This document shows, piece after piece, positions 1 through 64,000 of a DNA stretch of 64,000 bases. Under the pieces are notes generated by a model. The model saw only the letters and a list, made by a program, of their open reading frames with translations. It had not been told where the DNA came from and made no database searches. A program made the translations under genes and the position numbers. This DNA comes from Calonectria ilicicola (taxonomy: Eukaryota; Ascomycota; Sordariomycetes; Hypocreales; Nectriaceae): positions 62,001 to 126,000 of the forward strand of contig CP085835.1 of the NCBI GenBank assembly GCA_020809705.1, written 5' to 3'. Every line of letters begins with the position of its first letter. Position 1 is the stretch's first letter.

Positions 1-1181
1 CATCTGGGTCAATTGAATGGAGTCTGGCAAGAGTCTCAATGGCTGAAAACCACCTATGCGATATTCACAGTCATTAGTGTTTGTGGCTAAATGAAAGACC
101 CAACTTACGCCTTTCGCCTGTCACCCGGTGAAAGTTCTCCCAAATCTGTATCGGTGATTATTCTGCCTTTTACAAACTCCATCACCTAATTTATCAACTT
201 ATTTTCTGCAACATTAACCCTCCTATTGACTTACATAAAATGGAGTGCCAATTATCAAGGGATCCATGCAAAGATGAAAGACCCGAGGCACAGGGAATCC
301 TTCAATTGAACTCAACGCTTGGAGCACCCGATACTCCCGATCAACTTGATGTGACACGGGGCTAATAGATTTACCCGGCGGCTTCTTTCTCAAGATGAAT
401 CTGGCACCGCTGGATCTCTTCAGTCAATTCCTCTTTTTTTTTCTTTAATAATGTCTAGGGATAAAAGTAGCTCTGCGCTTACCTTGCATCGTCCAGAAAG
501 TAGGTCGGATTACTTTGACCGTATCCAATCTTGCTAGTGGTGATTGGAAGTTCTAGGCTAGGAATGCTTTTAGATTGAACCAAATATTGACCCAAAGCGA
601 TATTGTTTAAGTCATGCCTGGAATCGTCTATAGAGACAGAGTGCGAATCCATTCTTCAGATGAATTGATGATGATAACGACACCAGTATGTGTCTATCAA
701 ATCAGGTGATTTTCTTTCAAAAAGTCCACAAACGAAAATTGAATGTTACTTGTTGCCGAGGTTGGCTTGCTGAGTATTGTAACTGATCGACGGACAAAGC
801 TATTGGTGATGTGACCATGCCCTAGTGCTGCAATTTCTTTTTCGTCCTATTTCAGATCCTTTCGCAGCTTTTTGTTGTATTCAGTAATAAATGTTCTCTT
901 TTTATTTTATTGTTTGCTTGTCCAACATTCCAAGTCTTAGGGTGAATGGGTTCTGATGTCATCTGATGCGGGGTCAGCAGTGGACGTACCGGTTGGACCG
1001 AAAGGCCTCGGGCTTCATACCCCAATTAGGCTAGAAGACACTGATCTTTTTTGAAAAGCCAACTCATTCCTATGAGATTTTAGGTATTGATCCTACCATA
1101 GCTGGAGAACTCTCCTTTCCTGTCAGTCCCACATCATTGTTTGGTGAGAGTGAGACACGCACATTTGCAAAATAAATCAAC
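1..1181. other. Intergenic, no gene seen
   Basis: No open frame with recognisable coding content was found on either strand. The last part is presumably the promoter and 5' UTR of the acyl-CoA dehydrogenase gene that begins at 1182. A short T-rich run lies near 427-445. I saw no clear TATA box. Confidence 0.5.
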
Positions 1182-2543
1182 ATGAATTTTGAGCTTCCCA
1201 CAGAGGTGCAGGAATACCTGTCCCGAATCGATAAATTTGTTCACGATAATATTCTTCCTTTGCAACACAAAGATGACAATATTCGTTTTTTCGATCACCG
1301 TCGTGAATCCTCGCGGACACAATGGGACAACCAGGGTCTACCAACTAAAGACTGGGAGAATTTACTCAGCCAAGCCAAGCAGATGTCCGATTATGCAGGC
1401 TTCTACAGATTTCCATGCCCAAAAGAATATGGTGGCTCAGGCACTACGTCGCTGAATCTGTATATGTGCGCTATCCGGTATCACCTCTCCTCTCATCCTG
1501 TTTACGGAGGAGGCGTGAGTCTTGCGAACGATCTGCAAAATGAACACAGTATTGTTGGAAACAACCCGTTTGTCATCATGGTTTATCACTATGGTACTCC
1601 AGAACAAAAGAAGAGTCTTATTCCCGCCAGTATCCGGGGAGAAGTCAGAGCTACATTTGGGTTAACCGAAATCCACCATGGCTCAGATGCCACTCATATG
1701 GATACTACTGCCAAGGCTATCTCCATCCTTCCTTCAGGTGAACTTGCCTATGAGATCAATGGAAACAAGAAGTGGCAAACAGGGATGCATACTGCAACTC
1801 ACTGCCTTGTATTCGCCCGAACCTCTGGGAAAGCCGGCGATGCTAAAGGCATCACTGCATTCCTTATCCCTCGAGACAGTCCAGGCGTCACTGTGATCTC
1901 TTATGAATGGATACTTAATATGCCTACTGATCACGCGACAGTGATATTTGAAAACGTTCTCGTTCCAGCTTCAGCTATCCTAGGCCCCCTTGACAATGGA
2001 TTAGCTATCGCACAAACATTCACTCATGAAAATAGGATTCGACAAGCAGCCTCGAGCTGTGGTGCCGCACGATATTGTATTGATAGAAGTGTTGATTATT
2101 CCAAAAAGCGAGAGGTGTTTGGAAAGCCTTTATCATCCAACCAAGCTATTCAATGGCCCCTTGTCGAGCTCTCTACTCAAGCCGAGATGCTCAGGTTGTT
2201 CATTTTACGAACAGCTGTAGAAATGGACAATGTTACTGCCCAGGCGAGAGCGACTGGTAATGCACCTTGGGTGGCTATTGAAAAACAGCTTGGGCATAAA
2301 ATCAGCATGTGCAATTACTATGCCAACCGCCTAGTTTGTGAATCAGCTGATCGAGCAATCCAGATCCATGGTGGTGATGGATACTCGAGGCATTACCCAT
2401 TTGAGCATATTTGGCGGCATTTTAGAAGATACCGAATCACGGAAGGGAGCGAAGAAGTACAAATGCGGAAAGTTGCCGCTTATTTGTTTGGCTATAAAAC
2501 AACGGGTCAGGAAAATGCAGGAAGTGGCGAAGCGAAATTGTGA
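1182..2543 (+). CDS. Acyl-CoA dehydrogenase with peroxisomal C-terminus
   Basis: This intronless gene encodes 453 residues of the acyl-CoA dehydrogenase family, flavoenzymes that put a trans-2 double bond into an acyl-CoA. Visible signatures are an FGLTE...HGSD segment at about residues 159-169, which lines the FAD/substrate site, and a C-terminal HGGDGYSR...ITEGSEE segment at about 398-427 resembling the family's GGxGY...EGxxE block. The protein ends in AKL, a PTS1 variant, so it is probably peroxisomal. Known peroxisomal fungal enzymes for this step are either oxidases or dehydrogenases; the sequence alone does not tell which electron acceptor is used. The start is the first ATG of the frame. 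The gene lies tail to tail with the acyl-CoA ligase gene, which also ends in AKL. The acyl substrate is unknown. Confidence 0.9.
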   Translation: MNFELPTEVQEYLSRIDKFVHDNILPLQHKDDNIRFFDHRRESSRTQWDNQGLPTKDWENLLSQAKQMSDYAGFYRFPCPKEYGGSGTTSLNLYMCAIRYHLSSHPVYGGGVSLANDLQNEHSIVGNNPFVIMVYHYGTPEQKKSLIPASIRGEVRATFGLTEIHHGSDATHMDTTAKAISILPSGELAYEINGNKKWQTGMHTATHCLVFARTSGKAGDAKGITAFLIPRDSPGVTVISYEWILNMPTDHATVIFENVLVPASAILGPLDNGLAIAQTFTHENRIRQAASSCGAARYCIDRSVDYSKKREVFGKPLSSNQAIQWPLVELSTQAEMLRLFILRTAVEMDNVTAQARATGNAPWVAIEKQLGHKISMCNYYANRLVCESADRAIQIHGGDGYSRHYPFEHIWRHFRRYRITEGSEEVQMRKVAAYLFGYKTTGQENAGSGEAKL

Positions 2544-2911
2544 AAGGAATTCAATCCACCATCTTGTGATGCCAGTTGTATATTTCTTGGCGAGGTGGGC
2601 AGCTCCGTTAAGTGAAGTTTCAAGAATACAGAGGATTCATGGAAGGTAGTGACAGCAAACAGGACCTGAATAGAATTTGCTCGAAGAGGGCGAACAATAT
2701 ACAGTGTCACTTGTTTTGTATTTAAGCGCATGATTACAAATGTGATTATGTTATGATCATTACAAAAGCTCAACAACGCGTCTTCTATCGCCGCCAACGC
2801 GAAGTTAGCGATGCCGCATTTGGTGATTTTATTTCCTCAAGTTTAGAGATAAAGTAATCAGTTAATATTATAAAACCCCTAAAGGTACCTCCGAGACTGG
2901 TCGTTCCCAGA
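2544..2911. other. Convergent 3' intergenic spacer
   Basis: This spacer separates the stop codons of two convergent genes and probably holds both 3' UTRs. It is AT-rich from about 2700 to 2880. No gene is seen. Confidence 0.5.
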
Positions 2912-4861
2912 TCACAACTTTGCTCCTGCCGAAAGATCTTTAACTACATACCCATTCTCTCCTCGTTCATTCTTATCGCGCAACACTCTCCTCAGAATCT
3001 TGCTGCTGGGGCCTCGAGGTATTTCATGAATGAACTCAATCTCACGAATCCACTTATAGCGTACACGTTTGTCCTTAACGTATTGGATAAGGTCATTTCC
3101 AACGTTGTCGCTGGGCTCTAAGCCGTGTCGCAACACAACAAAGGCCTTTGGTCTTTCGCCGCTGTAATCATCCGGCACTCCCATGACGGCGCAGTCCTTC
3201 ACGTCAGGGTGTGCCAGCAGAAGATATTCCAAATCAGCCGGTGCAACTTGCTGGCTTTTGACCTTGATAAGCTCTTTAATTCGATCCACAATATATATGA
3301 AACCCTGGTTGTCGATTTTCCCAACATCACCCGTACGCAGAAAGCCATCAGCGCCAAATGTTTTAGCAGTTTCCGTGGGGTTGGATAGATATCCCATGGC
3401 AACTTGAGGGCCTTTGGCAAGTATTTCACCAGTTTCATTCGGCCCTAGCTCTTCGCCCGTAATTGGATCAACAATCTTAATTACTGTTGATCCAAGAAGC
3501 ATCCCTGCACTATTGGCATATTTATAGCTATAGTATTCAGGTGGGTGGGTTGTAAGACAGCAACCGGACTCAGTCATACCATAGCTTTGTCTGAACCCTG
3601 TCCAAGGTATCTTTTTTTGAAGTAGGCGGATCGTGTCCTGTCCCAAGGGAGCCGCACCACTTGCAAGACGTTTCAAGCATCTAAGGTCATAATTATCAAC
3701 AACAGGGTCATTTACCAGTCGTATGATGATTGTAGGGACAAGAACCAGGTCAGTGACTTGATGTTTTACAATAGCATCGAGAAACTCTTCTATAATAAAC
3801 CGCGGGAGCATAACACATTCGTCATTGCAAGCAATCGGCCAATGCAGAAATCGCACCAGTCCACTAACTAGTAAATTGCAACCAGTTTAGCATATCGAAA
3901 CACTTATTTTCTTAATAATGTCCACTTACTATGGAATAGTGGCAGGCTGGCCAATAAAGTCTTCCTCTCGGGGCCTGCCGCAGCCTTGAGTTGAAGACAT
4001 TGAGAAATTATATTCTTATGAGATAGCATGACCTGTCGCAACGTATCAATCACAACATTCTTCTCCGCATACGAAATAGATCCAGTCAGACACTTACGGC
4101 TTTTGGCAGACCAGTGGTCCCGCTGCTAAAGTTCAAATAGCCACAGACGTCATTCGTCATGCCCTGTGGGATACGATAAACAGGACTTTGATCGTTATCA
4201 CCGGAGCTCTTTCCAATTTCTAACAACTGCTTCATGTCAATATACCCATCTAGTTCTCCTTCTAACATAAAAATGCGCTCTTTAGGAATTCCGGCCTTCT
4301 TTGCAGCAGTAAGAGCAACCTCAATTGAGCCGGGTACCGTCATGATGTACTTAGTCCCAGCTGTTTCGAGTGCATTCGTCATTTCCTCAGCAGTATATGC
4401 TGGAGATGCCCCATTTACGCGGCCGCCTAGATTCTGATGTAAGTTTCTGGTGTTTTTGTGTCATGATTTTCAAAGATTAGTCGAATTCGATCATTCTTTT
4501 TTAAACGTACCAGCTCTCAAAATCGCATACATAGCTACAGGATACCATATCGTATTGTGACAAAACAGTGAAACCGTGTCTTTTTCTTGCAAGCCATATT
4601 TTTTGACCAAAGCCGTGCATAAATGAGTCGCGTGTTCCTTTACCTGGAAAAAGTCTAATCGCTCTTGACCAGTAGCACTAGTGAAACCAGCAACTTCGTT
4701 GGCTGGGAATTTGAACAAGGGTGAGTATCTTGGATCCTCAAAAGCCCATTCCCATACAGTTAAATCAGTCGGGCCTAGCAAGAGGACAAAAATTAGCAGA
4801 TGGAGTCCCGAGGATCCTATCACATACATTCAATGTCGGGATATCTAGATTTAAAAAGCAT
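2912..4861 (-). CDS. AMP-dependent acyl-CoA ligase, 4-coumarate-CoA ligase type, PTS1
   Basis: Five exons join in frame on the minus strand: 4861-4828, 4774-4511, 4426-4098, 4032-3930 and 3867-2912, giving 561 residues, normal for this family. It is an adenylate-forming enzyme that activates an aromatic or aliphatic acid to its CoA thioester. Visible motifs are the ATP-binding segment NFSSGTTGLPKA at the end of exon 3, the TGDVG motif, DRIKELIKVKSQQV, and the C-terminal PRGPSSKILRR segment carrying the adenylation lysine. The first exon codes only about 11 residues and is fixed by a GTATGT donor at 4827. The protein ends in AKL, a PTS1 variant, so it likely works in peroxisomes with the neighbouring acyl-CoA dehydrogenase. 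Which acid is activated cannot be read from the sequence. Confidence 0.9.
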
Positions 4862-6695
4862 GGCGAATTTTCTTCAGTCCCAATCGAGGCCTCTATTCAA
4901 AAAGAAAAAGTGATATTCTTGGCGATTGTTACGCCAGATTGGATCTTGAATCTATTGGTAATACCGAATGTTGTTCGAGAAGAGGGGTACGTGGGGGCAA
5001 GGCGGGGTCAGACGTCACAACAGACCTTGATGATTAGTACCCGAGGTAAAATGGTTGAATCGATCTCATTTAACCATGCTATCGAGCAGTATTATGTCTC
5101 GGTTGCACACAAACACCATGGTTAATCTCTGATTTTAATCACGGCCATTTGAGCAGTTCTGGGCTTCGCTGGGTGGGCAGCAAAAAAATGAAACTGACTT
5201 CAAGTCCTCCGTTGGTAGTCTGAGAGGGGGATAACGGATACCGAATAGACTGATCCGGATCGATTACTTCAACACCAACTTCAACGTAAGAATGAAAAGA
5301 GAAATATGGGCTTCGAACCCCACCAATTATCCTTCAAAATATCCATCCGTTGAATCTAGAGATTGTTGGCAAAAGCCTACGAACGATCATCGTTCCAGAT
5401 TAGTTTGGTTCGCGCAGATCAAGTTGATGATGAACACTATTCCTACGGTATGATATTTGACCAATTTATCCGCAATTGGCTAGATGGAACCAAACATTAG
5501 ACCGCGAAGAAGCATGAAAGTAAAGCACTAACTGCATGTTCATTTATTACTCGGCTGTAAATCATGACACCAAATGATTGATACTGGATTCAAAAGGCTC
5601 AACAAAACATTCCAAAATAACACAAGCGAAAGGCAAGAAATCACTTTAGTCATGCTATCAGCTAAGGAAGCAACTCGAGAAGGGGACCCCCGAGGAGTTC
5701 CGAACTGCATTATCTTGCTTCTGTTCATGCTGCAACCAAAACTGATAAGTCACACAATAGCAAGTTACCAGACATCAGAGTAGGATATATCAGTGAGTAT
5801 TATCCCAATTTCGCGCAGCCCTCTCCATTTATTCAACGAATTGTGCTGCTCTAGACACTTAAATGCAAGATCAAGTCACAGATCCGAGGCAACGGCCCAG
5901 CCTCATGTCATTTCGGAGGATTCCCCGCACACGGAAAAGCCCCAGGTAAGCGTGACCTCGACGGCCTGCAAACGCTCCGCGTCTCCACAGAACCCCATGG
6001 GGATGTTTGAGCATGGCTTGCGGGGGTGGGGACGGATAAGGCAACAGTCGTAACTCGTACGACTGGACTGTCAACTAATTCCTATCCCGCTCATTTTTAC
6101 AATGACTACGGCAAACCCCCAGGTCGGTGCTAACCAGTTATGGGATAGGACAGTCAGCATGCAGGCCTTGAAGACCTCCGGAAAATGACACTCGGCGGAT
6201 TCAATGCGGGGAAGGGTGATCACCTGGCAGCAAATAGTACATGCCGCTGCACAAATCAATTGGCGACCTCGACCAAAGACATAACAAAACGGATAAGACA
6301 ACGCATATCCGTTGTCGTTGCGTGCATGGCCTGATCAAAGAGAGAGAGCTGCGGCTATTAGCCGGACAAAACTCGTCTTCTCCAACTTGGATGCCGAATA
6401 TCGCCCAGTCTTGACTAGCCAGTGACATGTCTTGTCGCTAATCTAAGCTTAACCCATAATTCCGATTTGATGAGGCTTGCCTCGGATCTATATCCGATAT
6501 CGAACGCCTTTGATGTCGTCCCACGCTCAGCTTCAGACGACGCACTACAAGTACTTGTAGCATAGCTCACCCCTCCATCATCTCAGTTGTCCGCAGGGTT
6601 CTCCTAGCGATTGAGCCGATTGAGCGACGCAAGGGCCATCCATTCCTCTCCAAAGTCCATTGACAAAGTTTCTACAGTTCCCTCAAACGGACAAG
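4862..6695. other. Divergent intergenic region
   Basis: About 1.8 kb separates the divergently transcribed CoA ligase and MFS genes. Short open frames occur on both strands but none resembles a known protein or joins to a plausible exon. It is probably promoter sequence for both flanking genes. Confidence 0.5.
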
Positions 6696-8339
6696 ATGGC
6701 GAATAAGGTTGCGGGGCACCGCGGCAATTCGCCGAGATCAATCATGATCTCCCTGGCCATTAGCCTTGCTGGGTAAGTTGAGCCAATTGACGCGCCCATT
6801 ATGAGACCAAGCGTTGCTAACATTGGTATCTGGCTAGATTCGTCAACGGTATCGACACTGGCATTATTTCTTCCACGATTGCTCAGAAGACATTCAAGCT
6901 CTACATGTACGGCCCCTCTATGGACAATGTAGCCCTCAAGGGCGGCATCATTTCTGGCTATTATGCTGGGTATGCACTTGGTAGCGCCGCCTCTTCCTGG
7001 ACAATGGATAAGATGTCTCGGCGCTGGACTCTGTTCATCGGCTCTTGTTTCAGTGTCATAGGTGCCGTCCTTCAAGCTGCTGCGCAAAATCCCGCCATGA
7101 TGATTGTCGGTCGCGCACTTTCGGGTTTCTCAATTGGAATGGTCTACCCCACTGCACCTGTGTACCTTGCCGAGCTTTCTGCTCCCGAAAACCGTGGGTT
7201 CCTTGTCGGTCTCAAAGGACTTTTAAATACTCTTGGATTCTTTGCTGCAAACTGGATTGGCTATGCTGGCTCATTTGCTCATGGCGACCTGCAATGGCGC
7301 ATCCCACTGGCCATGCAAACCCCACCAGCTCTTTTGCTCGGTATCTTGACCTTGTTCTTACCTTACTCTCCTCGCTGGTGTAAGTATTCCTAATTTGGTT
7401 CTGATCTTCTACATGTATACTGACCCTAATTTAGTGGCGATGAAAGAACGACACGAGGAAGCAAAGGAAGTCATGTACTATCTCCATGCCCATCGAGGTG
7501 AAGAAGTTATTGAAAGAGAGTTTTCGGAAATGTGCCAGCAAATCCAGCTCGAAGCCCAGAGGAAAAACATGACCAACTTTAGGGTTCTTTTTACACGCCA
7601 GTATATCCGCCGTACTTTGTTGGTTTGCTTGACGGTTCAGATGATGAAGCTCTCTGGATCCAACATCATCCAGACATACCAGTCCATCATGTACGAGTCT
7701 CTCGGCTATAAGGGAAAGACAGTGCTACTTCTTGGTGGCTTTTATGGATTTATGGCTGTGATAGGTCAGATCCTCAATGTTTTCCTGGTGGCAGACCATT
7801 GGACGCGACGCGGAACAGTTATCCCTGGCTCTGTCGTCCTTGCCGTTTTCCTTGCTGTGCTAACTGGACTGTCAAAAGAATTTTCTGATCAGCCAGACAA
7901 TCTAGCCCTTGGTCGCGCAGGAATCGCATTTGTCTTCCTCTTTGCCTTCGGTTACTCGTTTTACTTTAACAGTGTCAACTGGGTTCTCGTGGCAGAGATT
8001 TTCCCACTTGACCTTCGAGGCGTTGGCGTCGGCTTTGCCGTTTTCACACAATCTATCACGGCAATCTGGCTCAACTACGCAGCGTCATATGCTTTTGATG
8101 CTATATCCTGGAAGTTTTATTTTGTGTTCATCGCTTGCAATCTCTTTGCCGGCACAATGTACTACTTCTTCCTACCCGAGACACGCTTCTTGTCGCTGGA
8201 AGAGATCGCGGCCAAGTTTGGCGACGAAGTTGCCCCTGTCATAGAAAAGCATCTCGAGATGGATGCAGCGAACGAAACTGAGGTGGTCGACGATAAGTCT
8301 CATGTGACATCAAATCATGTAGAGGATTCACGAAAGTGA
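6696..8339 (+). CDS. MFS sugar-transporter-family carrier
   Basis: Three exons, 6696-6772, 6838-7379 and 7435-8339, join in frame to 507 residues, the usual length for the sugar porter family. The first transmembrane segment is split by intron 1 and carries the family's G-F-x-x-G-x-D-T-G pattern (FVNGIDTG). A DKMSRRWTL loop after TM2 matches the conserved D-(K/R)-x-G-R-(R/K) signature region, and the C-terminal FLPETRFLSLEEI matches the family's PET(R/K)G...LEE block, though with RF in place of RG. The first intron has a GTAAGT donor. About twelve transmembrane segments are expected, at the plasma membrane. The substrate may be a sugar, but quinate and other polyols use the same family. It is divergent from the acyl-CoA ligase gene. 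Confidence 0.88.
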
Positions 8340-9353
8340 TTATTATTTAGACGAAAGAATTATTCTTAGCGTGACATGATCATCCCATATCCATATCAAC
8401 ATCCATAACTTGACTCATACTTCACTGCGCACCTGAGTCACTCTCTCTGTTGAGAAGGAAAAAATGCATATTAACAAGATATCAAGAACAGTGAAGTGCG
8501 CACGGTGAGGCTCATGACCAGCTTTTGGCAGTGTCCAAAACCTAGGAGCCCGAGATGCCGCATCCACCAGCCAAGCTTTTCAGTATTCATCGTTAGATTC
8601 TCACAAGGGTATTGGGGGTTTTTTATCCATGCAATTGGACTACAAGTCCACAGTAATGTAGCCCTAGTATATGACCAAATAATTCAAAAGTTTTCTTCTC
8701 AGCACGTGTAAAGCATGAAGGTTTGCATCTTACAGTCGATTTAAACACAGTGTCGGAATCGCCCGCACAACTCTTTACAAAGCGTACGCGGTTGCCCTTG
8801 ATGGTACAAGATGAATTGGAGAAATCGAGATGTTCAATACGAAGGACACCAATTTGCGCGACTGCATGACAGGTTTTCACACTCACACTGGGTCGTTGTT
8901 TTCGCACCGAAAGTTTATGGAATGGATCCACACAACAGCAGCGGTTCCAAGGAAAGACATAAGTCTGAATGTCCTCAGTTCAAAAGGATGTGAAAGTCAA
9001 AGTTGGCAAGAGTTTGCCTTGTTGTCTTCAGCATAATGACGAGAAGTCAGGCTGACCCTCAAGAGATATCCAGGCCACATCCACCGCCTGATTCATGCTG
9101 TGCCGCCTACATGGGTAAAAGCCAATGCCTTTATTCATGCTGCACAGGTCGCATTCACAAGGTTATGCACGGCACAAATTTTTTGTCCTCCATTTAACTT
9201 AGTCAAGGAGCGATAAAATGAACAAATGAACAAAGATGGTTGTCTGCGCTGTGGACCCACCTTAGGCTGCAGCGCGACAGGCAGTGCGAATATAAAATGG
9301 GTATGTATGCCTTCACTTCGTCCTTGTCTCGCCCTTTTCTATACACATCAAAA
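8340..9353. other. Intergenic region
   Basis: This kilobase holds the 3' end of the MFS gene and the promoter of the oxygenase gene at 9354. Short open frames between 8496 and 9200 look like chance: no family motifs and no splice partners. Confidence 0.5.
9291..9297 (+). promoter_or_regulatory. TATA box of the 2OG-Fe(II) oxygenase gene
   Basis: The heptamer TATAAAA lies 57 bp before the ATG at 9354. It lies downstream of an in-frame ATG at 9240, which therefore is probably not transcribed; this decides the start of the gene. Confidence 0.6.
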
Positions 9354-11202
9354 ATGGAGTCTCATCACGAGTACAAAGTGGTCCTTGGCCAGGGACAGCC
9401 TCAGGAGGTTTCGCAATCTCCAAGCGAGCACGACCAAAACTCGCCTTCCCTACCTCCCAATCTGCACCATCAGAACCCCGTGGGCTGGTCCCTAAACAAT
9501 GACGAAGTCGAAAGCGACGAAGCTCCAGATACGGAATTAGGTACAGATTCAGACGTGAAAATGGACGACGGGGATATGTCTAGCGGTAAAGAAGCCGACC
9601 AAAATCCACTCGATAACCTGAAATTCTGGCTTCAGATGAATTATAAGGAGTCTCTCTTCGCCTGTGGTGGCACCGTTCCGATCCGGCATGAATATGCTGA
9701 GCAAGTCGAATCAGCCATCTCCGCTCCGCGCCCAGCCTCCGCCACCAGTCAGTGCTCAAGTTCAGTCACCGTTCCATCGACGATTCCCCATCCACCAGTC
9801 ACATTGCGATGGGACCCTGAAGATGCCTCGGCTCCGGCCAGTCGTTGCAAGTTTACAATGCCCCCTGATGAATCTACCCAAGACAACCTAGAACATCTTC
9901 TTTCTGACATGCGGCCTGCGACGTTTGGCCTCGGAGGCGATCATGTCTATGACGAAGACTATCGCAAAGCATCTAAGCTCGATCCTTCCAACTTCACGAC
10001 CAACTTTTGCCCATACAAAGTTGGCATCATTGATGTGATCTCTCAGCTTCTTGTTCCAGACCCTGATTCAGGACAATCGAGGGCTGTCAAAGCAGAACTG
10101 TACAACCTCAACGTTAGCATCCCCGCCGCCTGCAAATTCTCCCCTGTTCATCAAACTGACTCGGACCCAGGTATATACAGGACCTTCCGGCCATTTTCAT
10201 TCTCATGTTGACACGCCTCGCTCTCGGGCTCAGTTCGGATCTCTAGTCGTCTGTCTTCCTGTTAAACATGAGGGCGGCGCCTTGGAGGTCCGTCACAATG
10301 ATCAGGCCATGACGTTCGACTGGGCCCTTGGCGCAGCCTTGGACGAGCCACAGCTTCAATGGGCTGCATTCTACAGTGACTGCGAGCACGAAGTACTTCC
10401 TGTGCTGTCTGGTCACCGTATCACTCTCACATACAATTTGTATGTGACCCGTGGGAACGGTCAACTATCTAGCGCGCCCAATGCGCTTGACGTCGCTCAG
10501 ACGCCTCTCTACAAACATCTAGAATCATTAGTCGCCGATGACACTTTTCTCCCAGAGGGTATCTTCTTCCCTATCTGTTTCACCCTGCTGTTTCCATATA
10601 CTGACAAATTCTACTAAGGCGGTTATGTTGGATTCTACACGACCCACTCCTACCCTCACACCTCGTCCCAGGAATGTTTGACTGATACTCTTAAAGGCCT
10701 TGACATGACCATATGGCAAGCTTTCCGTAACCTTGGATGTGGTGTCTGTCTACGGCCTATACTAGCAGATGAACCTTTCTGGTTTGAGAAGACTATTTAC
10801 AAAATTGGCAAGAAATTCGAGATCAAGGAATTGGGTTACATTGTTGAGGGATGGGACGATTATGAGAACATGGTCAAAATGTCCTGGGGTCTTGAGCAGG
10901 TATCATTCAGCGACGTGGTGTGGTTGAACCAAATCGACATGGAAAACAAACAAGCGTCGTTTGCTTATCCCACTGTGAGTTTCATAATTCTTTACTAACA
11001 AGTAATCACCGTCACTAACCCCAAACAGTATGGAAACGAACCCAGTGTCCATCTTAGCTATTCGGTCTGCGCCATTATTATTGGTATCCCCAAGTATTGC
11101 GACGGAGAGAGGATGAAACTAGAGACAACCTTCCAAACTGTGGTATCCGCGAATGACGGCGACTGGGACATATCCTCACCGTATGACCGTGATGGCCATT
11201 AA
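9354..11202 (+). CDS. 2OG-Fe(II) oxygenase (prolyl 4-hydroxylase-like fold)
   Basis: Four exons, 9354-10112, 10171-10558, 10619-10974 and 11029-11202, join in frame to 558 residues. The first roughly 130 residues are acidic and low in complexity. The core contains an HVDTPRS segment (the H-x-D iron pair), then FGSLVVCLP, and a distal CEHEV...GHRITLTYNL segment holding the third iron histidine and an arginine that could bind 2-oxoglutarate. Family knowledge indicates hydroxylation or another 2-oxoglutarate-coupled oxidation; many fungal proteins of this type are uncharacterised, so the substrate is unknown. The intron-1 join restores the segment LNVYTGPSGHFHSHVDTP, which argues strongly for it. 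The upstream in-frame ATG at 9240 is rejected because a TATA box lies after it. Confidence 0.82.
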
Positions 11203-11342
11203 TTAACAGATCGATATTGCATTGTGGGGAGCAGCAAAAGCAAATTCCAAACTTAATTTATTCATTCAGCCAGGTTACTTGCCATTCAATTTCTTTATCT
11301 ATATGTTTCAAGATAACATGAGGGATCCGTGTTATGCCAATA

Positions 11343-12781
11343 CTACAACCGGGAATCCAGCTTCTTCTGTATGTCGGAAAGGGCCCATTCATTCCTGCAT
11401 GTCTTGCTTCGTACCTTGCTGGCATCAACCTCCTTGACACCCCTGGCTTCAACTGCCGCATTGTATCCAAGCCAGCTTGATTTAGATATCTCGCCGTTAC
11501 TAACCTCAATATTCTTCTTCCCGTCTGCTCTCTTATACACAGTAACCACGGCGGCACCGCCAAGACCCAAATTATGCTGCAAAGCAACATCTATGTCTTT
11601 CACCAAACGATTATTCGCCCAACCTCTGAGTTGCCACACGAGCTCGGCACATTGAGCAAGCCCAGTCGCGCCAAGCGGATGTCCTTTTGAAATCAAGCCA
11701 CCAGATGGATTAATGACCATCTTGCCTCCGTAAGTGATGTCGCCATTGCGCACCATATCGTGAGCTTTTCCAACTTTGCAAAATCCCAGGCTCTCAAGAA
11801 GGACAAGCTCATTCGCCGAAAAGCAGTCATGAAGTTCGCATACTTTGATGTCTGAGGGGGTGATCCCGGCTTCTTGCATGGCACCCTGTGCAGCGCGCTT
11901 GGTCATATCGTAGCCAACCAAGTCAATGGCACTTCCAGAGAACAGATTTGGGGAGTCTGTTTGGAGTTTTTGTCCTGCCATTAGTACGGCCTGGTGGATC
12001 AGATGAGGCCTAGCTTTGAGGAACTTTTCAGAAACGACAATGGCAGCTCCTGCACCGTCACTGGTTGGACTGCACTGTAGCTTTGTCAACGGTGAAAAGA
12101 TCATTGGAGAGTCAAGAATCTCTTTCAGCGTGTACTTCTGGCGGAATTGGGCATAAGGATTTCGCTGTGAATGTTCGTGGCTAACACGACCAATCTCTGC
12201 AAAATCTTCGAGCGTAGCGCCATACCTATTGTCAACACTACGTCAGTATTGTGGCTCATGTCTTGACCAAGCTGATGTAGAGCCTACTTTTCCATGTACT
12301 CTCTACCGGCATTTCCAAAGTATTGTGGATTAAGAGGCCCCAGCGCCGTTCCACGTGTTTCATCCATCATTTTTGCACTCAGTTCAATCGCTCGTGGTCT
12401 GTCATCCCACACGCTAGTGATGCTCCCAGGCTTCATTTTCTCAAATCCCACCACCATTATACAGTCCGCGCCCCCATTTTGAATAATCGTTCTAGCAATA
12501 TATAATCCGCTAGAACCCGTTGCACATGCATTGGATGTATTCAAAATGGGGATGGATGTCATTCCAAACTGGTAAAAGACACGCTGGCCACAGGTCGAGT
12601 CGCCAAAGCAGAAGCAAGCAATACCCATTCCGACATCGTCGTAATTGACCTGGGCATCTAAAAGAGCTTTGATCCCAGCTTCGTAACCCATCTCTGGGTA
12701 GTCGCGCAAGCCTCTAGGCTTAATAAACTGTGTCAATCCAACGCCTAGGATGTAGGCTGGACCTTTGTTCTTGGACTCCAT
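11343..12781 (-). CDS. SCP2-type thiolase, peroxisomal (PTS1)
   Basis: Two exons, 12781-12288 and 12225-11343, join in frame to 458 residues. The protein matches the thiolase domain of sterol carrier protein x, which cleaves 3-ketoacyl-CoAs, often branched or steroid side chains, but it has no SCP2 lipid-binding domain. The acyl-accepting cysteine is in NTSNACATGSSG at about residue 86. HDCFSANEL and GGLISKGHPLGATG carry the expected active-site histidines. The last residues are SRL, a good PTS1 signal, placing it in peroxisomes. With the AKL-ending dehydrogenase and ligase at 1-5 kb it makes three beta-oxidation-type enzymes within 13 kb. The intron donor is GTAGGC, slightly unusual, but the phase and the restored MEKYGATLEDFA reading support it. 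Confidence 0.9.
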
Positions 12782-14152
12782 CTTGGCCCAAGACGATTAT
12801 CACGAGACTCAGGTGTTATTCTGTGAAATTATGGATCCAGTTCAGGGCAAAAATGAGGCTGATGATGAAATTTTGGAAAAAAGATATTCGAAATCAACTG
12901 GGAATTCAGGTCGACACATGCCAGTCTTATTTTGGCAATGCCGAGGTTATAACAGTCAAGACAGCACAGAACGGCAACCAGGCAAGCTGTTTTTGCTTTT
13001 TGGAAGATGTTAATGGTATCTTATTGCATCAATTGGATCAACCTTTTTTTTTGGTTTCATTTTCTGTGCGAACATGATTTCCTTGAGGATGAGATTGATC
13101 CAGACTATGGGCCTGGTTTTACGTGATCACTTCGACGGGTAACGTTTTCCGCAATACGTGGAGACGGCTGAGGTTGATCCTTATCGGCACCAGCGTGTAC
13201 GCCTTCAAGCAAACCACACTGAAGTATTTTTTCCGCGCAACCCATATTGTCATGATTCTAGGCATTCCAGACAGACCACTGCATAGTTGAGATGAAACTC
13301 GCCTTACCACATGACTAGCTTTCATCCGATCGTGAAGGAGACGCGAGGAAATCCCCCTTACAAGGGTCTAACCCACACTTTTACTGGGAATCCATTGTGG
13401 GGAAAAATGCATACCCGGTATTTTACCGATACCATCCAACATGATGTAATCCGTCTAGGGTAAGCCGTCTTTGATCAACACCAAAGACCCAAACAAACAA
13501 GTGTGAATAATGAGAAGAAAATGGTCTGCTCGTTGAAGCATAACGAAATACGGTGGCCCATAATTAAACTGAGAGATTGGAATATGTGTTGGATTTAAAA
13601 ATGGGGTTTTGGAACATAAGTTAGAAATACTGTTCGAAATGAAGCCATCTTTGGTATAGTAAAACCGGAGGCACCTTTTCAGAGCCAAATAATAAAGTTT
13701 AATAATAATCTCATTCACATTGAATCATATGATACAAACTATTCTTATTCATTTCAAAATTATCATTCATTTATAGATTTTGTTCAACTCAGCTCCAAGG
13801 AAGGAGATTTGCGTCTCATTGGTAATTTGAAGTCCTTGCCAATTTGAACAAAGATCTACAATACATGCATCCTGGTACATAAAGCTAGCATATCTAAGGG
13901 ATTCAACACTCAAATACTTAGACAGTGGTATTTTTCCGATGTGGAATCATTTGTGAATCGCATCAGTTTCGTTCGGACGTGTCACGACAAGTATTGTTTT
14001 GGCCCCACATTCAGACACGTCATGTGTCCCTGACGCGACGGGGACGACGCGCTAAGGTGATTAAATTAGTGGACGGTTTTTATCCAACGTTATGCCGTTG
14101 GTGCTGGCTGAAGCAATCTTTCTGTTCATTATTGCTCATTATTAACTGTGCA
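12782..14152. other. Intergenic region
   Basis: No coding exon could be supported. The part from about 13440 to 13960 is AT-rich. It presumably includes the thiolase promoter and the 3' UTR of the membrane protein gene ending at 14153. Confidence 0.5.
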
Positions 14153-15551
14153 TCATACATCCAGCCTCGATGTCGTCACACTATACTCGGCTGTGATATT
14201 GATTGACTTCCCTTGAAGTTGCACGTCACTATAGGATATCTGCTGACTCTGCCGGAAGTCTGACCCTAGAATGGATTCATCACTTTGATTGTCCCCTCGA
14301 ACTCGATTGCCTCCGACCGCGTAAGATTTTGTGAAAGCTCCGATCTTCCTGTCTCTGTGCGCGCCCGCGTCCAGCGAAGGATCCGTTGAGTCGTTGGCGT
14401 CATGGCCTGGGAGCGTGCTTCCCCCAAATGTTTTCAAAGGATATGAATTATTCTTGTTCTGTTGTTGATAGTTACTGCCGTCGCGAGATGTCCATTTGTC
14501 AAGATATCGTTTGTATAGGGGTCGGCAGACTGGGATTCCGATGCAGATCATTGTGACGGCTATTTCTGCTGAGGACCATACGATGAGACCTACCGTATCC
14601 TCTGTTAAGATTGGAGCGTCAGCAAAAGTTCCGAATGAGATAATACGTGGTATAGCACATACTCAAGTAGTCGCTGCTCGATAGAGCCGGTACTTCAATG
14701 GTTCGTTTAATGCCGCATGCGCCTGCACTGCATCGAAATGGTTAGCAAATATCGAGACAGCTATTTGAAACAAGCTTAGTTACGTACATGACACCCAAGC
14801 TCAAACTGACAAGAATAACAATCTTTTCTCTCATGTTCATCTGCAATCCCCAAATGAATAGCCAGGGAAACAGAGCGAAGAAGAAATCGACAAACACGCA
14901 TAGAACTGTGCCAAGTTAGCATGAGCTGTTCAGCTGTGGATCTTATAATTGCCGTACTGCAAAGCAACATTGAAACAGGCGTTGAGTTAATATGGCAGTA
15001 CCCTCCTGGAATACGACGGTCCCAGAGATACTTTGGTGGTGTACACTGCAGCCAAAATACAAAGCATGTCGAGATGGAGGCACCCATTAGACAGGCCATG
15101 GACACCCAAATGGCGATTTTGTGCCACCTTGCCTTCACGATGCGCAACAAGAAAAGTCCAAGCGACCATTTCGCAATGGCCATACCGAGAACAGCAAATG
15201 TTTGGCCGATGGCTTCGAAAAGGATCGCGTCACTCAAGTCGTCAGGATTTGTGATGTCTTTCATTGTTTGCCCAAAGCCGAATTTGGAAGAGACGGTGAT
15301 GAAGATGGTATAGAAAACCAAGAAGATCTATGGGAAACACACCAGAAAGAGTTAATAAGATCTAGAAAACCAATTAACACCGAATTAAATATGGTACTTA
15401 CAAACGCCAGATTGTAGACATGGTCATCGATTCCAAATGAGGAGACAACCACAACACGTGTGTAGATTCGGAGCAGCACGAAAACAAAAACCACGGCCGC
15501 CAGCGACCACATTACCGCCACGGCCCACGGCCCATCTCCTCCTGCCGCCAT
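14153..15551 (-). CDS. Rhodopsin-domain integral membrane protein (PTH11-like)
   Basis: Five exons, 15551-15402, 15327-14958, 14905-14788, 14727-14663 and 14601-14153, join in frame to 383 residues. The protein belongs to the large fungal family with a rhodopsin-like seven-helix domain, which includes relatives of the PTH11 receptor. Characteristic segments are IDDHVYNLAF in the first loop, YLWDRRIPGGYC before TM4, DFFFALFPWLFIW and LQMNMREKIVILVSLSLG in TM5-TM6, and IVWSSAEIAVTMICIGIP in TM7. A hydrophilic Ser/Asn-rich tail of about 110 residues follows. No CFEM domain is present. Three intron joins occur inside conserved helices and restore them exactly, with CTAAC branch sites near two acceptors. 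A sensing role is only an inference from the family. Confidence 0.82.
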
Positions 15552-18006
15552 TTCCTCTCAGGTTTGGGACTCTGCGGTTCTGGTGGTTGAAGGAACTGCC
15601 GAATCCTGGTGGCGAAGTGTTGATGGCTTGCTTCACGACAGACACAGTGCTGCGAAAGGAGACGAAGACCAAGTATACTTGTAGGCTCCTAGAAGTCTAC
15701 TATATATGAAGGTCAAATATACGATAGGTAGCCATAGTAACATTCTCAAATGTTAAGGAAGCATTTTCGGAGGCGAAACTGGGCGCCAAACTCTACGTCC
15801 CTGGACCCAGCGATCAACCTACTTTTTCTCCCAGATTGGGACCCTGCCACCATTATCTACCGTCACTGCAACCCCATAAAATCCCCTTTAACAAGAGCCG
15901 AGGAGCGAAATTGTCAGGCCAGATTTGCCGATGCCTTCTTCCAGTAACGAGTCTCGGCAGACAGAACCTCGCATCTTTCCCCACTTGCGACCAAGGTTCT
16001 GGCCAAACGTTGGCGCTAACCTTTGTGGCATCGGCGTCTCCAATCCTGGTCGATCGTCCAGAATTATGCCTCATTTGGCGTCGTACCTGCCGGAGCCTGA
16101 TCCATCCGCTGGCGTAATGGCTTAGCATGCAACTAATTAGGTACTCGAATCATTCTATTTTGGCACGCCTGTCAAGCTGGCGACACTGGTGCCCATGCTT
16201 GGGTTTTCAGCCAACAGTTTTAATCCAGGTATATCCCTCCCAGGCCCCATCATAGTTTGAATGTATCGGGCCATTTGAATCAATGGGGAAGTGCCACCGC
16301 CGTGTGGCGTAAGAGGGGTTGGTAGAGGACTGGAGAATGGCCTCCTCAGGTTCGGATCCTTCACTGTAAATGACCTTTTTGGAATTACTAGATATAATCG
16401 TCTTATTTAGACTCACGAGAAATTAGAATGAGAGAAAACGACAGGCAAACCTCCTCGTACAAACCCGTCGTTTGCTATACAGATTTAAGCCATCGGCCGA
16501 TTCCAGAACACCATATGGACTACAAGAAAACTAAAAACTAATGGTCTTACCTCACTGGGTCTAGAAGTTTCAAATTTAGCTGCGCGCGACGTTCCCACCT
16601 TAGTGAGGCTTCTATGAAATCCTTTGTTTCTTTTGACAACGGGTGGTTAGAAGTAGGGTCGAGCTATAGGTCGTGCAGAACTCCAGTATCACTTCATAAG
16701 CCCTCGACCGCTAGCGGATTGTTTTAGCGGAAAATATGGTTCATTTGGAATCAGGACGAACATCTTGTTGGATGTCTACTAATTATTAGTATGCTCCTGG
16801 ACAAGAAAAAAACGTGATCCTGGAGCTGCTAAGAGTGTCTATGGAGACCAAGACATGCCCAGGATATGCCCAGGACTAGGGCTGCATAGGCGAATATGTT
16901 GATTCCCCGGACCCGCAGTAACCAGCTCCTGGACGATGTGGCACGTCCCAAATCTTGACGATCTTGCACCTCAACCCACTCATATGGGACCTTTTATAGA
17001 CATCGAACGTCGGCAAATGCCCAGTCGGATCGTGCGAAAATACCCCACCAAGAATACTGTGATCCATTTTCATCCGGACCGCGTCTTGCTACCGTTGGGT
17101 TAGTGGTGTATTCTCGTTCGTTGAGCCTACGCGTTCTGCACACGGACCAACAGGATGCATGCCCGACGCAGAGCAACAAGCTCAAGTGGTTAGCAACAGG
17201 GCTGAAGAAGCTCTTGAAATGGTGTGACTACACTAGTGCCTAGTCCCTGACTTTATTGAAGAATTTATCGCAATGGAATTTGGAGATCGCACTAGTAAAA
17301 TGTCGATGGCTTTTGTTGATCGCCAATGAACTGATTTAGAGTTTGGTTCGCGACGAAGTTCTTTGAAACCGACAAGGACTAAGGAGGCATCCCCCTAAGC
17401 GAGGCGCTAAGGATCGCCGTTGTAACCGGAGTCCGGGCCGTCAGTTGGATGGTAGCATAGCCCAGTGTCTCGGCCAACTGCGGAGAGACAGCATGGTGAC
17501 TAAACAAGGGGCTCTGATAGGATAACTTCCGGGTTAGAGTAAGTCACGATGTAACAAAGCATCCTCCATTGGTGTTGATGCGACTTTACTGTCCGCGTCC
17601 AGCTCGCCTCGGATTTAGGTGCACCGCTTCTGTGGGCGGCAGAATCGGGGTTAAAGGAGGCGTTCTGACTTCTCCCTTCATCCATTCGTATCTCAGAAGG
17701 TCTAGTAAATGGTCTTATTTCGGCTGATGCAACAGGGATGCAACCTAGTACAATTAACCAACGGCGGGCACTCTCACGCTCTCCTTGTTGGCCGAAGAAA
17801 CGGCCATGAGACTAGACAGACGCCATGATATACCCTTGGATATATGTGCTCTTCTAGTGGGCCGGTTGCATTTACAGGGACGAAAGGTTTGGGCATTTAA
17901 ATTGCTCAGCATACCCTTGATAATGCACTTTTTTACTTAATACTCAGACACCAATGACCGACCCGCAGGCCCCTTGAACCAATCCGTTTTGAGTGCTCGT
18001 CACACA
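15552..18006. other. Gene-poor intergenic region, 2.4 kb
   Basis: No gene was supported. Several open frames of 60-90 codons (for example around 15850-16130, 16155-16416 and 16876-17185) lack family motifs and splice partners. A TATATA run near 15703 is a candidate TATA box for the membrane protein gene on the minus strand. The last few hundred bases must contain the P450 promoter. Confidence 0.45.
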
Positions 18007-19899
18007 ATGTCTTCTCAAGGTATTCTGGTCACGGGTCTCTTAGAGAGGCGGGATTGGAAATCTCTTGGAATTACATTGGCAATCGTACCTCTAATTAGTG
18101 TGGTTTGTTGGTGGATTATATCATACGTTGCATCTCCTCTGAGGCAGTATCCAGGGCCCAAATTAGCTGGTAGGTTGAAGGGAAAACAGTCTGTCAATCC
18201 ATGCGACCGCCTCATGCTAACGATACAACTTTGTGCACAGGATGGACCAACCTATGGCGACTCTCCGTAGTAAGGAGTGGAAACTATCATCTGAAGATCA
18301 AGAAACTGCATGAAGAATATGGGCCTGTGGTTCGAATCGGTCCTAACACGCTCGACCTTGATATTCCTGAACTTATCAAGACCTTGTACGGCACCGATGG
18401 CAAGTGGAAGAAGGTAAGCCTCTCCTCTCTAGCTTGGATATGACACAATGGCAATAGAATGATCGCTAACATGTTGGTTATGTATAGACCGAGTTTTACC
18501 ACAACAACAGCGCCATCGTCAATGGAAAAATTACCTATCACTTGTTCAGTACCACTGACCAGGCTGAACATGCCCAGATGAAGCGACCGATCGTTAAATA
18601 TTACTCTCAGAGCAGTGTACTCGGCCTTGAGCCTTTGTTTGATACCATCATCCGTGACTTTTGTGGTCATCTGGAAAACCGTTTCATGAACGACAGCAAT
18701 AAGCAAGAATGCGACCTAGGTGAATGGATTGGATTCTGTACGTCAAGCTTGCCTGGACATGCCATGCATCACGTATGTTAATGCGTTTAGATTCTTGGGA
18801 CACCAACGGAGCTGCGTCATTCAGCCAGCGGTTTGGGTATATGGACAAGGGACACGACTTTGATGGCACAATTGCGATTGCAGACAAGGCCCTCGATTAG
18901 TATGATTTACCTCAACAGTACTCTTGGCATACAGACAGTATGTTGACTAATTTTCTTTTTTTCTTTTTAGCTTTGCTGCGGTTGGTCAGATGCCCTTCCT
19001 CGACTTTCTCCTCGACAAGAACCCCGTGGTTCGTATCGGCCCTCCGAACCTGGGAAATGTAACGCGCATTTCCCTGGAGCACCTTATTGCTCGCCTCCAA
19101 GGAAAAGACGCCAATTTTGATCCCAAGGTCCCCGACTTTCTTCAGCACTTTATTGAATCTAAAGAGGCCCATCCTGAGCTAGTCAATGATGGTGTCATCA
19201 TGGGCTACCTACTAGTTAACCTTCTTGCTGGAGCAGACACCACTGCCATTACGATTCGATCCATCTTTTGGTACGCTCTTCATAATCCTGCTGCCTACAA
19301 GAAGCTCGAAGAGGAGATTTTGGCTGCCGACTTGACAGACGTTGCATCGTACAGCTCGGCCAGGGCTCTTCCATGTGAGTAGACTTGAATTGAGACATAC
19401 TACGCATCGTAGTCGCTAATTTGTGATCTGGATAGACCTGGAGGCCGTTGTGCGCGAAGCGATGCGGATGCATCCCGGTGTGTGTATGTTGCTTGAAAGA
19501 TATGTTCCCGAGACGGGACTATCGCTACCTGATGGAAAGCTTGTTCCTCCTGGCGTTTCTGTTGGTATTAATCCTTACGTCGTCGGTCGAAACAAGGATA
19601 TTTGGGGACCTGATGCAGACGAATACCGACCGGAACGATGGCTGCAAAATAAGGGTGAGAGCGATACGGTATACAAGGAGCGAATGCGATTATATAATGC
19701 TAGCGATCTCACCTTTGGCGGGGGTTCTCGCATTTGCATTGGACGCAATATTGCGCAAATGGAAGTGTACAAAGTTGTCCCCACGCTCATTCAACGGTAC
19801 GAGATTTCGCTGGCGGATCCTAAGCGGGATTGGGTCGTTACCGGAAGCTGGTTCCCACGACAAAAGGGGTTGATTTGCCATTTACGAAAGCGTGTCTAA
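18007..19899 (+). CDS. Cytochrome P450, pisatin-demethylase-like
   Basis: Six exons, 18007-18169, 18241-18413, 18488-18737, 18791-18899, 18971-19374 and 19436-19899, join in frame to 520 residues, full length for a microsomal P450. An N-terminal membrane anchor (about residues 19-40) is followed by the proline hinge RQYPGPKLAG. The I-helix has AGADTTA, the K-helix REAMR fits E-x-x-R, then PERW, and the heme loop is FGGGSRICIGRN with the ligand cysteine near residue 467. The early segment WTNLWRL...VVRIGPN resembles pisatin demethylase-type P450s; such enzymes often oxidise plant aromatics or benzoate-like compounds. The ATG at 18007 is chosen; the frame extends upstream only to a TTG. In-frame stops after 18780 and at 18898 lie in introns with good GT/AG borders. 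Confidence 0.9.
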
Positions 19900-20621
19900 G
19901 AGCGTGCATGGATCATATGGTAATCCTGGAATAGTGTGGATGGTATTTCGCTCTTGTATTGACTCTTGATGAGAAGTAATGTGGACAATAGATGTTCATA
20001 AAAGAATATCATTACCCGCCGCGTCTGTGGACCAAGGACTACTCATTGAATGTTGCACGGCTAAATGAGACGCGGTGCTCGTACAAAAACCTTGCCACGT
20101 CCGCAATCTGAGCGCACCGCAACTCATCAACAAGTAACGCGACAGAGGAGACTTGTGACCCAAGCCTCCTCTCAAACCTGTCCCACCAGATACGTTAATT
20201 GGGTTTTGATGGTTCAATATCCTGATATAAATGGAGGAGTACCATTTAGCTTTATGCGAAATCGTATGTTCTATCCTGAGCCTGTTTCATACTTGGTGGT
20301 TACGCGAGAGGACAATCTTGCATACGGAGCGAACCAATCAATGACAAATTACCACCGACCTGGACTACCTGCGGCGAGTGAGTACGGGAGTGAAAACGTT
20401 AGTTCTACGTGTTGAATGGAGGCTTATAAGTTTTCTGCCTGTATTTTGTCCTCGGGGGTGTAGAAAGGTCCAACTTGCGCGAGAATCAGATCCAAACTTT
20501 TGCGGAGCTGATAGAACATTTCATCAAGAAACATGACTGTGGCAAGGAAGCACAAGAGAAAGTGGTTGGGTCATAAAATATCTTTTGTAATACTATAATG
20601 AAGCTTAGGAGGCTAGAAGTC
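19900..20621. other. Convergent intergenic spacer
   Basis: This spacer separates the convergent P450 and methyltransferase genes. A 116-codon plus-strand open frame at 20065-20415 shows no motif I recognise and is probably chance. Confidence 0.45.
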
Positions 20622-22174
20622 TCAAGCCGTAAGAGGCTTCTGGGCCCAAGCGACGTTGGCATTGTAGTAGGCATGAACCTTGTTACCACGCAACTCCTTG
20701 CGCAGGTGCATGGCATACATGTGAGTTTCCTCCTTGGACCAGCCGATTTGGTTAGCCATGAAACCAATGGTTCCTTCAATGTCATTCTCAATCGCGGCTC
20801 GCGTGTATCGGCCGATTTCTCGCAGCTTGGTATCCTTGGGCCAACCCGAGGTAGGGAGCTGACGGCGATTCGCATTCATGTCAGCCATACCGAATCATTT
20901 TGGACTCATCCGGGGTTTAATCTCACCTTCAGCAACTTTTCTTCAATGTTGACAAAGCCAGCCTCCTCCAAGGCCTTGCGCTGCAGCTTGTCGCGAACCA
21001 CAGCAAACGAAGCAGTGGAGCCCAGCTTCTTGGCGCCCTCACGGAAGACAATACCCCATTGAGCAGAGGCAGTCTCCTCTGTGACAGTGTCATCATCGGA
21101 CTGAAAGAAGCCGTTGCACTCGAATGACTCGATCCAGCCACCAGGCTTCAGGGCCTTGAAGGCCTGCTTATACATGCGGGTCCAGTCAGTCACACTGCCA
21201 ATGAGCCATCGCATGTGCACGTAGTCGATGGATCCGTCGTCAAATGTCCAGTCTAGCGTGAAGTCATCAATTTGGCTAGGAGCCGGTAGTTAGTTGCTGT
21301 CAGAGGAATCAATCATGAGGGAGTGACTAGTTACAATTGCACATTGGGAGGGACCCATGAGGGCTGGATGGGCGATAGGTCGGTGCCGACAACCTCAACG
21401 TTGGGGTACTCATCAGCGAAATCGCTGTGATAAGAAAGAAACGCTAGTTTAGCCTGGGAACAAGACGTTGGACAGGAACAGGAGGGGGCGGGGAGGAAAC
21501 GTACATGGCCCAAACACCAGTGCCGGTTCCGATATCGACAGCTTTCTGGATTAGCGCATCAGCAGTTATTCGCTCATTTTGGGTCGGCTTCGCATTACCT
21601 CGATGTCCTTTGATAGGGGAGCGAAGTGGAGCTTGCCATCCTGGGCCAGCGTGAACACATGGTGTCTGACAACCCCGCCAACTCAGCATTGCCCAACGGG
21701 CCGGTCCTAGCGTTCAATCTTACTGGATGTCCAAAGTCTCGTTTTGCTGGTCGTCGTTTGCGCCCCTATTGCGTTGCGTCTTGCTCAGCGGTTGCCATTG
21801 CGCGTGATTGTCAGCCCACCTACCAGTACACGCTATCTCCGCGCTCACTGTGGTATGTGCGCCCGTTGAGAGTTCGATACCGCAGGATGCTGGACGAGAT
21901 GGATGCAGTCGAGCTGGCGGCATCGTCGCCGAGGGCTGAGTCGCCGTCATCGTCCTAAAGAAACACAACAGCGACCGCGTCAGCTGTGCTCATTCATTGC
22001 AGTGCACTGCAGTGCTGGCGAAGCCAAGAACGAGGGGTACAGGGTACCCACATCTTCAACTGGCTCCTGTGTCCAGTGCTCTCCCGGCTGGAGCTGACCC
22101 TCGCCCTCTGTGGGCGGCGCCGGCGCGGGGGTGGTGGCCGCCTCTGGCTCCGACAGGGGTTGTGCTTCTGACAT
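20622..22174 (-). CDS. LaeA-like SAM methyltransferase with an apparent frameshift
   Basis: Seven exons can be traced: 22174-22052, 21954-21824, 21706-21599, 21545-21505, 21424-21335, 21275-20927 and 20858-20622. The order is typical of fungal LaeA/TAM-like class I methyltransferases: [30 protein letters not shown], the SAM motif [41 protein letters not shown] and a C-terminal [14 protein letters not shown]. Joined length is 1079 nt, one short of a multiple of three. The break is in exon 3: NAELAGL is read in one frame and VRHHVFTL in the next, near 21670-21680. One missing base there would give 359 residues, the usual family size. It is therefore either a recent pseudogene or a sequence error. 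No alternative splice that I tried keeps both segments. Confidence 0.75.
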
Positions 22175-22923
22175 TGTCGCGGACCTGGGAACTTTGTGAG
22201 CTGGAAAGGAAAGCCGAGTTCTCAAAATGCGAGAGACGGAGATGTGAGGGGACAAAACGGGACATGCAGGGCTGAGTTGGGTTCGTCGCAACCCCCGCCA
22301 TCAATCCCGTGACCGGTTGAGACCACCAAAGGTGCGGCCAGCCATCGAGATTGCTGCGCTGCGGATCCAACCCCCCACCGCGCAACGTGGCTCTCAAGAT
22401 GCCAGTAACCATTTTCACTTTAACCGGCTAAACAGCTTCCATCTCCACCAGCGAGCGCCAGGCCAATAGGACGCCTACCTGGCATGGGCACAGGGCTTAA
22501 TCGCAACACTACTCATTGGTTCCATCCGTTCCGCCATTTCTCCCGCATACAAGCACCTCAACCGCCAAATTATTTTGTGAGTTTTCCCATCGGCAATATG
22601 CTCGCTAATTTACCCATAGCATTACTCCAATGTATTGCCATGATTGAGCATCTCTTGCGTGATCGTACACCATCCTTCCATGATGTAGTAGAGTCTTGGG
22701 AAAGGCAAATAAACACTCTCGATTTCTGGAAAAAGTAATACCTAAACTTTGTGCATGTAATTAAAACCGGACTGCTGGAAACATTCCTGCAAGTGCCGGT
22801 TGCGTTGGTCGCCAATCAAATATTTTGCGGATACACTGCAACCAGAAAAAATTCCCCTTTCGATGAATGACGTCCCAATTCGTCCTAGCTAAACTCATTT
22901 CTCGTTATTATCGGACAACTAAC
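22175..22923. other. Intergenic region
   Basis: It contains the methyltransferase promoter and the 3' region of the membrane protein gene. A short open frame at 22484-22738 has no recognisable features. Confidence 0.45.
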
Positions 22924-23789
22924 TCAAGGAGCCTCGTATATTGGCTGCAAGCTGTTATTTGTTTCGGACAATGGCGCGTCTAATTCGTGTGCACGATCTC
23001 TTGACGGAACTTCGAATGGGCCTTGGTTGACCGGCTGGGCTTGGGCCGAAGCCGATTCCGGAGACTTGATATCTGCAGGCGGTTGGCTCATTTCATCGTC
23101 ACTCGGAGTCTTGTCCTTCCGAAAGCGCTTCCATATGAAATGGCCTAATCCTCCCAACATTAAAATGCCACCAATTGTTGCCCCCACTGCGATGCCAGCA
23201 ACCGTCCCGGTAGATAATTTTGTGCCGGAATCAGTCTGGTCTGATGTCGCGTCTTCAGCCACGGTGTTGGTCTGCCTTGTGCTTGATTGCGTTGGGGTCG
23301 CTGTGCTGGAGGTATTTGTAATCGTGATGTTGAAATAGTGCGATTGCATTACTGCGTATTCAGGGTCTTTTCCGACCTCACTAACCGTCAGCACAAACAC
23401 TGCCTGATCGCCAGCAGATAAATTGTTTGATTCAAAGGTTTTGGGGTCGAGCGAGATGGTCCAATTGTAGCTTGTCTCCGTTGTATCATCTATATGTCTT
23501 ATTAGTAGGGTATTGGGAGAAAATTATGATGCTGTGTACCAAGAAGATAGTCGAAGTAGTAGCCATCGCCCTCCGTGGGCCAATCTTGCCAAACCACCAG
23601 GTTCCACTCCGTCAAATTCGTCGTCCACGATATTTCTACTGTATCTCCCTCGTCGTATGTGAAACTGGTATTATAGTAATTCGTGTCGGTGAGTCTCCAC
23701 ACGCCATTAAAATGATTATTTGAGTCATCAGATAAGACTGAACCGAAAAGCACGACGGTGGCTAAAAGGAAGTGCGCGAGACGGATCAT
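22924..23789 (-). CDS. Secreted-type single-pass membrane glycoprotein, unknown function
   Basis: Two exons, 23789-23540 and 23489-22924, join in frame to 271 residues. The protein begins with a clear signal peptide (about residues 1-20). An extracellular part of about 120 residues carries several N-glycosylation sites such as NTS and NLT, then a Ser/Thr-rich stalk. A Gly-rich transmembrane segment (GIAVGATIGGILMLGG) follows, then a basic KRFRKDK stop-transfer and a hydrophilic tail. This layout resembles Mid2/Wsc-like fungal wall sensors, but I see no WSC cysteine pattern and do not assign a function. A TATATAA box lies about 125 bp upstream. Confidence 0.78.
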
Positions 23790-24299
23790 GTTGAAATCGG
23801 TGAATGCAACGAGGCATTGGGCGTCGGCGGAGGCTTACAATGTTTGATTCAGTTGAAATAGCACTCAACGGCCCAAAAGTTCGCTCGAAAATTAGTAAAT
23901 GGGGTCTGTCCTGTTATATACCTATTGATAAAATTCATGCAAACCTCTGGAATAATTTTCCTTGCTGAGCACGGTTTACAGCCACCGACTCTTGAGAGGA
24001 TGAGATGGATACTTGACAACATTTGACAATTAGCGCCAACAGCCTGGCAGGGGATTTGGGTGGACTTTCCACAAAAAAGTCCTGGGACGAGCAACTTCAC
24101 TGGCTGCGCACGGTAGAGAGCTGCCCGAACTGCTCATATCCTTGTCCTTGTATTGCTGTTGGCAACATGCGATATGATATATTTAGATGAGACTCGGATC
24201 TAAGGGAGCCGTGCAGAATGTATGCCTACATCTCAAGTTGGAGTCTCCCGGTCATGAAGAATTTCTGATGTTTGTGAGGGCAACCTACCAATTGATGAC
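23790..24299. other. Intergenic region
   Basis: It holds the promoter of the minus-strand membrane protein gene and then passes into the relic region that begins around 24300. Nothing else is seen. Confidence 0.4.
23914..23920 (-). promoter_or_regulatory. TATA box of the membrane glycoprotein gene
   Basis: TATATAA is read on the minus strand about 125 bp before the ATG at 23789, a plausible core promoter position. Confidence 0.45.
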
Positions 24300-24300
24300 C

Positions 24301-24773
24301 TTCTGACTCCCTGTGATCATGTCGTGGAGACTATAAAAGATAGTTGTTGTGATGCAGGTCAATTAGCCTTGGGAGTGGACTCAGGACATGGAATCCTGGT
24401 CATCAAAGGTTTGGGGTATGTGCTTAGCCGCTTACGTGGCAAGCAGTCGCGGCCCAACTTTGCCAGTGGTGTTCTGAACTACCACGTACCAAAATCAGTC
24501 GAGATGGCACAGTTTAAGGAAGCCTGGAATATTTTGTGATACTTGGACGCTAACATCTATACGGTTCATGTGCGAGGATTTCTCTGGCTGTTCGACGACA
24601 TTTCAATCATTGAAATCGTCTGTTGCAGAGAAAAGGATGACCATGAACCCCACGCAGCTCTTGAGAAAAGGCTTTCCGAAGCTATCTCCGCTGCCTGTGG
24701 TGATGACTCCTTTGCGAACCTTGGTGGTGCTGGGCCCAGTACAGCATCTCCGATGCATCTTGGAAAGCTTAAC
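24301..24773 (+). pseudogene. Possible NRPS relic (condensation and carrier-domain fragments)
   Basis: Two short open pieces look like non-ribosomal peptide synthetase debris. The first (about 24301-24537) ends HVPKSVEMAQFKEAWNIL, similar to the N-terminal part of condensation domains, where a (L/V)PKSVD...F..AW segment is common. The second (about 24654-24773) reads ALEKRLSEAISAACGDDSFANLGG, like a peptidyl-carrier domain leading to its DSFxxLGGDS serine site, but the serine motif is degraded (GGAGPST). There is no adenylation domain between them, and stop codons separate the pieces. This is an inference from short similarities; it could be wrong. Confidence 0.4.
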
Positions 24774-24852
24774 CGTTTAGTGGCCAAAGTCTCCTCACAT
24801 CAGACGTCAAGGAACTGAAAATTCGGAAACCTTTTTGGTCTCCGATCTGAGT

Positions 24853-25780
24853 CACTGTCAAAAGCTGGGTATGAACCTCATTGTATGCATCTCACTGTTG
24901 GCCTCGCGGCAATATCTACTGTTTCCTTCTCGCAAGAGCAGGCGCCCTTTGAAGCAAAGGCTAGATTCAATACTAATCAATCAATGGGCCGCGTAAGATG
25001 ATGCTTCGCGATTGATTAACTCCCTGCTAATAATGACACAGTGGGAGCTACTATGGAACATTTGGATCTAGTGAAAAGGACGAGGTGTACGAGTATCTGA
25101 AAAAGGTCCATAAAAAGACAAGGGTATGTTTGCTAACAGATGAGTAAAGTTCCCGGTGATTCACAATAAATAGGTTCTCGAGTATTGCCTTTTTCAACCT
25201 GGTTTGTTTATGAATTATCTGAGCTCGCCAATTCCCTCTCCCACCTATCATCCTGTTTATACCAACATGTGGGACATTCAGAATCGTTGTGCTCTTCAAC
25301 TAGAAGATGCAGACTACCGGATTACTTTGACTACGATTCAAGATTTAGGTCGAGTTCTTGATGAAGCCCTTGCTTGCGAAAATACTTGGCCGGAGGTTGG
25401 TGGCATTACTGGATCATCATCAATCATGAGCTCAGAGGTTATCAAGATCGCAGAGTCGATTCGAGGTCAATAATATGGCAACAGTGAAATAAGCATCTGA
25501 CTAACCATTTATAGGTCCTTTCAAGGTTGAAAAAGTTTCTATGGCCAATATTGAGGCTGGTAAACTGGGGACCGACTGGGAAACCAACCTTTCAAAGCCG
25601 GCCAATTTTCATGCAACTCAAGATTGGGATTCATTTACTCATTATGTGGTTGCTGAAATCATGCGAGGAGGTTTGAAAGGGGCTTGGGATGTTTCAGATG
25701 AATGGAACCAACTTCTGTCCCACTTGGGACCGACGTCGGTAGAAGAATTTCTGCAGAAGTTCTGGAAGGATTGGTCATAA
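24853..25780 (+). pseudogene. NmrA / isoflavone-reductase-like gene, 5' part degraded
   Basis: The C-terminal two thirds of an NmrA-like NAD(P)-binding protein is clear: VLEYCLFQPGLFMNYL at 25174 on, then TLTTIQDLGRVLDEA, ENTWPEVGGITG, and after an intron GPFKVEKVSMANIEAGKLG...LKGAWDVSDEWNQLL to the stop at 25780. Exons 25042-25123, 25174-25465 and 25515-25780 join in frame; the last donor is an unusual GTCAAT. Upstream, ISTVSFSQEQAPF at about 24900-24950 looks like the end of the family's third beta strand, but it is in a different frame from the following exon. The N-terminal glycine-rich NAD(P)H-binding loop was not found. The gene is probably a truncated remnant; a live gene with an unusual 5' structure is less likely. 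Confidence 0.65.
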
Positions 25781-26649
25781 GGCTTACTAGAGCTTGGGTA
25801 CAAACTTTGTTTCCAATTCCCTGGCCCTCAGTCGACGGGTAAAGGATGGCAAAGTAATCAAAGGTCTGATTACGTATATTCTCATCAATCTAAGTTCAGT
25901 TTCATCATTATAGGATAAATGGGTTCAACGTTGTCGACAGATATCGGCAATTTCCTCTGATATTTCTTCTCTTTTAGCTGGAGGAATATTTAAAACCAGG
26001 TCCATTTCTTTGATATTCAAAAACGCAAGTAAACAAGACGCGGAGGAGTAGAATCTCGGATTTCTTGTCTCCGTTGAAGGTAAATGTGACCAGTTTGAGC
26101 AATGAGAAATGTTCGGTGTACTTTCATAAAAACCTTGGTTGATATTGTACTAATATAATGAGAAACTGCTCTTTTGAATTCTGGGATTTCTGAATATAAA
26201 TCAGCAACGAATTTACCATTACGGATATCAGTTACACCAACCGTATTTAGTAGCTCTAATTACGCCCCAGCCACTATAAAAAAAGTGGGCAAATAAAAGT
26301 AGTCTGGCCCATGGGATGGCCGTTTGCTAGACCTTTTGTCAACCAATGGAAAGATATCATCTGAGACATGCATTATGATTTTTCTTTTAAAGCCCATTTT
26401 TCCATTTTCTATTGGCTTTTGCAGACGTCATTGATTGAGAATTCTCGCAAGCATATTTCTAGAGAACTTATAAAAATACTGCAATCTCCTACTTGAAGTT
26501 TTCCGGCACTAGCTTGAGTACAATACATTAACCGACAGTTGCACGACCATATTTACGGTTAGATTTGCCCTTTTCAATAAACATTGACCCTACTGATCGC
26601 TAATAGTAAATTTCGACCCAAAAAGAAACATTTGGATCAAAACAAGAAG
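25781..26649. other. AT-rich spacer before the HPr sequence
   Basis: No gene is seen. The stretch is clearly AT-rich. A TATAAA sits at about 26469-26474, some 175 bp before the HPr ATG. I see no recognisable bacterial gene or insertion-sequence remnant in it. Confidence 0.45.
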
Positions 26650-26907
26650 ATGTATCAACAAGAAGTAACCATTACTGTACCCAACGGTTTGCACACACGG
26701 CCTGCGGCACAATTTGTCAAAGAGGCAAAGGGATTTTAGAGTGAGATCACAGTTACTTGCAATGGCAAATCGGCTAGTGCGAAAAGTTTATTTAAGTTGC
26801 AAACACTTGGTCTTACGAATGGAACCGCGATCACGATTTCCGCAGAGGGGGAGGATGAGCAAAAAGCGGTGGAGTATTTATCCAAGCTTATGAATGAGTT
26901 AGAGTAG
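26650..26907 (+). pseudogene. ptsH: Bacterial phosphocarrier HPr (ptsH) with one in-frame TAG
   Basis: The frame codes 85 residues, exactly the length of enterobacterial HPr, and reads as that protein from start to stop. Seen directly: [21 protein letters not shown], with the phosphorylated histidine at residue 15 and Arg17; then VKEAKGF, a TAG at codon 30 (26737-26739), and [19 protein letters not shown] with the conserved Ser46 region, ending in [18 protein letters not shown] and a TAG stop. HPr carries phosphate from enzyme I to sugar-specific enzyme II in the bacterial PTS, which fungi lack. No ptsI or crr lies beside it. The close agreement with gammaproteobacterial HPr suggests recent transfer or a chimeric assembly. 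The single stop breaks it unless it is read through; an intron ending at that AG would delete the active-site histidine. Confidence 0.9.
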
Positions 26908-27287
26908 CTCTACGAATGAATGTTAAATAAATCCCTAGCTGGCCGAGCTATCCCATCTTAGCGTGAGACTGATCCTTTCTTTTCTACAAACGGAGCATGT
27001 TGAGTAGATACTGACGATTGTGGCATTGGATTTTTCGTTGTATAAACAACCCGGTTATCCGGGGGGACTATGTGCATGGAAGACTTGAAAAAGGCAGTCA
27101 TGTAGTTGATCTGGACAATCCTGGATGCAAGTGGCAAATTGATCGTATAATAAGCCTCTATTTTGTACGACTAAGTGCAGCAAAGTAGGCAATTCTTTCT
27201 ACAAGACCTTCATTATCGACAACAATTGCTATGCTGCCTGTGACGGAAAGAATTTAATAAATCAGTGTAGCGATTTGTGCCATCCTG
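26908..27287. other. Intergenic spacer after the HPr sequence
   Basis: No enzyme I gene or other bacterial coding sequence follows HPr here, unlike in a ptsHI operon. The stretch includes the 3' region of the regulator gene ending at 27288. Confidence 0.45.
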
Positions 27288-29646
27288 CTACTCCAATTGT
27301 AACCTGGATGAATCCAAATGCATCGTCTCTTTCATCAGACTGTCAAAAAATGTCATATCAACACCTTGGAACGGCCAATTATCCATCTCATTCATGATGC
27401 AAGAGAGTTCCGTAGATGACTGAAGGGAGGTTGGCTCATATTCATGAGCCAGAGATTCGGAAATACATTGTTCGTCTGGATGTGCCGAAGAATTGGCGCC
27501 CATACTACTTTTGCTCGCCTCATTTATTCCATTGGGATTTCGATTATCGATTGGTGATGTGAGATGATGTGTTGCCAGCGTACTACTTGATGTAGCGAAT
27601 GAGCTGCTTTGCAGGATATGGTCTCGAGAGATATAATCTAATATGGGCGAAGTTTCCTCTTGCAACAACTCCCTGGATATGGGATCCTGGCGAGAAATTT
27701 TGATAACGCCGAGGTAAGGTAGCTGTAAACGAAGCTCTTCGCTTTCCTCGACCTTTCTTGAAGAGCTATACCCATCTATATTGCCGGCGGCATCGCTACC
27801 ACCAATAACTGCATCTTCCTCAATTTTAAGTAATTGGCGGATGAGTTTGGCGCTGTTTGCTGCTGAATCATCCTCGTTGATACGACCCATCTCATCCATT
27901 ATTTCTAGAACTTGGTACAGCATGGCATGATCACTAGAGCGTTGGTGAGCTAGGAACTGTGTTGCGTTTGTATGCTGTCGAGAATCAAGATGAGCGAGCA
28001 CCAAAGTCATCGACGCTAGGAGGGCAAAGAAGTCCACAGGCCTCGAACAGGACGAGGTTGGATTGAAGGTTCGATGGGCGATGAAGCGCACCAGTATCTC
28101 TCGGCTGGCATTCACGCAAGCTGCCTTGGAATAGTCGTGATCTGCACTGCCCCCGAAGCGTATCATATATGGTAGGTGAAGCTGGTTAAGCAGACCGTAG
28201 TAGTAGACTTGGGCCCCCAGACGCACTGTTTCTAAAAATGCATCAGGAGATCCTGGGGTGAGTCTGTGAAAGCTAGGCTGACGCCAAAAACCGGCAGAAA
28301 TTCTGTCAGAAGCATCCAATAGCTCAGCATCAATTGATTGGGTCTCTTTGTATTCATTTTGGGAAAAGACCTTCTCGTTACGTTCCAAAATGCGGCACGC
28401 CACGTTTGTGAGCAAGCATTCGAATTTTCCGAGGGGAGGTTCGTCTAGGAATTTTGATTGAAACCTAAAACTTTTATCTGATGTTCCCTGAGGAAGGTTG
28501 AGCAGCAGGCTCAAATAAAGGTCCATGTAGACAATGCGAAACCACATCGAGCCCGGGGTGGCATTGGTTTTCGAGTCGATTCGTTGTTGTGGAGGTATAG
28601 GAGAGCGATGGAGGCCCATAAGCTGTGCAGTTGTGATTGCTCTACGATAGACAGCCCATGCCCGTCGAAGGTTGCCACGGTTCGTCTCAAATACGCCCTC
28701 TAACATGATGCAGATAAGAGCTTCAATGGTACCTTGCATGTTGTCCTTGGTCGTCACCCAATTTGTAGCGGCTGCGAACATCCGGCACAAGATATTGCTT
28801 GGACGTTCTGAAAGACCAAGAAACTGTTCTTTGCGCGGAATTTGGAGCGCAATTGAAAATGTGAGCAGTTGCTGGGCCAAGAGGACAGGGTGAGTGTCGG
28901 GCGTCGGAAATTCACATCCACTATAGGTCGCTGAAAGTGACTCCCGTGTGAGTTTACCGTGTGGTTGGGTGTTGACCAAACTATTGTATAGTGATGTTTT
29001 AAAGCCCTCCTCGAAAAGGATCTTAGCATCTTGTTCACAAGGGAATGCTTCTTGGAGGTGGCGACGGGCGACGTCGATGTCGGATTCAATTGATGCTTCG
29101 CACAAATCCGGAGTGAGAGACAGGGAATTTGAATTCGAATCTACACGATGCTTCAGATTACTCAGCGATCAAGGCTGACGAATCAATAATAAATAAGCTT
29201 ACCGAATGCAGCGTCTGGGAATTTCGAACCGATACGTGCTGTGAATCATTGGGGCTATTTGTTTGATCAAACATCATTTCTCCTCCAATGGATGTTGAAG
29301 TCACATCTTGCCCAGAAATAATACCCTTCATTAAATGTTCGACTCTTGAGATCCGGTCTCCCAAGTGTCTGTTTCCCTTCTTTGCAGGAGACAGCTCTTC
29401 GGGCATATCTTGGCTGACACAAGGCACGCGACGGTGCTGGCAACCTAGGCATATGGTATCTTTGGGTGACGGGAATGTGCATCTGATCTTCCGCCGCTTG
29501 CACTCCCAGCAAGACCGCGTCCCTTTGCGGATCTTTCTGCGCGTCGTTCGCGTCGCTTGATCTGGCGACACAGTGGAGCGACCAGCCGATAACCGTGACT
29601 TGGTCATTGTGGAGCAACTTGAGAGTGCGGTGGTGTATTCTTTCAT
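27288..29646 (-). CDS. Zn2Cys6 transcription factor with fungal-specific TF domain
   Basis: Two exons, 29646-29203 and 29150-27288, join in frame to 768 residues. The N-terminal zinc cluster reads CWECKRRKIRC...CLGCQHRRVPC, a standard C-x2-C-x6-C ... C-x2-C-x6-C binuclear cluster that binds CGG-type half-sites. It is followed by a linker (about 90-130) and the long helical middle homology region, with segments such as RRAWAVYRRAITTAQLMGLHR. The C-terminus is acidic and Ser-rich. The open frame extends upstream without an ATG; ATG 29646 is taken, with 29607 as an alternative in good context. It is divergent from the monocarboxylate-type MFS gene at 30276, so it may regulate that gene. Confidence 0.88.
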
Positions 29647-30275
29647 GTGTGAGTCTTCCACGCGGCGGAGAAAGAAATTGGTTGTGGGCTTCGAGGATTT
29701 CGGGGGCTGACCCCATAGTGTCACGCCAGTCAGATAAACTCCGCCGTCACGGGCGAAAAGTGAGCCACCGGCACATTTCGTCCGGGGACAGTAGTCTCTC
29801 GGTGCAGCGTCGATTTATCAGCCCCAACTGCATAATTCTTCTATTTTAATGCTTTGACGTTAAGCGTGGTGCGGAAATTTGTTCCTGGTGCCAACTAATG
29901 CCCCGGGAAGTAATGAAGTAATGCGACATCACTGTCTCCGTTCCCAATCGCCGATGAACAAGAGTTATGCCCCGCGCCATCAACCGCTTTCGGCGGAAGA
30001 AATGCTGGTTTACATCATGGAAGAGATTTTGAGAACCGAGGTAGCTTACAAATTCCTCCCTCAAGCAAAGAGCAAGCCGATTGGTTCTACTATGACGCTT
30101 CATCAAGTCCCCCGTTCGCAACACATGTTTATATACATACCGAGCGGTAGCCACTGCATGGGAACTTTGGTCTCACTGTGTAGCTACCATGGAACCACCA
30201 AACCCAACATAAAATCTCTTTCATAATTACTAAGCTATTAGAATTGTCTTGCCTCAAGATTTAGAATGAGGAAAG
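29647..30275. promoter_or_regulatory. Shared divergent promoter, regulator / MFS
   Basis: This 629-bp region separates the divergent Zn2Cys6 regulator and MFS genes. It contains an everted CCG-TCA-CGG pair at 29744-29752, a layout used by some zinc-cluster factors. No TATA box is obvious. Confidence 0.4.
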
Positions 30276-31568
30276 ATGAAGACCGAGGCCACACTTAACG
30301 ACGAAAACAATCAGCTCGAAAAAGCAGCTGCTAAGGGGAACCCCCCTGACGCTCACAAAGGCGACGCCCCCAATGGCGGAGTTACTGCATTACTTCAAGT
30401 CGTCGCCGGATTTTTTCTCTTCTTTAACACGTGGGGAATGCTCACCACCTTCTCAGTCTACCAGACATACTACGAGTCAGGCGAGCTCTTTCACGCTTCA
30501 TCCGCCAACATCTCTTGGATCGGTTCCATCCAGTGTTTTCTCTTGCAGCTTACTGGACTCGTGGCTGGCCCCATGTACGACCGAGGTTACCTCCGCCTTC
30601 TCCTCCTTACTAGAAGTTTCATGGTTGTCTTTGGACACATGATGTTGTCTCTCTGCGAGGAGTACTGGCAAGCATTACTCGCGCAAGCGTTTTGCGTTGG
30701 GATTGGTAGCGGACTTCTGTTTGTGCCTACTGTTTCTCTACTGCCTACTTGGTTTAGCACACGTATTGGGCTCGCCGTTGGCATCGAGTCGTCTGGGTCC
30801 TCGCTAGGTGGCGTCATCTATCCCATCGTGCTATACCGGTTGATTGGAGAAGTGGGTTTTGCATGGGCGGTCCGATGCGTGGGCTTCATTGCTCTCGCAA
30901 CTTTTGCAGTCCCATTGACGATGATGCGGATGCGTGTGCGAGCCCCGAAGCCGCGAGCTGTCGTTGACTGGGGCGGCTTCTCCGACATACCATTCATAGT
31001 GTATACCCTAGGACTCTTAGTTGGCTTCATCGGCTAGACGGTCCTCCTGTTTTACATCTCCTTCTACCCTGAGAACCGAGGCTTTACTGACACATCACTC
31101 GCCTTTTATACGGCAGCTATCTTCAACGCCGCATCTTGTCTGGGTAGGATACTGCCCAATGCGCTATCCGACAGAATCGGCGTGCTCAATACTGCAGTTC
31201 CATGTACTCTACTCATGGGGGCCACAACCCTTTCTCTTCTAGCAGTACGCAATGAACCAGGTATGATAGTTGAAGCTGTAGTCAGTGGATTATTCAGTGG
31301 TGTGATTGTTGCTTTACCACCTGTCTGCTTCCGGATGCTGACGGAGAATAAGACTATGCTTGGGACTCGGGTAGGGCAGGGTTTTGCAATAGGTGGGTTG
31401 GGGTTACTCATAGGCGGACCAAGTGCAGGTAGCATTCTTGGAGAGACTGACGAATTGGACTGGCAAGGCCTGTGGATCTACGGAGGAGTGACTGCATGTG
31501 CATCCGGGTTTATCTATGCCGCAGTCCGTATAATGAAGTCAGGCTGGGTGCTGAATGTCAAGATTTGA
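30276..31568 (+). pseudogene. Monocarboxylate-transporter-like MFS gene with one in-frame TAG
   Basis: A single open frame of 430 codons is interrupted only by TAG at 31035-31037 (codon 254); both halves are in the same frame. It matches the fungal monocarboxylate permease-like MFS family: a hydrophilic N-terminus, then GGVTALLQVVAGFFLFFNTWGMLTTFSVYQTYY as TM1 region, WIGSIQCFLLQLTGLVAGPMYDRG, and in the second half CLGRILPNALSDRIG and GSILGETDELDWQGLWIYGG. The stop falls inside the seventh transmembrane segment, where relatives carry a hydrophobic or aromatic residue. It is either a young pseudogene, or recoded, for example by UAG to UGG editing as reported in some ascomycetes. A 75-nt in-frame intron (30963-31037) would also remove the stop, but its donor is poor and it would delete much of that helix. 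Confidence 0.8.
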
Positions 31569-31708
31569 GTAATCGGACTGGATACATCAAGGCAAGTGTG
31601 TAGGGTCGGAGACAAGATAGAGAGACATATTTCAAGGGATAATTGGTAACTAGGCTCTTTTATTTGTTGGTTTGAATTTATTTCAGCTAGTTAATTCACC
31701 TTATATAA

Positions 31709-33467
31709 CTAAGCAAACTTCATTACAAAATCTGAATATTGTCTTTCCTTCACTTCATCGCACCGTTTCCGATAGCCGGGCGCAGGACCGTTATATCTCG
31801 TCATGGACCTCTTTTGCTTATGAGCCAAATTTTTGTTTACCCCCGTCATCCATGAATCGACTTCATTTGCCAATAGGCCTTGTCCACACTCGTGGACATG
31901 CGTGGTCCAATCATCCATTCCCTTTTCAGTGGCTTCGACAAAAGTGACTTTATTATCGCGAGCAAATTGAATGAAGTTGGCTACCCAATCGACTGCATAT
32001 TCTATCGACCTAAATAGGCACAAAGTTAGCAGGCTCAAGCGCCGATACAGCAGAAAAAAAACAAACCTGGGTATATTTCCAAACATTTGGTGTGGTCCCA
32101 TAATCATGAACATGTTGGGAAAGTCTTTCACAGTAAGCCCCAAAAAGGTTCTGATGCCGTTGGCCCATACATCCTTCAACTTTGTTCCGTTTAATCCTTG
32201 AAAGTCGACCGCGTTAAAGGATCCAGTGACGGCATCAAAACCCGTCGCGTAAATCAAGATGTCCACCTCATATAAATTTTGCCCAGTTTGAACTCCAGTT
32301 TCAGTAATCATAGAAATGGGATCCTCTCTAATATCCACTAATTTCACGTTTGGCTGGTTAAAGACTTCAAAGTACCCGCTTTCCAAGGGGACTCGTCTTG
32401 TGCCAAACCCGTGGTTTTTAGGGATCAGCTTTTCTGCAACTTGTGGATTGTTTACCCTTTGCCGAATTTTAGCAGCATGAAAGTTGCTGTATAGCTCATT
32501 TGCCTTTTTATCCGTATAAATATCGGATGAAATACTCAATACTTTGGCAAATCCTGGAAGAGCGTACAGCTTCTCCCAGTGCGCTTGACGTTCTTCTTCG
32601 GTCATAGAAAAGACACTCCGCGGATCAGCGACGTGGATAAAACAAGCGTAAGACTCAAGACATTGTCGGAATATCTCAGGGTAGTCTTTTCGAATCTTGT
32701 CCATTTCCTCGGGGCTTATTTTCCGATTCCGTAGAGGTGCAGTCCAATTGGGCGTTCGCTGAAACACAGTAAGGTGCCCTACTTTATCTGCAATGGCTTG
32801 GATCGTTTGGATTGCAGTCGCTCCAGTTCCTATGATTCCAACTCGCTTTCCCTCGAGGCTAGATGAGTCAGCCGGCCATCTTGCGGTGTGCCAGGCCTCC
32901 CCTTTGAAGTTTCGTACTCCTGGAATATTTGGTAGTGTGGGCTGGTTGAGGATTCCCATCGCCGTGACAAGGTAGCGACATGTGTAGGTGTTATCATCTT
33001 CATCTAGCAATAGCCATGAGGAGCTATCTTTTTGAAAATGCGCAGATTTGATCCGTGTGTTGAATTGCATATCCCTCTTAAGATCAAACTTTTCCGTCAA
33101 ATATTGTGTGTACTTGAGCGTTTCCGGCTGAGGCGCAAAGTGCTCGGTCCAGTTCCATTCATCAAGCACTTCTTGTGAGAAAGAGAAGATGTAGGAGTAA
33201 CTTTCTGAATCAAATCTGGCACCAGGGTATCTATTCCTATTTCGTGTGAGATGATGGTTCTGCAGTCATTTTTGGGTTCACTTACCAAAACCACGTTCCA
33301 CCTTCAGCGGACCCAGCCTCTAGGACTCGTGCTCTCAACCCAAGTTGGCGCATCCGATGTAAACTAAAGATTCCACTAAGCCCAGCACCAATTATTAGGA
33401 CATCATAGTCCAGCTCATTGTTGCAGGACCGAAAACAGCCCTCATTGATCCCAGCCACCGAAGGCAT
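31709..33467 (-). CDS. Baeyer-Villiger monooxygenase (flavoprotein)
   Basis: Three exons, 33467-33286, 33236-32067 and 32009-31709, join in frame to 550 residues, typical for type I BVMOs of the cyclohexanone/phenylacetone monooxygenase group. Seen: the FAD-binding GAGLSG near residue 31, GGTWFWNRYPGARFDSES across intron 1, the BVMO fingerprint FKGEAWHTARWP (F-x-G-x3-H-x3-W-P), then the NADPH-binding GTGATA and the ATGFD-like segment YATGFDAVTG. Such enzymes insert oxygen next to a ketone to give an ester or lactone, using NADPH and O2. Intron 2 is 57 nt, keeps the frame open, and is recognised by GTTTGT, CTGCTAAC and TTTAG. The upstream TTG-started extension is rejected. No peroxisomal signal is present. 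The neighbour is a lactonase-fold gene on the same strand. Confidence 0.92.
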
Positions 33468-33870
33468 AGTGATAATTCCGTAGTAGTGAGATGGTAGTTG
33501 AAACAAGTTTCAATGATTGATTGTAAAAAGTAAGTTTACAGGGATTTTATAGTATCCAACAATCGAGCTCAGGCTGAAGCGTTCATTAATTAGTCGCAAT
33601 GGCTGTTCCCTTTGCCCCGCAGATGACACTCGCCGATTTCTTGCTAGAAGCAGCGAAATAAAAATGCGGGGATGAATTGCAAGCTTACCCAAGAAGGATA
33701 GCCATCGCATTGCCGACAGAGCACAACCCTGCAGCGGGGTAACCTGGACGGGCCATCGGCATGGGAGCAAAGCTTCGGAATACACGGAACAAGCAGGCTG
33801 TCAGGTCACGCGTCAAATCGTAAAAGGGGCTAGCAAAAGAATCGTTTCAAATATGTAACTTCATTTACTT
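33468..33870. other. Intergenic spacer
   Basis: This spacer lies between the lactonase gene's stop and the BVMO start, both on the minus strand. It contains the BVMO promoter. No gene is seen. Confidence 0.5.
33545..33551 (-). promoter_or_regulatory. TATA box of the first BVMO gene
   Basis: TATAAAA is read on the minus strand about 80 bp before the chosen ATG at 33467, consistent with that start. Confidence 0.55.
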
Positions 33871-35057
33871 TCATAGACCTTCTGATTTCCAATAATTCTC
33901 GAGGTCCCGCAAAAATGTCCATTTCAAGTTCTTCCCTAATCCCATCGCCTTCCAATCATTCAAGCTCTCTGGGAAATGGGGCACACCATCTCGCACTGTA
34001 GAATCATGGGCAATGATGACAAAAATGTCTTCGTTGCAGTCAAGTTCTTGGAGGTGGCCGGTGGTGACTTTTGCCTGATTCAAATCTAAACCAAAAGTCA
34101 AGTCATAGAGACTGTCGGTTGGTAGTCTTCCGCGGGACTGCTGGAGTCGAGCGAAAGCATCGCCAGGGCACAAGACTGAGTCCTCAGTCCCGCGGCACGG
34201 ATGAGGCTTGATATAATCAGGTATCGGAAGATGTTTTGATGGCCTGAAAATACCTGCGTAGTGGCAGACGTCCCCGCCCAACAGGACAAAAGTATCCGGG
34301 CTTTCTGTTGTTCTCGCTAGGCCACAAAGATGCCCCACAGCATGCCCAGGACTGTCCAGTAGGTAGAATGAGCCATCTCCAAAATAGTCATAGGCAGGAA
34401 ACTTTCCAATCATCAAAGACTGTGGCCCATTGAAGGGTATCTCCCGGAGCGTACGACCTCTTACTCAACTCTTAGTTTCTTTCAACATAGACTAGAGCAT
34501 GCATATTTGATGGCTTACTCGTAATCACTTTCTAATATGTTTGATTGAGGATTCTTTGGGGCGCCTGGAAGCATTGCTTTCTTGAAACCTGGCCCAACAA
34601 CCAAGTCGGTGGTGCTTGGGAAGGTTGAAGGATCACCGATGTGATCCCAATGCCAGTGACTAGATTTGATGTTAGAGGGGAATGTGAAATTAGCTCAATG
34701 AACTAACCTCCAAATTACAGCCTCGATATCCTGTAAGGGTACTCCATGTTCTTGCAATATATCTGCAACGTTTGAGGTTACTTTGATATCATATTTTGTG
34801 GTTGGAAGATATTCCGTTATCGATGGTGCATAGTTCTCATAATCTTTGCGAATACCGAGATCAAACACCAGCTTTCTGCCTGTGTGATGTTCCAAAAGAA
34901 AAGAAAATGAAGGAGAAGTTTTGAAAGTTTCCAACCCAGGGACAGGCGGAGCCATGAATCTTTGGATGATTGCAGGCCCAAAATTGACTGGATTGATCAA
35001 TTTGACCGCCGACATGGCTGATCCCTTGGGGATTACAATACCCGGGCCAGTTTGCAT
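33871..35057 (-). CDS. Metallo-beta-lactamase-fold hydrolase, lactonase-like
   Basis: Three exons, 35057-34708, 34659-34519 and 34459-33871, join in frame to 359 residues. The zinc motif SHWHWDHIGDP (H-x-H-x-D-H) is restored at the first splice. Further ligands fit DSPGHAVGHLCG and LLGGDVCHYAG in exon 3 and the late IAHDSTV. This pattern resembles the N-acyl-homoserine-lactone lactonase branch of the superfamily, so ring opening of lactones is the best guess; other ester or thioester substrates are possible. There is no signal peptide, so it is likely cytosolic. It lies directly upstream of a Baeyer-Villiger monooxygenase on the same strand, which would make ester or lactone products, and shares a promoter region with the MFS gene at 35650. 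Confidence 0.88.
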
Positions 35058-35649
35058 TATGGGCTGTTTAGTGTTGAAGAGTATATTCTACTACGTTTTA
35101 CCGCATATCAGTTGTAAGTTTGTATCATTGGGGAAAAAGAACTGAGCAGAATGGTGTCAAAAGTCATGAGCTAACAGTGTGAAAACCATAGAGTCAAACT
35201 TACCGAGGTGCGGGATTGATAAGCGATGCGGTGTCCGAGCGAGCCAAGCACTACTAGGCTCTTTTAGCACCCCCAGCATTTTTTGATGGGTTATTTCGGG
35301 CGACTACTGTGGAGAGAGCCTTGATTGGCTCTCGCATGTCATTCGCCGTGTTTGTTCTAGTCGTCGGTAACGTTCTCGGTATTCCTAATTTGGCAAAGGC
35401 GGTCAAGCTGCCAAGAGATGAGGTCAAAGTTTCAGCGTAACTCAACGCTGCTAATATCGCTAAGGGAAACTTAGGTTGCATCCACGTTGGTCGGTTTGGC
35501 GATGCAGTTCCCCAAATCTCGGGGTACATCTCAACCCCAGATTTCTTCCCCATGGGGTACACAACGTCTCATCGGGCATAAAGAGCGGGCCCCCATCCTT
35601 CTGAATGAGACTTCTTATTCTTAACCTGGGGTGTTGTAAATCACCAACA
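35058..35649. promoter_or_regulatory. Shared divergent promoter, lactonase / MFS
   Basis: This 592-bp region lies between the divergent lactonase and MFS genes. It contains an inverted CGG-TGT-CCG pair at 35229-35237, a possible zinc-cluster factor site. A minus-strand open frame at 35254-35562 has no known motif. Confidence 0.4.
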
Positions 35650-37450
35650 ATGTCAGAATCTGACAAGGGAATTTCTGTGAGACTCGCCGAGAATGCAGCC
35701 GATGGCGGTTCTGTCAAAGGGGCTCAACCCATCGACACCGTTCACAAAGATGAAGCATTGCGAGTGCTAGAAGCCTATCAAGGCGATGACGCCTGGACTG
35801 ATGATGAAGAGAAAAAGCTACGTCGCAAGGTCGACTGGAGACTGATGCCTGTCCTCTGCGCAACCTATGGGCTCCAATATTACGACAAGGCTATGCTTTC
35901 ACAGGCGGTAAGTGTGCAGCATTGAGCATCCTTGTATTCAGTATTAATCATTTACAACTCCGACAGGCGTTATTTGGCCTAAGACAGGACCTAGGGCTCC
36001 TTACAGGAGACCGCTACGCTTTCTCCGCCTCCATCTTCTACTTGGGCTTTATCGTTGGAGCCTACCCGGCGATGATGTTAGCCCAGAGATTTCCGATTGA
36101 ACGAGTTGCATCATTAATTGTCACTCTTTGGGGTGTTTGCCTTATTTTGACAACTACTTGTCATGACTATAAAACACTTTACACCCAGCGTTTCTTCCTT
36201 GGATTTTTGGAAAGCGGAATCAGTCCCATGTTTATGTTGATTGTCGTTAGTATTATCCGAACCTGGGTTTTTTTCCGTCGTACTCATCAAAATAGGGAAG
36301 CTTTTACAAAAAGAATGAGCAAGCCATGCGAATGGGGTAAGAAGGCCTAAATTCTTGCCATGGCCATAGCCCTGCTGACGCCAATTCAGTATCTGGTACA
36401 GCTGCACCGGTTATGTTTCAATCTTCTCCCCTTTGATCAACTATGGACTCGGCCTTATAAACGGCGGGGTGTCATCTTGGAAATACATGTACTACTTTGC
36501 AGGGAGCCTCACCATCCTTTGGGGAATTATATTGCTCTTCGTCTTACCCCCCGATCCCGTGCGAGCCAAAGGATTCAATGAGAGAGAGCGGTACATCCTC
36601 GTCGCTCGACTGAGGTCAAATAATTCTGGAATTCGTAACAAGCACCTCAAGGTCTCTCAAATTTGGGAGCTACTTCTCGATATCAAATTCTGGACCGTTT
36701 TTGCCATCGCATTTTTGTCGATGATTGCGAATGGACCCATCTCTACGTTTGTTCCCATTATCATCAATGGTTTTGGATTCAGCACTCTCAACTCGCTCCT
36801 ACTACTAATCCCAACAGGCGTCTACGCTGGCACTGTTCAGCTCATCATGCCATACCTTGCCTACCGGTACTCGGGGCTCAGATCTTATCTGGTTCTAGTA
36901 GCACAATTGGGAACAACATTGGCGGCACTGTTACTTTGGCTTCTCCCGGAATCTGCCACTGGTGCCCTACTTTTTGCTGTGTACATTTTGCCTTCCGTGG
37001 GTGGCGGATATGCTGTACTCATGGGTTTGCAAATTGCGAATACGGCCGGTTATACCAAGCGATCTGTGGCTTCTTCTGGTCTATATATCGGATACTGTCT
37101 TGGTGAGTTTGAAACCCCCGGGAGTGTGCATAAATATGGCCTTCAATTAACTTCATTGGATAGGTAACTTTGTGGGGCCATTGGTTTTCAAAAAGGAAGA
37201 TGCCCCTCGTTATGTTTCAGGATTTATTGTAGTGGTTGTTACGGCAATAGCAGCCGGTGTCCTTGCGATTGTGTACCGCATTCTCTGTTTATGGACAAAT
37301 CGCCAGCGTGACCAAGCTGGTGTTGGTGAAGGATTTGATCACGCATATGATGATGATCTTACGGATAAAAAGGTAAGTTTCGCTGAAATCTTTGAGTATT
37401 CAGGCTTTTACTAACTAGAACAGAATATGCAATTCAGATATATCCTCTAG
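35650..37450 (+). CDS. MFS carrier, allantoate/anion permease (Dal5-like) type
   Basis: Six exons, 35650-35907, 35967-36245, 36296-36336, 36390-37102, 37164-37372 and 37424-37450, join in frame to 508 residues, the usual length of the anion:cation symporter family that includes Dal5 and Tna1. Typical segments are EEKKLRRKVDWRLMPVLC before TM1, YAFSASIFYLGFIVGAYPA, the GSFYKKNEQAMRMGIWYS loop reconstructed from the 41-nt exon 3, YVSIFSPLINYGLG, and the C-terminal NMQFRYIL. Stops at about 36348 and near 37170 fall in introns. The family imports organic anions such as allantoate, nicotinate or other carboxylates at the plasma membrane. Placed between the lactonase and a Zn2Cys6 regulator, it may import the substrate or an acid product of this gene group. 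Confidence 0.9.
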
Positions 37451-38136
37451 TAAAGTCACATTATTGCTTGATCATGTCGGAGGCGCCTAGCTTCAGCTAA
37501 CACAGATGGACATTCAAACATTGCATTTGAACTAAGCCCGTGCTGTATAAGAATTCCTAACACCTTTTAAATCATGGCCACACCCAGTTACTCATTCCAA
37601 ATATCTCGCACTGTTGTCCCATTTGAAATGAAGCTGATAATCAAAAATCGTGTCAGTTGAGTGTCTTGTAGGGTAGGCACCCTGTAAAAACTTAATTTGT
37701 AGCCTAGTCAAAATACTCGTATTTGCTGGATCAATCTACAACCTCTTGGTTGTTGAATTACTTCCTCCTCCTCCTCCTCCTCCTCCCCCTTCTTCTTTCA
37801 AAAAGAAAAGAAAACGACGTGATGCTTCAAAATAGATTTAGATATCTTGCCAAATAATATTGGGTTCTAATGTTGGATGTTATGTTTGACCAGTTGGCGG
37901 TGTATTCTTGTCTTGACTCAAATTACAGTCAGCTTAGCGACTTGGCGACCCACAACTCCCCGCGCACTAATTTAGCCGATGGATACCAGTGTTTCCCCTC
38001 AATTCTCGCCTATTGACACGCGGCCGGTGTTGCCGTCCCTCGGCTTCTTGTGCAGTGCATGCTCTTCGTGGCATTTTATTTCGGTAAACTACTTGCAATC
38101 TGAAGTTGAAGAATCCTGCCTTGAATATTGCCGGCA
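37451..38136. other. Intergenic region with pyrimidine tract
   Basis: No gene is seen. It contains a TCC-repeat pyrimidine tract (about 37761-37799) and the presumed promoter of the regulator gene at 38137. Confidence 0.45.
37761..37799. repeat. TCC trinucleotide / polypyrimidine tract
   Basis: About seven copies of TCC are followed by further C and T. Such tracts are common in fungal promoters and can be length-variable. Confidence 0.7.
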
Positions 38137-40341
38137 ATGACAGAGCTCGTCGGTAACTGGCTCCACTTTACTGCTCGTCAACCAAAGCGGAAGCGAGCCG
38201 AATTAGTGTGCTTTTTTTGTCATTCCAAGAAAATCAAGTGTGATTTGCAGGTACCAAATCCGCTTCATTTGGCTCAAGAACCTTGTTGACGCGCCGTTTG
38301 ATAGAGCCGCACCTCCCAGGGCTGTACGAGCTGCTCAAATTGCGACGGGCAGGGTAGAGACTGTCGAATCCGACCATCCAAGAGAGGCAAGGTACGCCAT
38401 AAAGAGGGTAATCCTCAGCAAGATGACGGCGAAGCAGACGCGGTCTGTACAACTGGTATGTCATGCTGTATCAAAATATTGTTTATTGGCTGCTAACGAT
38501 TATGCCAAGATACAAATGGCCATGCAACGTTGTTGACAGATACCCCTGGAGCGCAAGCTTTGGATGGCCAATGCGAAGCCACTCAGGATGTCTTTTCACC
38601 ATCAGCTTTGGTTGATGGCTCAAATGTAGAAGGAACACGAATCGAATCACCAAACAACGGATGCACCAACCCTACCCCTCTGCATCAGACTCAAGCAAGC
38701 ACTTCGCCAACTGAGGGGGCGGGGCGAAGCCATGATGGCGATGTAGACACTGGATTTCTCCAGGTCTATGGACCTGAAAATCAATTCGATGCCGAGCAAC
38801 AGGAGCTTGTAGCCAGCTTCGAGGTGGGACAACAGATTTCAGATCCCTCGCAGCGAGAACTCCAGCAGAGTTTCTCTGAGACATACTTTGAGTACTGTTA
38901 TTCCTGGTGCCCAGTCCTCGATCGCCAAACCTTAGCAGGTGACTTGGAAAAGTCACCCTTGCTCGCAAATGCGCTCGCGTTGGCAGCAAGTCATATCCAG
39001 CCGCCCTTGGTCCGACATCAAGGCCCGGCTGCATACTACGACAAGGCTCGAAAAATGTTCTATAATGACGAAGAGCCTGATGCACTGACGGCCCTCAGAT
39101 CTATCGCGCTCTTCTACTGGTGGGCGCCACGACCGCCATCAACGGCTCACCGCCATTCTTCGTGGTGGTGGACTTCCGTCATTATAAGACACGCACAGCA
39201 AATGAATATACATCGTGAACCAAGTGATGAGAATACTTACAAAGGCGGGTTAGGTCCCAGTCTACGAAGGCGGTTATGGTGGACAGTTTATGTGAGTACG
39301 ACATGACTACAAAAGAAGAACACGCTGACAACAACCATCCGAGTCAAGGCTCGAGAGCGGCTTACCTCCCTGTGTCAAAGTAAGCCTTGTATCATTGATC
39401 CAGACGACGTCAGCATTAGAGAAACTCAACTCTCTGATTTCCCAAGTGATCCCGGATCTCAAAAAAAGGGTCAAGTCTTCATTCACTGGGTTCGACTTTG
39501 TACTATCATGGGAAAGATTTCCAAAGTTCTTTCGCGGTCTACAAGCACCGCACCAAGTCAATTTCTTACCACATTGAGACAAGAGCTCGTTGATTGGGTT
39601 CAAGCACTACCAAATGAGCTTCAACTTCCCATTGGCTCAGCTAGCACTGAGTCATTTGATCGAGATGTACACCAGCTTCATTTGCCCTATCTCACAACCA
39701 TTATCATATTACATCTACAGAGATCGGCTTGTGGTTTACCCCAAGCTCTTCCACCGGCTCTTTTAGCTGCTTCGTGCATTGCAAGAATACTAAGAGATAT
39801 ACTCTCGCGTGGGAATGCACGATTCCTAATGCCAATAACCTGCTGGTACTGCGGCACTGCCTTCATTGCTTTGCTTCAGGCAAGTCGTATAAAACAGATA
39901 TCAAAAGAAGCGGAAGAGAGCCTTGATATACTAGAACAAGCTGTAGATCAGTTAAAACACATGTGGGCATCTGCCAATGTCATTCGACAGGGTTTCGAAA
40001 GACTTCGAAAGCTACCACAAGCGATGATACAGTCATCTCAGCCTAGAGTTTTGGACCAGTCAAACGAACTACCCATTGAACTGGGTGACATTGATGAACC
40101 TACCTCAGATTTACACAACATCTTTGACTGGACCTTGCTCTTTCCATTTGCAACTCGATCCACAAGCCGGATTGCGAACTTTCTGTTAGAAGAGAAGGTA
40201 GTTGGCATTTCAGAACCATCATTTCCTTATCCCGAGAATGCTATATTTCAAGAAGAATTGTTTACTAGGTACCATGATTTATTGGAACCATTCTTGGACT
40301 ATTCCTTGGACTTGTCTACCATGAACTTTGAGTCGATGTAG
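38137..40341 (+). CDS. Zn2Cys6 transcription factor, fungal-specific
   Basis: Four exons, 38137-38250, 38320-38455, 38540-39291 and 39349-40341, join in frame to 664 residues. The zinc cluster is split by intron 1: exon 1 gives VCFFCHSKKIKC and exon 2 gives GCTSCSNCDGQGRDCRIR. Read as C-x2-C-x6-C-x7-C-x2-C-x6-C it is standard, with one extra cysteine in the loop. The middle homology region includes FSETYFEYCYSWCPVLDR, LRSIALFYWW and LRRRLWWTVYARERLTSL, where the last splice restores the conserved motif. It binds DNA in the nucleus; the targets are unknown. Its place between the MFS carrier and the second BVMO makes it a candidate local activator. Confidence 0.88.
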
Positions 40342-40581
40342 GAATAAAATTGGAAACATGTAATACCAGAAACTTCAGTAGTTTAATAAACATCATTAAG
40401 CTGCAAAAGTCTCAATTTTTGATCGGCAATGAGAGGACGAAGACAGTTGTCGAGAGCGTTGGATTTACATGTGTGAGCAAGAGTGCGTTGCGGATTTATA
40501 GTGATGTGAAAGATAAAAATGTATTATTTAAACGCTGCCATTTCTACATCTGAAACACTATAACTAACGCCAAGCAGCACC

Positions 40582-42583
40582 TCAAGCGGTGAGAGATTCC
40601 GCCTTCTCAACATACCAAGAAAGATCGCTTTCAGGGTTCATCTCGAAGGCAGTAAACCCATTCCCCATAAACCGGAATGGATTGGAGGTGTTGTAAGTGA
40701 TGTCGAAGTCTTCCGCGCGAATTTCTCCCAGCATTCGGTTAAAAAGATGCGCACTCCCGCCGAACAACGCTGTAACCCGACCATCAACTGTACCCTTCTT
40801 ATACCAACTCTTGCAACCTCCAGTCCAGACCAGAGTTTTGTGAACTTCATCGCAATATTTGATAAATGCGTCCACCTTGTCTCGTTTTGGTATGACATAC
40901 TTGATATCTTCAGTCGCCATCTTCTTAATCCATTTGACAAAGTAGTCTCCAGTCCAATTTAACGATTCCACCAAGGACCCATGCCCACCAAGGCAGTTGG
41001 GACCCATCATCATGAAGTAGTTGGGCATAGACGGGACAGCCACAGAAATGTAAGATTCTGGATCATCTTTCCATTTTTCCTGTAGGTCTATGCCATCCAG
41101 ACCTACTATCGGATAGCGTGGTCGAAATGAAACATCAAATCCCGTAGCACAAACAACTGCCATGTGTCAGTTTAAAAAAAAGAAAAAATACAATAGTGCC
41201 ATAAAAGACACTATTTTTCAATTCATATAATTGACTTACCAGTATCGCACTCATATACTTCGCCATCGGCAGTGCATACGCCCGTTTCTGTTACTCTCGT
41301 AATTGGGCTGTCTGTAAGATGGCAGTTGGGTTTTGAGAATGACTCTAGATATCCAGGCCCAGGTGTAATGCGCCGGCACCCCAACTCCCATTTTGGGATC
41401 AGCTTTTCACACAAAACTGGGTCATGGTTCAACTTTTCAGCCATTTGCTCAGCTGCCAGCTTCATGCCGGCGTCATTGTTCTCGCCCTTTCTGAAAATGT
41501 AAAAAGACTTGTTTGTCCTGGAAATGATTCCCTTGCGGTGTTCCAAATGGTGTTCAGGGTTTTGGAAACGCATCCTGTCTTCTTCTGAGTATTTGGGATT
41601 GGGATCGTCGTCGTCCCTCCCAAGATGCTTTGAGGGTGGCGCTCGATAATAAACCCAAGAAGGCCCACGGATGAAGTTTTTGACATCTGTTCCTGGGAGC
41701 TTGGCCATTTGTGGTACAATTTGAATACCAGAAGATCCATTGCCGATTACTGCGATGCGTTTGTTGGAGTAATCATAGTTATGATCCCAACTAGCCGAGT
41801 GAGTAATGTGGCCCTTGAACTCATTTAGGCCAGGAATATTAGGCCATGATTCATGTCTAAAAAATAACGTCAGTGTTTAAGTTACGAATTGGGCTCTGCA
41901 AACGTACACAAGAACTCCCTGGGCAGAGATTAGAACATGGCAATATTCGTCCCTTTGTTTACCTTCATGTTCAACTGTCACCTTCCACTGTCCTAGATTC
42001 TCCTGCCACTTGGCGCCGATAACCTTTGTGTTTAGTTGAAGGTCCCGATCAAGGTTCCACTTCTTGACCGTAGCTTTCATGTAAGCCAAAATGTCTCCTC
42101 CGCTGGCATAAAATCTCTCCCAGTTTGGATTTGGGTCAAAAGGGAATGCCTATGTGTCATTAGAAAAGGCAGTCGACAGCTTCAGACAAAGCTTACATAG
42201 ATGTGCGCAGGGACGTCACACTGGACTCCAGGATAGTTGTTTGCTAACCAGGTACCTCCAATATCATGTCGAGCCTCAAAAATGGTATGTTCCACAATTT
42301 CTTGCATCTCTGGAAACCGATGCTGAAATTTGTGTGCCATTAATAAACCCGAAAAGCCAGCGCCGATTGTTATTACCTTGACTTTCCGGGGCGTGTAAGC
42401 AAATTTTGTGCTCAACTTAAAGGGGTCTTGGGCGGTGTCATCAACCGCTCCGTTGACACTGTCTCGGAAGCTATCTCGATTGCCGGCCATCTCTGGTAAC
42501 TCTGTGGCAGGAACAGGAGATAGAACTTCTGTTCTAGGCACCGCAGTTGTACGGGTGACTGGGGGCTCAACAGGGGCAGTCAT
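40582..42583 (-). CDS. Baeyer-Villiger monooxygenase, long N-terminal type
   Basis: Four exons, 42583-42197, 42149-41908, 41856-41240 and 41156-40582, join in frame to 606 residues. The N-terminal 65 residues are a hydrophilic extension. Then come the FAD motif ITIGAGFSGLL, IGGTWLANNYPGVQCDVPAHIY, FKGHITHSASWDH (BVMO fingerprint with D in place of the final P) and the second Rossmann motif IGNGSSGIQ. VVCATGFDVSFRPRYP is restored at the last splice. This group includes steroid, alkyl-ketone and secondary-metabolite BVMOs; it differs from the 550-residue BVMO at 31.7-33.5 kb in architecture and fingerprint, so the two probably use different ketones. ATG 42583 is chosen; the frame runs upstream only to a TTG. 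It is divergent from the SDR gene. Confidence 0.9.
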
Positions 42584-43200
42584 GCTTAGATGTCTATTCA
42601 AAATGCCGCGTATTGTGTAAAGGCTTTTGGAATAATGCGAGAATAAAGTTATTCAATGCGCAAGGGCGAAAGGATGTTTTCAAACCAGCACCACGGAGAC
42701 ACAAGGTTCCATGGAGGGGAGGTATTAAATTGTGTTCTCTGAAATGGTGTGATGTTTGAATGCATAATACTACCGAGTACTCTCGTCTCAGTTTCTCAGT
42801 ATTGGATTCAGGTACTCCACAGTGCTTCGGCAATGCACTGTGGCTAAATCAACGTCGACGGCTCTCCAGTCTGGGTGGTTGATGCTGAATCCTGGCGCTA
42901 ACCGGGAACAATGCCACCTACGGAAATTTTGTCGGTTATCCCAATTCGGCTTTGCCGACCGCCGGCGATGATCCTTTTTGTTCATTTGGTTGCGGGGTGA
43001 GATGCGGATCCTGATGCGGGGTTGCAGCCGAGACGGACAGAATAGGCCACCTTGATTACTCAAGCCGCGGTATGATGAGGATATCTGTTGAACCATGGCG
43101 CCCTGGAAACTACAGGCCTGGTTGCCCAAACTCAATCTGATCTTGTATTCGCATCAATATTACTCAATCAGCAAGCAAATATTCTTCATTCCTCATAACA
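42584..43200. promoter_or_regulatory. Shared divergent promoter, BVMO / SDR
   Basis: This 617-bp region lies between divergent start codons. It contains an inverted CGG-N5-CCG pair at 42947-42957, which fits a Zn2Cys6 dimer site, near further CGG/CCG triplets between 42920 and 42965. Confidence 0.45.
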
Positions 43201-44319
43201 ATGGAGCGATACACATACAATGGCCCGGTAGATCACACCGTCGTTCCTAAATTGGACGTGATCAAAGGGAAATCGGTTGTCATCACTGGCGGTGCTAATG
43301 GAATTGGTGAGGCTTGTGTAAGGGAGTTTGTCGCTGCCGGTAGTTTTGTGACGTTTGCCGACGTCAACGAAACTCGAGGCCGATCCATAGAATCAGAGCT
43401 AAACGAAGATGGCACTCGATGTATTTTTGTGAAGTGTGATATTCGAAGTTGGGAGGAACAAAAGGTTGTTTTCGAAACGGCAAAAACTCATAGCCCCAGC
43501 AAGACCATTGATGTTGTCATTGCCAACGCAGGGATCAGTCGCAGTTCCGGCGATAGCCTCTGGACGTTAGACGGTACGCTTGATGATAATACTAGAAACA
43601 TGTTCAACCAGCCACTGCTAACACATTTCTAGATCCGAATGATGAACCGGTGAAGCCAGATCTCAACATTGTCCGTGTCAACATAGATGGGACATTCTAT
43701 ACTTGGAAGCTTGCGGTGCATTATTTCCGAAAGCAACCAGTGAGCGAGGACCGAGATCGGTGCTTCATCATTACTGGAAGTATGGTGGCGTGGATAGATT
43801 CACCTGTGAGACTTTACCGCCAATTAAAAGGCTCTATAGCTAACTCGATACCTTGCAGGGAAACTGGGAGTACACCGCAACGAAATATGGTCTGAGAGGC
43901 TTCATGCGAACTGCCAGACGTTCGAGCCATGAACAAAACATTCGAATTAATTATGTGGCACCATGCTGGATTAAGAGTGCCATTCGTACAGCAGAGTACG
44001 AAAAATGGCTTCTGGATCGCGGAATTGAATTCGGTGAACAGAAAGATGTCGCCCACTGCATGATGCGAATTGCTACAGACAAGAAAATAAATGGTTGGTA
44101 TTCCCGAAGCGCAGCTCAATGCACAGCTAACTTAGCTCAGGACGTTCCCTAATGATTACACCTAAATCGGTGGCCAAGGAAGGATTTATGGATATTGACA
44201 GAGAAGATTACAAAGACGTCCCCGAGGAACGCTATCTAAAGAAGGTTCAGGAATCTCAGCTGCAAATAATAGAAGACAAGTGGCTTGACGATTACAAGGT
44301 TCGAGTATATAAGGAATAA
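43201..44319 (+). CDS. Short-chain dehydrogenase/reductase
   Basis: Four exons, 43201-43573, 43633-43805, 43859-44093 and 44141-44319, join in frame to 319 residues. The cofactor loop is TGGANGIGEA (T-G-x3-G-x-G), followed by ADVN at the end of beta 2, whose aspartate suggests NAD over NADP. CDIRSWEEQ, IANAGIS (N-A-G motif), TGSMVAW and the catalytic YTATK (Y-x3-K) follow in order. The last intron has a GTTGGT donor and a CTAAC branch site, and restores NGRSLMITP. The C-terminal 60 residues are an unusual charged extension. The enzyme likely interconverts an alcohol and a ketone. Sharing a promoter with a BVMO suggests it supplies that enzyme's ketone substrate or processes its product; this is inference. 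Confidence 0.9.
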
Positions 44320-44759
44320 GTAAAGAGCCCTGCACTGGTTGAATATATAGGCAAATTCTACGTATGAACTGACTATTATGAATGTGGTTATTCTCAGAGG
44401 AATGTGGTTACACAATATTTTTTCTTAACTTTCTCATCCCGTTTTAATGCGAATCTCATGGCACAGTCCCGCCTTCGTGTTCTTCCTTTCGGGGTAGATT
44501 CAAGCCTATCTACCCAACCCTTTTCATGACTCTTAACAGCCAGCCGGATGTAACTCTCAAGGTGACAAAACGACATGGATCAGTACATGAAGATAGTGAT
44601 TGCGCTTAGCTTTCAAATAAAAACGAATGGTTGATTTTGTCTATAGAGGCACAATTCTCTTCTTCAAACTACAAGTCCGCCCAACCTGATTAAATTGCTT
44701 TTTATTTTCAATTATGAGAATACTTAAATAAACAATGAATTACAAAATGAATATCCTTT
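44320..44759. other. Convergent 3' intergenic spacer
   Basis: AT-rich spacer between the convergent SDR and Cas1-like genes. No gene is seen. Confidence 0.5.
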
Positions 44760-47555
44760 TCACATCTCTCCCTCAGTTCCAATTTCTAATAGAGAATCCG
44801 CCGGAGTTAATACATTCAGGATTGCCAGCACCAAGAATAATGAAACAGTAGTAACGGTGCTACTAGCAATGTAAATCTTAGTCAGTGGTACTTTCCAAGT
44901 GCCCGTGTTGCTGGTGTCGTTGATTGGTGATCCAAGGATTGGACTGGGAACTGGTTTTTCGGTTTCCACATCATAAATATCATCAAAGTCCTTATTCAAG
45001 AAGGTAGTAGATTGAATCATCGGGCCTGGCTCAAGATGTCGTGGCGAGGTGGGGAAGATCATTTCGAGGAAATTTGAGACTCCTGCAGTCGCCAACGAAC
45101 CGGCCAACAAGAAGATGGACGCAATGAGGATGAGGTCTCTCCATCTGTCATTTGCCAAAGAGCCGTCGCCGGTGAAGGCACCAGTGAGAAGTACACCACG
45201 GGCGTTGTTTGCAAGGAAAAGGTGAAAATGAAGAACGTAGAGTTCAAGGGAGCAACCTCCTACCCACTCCAAGGCTGCCGAGTAGTAACTGCGAGTTGTG
45301 GCCGAAATATTTCGCAAACAAAGGTATGCTAAAATTGGAACAACTGAAGTCATGCTATGGGATTGCATATAATCAGAAATTTTCAAGCCTTCCTGTGACC
45401 AAGTGGACCAATAAAAGCCAAGGATCATGAAACTAATGACGCCAAAAGAGTAGATCCACTTAGGAGCTAGTGACTTGTCGAGTATGTGGTGGTGATTGGC
45501 GGCGGCCAGAAGCATTCCGGCATAGGAAATATACAAGTCTTGCGATATGTAACTTTCCAATACTTCAATATCCCAGTGAATATTGTAGATTTGCAGGATG
45601 AACGCAATGAATTTGATTATAGGAGTGAATTTGACAATGACAGTCAGAAGTGCAATAGAAGCAACCACTTTCGCGAAAATGGTTCCCATATCACCATTCA
45701 ACTCTTCTTGTCTGAACGCCGTGGTTGCCCATACAACAAAGAAGAAGACGCTAGCCAGCATAATGTACTGATAGTTGATATAGCTGGTGCTAGTGAAATG
45801 AGAAAGCAGAGCAGTAAAGAGATTAAGGCGCAGTAAAACATTGGCCATGCGAGAATAGGAGTAGTCCCTTGTAGCAAGGAAATACGCCGTGTGTTCGTAT
45901 GCCAGTTGAAAGAGAAACGATGAACCTAAGATAGCCATCACAATGCTGCCAAGAACAGACTGGTGGTTGGCCCAGGAGATGGAAATCAGCATCAAGTGTA
46001 CCAATCCCTTCCACTCGTTCATCTGGTTTTGCTGCAGGAAAGCTTCATCAGATCTCATAGAGCTAGATGGTATTGAAACTCTGCGTACAGAGAGGAGGGC
46101 AATAATGGCCCAGATGATGCAGAGAATGGCAACACTCTGATGCTCTAGCACTTTTTCACCTTTTCCCATCATCTGAGTACGATCCGCAAAGTATGACATG
46201 AGCAAAGGCAGCACCATGGCCCCTCCTGTGCGCATGTTGAGCAATTTAAGGCGGGATCTCGATTGATCTTTGAGCATTTCTCGCAGCTCCAAGGTGAGGC
46301 ACACCACCAGCAGTATCATAGACGACCACAGGAGTATCGACTGGGTTGCAGGCTTGTAGCCGTAGTCGGTACAGCAGGTGCCGTTTATAGGCCATCTCTG
46401 GCGTGCGAGCTTGGCGTTACACCGGTAATTTAGCATGATGTTGCCCCTCATTTCGGAAACACTGTCGATATAGTGCCACCCGCTGCCCCATGCATCATCA
46501 ATAGTCTTGTTCTGTCCTTCGACAACCTGGGAAACTGCCCATGCCATATGAAAGTTCAAATCCTTTTCGTGATCCCTTAACCATTGCTGAAACCCGCGCA
46601 AAATTCTCTGTTCCTTGTCGTGTAGAGACCATCTTTTTTCGTCGTATCCAGTGACTGATCCACGGGTGGGCGGAATGAAGAAGAGTTGATTACCCATTCC
46701 TTCTTCCGGGTCCATTGGCGCTGTGAAGAGGTTTTTTGACTTTTCGGGATAAATTGTGGACGCCTTTGTCACGACGTCGTGATACTTTTGAATCCACTCG
46801 ACTTCCATTTCGTCACTGTCTCGGGCGCGATCCACGAACCATATTCCACCTCCGACAAGGAATAGGCTAGGGCTCTTCCGCTCGCTAGATGGGATCCCTT
46901 TCTCTTCCTCTTCTCTGTAGAGGGCCAACTGCTCGGCATATACTGTGAGGTTGGAGTAGTCGCCATCTCCCTCATAGATATTCCAGTGGCCCTCGCTCTG
47001 TATGTAAGGATTCCAGACGAATTTAAGGGTAAGGTTACGATATGGAACTTGCCAATCTGCGTGCCGAGATTTGACAAACTTCTCAATGTATTCATTCGGT
47101 ATTTCCAACTATAGCAAAGGAATCATCAATTAATTTTCTGACCTAAAAGCCGGCGGGTTCGACAATATGACGCTTACCTTGCGCACGATAGCTTCTGCCG
47201 TTTGACGGTAGGTGGAGTCTCCTGAAATCAGAATGGAATTGTTCCCCACACATTGAACAATGTCGTCGGCCTTATAATCGTGAAGCATGCAGTTGTCTGC
47301 CTGCCACTGCTTGAACGGCAGACGGTCTCCATTCTCATCCGGAGCATCGACCCAGCGACCTGTAGTGAGGAGTGAGCGGCAGCGATAAGGATCGTCTCCG
47401 GGGGAAACCGTATAAATGAGAACAGAAACGAGAAAAAAGAGGCCCCAAATTGTGGTCACCGCCTTGTAAGCCGCTGAGGCGCTGGGGGCTGCCGAGGCGT
47501 GCAAAGCCGAAGCCCTAGCCGACGTCCCCTTGTATAAGTCTGACAGAAGATCCAT
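44760..47555 (-). CDS. Cas1-like polysaccharide O-acetyltransferase, multipass
   Basis: Two exons, 47555-47178 and 47108-44760, join in frame to 908 residues. The N-terminus has one membrane anchor (about 34-51). A lumenal PC-esterase-like domain follows, with CRSLLTTGRWVD, DNCMLHDY and the nucleophile-type motif ISGDSTYRQ. The C-terminal half has roughly a dozen transmembrane segments, the acyltransferase domain of the Cas1p family known from Cryptococcus glucuronoxylomannan O-acetylation and from plant and animal relatives. It should act in the Golgi, acetylating glycans. The substrate in this fungus is unknown. It has no evident metabolic link to the catabolic genes around it and may simply be a neighbour. 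Confidence 0.88.
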
Positions 47556-48315
47556 TTAACACAGGTGGATGTGGATTCCGGATTGGTTGAGAGCAAGTAA
47601 AAGCAAGAGGATTGGCATAATTTTAAATAGTATTCGACAAAGGGAGGGGAGCAAACACCAGAAAAAAAGGAACGATGTGAATTCCAGCCAATTTGTCGGG
47701 ATTCATTCCGCGGGGGATTGGTTGGCGGGCAGGACAGCTGGACAGCATTTCTGGGGCCGTTACCCTAGTGAGGGGAGGTTGAAAAATAATAGCACCCTCC
47801 ATAAAGCACAAAATTCTTTACGACACACCAGAATAGTGAATTCCATCCCCGAGTACATGCAACCAATCTGCGCCGGCGAATTTCACCACACAAGGATCGT
47901 CAAGACATGTTTGGGGCAAGACTCCCCGACCCACAGGTTAGTTATTGTCCAATCATTGCCCGAGCCGTTGCATACTTTGGCACAAGCGCCGTTTCTCAGC
48001 AAGCTGTGGCCAAGCAGCCGCCCAGTAACACGCCCGCATCCGCATGCCCAAGGTAAGCCACAGTGTATTAGCAACCACCGTTGCGGGTTGACGGTTGAGT
48101 CTTGAATGCGAGTTCCATGATGGAAACCCGAACCAACCGGGCCCCAGTCAACAAGTTGATTACCCAGACATCGACATCGGAGAACAATCGGCGGCATCGG
48201 ATCGGATGAGGAGATGGTACGTACTACCATGCAACGAGGGGCAAGTGGGTGACATTGACGTCAATGAGTCGAATGCGGGGGAATCGCGATACAACTTCCT
48301 ACACTTGGGTCTCTA
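47556..48315. other. Divergent intergenic region
   Basis: It lies between the divergent Cas1-like and alpha/beta-hydrolase genes. Open frames at 47569-48105 and 47883-48230 overlap on opposite strands and show no family motifs. Confidence 0.45.
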
Positions 48316-49242
48316 ATGCTTCCTCGGGCTTTTTCACGCTTCCAACGGCCACTTAACCTGCTCTCTCAACGCTATCTCAGAATGGTCAGCACACTCACGC
48401 TTCCTGACTCGCGTGTCTTGTCCTACACGCTGGACACGCTGCCCCACAACGGGCCTGTCGTTCTTTTGGCCAACCCACTCCTCGCGCCGCATCGCTTCTG
48501 GGACCGCGTGGTCAAGGCTTTGAACGAAGAAGGCTACCGCACGCTTCGATACGACCAGCCCGGACATGGAAATTCATCCGCTCCGACCGAGCTAGATACT
48601 ACATTCGACTCCATCGCCGACGATGTGCGCTTTTTGTTGAAGAAACTGGAAATTCCAAAGCTGCACTCTTGGGTTGGAGTCTCAATGGGCGCCTCCACCG
48701 GAATAGTCTTTGCGACCAAATATCCAAAGATTGTGGGCAAGCTCGCAATCTGCGACACCATTTCGTGTTCTCCCGTCAACGCCGGCATTGAGGACGCGTT
48801 TGCTGCAAGAGTAGCCGCTGCTAGAGAAGCTAGCAGCTTGAAAGCCACAATTGACTCTACTCTTGAGCGATGGTTCGGCAAAACCTGGCTCAACAACAAC
48901 CATGAAGAGGCTCAACGCATGCGGATGCTCATGTCGGGAACTTCTATTGATGGATTCCAGACCTGCGTCAACGCTTTGAGAAGTGAATCATTCGACCTGC
49001 GCCCACTCTTTGCCAAGGTCGGTGCATCCGTCGATGATGCTGTATGCGTTGTGGGAGAAAACGATGCCGACCTGCCCCAGGTCATGGCTCAAATGAGAGA
49101 CCAGATTGAGGAGGGATTCAAAAACTCGGGAAATGAAAAGACCATCGATCTCGTCCTGGTGGAAGATGCTGGCCATGTATGCTTCATTGATGGGTATCAA
49201 CAGTTTATTCAATTCGTGACGGGGTGGCTGAAGCGTGCGTAA
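48316..49242 (+). CDS. Alpha/beta hydrolase, enol-lactonase-like
   Basis: This intronless gene codes 308 residues of alpha/beta-hydrolase fold, similar in layout to 3-oxoadipate enol-lactone hydrolases. Seen: YDQPGHGNSSAP (oxyanion-side segment), the nucleophile elbow GVSMGAS with Ser at about residue 123, and a late DAGHVCFIDG with the catalytic histidine; an aspartate in VGENDADLP may complete the triad. The first 22 residues are Arg-rich with a second Met at 23, so there may be a mitochondrial leader or a later start. It probably hydrolyses an ester or lactone. If linked to the BVMOs, it could cleave their products; it may equally serve aromatic degradation. Confidence 0.87.
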   Translation: MLPRAFSRFQRPLNLLSQRYLRMVSTLTLPDSRVLSYTLDTLPHNGPVVLLANPLLAPHRFWDRVVKALNEEGYRTLRYDQPGHGNSSAPTELDTTFDSIADDVRFLLKKLEIPKLHSWVGVSMGASTGIVFATKYPKIVGKLAICDTISCSPVNAGIEDAFAARVAAAREASSLKATIDSTLERWFGKTWLNNNHEEAQRMRMLMSGTSIDGFQTCVNALRSESFDLRPLFAKVGASVDDAVCVVGENDADLPQVMAQMRDQIEEGFKNSGNEKTIDLVLVEDAGHVCFIDGYQQFIQFVTGWLKRA

Positions 49243-49866
49243 TGTATGTCGAGCCAAGACACGTATTTAACCACAGCGGCATCAAGTAAATGAAATCCCA
49301 TGGACCAAAATAGTTGAAAATTGTTGTCATCGTTTCCACGAACCAAACCATGCTATCCATTACATTTGATAAGACCACGTAATTCCAGCCTCTGGGCCCG
49401 GGACCTTGAACGGTAAAAGCCCACTGGTGATGCTCACCCTGCGCCATGTCGTGTCAAAGGCAAAACTACGAGCCACGCACCCTCCCTCAACGCCTCCAAC
49501 AGTCCTCTGGGGACCCTCCTGGGAGGTCCTCGCTGCGCTCGAAAATTTCTTGACTTTTATCGATCTCTTTCTCCCCTAGCTGTTTGGAAAAGCAAATAGT
49601 TTGTGAGAAGGGTCGCCATTTCATACAACATGCTTTCAAGTAAATAGATATATTTCCTACGCTAACAAAGTCAAGTGAATGATTTAATCCCACAGTCCTT
49701 CTATCTATTAGAACTCTTCTGAAGCCAAACTGTCGATCCCTTCCCAGCCCCATATCCCGGTGAATCAGTTTGATCAAGGCCATGGTTCCGAGGGTTTGAT
49801 CTTTATATCGAAGGCATGCCGCAGTAAGAAGCATCTGCGACACAGTTTGGCCACACTCATGCCTCC
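49243..49866. other. Convergent intergenic spacer
   Basis: It lies between the alpha/beta-hydrolase stop and the tyrosinase stop. Small open frames have no motifs. No gene is seen. Confidence 0.45.
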
Positions 49867-51157
49867 TTATTCCTGTTTGTTGTTATAGACATAAGTCATG
49901 CAGACAGGAGAGGAGCGAATGTCCATGACGTCTGAAATGGTAACATTGTCTGCAAGACCTGTCATGTACAATACATGGTCGAGGGTTGTGGTCGTTCCGT
50001 TGTCACCACTGTATTGGACAAGTCGAGGGCTAGCTGCTGGCCATCCAAGCATGTCCAAGAGGGTAGAGGACATAGTGTTGTCACCACCCATGTCAGTCAG
50101 ACGGTTGTCAAGGTCGGCTTCTTGCCACTGCCACCACATAGCATCCAACCATGTGTGGTGAGCGAAAAACAAGGGGTCGCCAGGGCTGAGTTCAACATTG
50201 TAGAGCGTACCACCTACAGCCGAGTGGCCGGCGCCATGGGGGTTCAGAGCGTAGCAAGAATAAGCATCCTCATAGCTGTCATACGAGTAGCAGGCATCAA
50301 GCTGCACTTGATCGGCCATGGATTGCAGCGCATTGGTGTCAAACTCACGACTAATACAGTTGTCACCTGTGGTGCCATTTCCAGTCCAATGAAGTGTTAC
50401 ATTGGCAAAAGGTCCATCAGTGATGCAGTCGTCATCACCCGACCCATTGCCACCAAATGCATCAGACTGCAAAATTGTAGCATTGCTCATATCGTCGAGC
50501 TCGGAATCGGCAAGCTCATCCCAGTACCTATATATCGATTAGGTAAAACTGCACAGCACGTGAGGGGAATGTTTCATCACTTACGGCAATGGTCCAGTGT
50601 AGTTACACTTGGATTCCAGGAGGTTGGCGTGAACAACAATGAAATAGCGGTGCCAGGGAAGAAATTGGCCCTATTGCACAGAGTTAGTAATGTGCGGTTT
50701 GCATGCTCACTTTAGTACTCACATCACTGTGGACGTAGTTGGCCTGCCAGATATGATTGTACTGAATCTCGTCCCAAAGGTTCTGGGCGTCCTCGTTGTC
50801 CGTGATCTTGCTGGCTGTAGTCAAGCACACTTCTGCATCGAGATAGGCGGTCTTCTCGTCATCGGAGAGATTGTCCCTTTTTATTCAAGTTAGGAAATTG
50901 CGGCTCATAACAGAACTATGGATCGGATGCAGGGAACAGGTGGAGATGAAGAAAGCTTGGCGAATCTAACTCTGCACCCATGTCTCGTTTACGAGATTGC
51001 AGATTGTTGTAACCGCTTACCAAGGCATAGCTGTGCGAGTAGAAGAGCAGTCTCGCTTCACATGAGTTACTCCGTCAGGCTTGGTTGGAGTTGGAGTGGC
51101 GAAAGCCGAACCCGAGAGGGCAAGGGCCAAACTAAGGAAAGATGTAAGTTGAGGCAT
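49867..51157 (-). CDS. Secreted tyrosinase-family copper oxidase
   Basis: Four exons, 51157-51021, 50876-50723, 50670-50585 and 50527-49867, join in frame to 345 residues. A signal peptide (about 1-20) is followed by a short pro-like segment ending KR. The CuA region reads HIWQANYVHSDGQFLPWHRYF, and the CuB region reads NPHGAGHSAVGG and DPLFFAHHTWLDAMWWQWQ, both typical of the short fungal tyrosinases. Several N-glycosylation sites lie between them. It should oxidise phenols or catechols to quinones outside the cell. I cannot tell whether the third CuA histidine is canonical (WHRYFIVVH). There is no C-terminal cap domain, unlike the long melanin tyrosinases. A TATATAAAA box lies upstream. Confidence 0.9.
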
Positions 51158-53418
51158 GATGCCGGTAGTAGTAGGATCGAATGAGTGTGATTAGAAATCA
51201 AGAGAGTGTGAAATGTTGTTATTGATGGTGAGTGAGAATCTGATGGCTTGAAAAGTATAAAATTCATGACCCAACTGGCAAAGATGGCTTTTATATACTT
51301 GTACAAACTGTTTGCACGCTCCACCCAATATTTCCATCGTCATCATGAACGAAGCACTTAGTGGGGATTGATTCGTCGTCCAGTAGTCAAGTTGCAGTCC
51401 ACACAGTAACAGTATGCAGTCAAAATTGGTAATGCGAATATTCGTATACCATCGACCGTCATCACCGCTCCCCGGCATGATGAATCCTTACTAGCGGTTT
51501 GCACGACGGCGATTAGCAGCGCCGCGCCTGCACGGTCGTGAGGGTCCGCCCGCACATATGCCGGGCGTAAAGAACAGAAGGTCGCGTTCGCATGCTGATT
51601 CTACAGGCCACGAATGCGAAAACCCACACGTCTAGTGAATCAGCCACACATACGCGTTCGCGGATGGGTCAACAGCTCGGTTCCCGCCAAAAGTGATTGG
51701 CTGCCAACGCCAATTTCAACGCGTGCAGTGCCATGATCCTTGATCGGTGGAGCTCCCGTCAGCGGCCGAATGCGAAAATACCCACCGGGCAACGTCTCAT
51801 TGAGCGAAATTTCGTTCGCCCTGACAGATGAACAAGGAATATATGCGCTGAAGGCAACGCTGAAAAGCATGCAAGTCTAAATGTGAGGGTAAGTTGCAAC
51901 CCCTCCGGTCAAGCTCACTGCACAACTCAGGAGTACATATGCGACGTCAGTTGCGCGTCAGCACTTACTTTGCTCCACTCCCATCAGTCGTAGCGATTCA
52001 TAGTAATTACACGTCTTTCCGTTGTATCCGATTTGTTAAATCGCGATGATCCATTGCGTATTGTCATTGCGCCATAAAGTTTTACCTAGATGAACCTGTT
52101 CCCGAAAAATTGATCTAATTGTGATGGGGTCGGCAAGTGAATCTACCCTAGAGCTGCGTCGTAGCTAAGCGTTTAAGTTTGGATTATTGAAATCTACTAT
52201 AGAATTAGGGCTGAAATTAAATAGAACATATTAATAATTAATGACTAAATATAAATTGATGGAGAATTGTTAGTTTACATTTATTTATATTGGCGTGATT
52301 TATTCTTATTCTGGTCTACGGTGTACAATTATCCATTCATCAGGATGCTGCTCCTTTGTGAGTGAATGGGTTAAGCCGACGTTCAACCGGAGGCAATTTC
52401 TGTCCGTGCACTTTGGCCCAGCTACTCGGTCCGAGTGGCTGGTACTCAGAGTATCAGAGTGTTACCTCTATTGAACCTTCTTTTAAACTACTTTTTGAGA
52501 AAATTTTGACTGATATTATAACCGATTTATTGATCATATTTTAAATTTGGTTATGCGCTTATCAGCTTGCCTACTTGCCATTCAATCTTTGGGTGTTTTT
52601 TAGGTTTGCTTCTGGGTCTTGGCTTTCAGCGTACGATAGAACATTAACACCTATACATCTACACTAGCGTAAAGAAGCGTGAGATCATTTGTATCTCTGT
52701 TATTCTGTTAGTCCAATAATGGCCTGATTGTGCTTGTGGGACCTGGTTTGCCCCACAAGCGAAACCACCTTGCTTGGGCGAATGGAGAAAAAAAAAAAAA
52801 ACAAGAAAAGCAAGACAAAGGCTAAGCTTCGGCAAAATACAGGCTATTTATGCACAGATGGAACAAAATATCTATGCATCTATGCAGAACAATCCCCTGT
52901 TAGTGAAGAGGCTGGCTTAAAACTTGTCTGTCTAGGCTAGACCATCGCCATTTTGACAGGCTGGGTTCTAAACGATAATAAAGCAAATTTATGCCACTGA
53001 TCTGGGTAAAAGACACAATAACCGGAATTGAATTCAAGCGCAAAACGCATATTAACATCACCCAAAGAAAACTTTGCCTGGAGCACAAAGCAAGTTTCGG
53101 CAATAGTCTTTACCGAGATGTAGCGCGAGAAACCAGCGGACAAATTCACGGCCAGTTAATCGAGGGGGCATGCGATCGCTTGTAAATTAACCGATTTTCT
53201 GACGTCAAGGACTCGGATATGTGTATTTCGAATCCATGGTCATCTTCTACTTCGCAGGACTTGGGGAGAACGGCGGTGTCTTGACGGTGGTGTATAAAGC
53301 CGGATCGGCACAGCTGGTGACTGCTTGCGTCGAATGCGAACATCGACCCACGATCCTGCATCTTCATTAATTTCGGTAATCTATACTGTCTCCTGAGGAC
53401 CTAACTCGAAACGGAATA
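51158..53418. other. Gene-poor AT-rich region, 2.3 kb
   Basis: No gene is supported. The segment 52180-52550 is strongly AT-rich, and a 14-base A run lies at about 52788-52801. A lysine-rich short open frame at 52728-52940 is a by-product of that run. The two ends hold promoters of the tyrosinase and quinate/shikimate dehydrogenase genes. Confidence 0.5.
51289..51297 (-). promoter_or_regulatory. TATA box of the tyrosinase gene
   Basis: TATATAAAA is read on the minus strand about 130 bp before the ATG at 51157. Confidence 0.5.
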
Positions 53419-54342
53419 ATGGCTCTCCATAGAGATCGTCTTTACATCGCTGGTGCTCCTGGCGGTGACTCCATCGGCCCAAAAATACACGAATTTATTG
53501 CTAATTCCTTGGGGCTGAATTGGTCATGCGATTTTCTACGGCTAGACGACATCCAAGATGTTATGAAGCTCTTTCGAAGGGATGATTTTGCTGGCGGTAT
53601 CGTGACCATGCCTCATAAGCGAACAGTCATTCCTTTCTTGGATCGTTGCGATGAGCTCGTTCAGATTCTTGGCGCCTGCAATTTTGTCCACCTCACATTA
53701 GATGGGAAACTCCATGGCACAAATACAGACTGGGTCGGGATTTACGACGCCATCATTACTAGATGCCGTGACCATGTTCCTGGCAGAACCGGACTCGTCT
53801 ATGGCGCTGGGGGAGCCAGCCGTGCCGCCATTTACGCACTATGGGCAAAGCTGAAATGTGACAAAATTTATCTCGTCAATCGAGATGAAAAAGAAGTTGC
53901 CGAACTAATGGATGATATTCACAAACAGCCAGACATGTATTGGCCAGAAATCGTCCATGTTCGCACTGTCACCGAGAGTAAAGCACTGCGTTGCCCGTAC
54001 TATATTGTGTGCACTGTTCCTGATTTTGAGGCCGTTACCCCTCAAGAAATAGTGGCTAGGGACATTTTGGTTGAGTTTTTGTCGAGAAGCTCGAAGCCAA
54101 AGGGCATTGTGGTGGACATGTGTTATCACCCACCGATGACGAGGAATTTGGAGCTTGCTAAGCGACATGGATATCGTATTATAGAAGGCTTCATTATTGT
54201 GGCATCTCAATTTGAATGTCAATGGAAACTTTGGACAGGTAAAAATATAGAGACGGAGGAGGTGTTTGGAATGACGGAGAGGCTGGTTCTTGAGCGCCAA
54301 TCGGAAACCAGCCATGCTGTACCGGCTATTAATGCTCAATAG
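53419..54342 (+). CDS. Quinate/shikimate dehydrogenase homologue
   Basis: This intronless gene codes 307 residues. It has the two-domain shikimate/quinate dehydrogenase layout: an N-terminal substrate domain with GGIVTMPHKRTVIPFLD (the catalytic lysine in MPHK), ACNFV and GTNTDWVG with its aspartate, then the nucleotide loop YGAGGASRAAIYAL at about residues 125-138 and YLVNRD at the end of beta 2. The aspartate after NR hints at NAD use, as in catabolic quinate dehydrogenases, but this is uncertain. Biosynthetic shikimate dehydrogenase in fungi is part of the pentafunctional AROM protein, so a stand-alone copy points to quinate/shikimate catabolism or a secondary pathway. No other recognisable qut/qa gene is in the window, though the nearby sugar-type MFS could be a quinate carrier. 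Confidence 0.87.
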   Translation: MALHRDRLYIAGAPGGDSIGPKIHEFIANSLGLNWSCDFLRLDDIQDVMKLFRRDDFAGGIVTMPHKRTVIPFLDRCDELVQILGACNFVHLTLDGKLHGTNTDWVGIYDAIITRCRDHVPGRTGLVYGAGGASRAAIYALWAKLKCDKIYLVNRDEKEVAELMDDIHKQPDMYWPEIVHVRTVTESKALRCPYYIVCTVPDFEAVTPQEIVARDILVEFLSRSSKPKGIVVDMCYHPPMTRNLELAKRHGYRIIEGFIIVASQFECQWKLWTGKNIETEEVFGMTERLVLERQSETSHAVPAINAQ

Positions 54343-55247
54343 TTAAATGCCCAAATGTCAGCTAGAATCCCTAGATGTGCGAAACGGTGAAAGGATATCA
54401 TAGCGGAGATTTTACATCGCGTTGATCGACGACGTTGAACCCTTCTTAAAGGCCGTGATGCCACAGTCAGATGATAATGCTGGCTATCGTATACCTTTGT
54501 TAGGAACCAGGGGGCTTAATTTTTGTCATTTCGGGCTAAAACTGCCTGTGAGAAGAGGCCCAGAACAAAGAGAATTGTTCCGAATGTAAGAAACAACAAA
54601 ATGGTGGCCGGCAATTTATCTTAACCGAGACCATCTCGTTCACAGACTAAGAAAGTGGGCCTGCTTGGTCGAGGTCAGTTGGTATAATTTCGCCACGTGA
54701 TTAGCTCGGATTACAGTGAATGCCTATGCGTACCTTACATAAACCTATGTGGACTTGCTCCTGTGGATTGTGGCGCAGGGTGTAAAACAGCCTCCAAGCA
54801 AGTGTAAAACCAAGCATGGGAGTGATACTACTACCACGCATCTAGCCGAAAAGAATTCACCAATGACAGGCGTCCCATACCCTGAGTTTTAGCAGAAAGC
54901 ATGGCGATTACACAGTTGGAATCTAACCCTGGAGGCTATTCAGTCTACTGCAATCTTGGGCACACCAAGATGAAAGTTTGAATAAGAGAAAATCTCAGCA
55001 TGAGTGAGTTTCGGAAACCGCTAGAGGAGTTCATCTGATACGAGCAAAAGTAAAATTCACGAATTTGTGTCTGACTAGCTGTTGGCGCACATAATTTTCA
55101 ATGTCTGGCTTCAATTTCGAGTTGAGAGATGTAGTATATCTGACCAATAACATGTGAATAGATTCCACTCATTTGAGCCTGCAGCCGTTCTCTGAAGCTT
55201 TGAAGTGCGAGAAAGGGCAAGATGCTAGCAGTCTATTCATCAACATG
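54343..55247. other. Convergent intergenic spacer
   Basis: It lies between the convergent quinate/shikimate dehydrogenase and MFS genes. No gene, repeat or RNA is recognised. Confidence 0.5.
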
Positions 55248-56993
55248 TCAAACTGAGGTATCCGTTGAAGCAATATTGGCTCCTTCAATGTGTTCATAAC
55301 TGGGCCTCTTGCCAGCAACTTCGTGGAGTGCCTTGGAATTTTCCACATCTTGAGCTAAACTCTTCATCATATTTCCACTGTTATCGAAATGCCTCTCCAT
55401 TACTTTACTCTTGTGAACGGCATCGAAAGCACCAGTCGATTCACTAAAGATCAAATCAACCTCTTCCAATGATCGACCCCGGGTTTCAGGGTAGAAAAAA
55501 TATATGACTGGAAGTGCCGCAAAATTTAGTACAGCAAAGACGATGTACGTGCGCCAACCAATGTTTGTGAAGGCGACGGGAGTTACCATGACGACCATAA
55601 AGTTGCAAATCCAGTTTGATGAAGTAGAAAGCGCATTGACTGGGCCTCTGATGGCTAGGGGTACAATCTCAGCTGGTAGGATCCACGAAATCTGAGCCCA
55701 CGCAGTGCCGAAGAAGGTGTTGAAGGCGAATAAGAAGACTGCAGCCCCAATACCAGCGTTCTGACCTCCAATGTTTGTGCAAATTGCAAGCACCACCATT
55801 GATGCACACAAACCAATAGACGACGCCGTAAGCAATGGACGACGGTTGATGTACTTGATGAGAGGTATCGAGAAGATGGAAGCAATGAAGTACTGAGTAC
55901 CATTGCATGCTGCCAAAACACGGGAAAGGAACGGAGACAGTCCAATCTCGTTTTCATAAATAGATGCCGCATAATATGTTATAATATTAATCCCGGTTAG
56001 TTGGCTTAGGATCTGAACGCTGAGGGCGATGGATGTTCGATTGAGATTTTTTAGAGGGCCGTTGGTAAACATCTCAGAGAGACCTGAGGCGTTGGTCATG
56101 TGAAGAGATGTAGAAATGGCATGAATTTCATCCGCAATGAGAGTGTCATCTTCCGGGAGATTGTACAAAGCACAGATAACCTCGATCGCTTCATCACGCT
56201 TGTCACGTAGAAGTAACCAGCGTGGAGACTCGGGAAGAGACATGATGACCGACATGATGAATAGGGAGAATATGATCTGGAAAGCAATAGGGAAACGCCA
56301 TGCCACAGGGTTTTGGTCCACAAAGGAGATGCCAAAGTCAATCCAGTAACTAACCATGACGCCGGCAATGACTAGAGATGTCTCAAACGCCATGATAGGT
56401 CCTCGCAGATGAGGCTTGATGCATTCGGCCTGCCACACAGGAACTGTGGCTGTGTTGATGCCTGTCCCCATCCCGCAAATGACTCTTCCGACAATGAACA
56501 TTGGGAGACTGAAGGAGGCAGCTTGTAGGATTGCACCGATAGTGACTAGCATGCAACCGAAAAAAACGGCCTTTCGGCGGCCAAATATGTCACCAAACCG
56601 AGCAACGAGGAGAGCGCCACAGAAGCAGCCGAGATTGTAGCACGATATAGTGATGCCTGCAACGATCAGTAAATGAATTCGAGTAGAAGAGACATGCTTG
56701 AGAATGTAGCTGACCTTGAATGGTGGATTTATGACTTATTTCGGAATTACTCATTCCCACAGTGCAAGCCTTGGTGGTACAAATGCTGGGGAACGTGCTG
56801 GTAAATGACGGTAATGTGAGCAAGCCACCCATCACTCCTTGGTCATATCCGAATAATCTGCATGATAAGAATGAGCAACATAAAAGGAATATTGGGAAAA
56901 CCTGTGTGCCTACAAAAACTCCAAACCAGCAGTGATGATGATAAGCCAATTTAGCTTGTTGCCACGAAGGCCAAAGAAGGGTTTGTTTGCCAT
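55248..56993 (-). CDS. MFS sugar-porter-family transporter
   Basis: Three exons, 56993-56914, 56857-56715 and 56656-55248, join in frame to 543 residues. The family signatures are all present: LFGYDQGVMGGLL in TM1 (completed by intron 1), ARFGDIFGRRKA after TM2, PESPRWLLLRDK, QILSQLTGINIITYYA in TM7 and FFYPETRGRSLEEVDLIF at the end of TM12. Typical members carry hexoses, disaccharides, polyols or quinate at the plasma membrane; the substrate is not readable. The hydrophilic C-terminal tail is about 60 residues. It lies between the quinate/shikimate dehydrogenase and the aldehyde dehydrogenase genes. Confidence 0.92.
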
Positions 56994-58331
56994 GGAGGAG
57001 GAACTGTATCTGGGAACGACGGGGTTTGAGGTGTTTGCGGATTGATCAGTAAAGTATTAAGCAAAACTGTTCTTTTTAAGATACATCGAGATGACCTAGG
57101 AATACAACTTTGTTTATATAGCACTTAATGATATTGAATTTCCCCTCGGGGCTTGGTACGCTACCCCAATCTCTACCCCAGATCTGACCAAGCCATGACC
57201 CCAGACGCTCCACTTCCCCAGATTATTGCAAGATGCAATGAAGAGTCGCACTAGTCATGAAACTAGCTTTAGAAATTGAACTAAGCGGATGATACCTTTA
57301 ACCGGCTCGCTTGTTCAAAAATCCGCCTCGACGGGACCTCATTGAGAGTGAAGCGCACCGGTAGGCGCTGCTTGGCAGATTAATTTCCACGGCATGGTAT
57401 ACCGGAAGTTGATTTTGATCAGGCAGTCTTGGTATCCGTTAGAAAGTGACCGAGACGTCGGCACTTGGCGATCTACTCAGAGTTCACAGCAGACTCCGGT
57501 AGCAGCCATTTAGTTTTTCCGACAGTCAAAGCGGTCAGACTAGAGTTCATATTACCGTATAGAAGATGAATGATTGCGGAACATGATAAAATTTCTTCGG
57601 GTAATTCATTCCGATAATTTGGGAATCAAGAACTAACCTTGAATTGAGCTCAAGAGCGCTGTGATTAACCATGGCCAGTCTTTGACTTGTCTAATTTTAC
57701 GTTCTTTGAGTTCATTGGGATCCGAGTGGACCCTGATAGTGTACTGCATATGACGCAGGCTCGGATAATAATTATATGGTAAACTCTGCCGAGACTTGGG
57801 GTGGCTCCGTTGAAGATTTCTGTAGCTTATGCAAGATGACGGATTGAAATGATTGAGATGGAATTGATGGGCTTGTATAAATCCTGTAGCGCAACAATTG
57901 TGAAAACTCCACAAGGGTTAGTTTGTTATTACCCATCGTTGTATTGGATGGGTTGGTTGGGCTGAATCGGGAGACCCATCACTAAAAGTCATCTTACTTG
58001 GTGTATTTCTACTTTAGGTGCAAGGGTGAGCTCGACCTGGCAAATGATCAAGGAGGAGCTTTGTACCGGTGACTTATGAGATAGATATGGGCAAAATCAA
58101 CGAAATCAATTTGATCGTAGGCTTTTGAATCAAGTTCAAAATTTAAATTTAGGTATTGAATGGCCAAAAACAATTAATATACTGAACAGATTGCAGCTAG
58201 TGTAGAGTTCTCAATAGCACATGCAGGTGGCGAACAGCAATGTCTAAAAAAGGTCGATGCATTTGACTAATTTGGACCACAGCTGTAAATTACACCAATG
58301 AACTGGCTACGTAATTAACCGAGCTATGGTG
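56994..58331. other. Intergenic region
   Basis: It holds the MFS promoter and the 3' region of the aldehyde dehydrogenase gene. A CCGGCT element at 57302-57307 matches the arms of the palindrome upstream of the dehydrogenase gene. No gene is seen; the minus-strand open frame at 57633-57914 has no motif. Confidence 0.45.
57113..57120 (-). promoter_or_regulatory. TATA box of the sugar-porter MFS gene
   Basis: TATATAAA is read on the minus strand 120 bp before the ATG at 56993. Confidence 0.5.
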
Positions 58332-60238
<1,907 letters not shown>

Positions 60239-60996
60239 TTTGCTTATTGGTTTGATAAGGTATTGCTCCTGAGTAACGATGGTGTGACTATTGGAGCTGG
60301 TTCTACTTTAACTTTCAGTTAGTTAAGACGTGCCCTTGTTTAAATGAGTCTTTCGAAACGCTTCACAATTGCGTGAGATTATTAATCAGCCAACGTGCTG
60401 TGTTCTCCGGCTAAATACTTCAGCCGGAAGCAGAGACGTTTTCTTCAACTCTCGGAATACCATCGGATTGGGCGTCAGGCCATGACTAAAATTGTATCGG
60501 GCCCTTGATGGACTATCGCCCCACCAATACGGCTGTGTTGATCCGGAAGTGTGTTTGGCTACAGTCCCTGTTTTTCGCTCTATTAATCATATCACCATTG
60601 ATTCCCAAAGAGTAGGTAAAAGGAGGGAAATTGTAGAGGCTAAACTCAAACCTATAAACAATAATTCCGTCTGGTGCAATCTGTTAAAAAGCGAAGCTAA
60701 TTAGAAACACGCCGAAGGGCGCTCATATTTCCACGTATTTGTGTGTCTCACCACAATTAAATTGTTCTATCCGTATATTCAGAGTTTAGAGGAGCAATAG
60801 TATTAAAGGTTAGATTATCGGTAATTTCAGTTTCAAGTAAAAATTGCAGTCACCCGTCGCATGCTTATTCAATTAAATCAGGATTAGTGTTGTAAGTATC
60901 TATTATACCATGATCAAGCTTTGTGATTCAACCTCTATTCTTTCAACAGCAATGTGTCACCTTTTTATACAAATAATTGCCATCCATTGACATCAA
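60239..60996. other. Intergenic region
   Basis: It contains the ALDH promoter with the CCGGCT inverted repeat, and then the 3' region of the regulator gene. No gene is seen. Confidence 0.5.
60407..60427. promoter_or_regulatory. Perfect inverted repeat CCGGCT-N9-AGCCGG
   Basis: Two 6-bp arms, CCGGCT and AGCCGG, are perfect reverse complements separated by 9 bp, about 170-190 bp upstream of the aldehyde dehydrogenase ATG. The arms contain CGG/CCG triplets, the usual half-sites of Zn2Cys6 regulators, one of which is the next gene. Binding is inferred. Confidence 0.5.
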
Positions 60997-63427
60997 TTAT
61001 GTCAAGTTTTGTGAAAATGGGTCAAAGAGGTGGCTCAGCTCAGGGTCTAGAGCCGTCTGGGAATCCTCCATAAAGCCTAGGTTCCTCGTCAAGAGTTTAT
61101 CATTCCTAAAATGAGTCTTAGCAAATTCCTCAATAATATTTCTTAGAACAAGAAAGCCAGCGTACCAAACAGCCGCGTCTAACACTGTTAGGTCGTGGGC
61201 TGACAGTGATGATGTGTCTCCTATGTCAATACCCATCACATCCATGTCCATAGTCCCCGACATTTCCATAACAGCGTCGGGTGGGGCTTGGTTGGGGGAC
61301 GTATAATAGCCATATTCACCACTAGCCGGGATATTGGCGTGTGGGGGGAGCTGTGGAAAGGTATACGAGCTCATATTTGCCTGTGATAATGCAAATTAGT
61401 CTTTACTTTCAGCCCAGAATGTAGATTCTTTTTTTTTTTTACCTTCGCCCATTTGCGGTTTCGTCCTGGAAATATATCTGTGGCGTTAAAAGATGAATGT
61501 AATTTTCCCCCAGCTGGCTGACCAAGCCGGAGAACGTCTGCTTTCCCCCATGTTGCGTCTTGATACTTTGGCCCGGTAGAGAGAATTTTAGACAATGATT
61601 TCCGTACAGAATCTTCTGGGCCGGAAAGCCGCATGGCCGTCATGATAGACACCATGAGAGCCATCGGTATTGGGTTCATAGGATAGGCGGATTGATATTT
61701 GGTCGCCAAATCATTGATGGTTGAAGCTAGTTGGTGTGACATTTCGCTGTACTGTTGCTTCTCGTGCTTTAACAAATTATTTTGCAAATGACAGATGCAC
61801 CGAATAAGCAAGTAGAGAGCATGCAGATTAATCACATGCGGTAAAGTAGTATTAGCGATGTTGTTTGGCGCAAGGGAAGGATGTGAGTCGCTTATTCGAT
61901 ATGCCCAAGTAGTTAGATCTGAAGGTCCATCCATACAAGGGTCAATGGGAACCTTGGGTGAACCTGCGCTCGTTGAAGGGTCGAAATGGAGTGCAGCCAT
62001 ATTCAGAATTTCGACCAATCCAACCATATGGTTGAATATTGAAAGAACACGGAACGGTTCTTTGATTCCATGGGCCGAAGAGGATGATTTACAACCTGGC
62101 ATATCCCAGCCGCTCCACTCTTCCCAGCCCTCGGCCTCCAATTCATATGCATTTTCCGGTGAAAATCCCTTGCTGTGAACTTGATTCCGGCTGCGCAACG
62201 TATGGATCTGAGGTTTTCGATCCAAGGCAGCTCCAATGATCCCTTCCACAACAAAGCAAGCTAAAGACGTTCGTCGAGCTATCGAGGGCAGATGTTGCCC
62301 TGGAGCCACAGTGCTGAGGTCCACAGAGACTCTTCCAGCAAGACCTATCAATAACCATGACGTTCGATGGCCACCACATTCAAAAAAGAATAGAGAAAGA
62401 ATAATCAGAGCTTGTGCGTGTTCGTAGCTCATATTTGCATCGAATGCTGGAACAAGCGACAACGATTCGCTTGCCGCTTCTATAGAATTAACTGTGGGCT
62501 TGTTGGCGCAATCAGGTTGGTCTTCTCCCATTTCGCGTAAAGATGCGTAGGACACAATAGCCCAAGTCAGAGCTAAATTTGCCGATTGTGATGTGGTCAG
62601 CTCAGAGGCGTATTGAGGCATACTCGAGGAGTTGTGAGCAAAAGCGGTTAGCTTGAACTTGTCAATGAGTGCAAGCCATGTGTGGGTATAGGCGAAATAA
62701 GTCTCAAACAGCTCGTCCAGGTTATTTGGAAGCGGATGCAGACCTTTGTTCGTCTCTGAGAGAAACTTTTTGTTCACATCTCCTTCTGGATCTGCGCTTG
62801 CAGGACGTGGAGACTGGGCTGGGTAAGAAATAAAACATTAGCATTGCCATTTTCTTGTACACGTGAGAAACTAATTGACTAACCATTAGGTCTCTCTTGA
62901 GAGTTTTGATCATCTAAACTGACCATGGGTAAAGATGCAGCAACGGCACTTCGATTGGATTTCAGTCGAGACATTTGATCAAGTGTAGGATCGGTTCGGG
63001 CAGCAGTCTCGAGAAGCCATTGTGAAACTGGTCCTTTCTTCCATCGATCAAGCAGCTCATCAAGCTCTACTTGTTTGGGGCCTGGTGCGAGAAATGGGAG
63101 ATCGGGATCCTGAAAACAAAAGAACGAGCCAAGATTCTCTTCGGCATCTGGTGTTTTACTCATCAAGAAAGCAGCAATCAGTTCGGCTAGCATGGCTCGT
63201 CGTTCAAGCGCGGAATATTGGCCTGGGCGAAGACCTCGTCTCCGTGGTTTGGGGTCATACGAACATTCAATTCCATGGCGTTTACAGACAGTGCATCTGG
63301 GCTGACGACCATCGCATTTCCCCTTTTTTAGGCGACACGGCTCACAGGCCTGCGACACTCTTAGCCGCTTATTGGATTTACCCATTGTGTTGTCGTCCTC
63401 GAGACTCTCGCGAGGTTCGTCTCCCAT
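60997..63427 (-). CDS. Zn2Cys6 transcription factor, fungal-specific
   Basis: Three exons, 63427-62884, 62818-61443 and 61380-60997, join in frame to 767 residues. The zinc cluster is ACEPCRLKKGKC...CTVCKRHGIECSY, followed by a basic linker PKPRRRG. A helical middle region with HPLPNNLDELFETYFAYTHTWLALIDKF and RRTSLACFVVEGIIGAALDRKP is typical of regulators related to quinate/secondary metabolism activators; the C-terminus is acidic with LFDPFSQNLT at the end. The upstream TTG-started extension is rejected in favour of ATG 63427. The last intron begins with an A-rich stretch after a GTAAAA donor. It is the nearest regulator to the ALDH and sugar-type MFS genes. Confidence 0.88.
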
Positions 63428-64000
63428 GATGCAAGTGATGGTCAAAATCGAAGGGTATGATCTAGTAGAACATCGAATTCAAAACAATGCTGATGCACAA
63501 GAGATCAGGGAGAGACTGCCTCGGAGACGATCAATTCGGCTCTTTTATTCTCCCAAAGGGTGTTTAGCAACAGCGCGGGGTAATCCAAAATAGAGCCCAC
63601 CCCACACTGTAAACTAGCGTCACAGCATGACCCCAATGTTAGCGTTGTAACAGTCATGTTGTCTTTTGCGATGGAACACAATGCCCTATCGAACGGCAAT
63701 GGTCATGAGCGCATCACAAGGAAGAAAAAGGTGTATGGTAAAATGCATGGAGAGGTTAACGAAACTCGTCTGAGAGAATGCGCTTTCATCATGTCCCTTG
63801 TTATAATTGACTTGTCCAGACCCCGAGGGAAGGGTGCTCTCACTCCACCTTCCGCATTTACTGAAATAGGTAACCCCGATTGGCATAACTAATCCATGCA
63901 CGTTCCTGTACAAAAACCAACCCTAGAACTTACTTGATTTGATGACGACACTTGTCCCATTCCCACGTGGCTATTAATAATGCATGTTCATTTTTTTCTT
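63428..64000. other. Intergenic sequence at the window edge
   Basis: It contains the promoter of the regulator gene. Short open frames on both strands (63505-63913) lack motifs. Nothing further is seen before the window ends. Confidence 0.45.

Follow-up and report, generated by a model that had tools for sequence, protein, structure and literature searches.

Calonectria ilicicola, an ascomycete, carries in one of its chromosomes a gene for the bacterial phosphocarrier protein HPr (ptsH), which probably arrived from the Enterobacterales in an old transfer, remained under purifying selection for a long time, and is now interrupted by a nonsense codon, most likely as a young pseudogene. The identity and completeness of this gene, its single copy, the absence of the phosphotransferase system (PTS) partners searched for, and the saturation of its synonymous sites alongside few residue changes are established here. 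As a bacterial gene in a fungus, the case is of an ordinary kind; what is unusual is its content, a lone HPr. The analysis covered a 64,000-nucleotide stretch of DNA, referred to as the window, which corresponds to positions 62001 to 126000 of contig C11 (at least 3.6 Mb) in a 69.93-Mb assembly of 12 contigs. All positions below are those of the window unless a contig is named.

A complete HPr gene with one internal stop codon

The HPr frame occupies positions 26650 to 26907 on the forward strand and consists of 85 codons and a stop. Its translation yields 84 residues, one TAG at codon 30 (26737 to 26739), and a terminal TAG. The two stop-free halves separately match the Pfam family PTS-HPr (PF00381; E values of 5.4e-09 and 4.2e-14), and both of their scores (36.4 and 52.8 bits) are above the cutoff of 23, which extends the match along the whole length of the protein. 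Both halves also match the NCBIfam model "phosphocarrier protein Hpr" (NF008104; E values of 1.1e-16 and 4.4e-29), whose whole-protein cutoff of 153 bits is reached by neither half by itself. The closest solved chains are HPr structures of the 1ggr/1poh group, with an E value of 9.3e-44 and a colinear match over residues 1 to 85. In an alignment of 17 rows of chosen hits, His15 (26692 to 26694), Arg17 (26698 to 26700), and Ser46 (26785 to 26787) are invariant; His15 is the phosphorylation site of HPr.

Chance is excluded as the source of the match, as each half matches both PF00381 and NF008104 and the three residues are invariant. A preliminary description of this DNA had read the frame as gammaproteobacterial HPr along its whole length, with 85 codons, a TAG at codon 30, and His15, Arg17, and the Ser46 region included, and this reading holds up on all counts. 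The likeness to the HPr/PtsH proteins of Enterobacterales (PF00381 and NF008104; PDB 1ggr and 1poh) comprises 85 colinear residues, a best identity of 86 to 88%, and retention of the three residues. The window copy differs from them in standing alone in a fungal chromosome, without an adjacent ptsI, without bacterial codon choice, and with a TAG at codon 30.

In this assembly, the TAG would stop translation after 29 residues, with His15 inside the resulting fragment and the Ser46 region outside it. The affected column is variable among bacterial HPrs in the alignment used for the HPr tree. The outcome would most likely be a 29-residue fragment encoded by a young pseudogene or null allele, a status that, as judged from the sequence, rests on one codon. 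The sole candidate intron that would excise the TAG, found by eye, was rejected, as its removal would take out His15 too.

It is possible, if unlikely, that the same old transfer gave rise to an HPr that still functions and that the TAG either reflects a mistake in sequencing or assembly, belongs to a minority allele, or is dealt with by read-through or by A-to-I mRNA editing of the type described for premature stops in fungal fruiting bodies. The unbroken remainder of the frame and the conserved key residues speak for this reading. A uL3 exon of this genome, which is nearest to PDB 7r81 and then to 8oo0 and 7olc, chains of the Neurospora and Chaetomium type, points the same way and suggests a filamentous ascomycete host, perhaps in or close to the Sordariomycetes; 5.8S rRNA gave no match. 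A-to-I editing has been observed in Sordariomycetes and Pezizomycetes, and the correction of premature stops in fungal pseudogenes by such editing has been described (PMC7306014). However, the hairpin predicted at the TAG is at chance level: its 3-nt loop is closed by the A, a base that lies in or closes a loop in 30.4% of 2000 random synonymous versions. An RNA-editing signal at the TAG was rejected on these grounds. Distinctly unlikely, in our judgment, is the further proposal that some ascomycetes (this host and Cladobotryum, see below) have taken an HPr from enterobacteria into their own service, to regulate carbon or energy enzymes by itself without a PTS, and that it would still be made here despite the TAG. 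"Still made" here takes the TAG to be an error, an unfixed allele, or a stop overcome at the level of the RNA or the ribosome.

Relatives of the window HPr

The best-scoring of 878 database proteins is 86% identical to the window HPr, and the best of 80 genome loci is 88% identical. Among 394 genomes from the order of locus L002, 351 have an HPr match, the best again at 88%, and no HPr more than 89% identical to the window copy occurs among the matches listed. The named relatives are almost all from Enterobacterales or other gammaproteobacteria, the exceptions being a Nostoc-labelled MAG and one fungal protein. The former (P0103; MAG: Nostoc sp. NMS1) has an enterobacterial-type HPr in which Tyr replaces His15 and is probably a binning or label error. 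A record titled Chryseobacterium sp. 18061 (L073) holds an enterobacterial-type ptsH whose product is 87% identical to the window HPr and is probably mislabelled or contaminated.

The fungal protein (P0061), named "Phosphocarrier protein HPr [Cladobotryum mycophilum]," has 86 amino acids, comes from a contig of 5,027,942 bases, and is 79 to 80% identical to the window HPr. It too is an Enterobacterales-type HPr in an ascomycete, with a best bacterial identity of 85%, but it is unbroken whereas the window HPr is interrupted, and a common clade of the two is without support. No named fungus other than Cladobotryum appears among the 120 matches listed of 878 for the window HPr, and P0061 as the query brings no additional one among the 120 listed of 899; many entries are nameless.

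A tree built from 124 HPr sequences (85 alignment columns) gives the two fungal proteins branches of 0.19 and 0.21 and places neither with support, and its bootstrap is unsettled. Forcing them together costs 12.1 log-likelihood units and is not rejected (AU test, P = 0.276), and the tree is compatible with one transfer as well as with two. As for the protein search and phylogeny proposed in the preliminary description as a check, the search finds relatives in the Enterobacterales, while the tree supports no position for the window HPr.

Paper searches aimed at a fungal HPr or a lone phosphocarrier in a fungus found no published report. In the accessible part of PMC4865484, ptsH is confined to the reference list. 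Two proteins from Enterobacterales donors are mentioned for Phomopsis longicolla (PMC5584002), and the word "phosphocarrier" is absent from the main text of that source as accessible to us. The same is true of the accessible main text on the Cladobotryum genome (PMC10989895), an assembly from which P0061 need not stem. Transfers from bacteria to fungi in Pezizomycotina resemble the window case in that a lone bacterial gene sits amid fungal genes, but the window case concerns a phosphocarrier without its partner system.

DNA divergence and codon usage

Full-length DNA identity between the window gene and bacterial ptsH is at most 72.2% (131 genes, 122 of them distinct). Compared with L012, which is among the closest ptsH genes, the same codon is used at 26 of 73 common residues. 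Codons drawn at random would agree at 24.9 ± 3.9 residues if taken from the fungal usage of the window and at 24.3 ± 3.9 if all synonyms were equally frequent. Across 102 distinct bacterial ptsH genes, synonymous differences are saturated (pS, 0.89 to 1.11) and nonsynonymous differences are few (pN, 0.088 to 0.125 [by the Nei-Gojobori method]). A recent transfer from a sampled bacterial lineage is rejected on codon agreement and DNA distance. The suggestion of the preliminary description that arrival was recent is thus contradicted for the sampled bacteria, and the gene is probably older than was then supposed.

The codon bias typical of ptsH is wholly absent from the window gene, which scores −49.4 on a scale where 102 bacterial genes have a median of +33.0. 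A similar score is seen in just one bacterial gene, L113 (−40.0), whose protein identity is 82%, and the next gene is at −6.0. The window gene has a GC3 of 0.45, no CTG codon, and GAG at 8 of its 9 Glu codons. A GC3 of 0.46 to 0.52 is common among the bacterial ptsH genes sampled, and all 48 genes with a GC3 of 0.35 to 0.52 keep two to eight CTG codons and use GAG for no more than 62% of Glu codons, so base composition is not the cause of the lost bias.

When examined for host-like codons, the gene has lost its bacterial codon memory and fits fungal usage better than enterobacterial usage. In a comparison of fungal with enterobacterial-flank codon usage, it scores +21.7, while the 102 bacterial ptsH genes average −13.0, with a highest value of +19.9. 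For 54 chunks of 13 window open reading frames (ORFs), the value is 16.8 ± 7.5, an in-sample comparison, as these uncurated ORFs also supplied the fungal usage. When the alternative is the usage of 23 low-GC ptsH genes, the margin in favor of fungal usage is only 5.8, and one bacterial gene, L053, scores more (7.5). The Glu codons are not host-like, with GAG making up 41% of them in the window's fungal ORFs versus 8 of 9 in HPr.

These comparisons bear on a quite improbable alternative, in which the gene came later from an unsampled member of the Enterobacterales with unusual codon usage, was then disabled, and was never selected in the fungus. A precedent is L113, a bacterial ptsH that, for an equal protein distance, has diverged as much in its DNA and codons. 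In 88 pairs of bacterial ptsH genes with 73 to 75 common residues, all of which involve this one low-GC gene, DNA identity averages 74.1% (minimum, 71.8%) and the proportion of same codons is 0.355. This yardstick resembles the comparison between the window gene and L012, and divergence by itself does not put the drift in the fungus. A late, unsampled donor would also suit the GAG-rich Glu codons, which are unlike the host's, the lack of a named-fungus orthologue closer than 80% among the matches listed, and the codons common to low-GC ptsH genes and the window gene, which reach 30 of 64 (47%) in L134, a proportion for which no expectation was computed. On the other hand, all 131 ptsH genes are distant in DNA, protein identity peaks at 88% in the 394 genomes of the order, the bacterial genes near the window's GC3 all keep CTG and use less GAG, and nothing of the ptsH bias is left.

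Past selection and probable long residence in the fungus

Neutral simulations from L012 to an equal DNA distance (2000 runs) gave an expectation of about 45 residue changes, with a minimum of 36. As the window HPr differs from L012 at only 10 residues, the stop included, most of its divergence built up under purifying selection. That HPr has just one internal stop is uninformative when taken alone, because 44.6% of the neutral simulations also gave no more than one stop. Of the persisting selection considered in the preliminary description, the past part is borne out by these counts, while present selection is unsupported. The combination of saturated silent sites and a nearly unchanged protein suggests that the gene was useful for long before the stop codon appeared.

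In our judgment, the fungus is a likelier seat of this selection than a bacterium outside the sample, and long residence there is favored over an unsampled donor, since no sampled ptsH with at least 83% protein identity is so free of bias and since a second fungus has an HPr. Under the favored account of an old transfer, a ptsH of Enterobacterales origin would have entered an ascomycete chromosome long ago and would have been kept as a coding gene by purifying selection, with all trace of bacterial codon choice erased.

The surrounding chromosome

The window copy is the sole HPr match in the 69.9-Mb, 12-contig genome, and no second copy of the surrounding 1.3-kb locus was found there. We compared positions 24000 to 30000 with 80 ptsH loci, each taking in up to 3 kb on either side of ptsH (tblastn with six-frame stop-to-stop segments of at least 20 amino acids; E values up to 1e-3), and found no bacterial homology beyond HPr. 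All matches fell in segments starting at 26581 to 26909, which represent the HPr frame, overlapping frames, or the reverse strand of HPr. Remnants of cysK or ptsI near HPr were rejected, as no window segment matched either gene, and the earlier statement that neither ptsI nor another bacterial gene flanks HPr agrees with this result.

That no other bacterial gene was recognized around HPr could be taken to favor an assembly chimera or bacterial contamination, but this explanation, raised in the preliminary description, is hardly credible given the length of the contig, the fungal-like codons, the random-level codon agreement and DNA identity of at most 72.2%, the absence of cysK and ptsI sequence beyond the HPr gene, and the absence of near-identical DNA from E. 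coli genomes, plasmids, and 131 other ptsH genes. Contamination by E. coli was rejected (among 5,426 E. coli genomes, three gave a blastn match, with 73.2% identity over 87%), as was contamination by a plasmid (DNA identity of 69.3 to 72.4% in three plasmid records). By protein, 114 plasmid records match HPr, the best at 88.2%. A viral vector was likewise rejected, with seven stretches in IMG/VR fitting a pattern and none being a relative.

Fungal sequence is present on both sides of HPr on this chromosome-scale contig, recognizable on the left only from about 21.3 kb outward. On the right lies a Zn2Cys6-type fungal transcription factor gene (27288 to 29724, reverse strand; ORFs 27288 to 29105 and 29158 to 29724), convergent with HPr. 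Its 605-amino-acid ORF (27288 to 29105) matches Fungal_trans (E = 3.2e-4; 20.3 bits, below the curated cutoff of 23), and a stretch just upstream matches Zn_clus (E = 4.1e-4; 20.8 bits, just under the cutoff of 21). Homologues reach 56% identity, and the named ones among the 120 listed of 429 hits are all from ascomycetes of several classes. The profile matches and homologues confirm the fungal regulator gene previously noted beside HPr. The "decayed fungal region" described to the left was not borne out: a six-frame Pfam search of 17.0 to 32.0 kb recognized no family between about 21.3 kb and HPr, and eight ORFs left of HPr gave a single match, at 0.2, with E values up to 1 allowed.

Farther out, there are a P450 (about 19.1 to 19.8 kb, forward strand), a methyltransferase-like stretch (about 21.1 to 21.3 kb, reverse strand; 25.6 bits, cutoff of 27), an MFS match (about 30.4 to 31.2 kb, forward strand), and an FMO-like ORF (31709 to 33169, reverse strand). 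Together with the Zn2Cys6 regulator, these make the region from 17000 to 33200 resemble a secondary-metabolism neighborhood. Elsewhere in the window, at 1182 to 3856, an acyl-CoA dehydrogenase gene (forward strand) adjoins one for an AMP-binding enzyme (reverse strand).

Around HPr itself, the motif TATAAAAA (26469 to 26476, forward strand), some 180 bp before the start codon, is a possible fungal TATA element, and AATAAA (26926 to 26931, forward strand), shortly past the stop, is a possible polyadenylation signal. As bare motifs, the two would fit a fungal transcription unit around HPr. Repeat-induced point mutation (RIP)-type indices for 24.0 to 26.5 kb differ little from the average of the window. 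HPr lies in the 500-bp bin starting at 26500, where the TpA/ApT ratio is 0.92 (window, 0.67) and the (CpA+TpG)/(ApC+GpT) ratio is 1.16, values that do not clearly point to RIP as a cause of the damage to HPr. DUF3435 marks the captains of Starship-type elements. Carriage of HPr by such an element was rejected, as the one match on C11 among seven listed DUF3435 matches is about 3.5 Mb off. Five of the seven matches (which include G000 C6:5781283-5782494) have internal stops, possibly reflecting introns, and the set may represent remnants of Starship captains.

PTS partners and possible function

In bacteria, the sugar phosphotransferase system has HPr at its center; fungi are not known to possess this system. 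EI-N, EIIA-Glc, and EIIC found no match in the 69.9-Mb genome, with positive controls for each (other EII families were outside the search), in line with the earlier claim that PTS partners are absent. A phosphate relay from EI through HPr to EII within one cell was thus not found. Since the three partners have no match, sugar phosphotransfer by the window HPr appears very unlikely, and the intact protein was probably no phosphate carrier for sugar uptake.

In E. coli, HPr has the PTS-independent partners PykF, PfkB, NagB, and Adk (PMC8167557). By analogy, the intact HPr would most likely have acted independently of a PTS, as a small soluble binder or modulator of central carbon enzymes. For the time before the gene was interrupted, a regulator-type role of this sort is the most parsimonious explanation, and we infer both this role and the present inactivity of the window HPr.

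With silent sites saturated and 88% of the protein unchanged, a non-PTS role probably kept HPr in place, if the drift was fungal. In that case, the gene would offer a naturally occurring case in which to test, inside a eukaryotic cell, what HPr does independently of a PTS. Should a single transfer account for the Cladobotryum HPr as well, the gene would have a traceable history across ascomycetes; otherwise, the same bacterial gene would have been captured twice.
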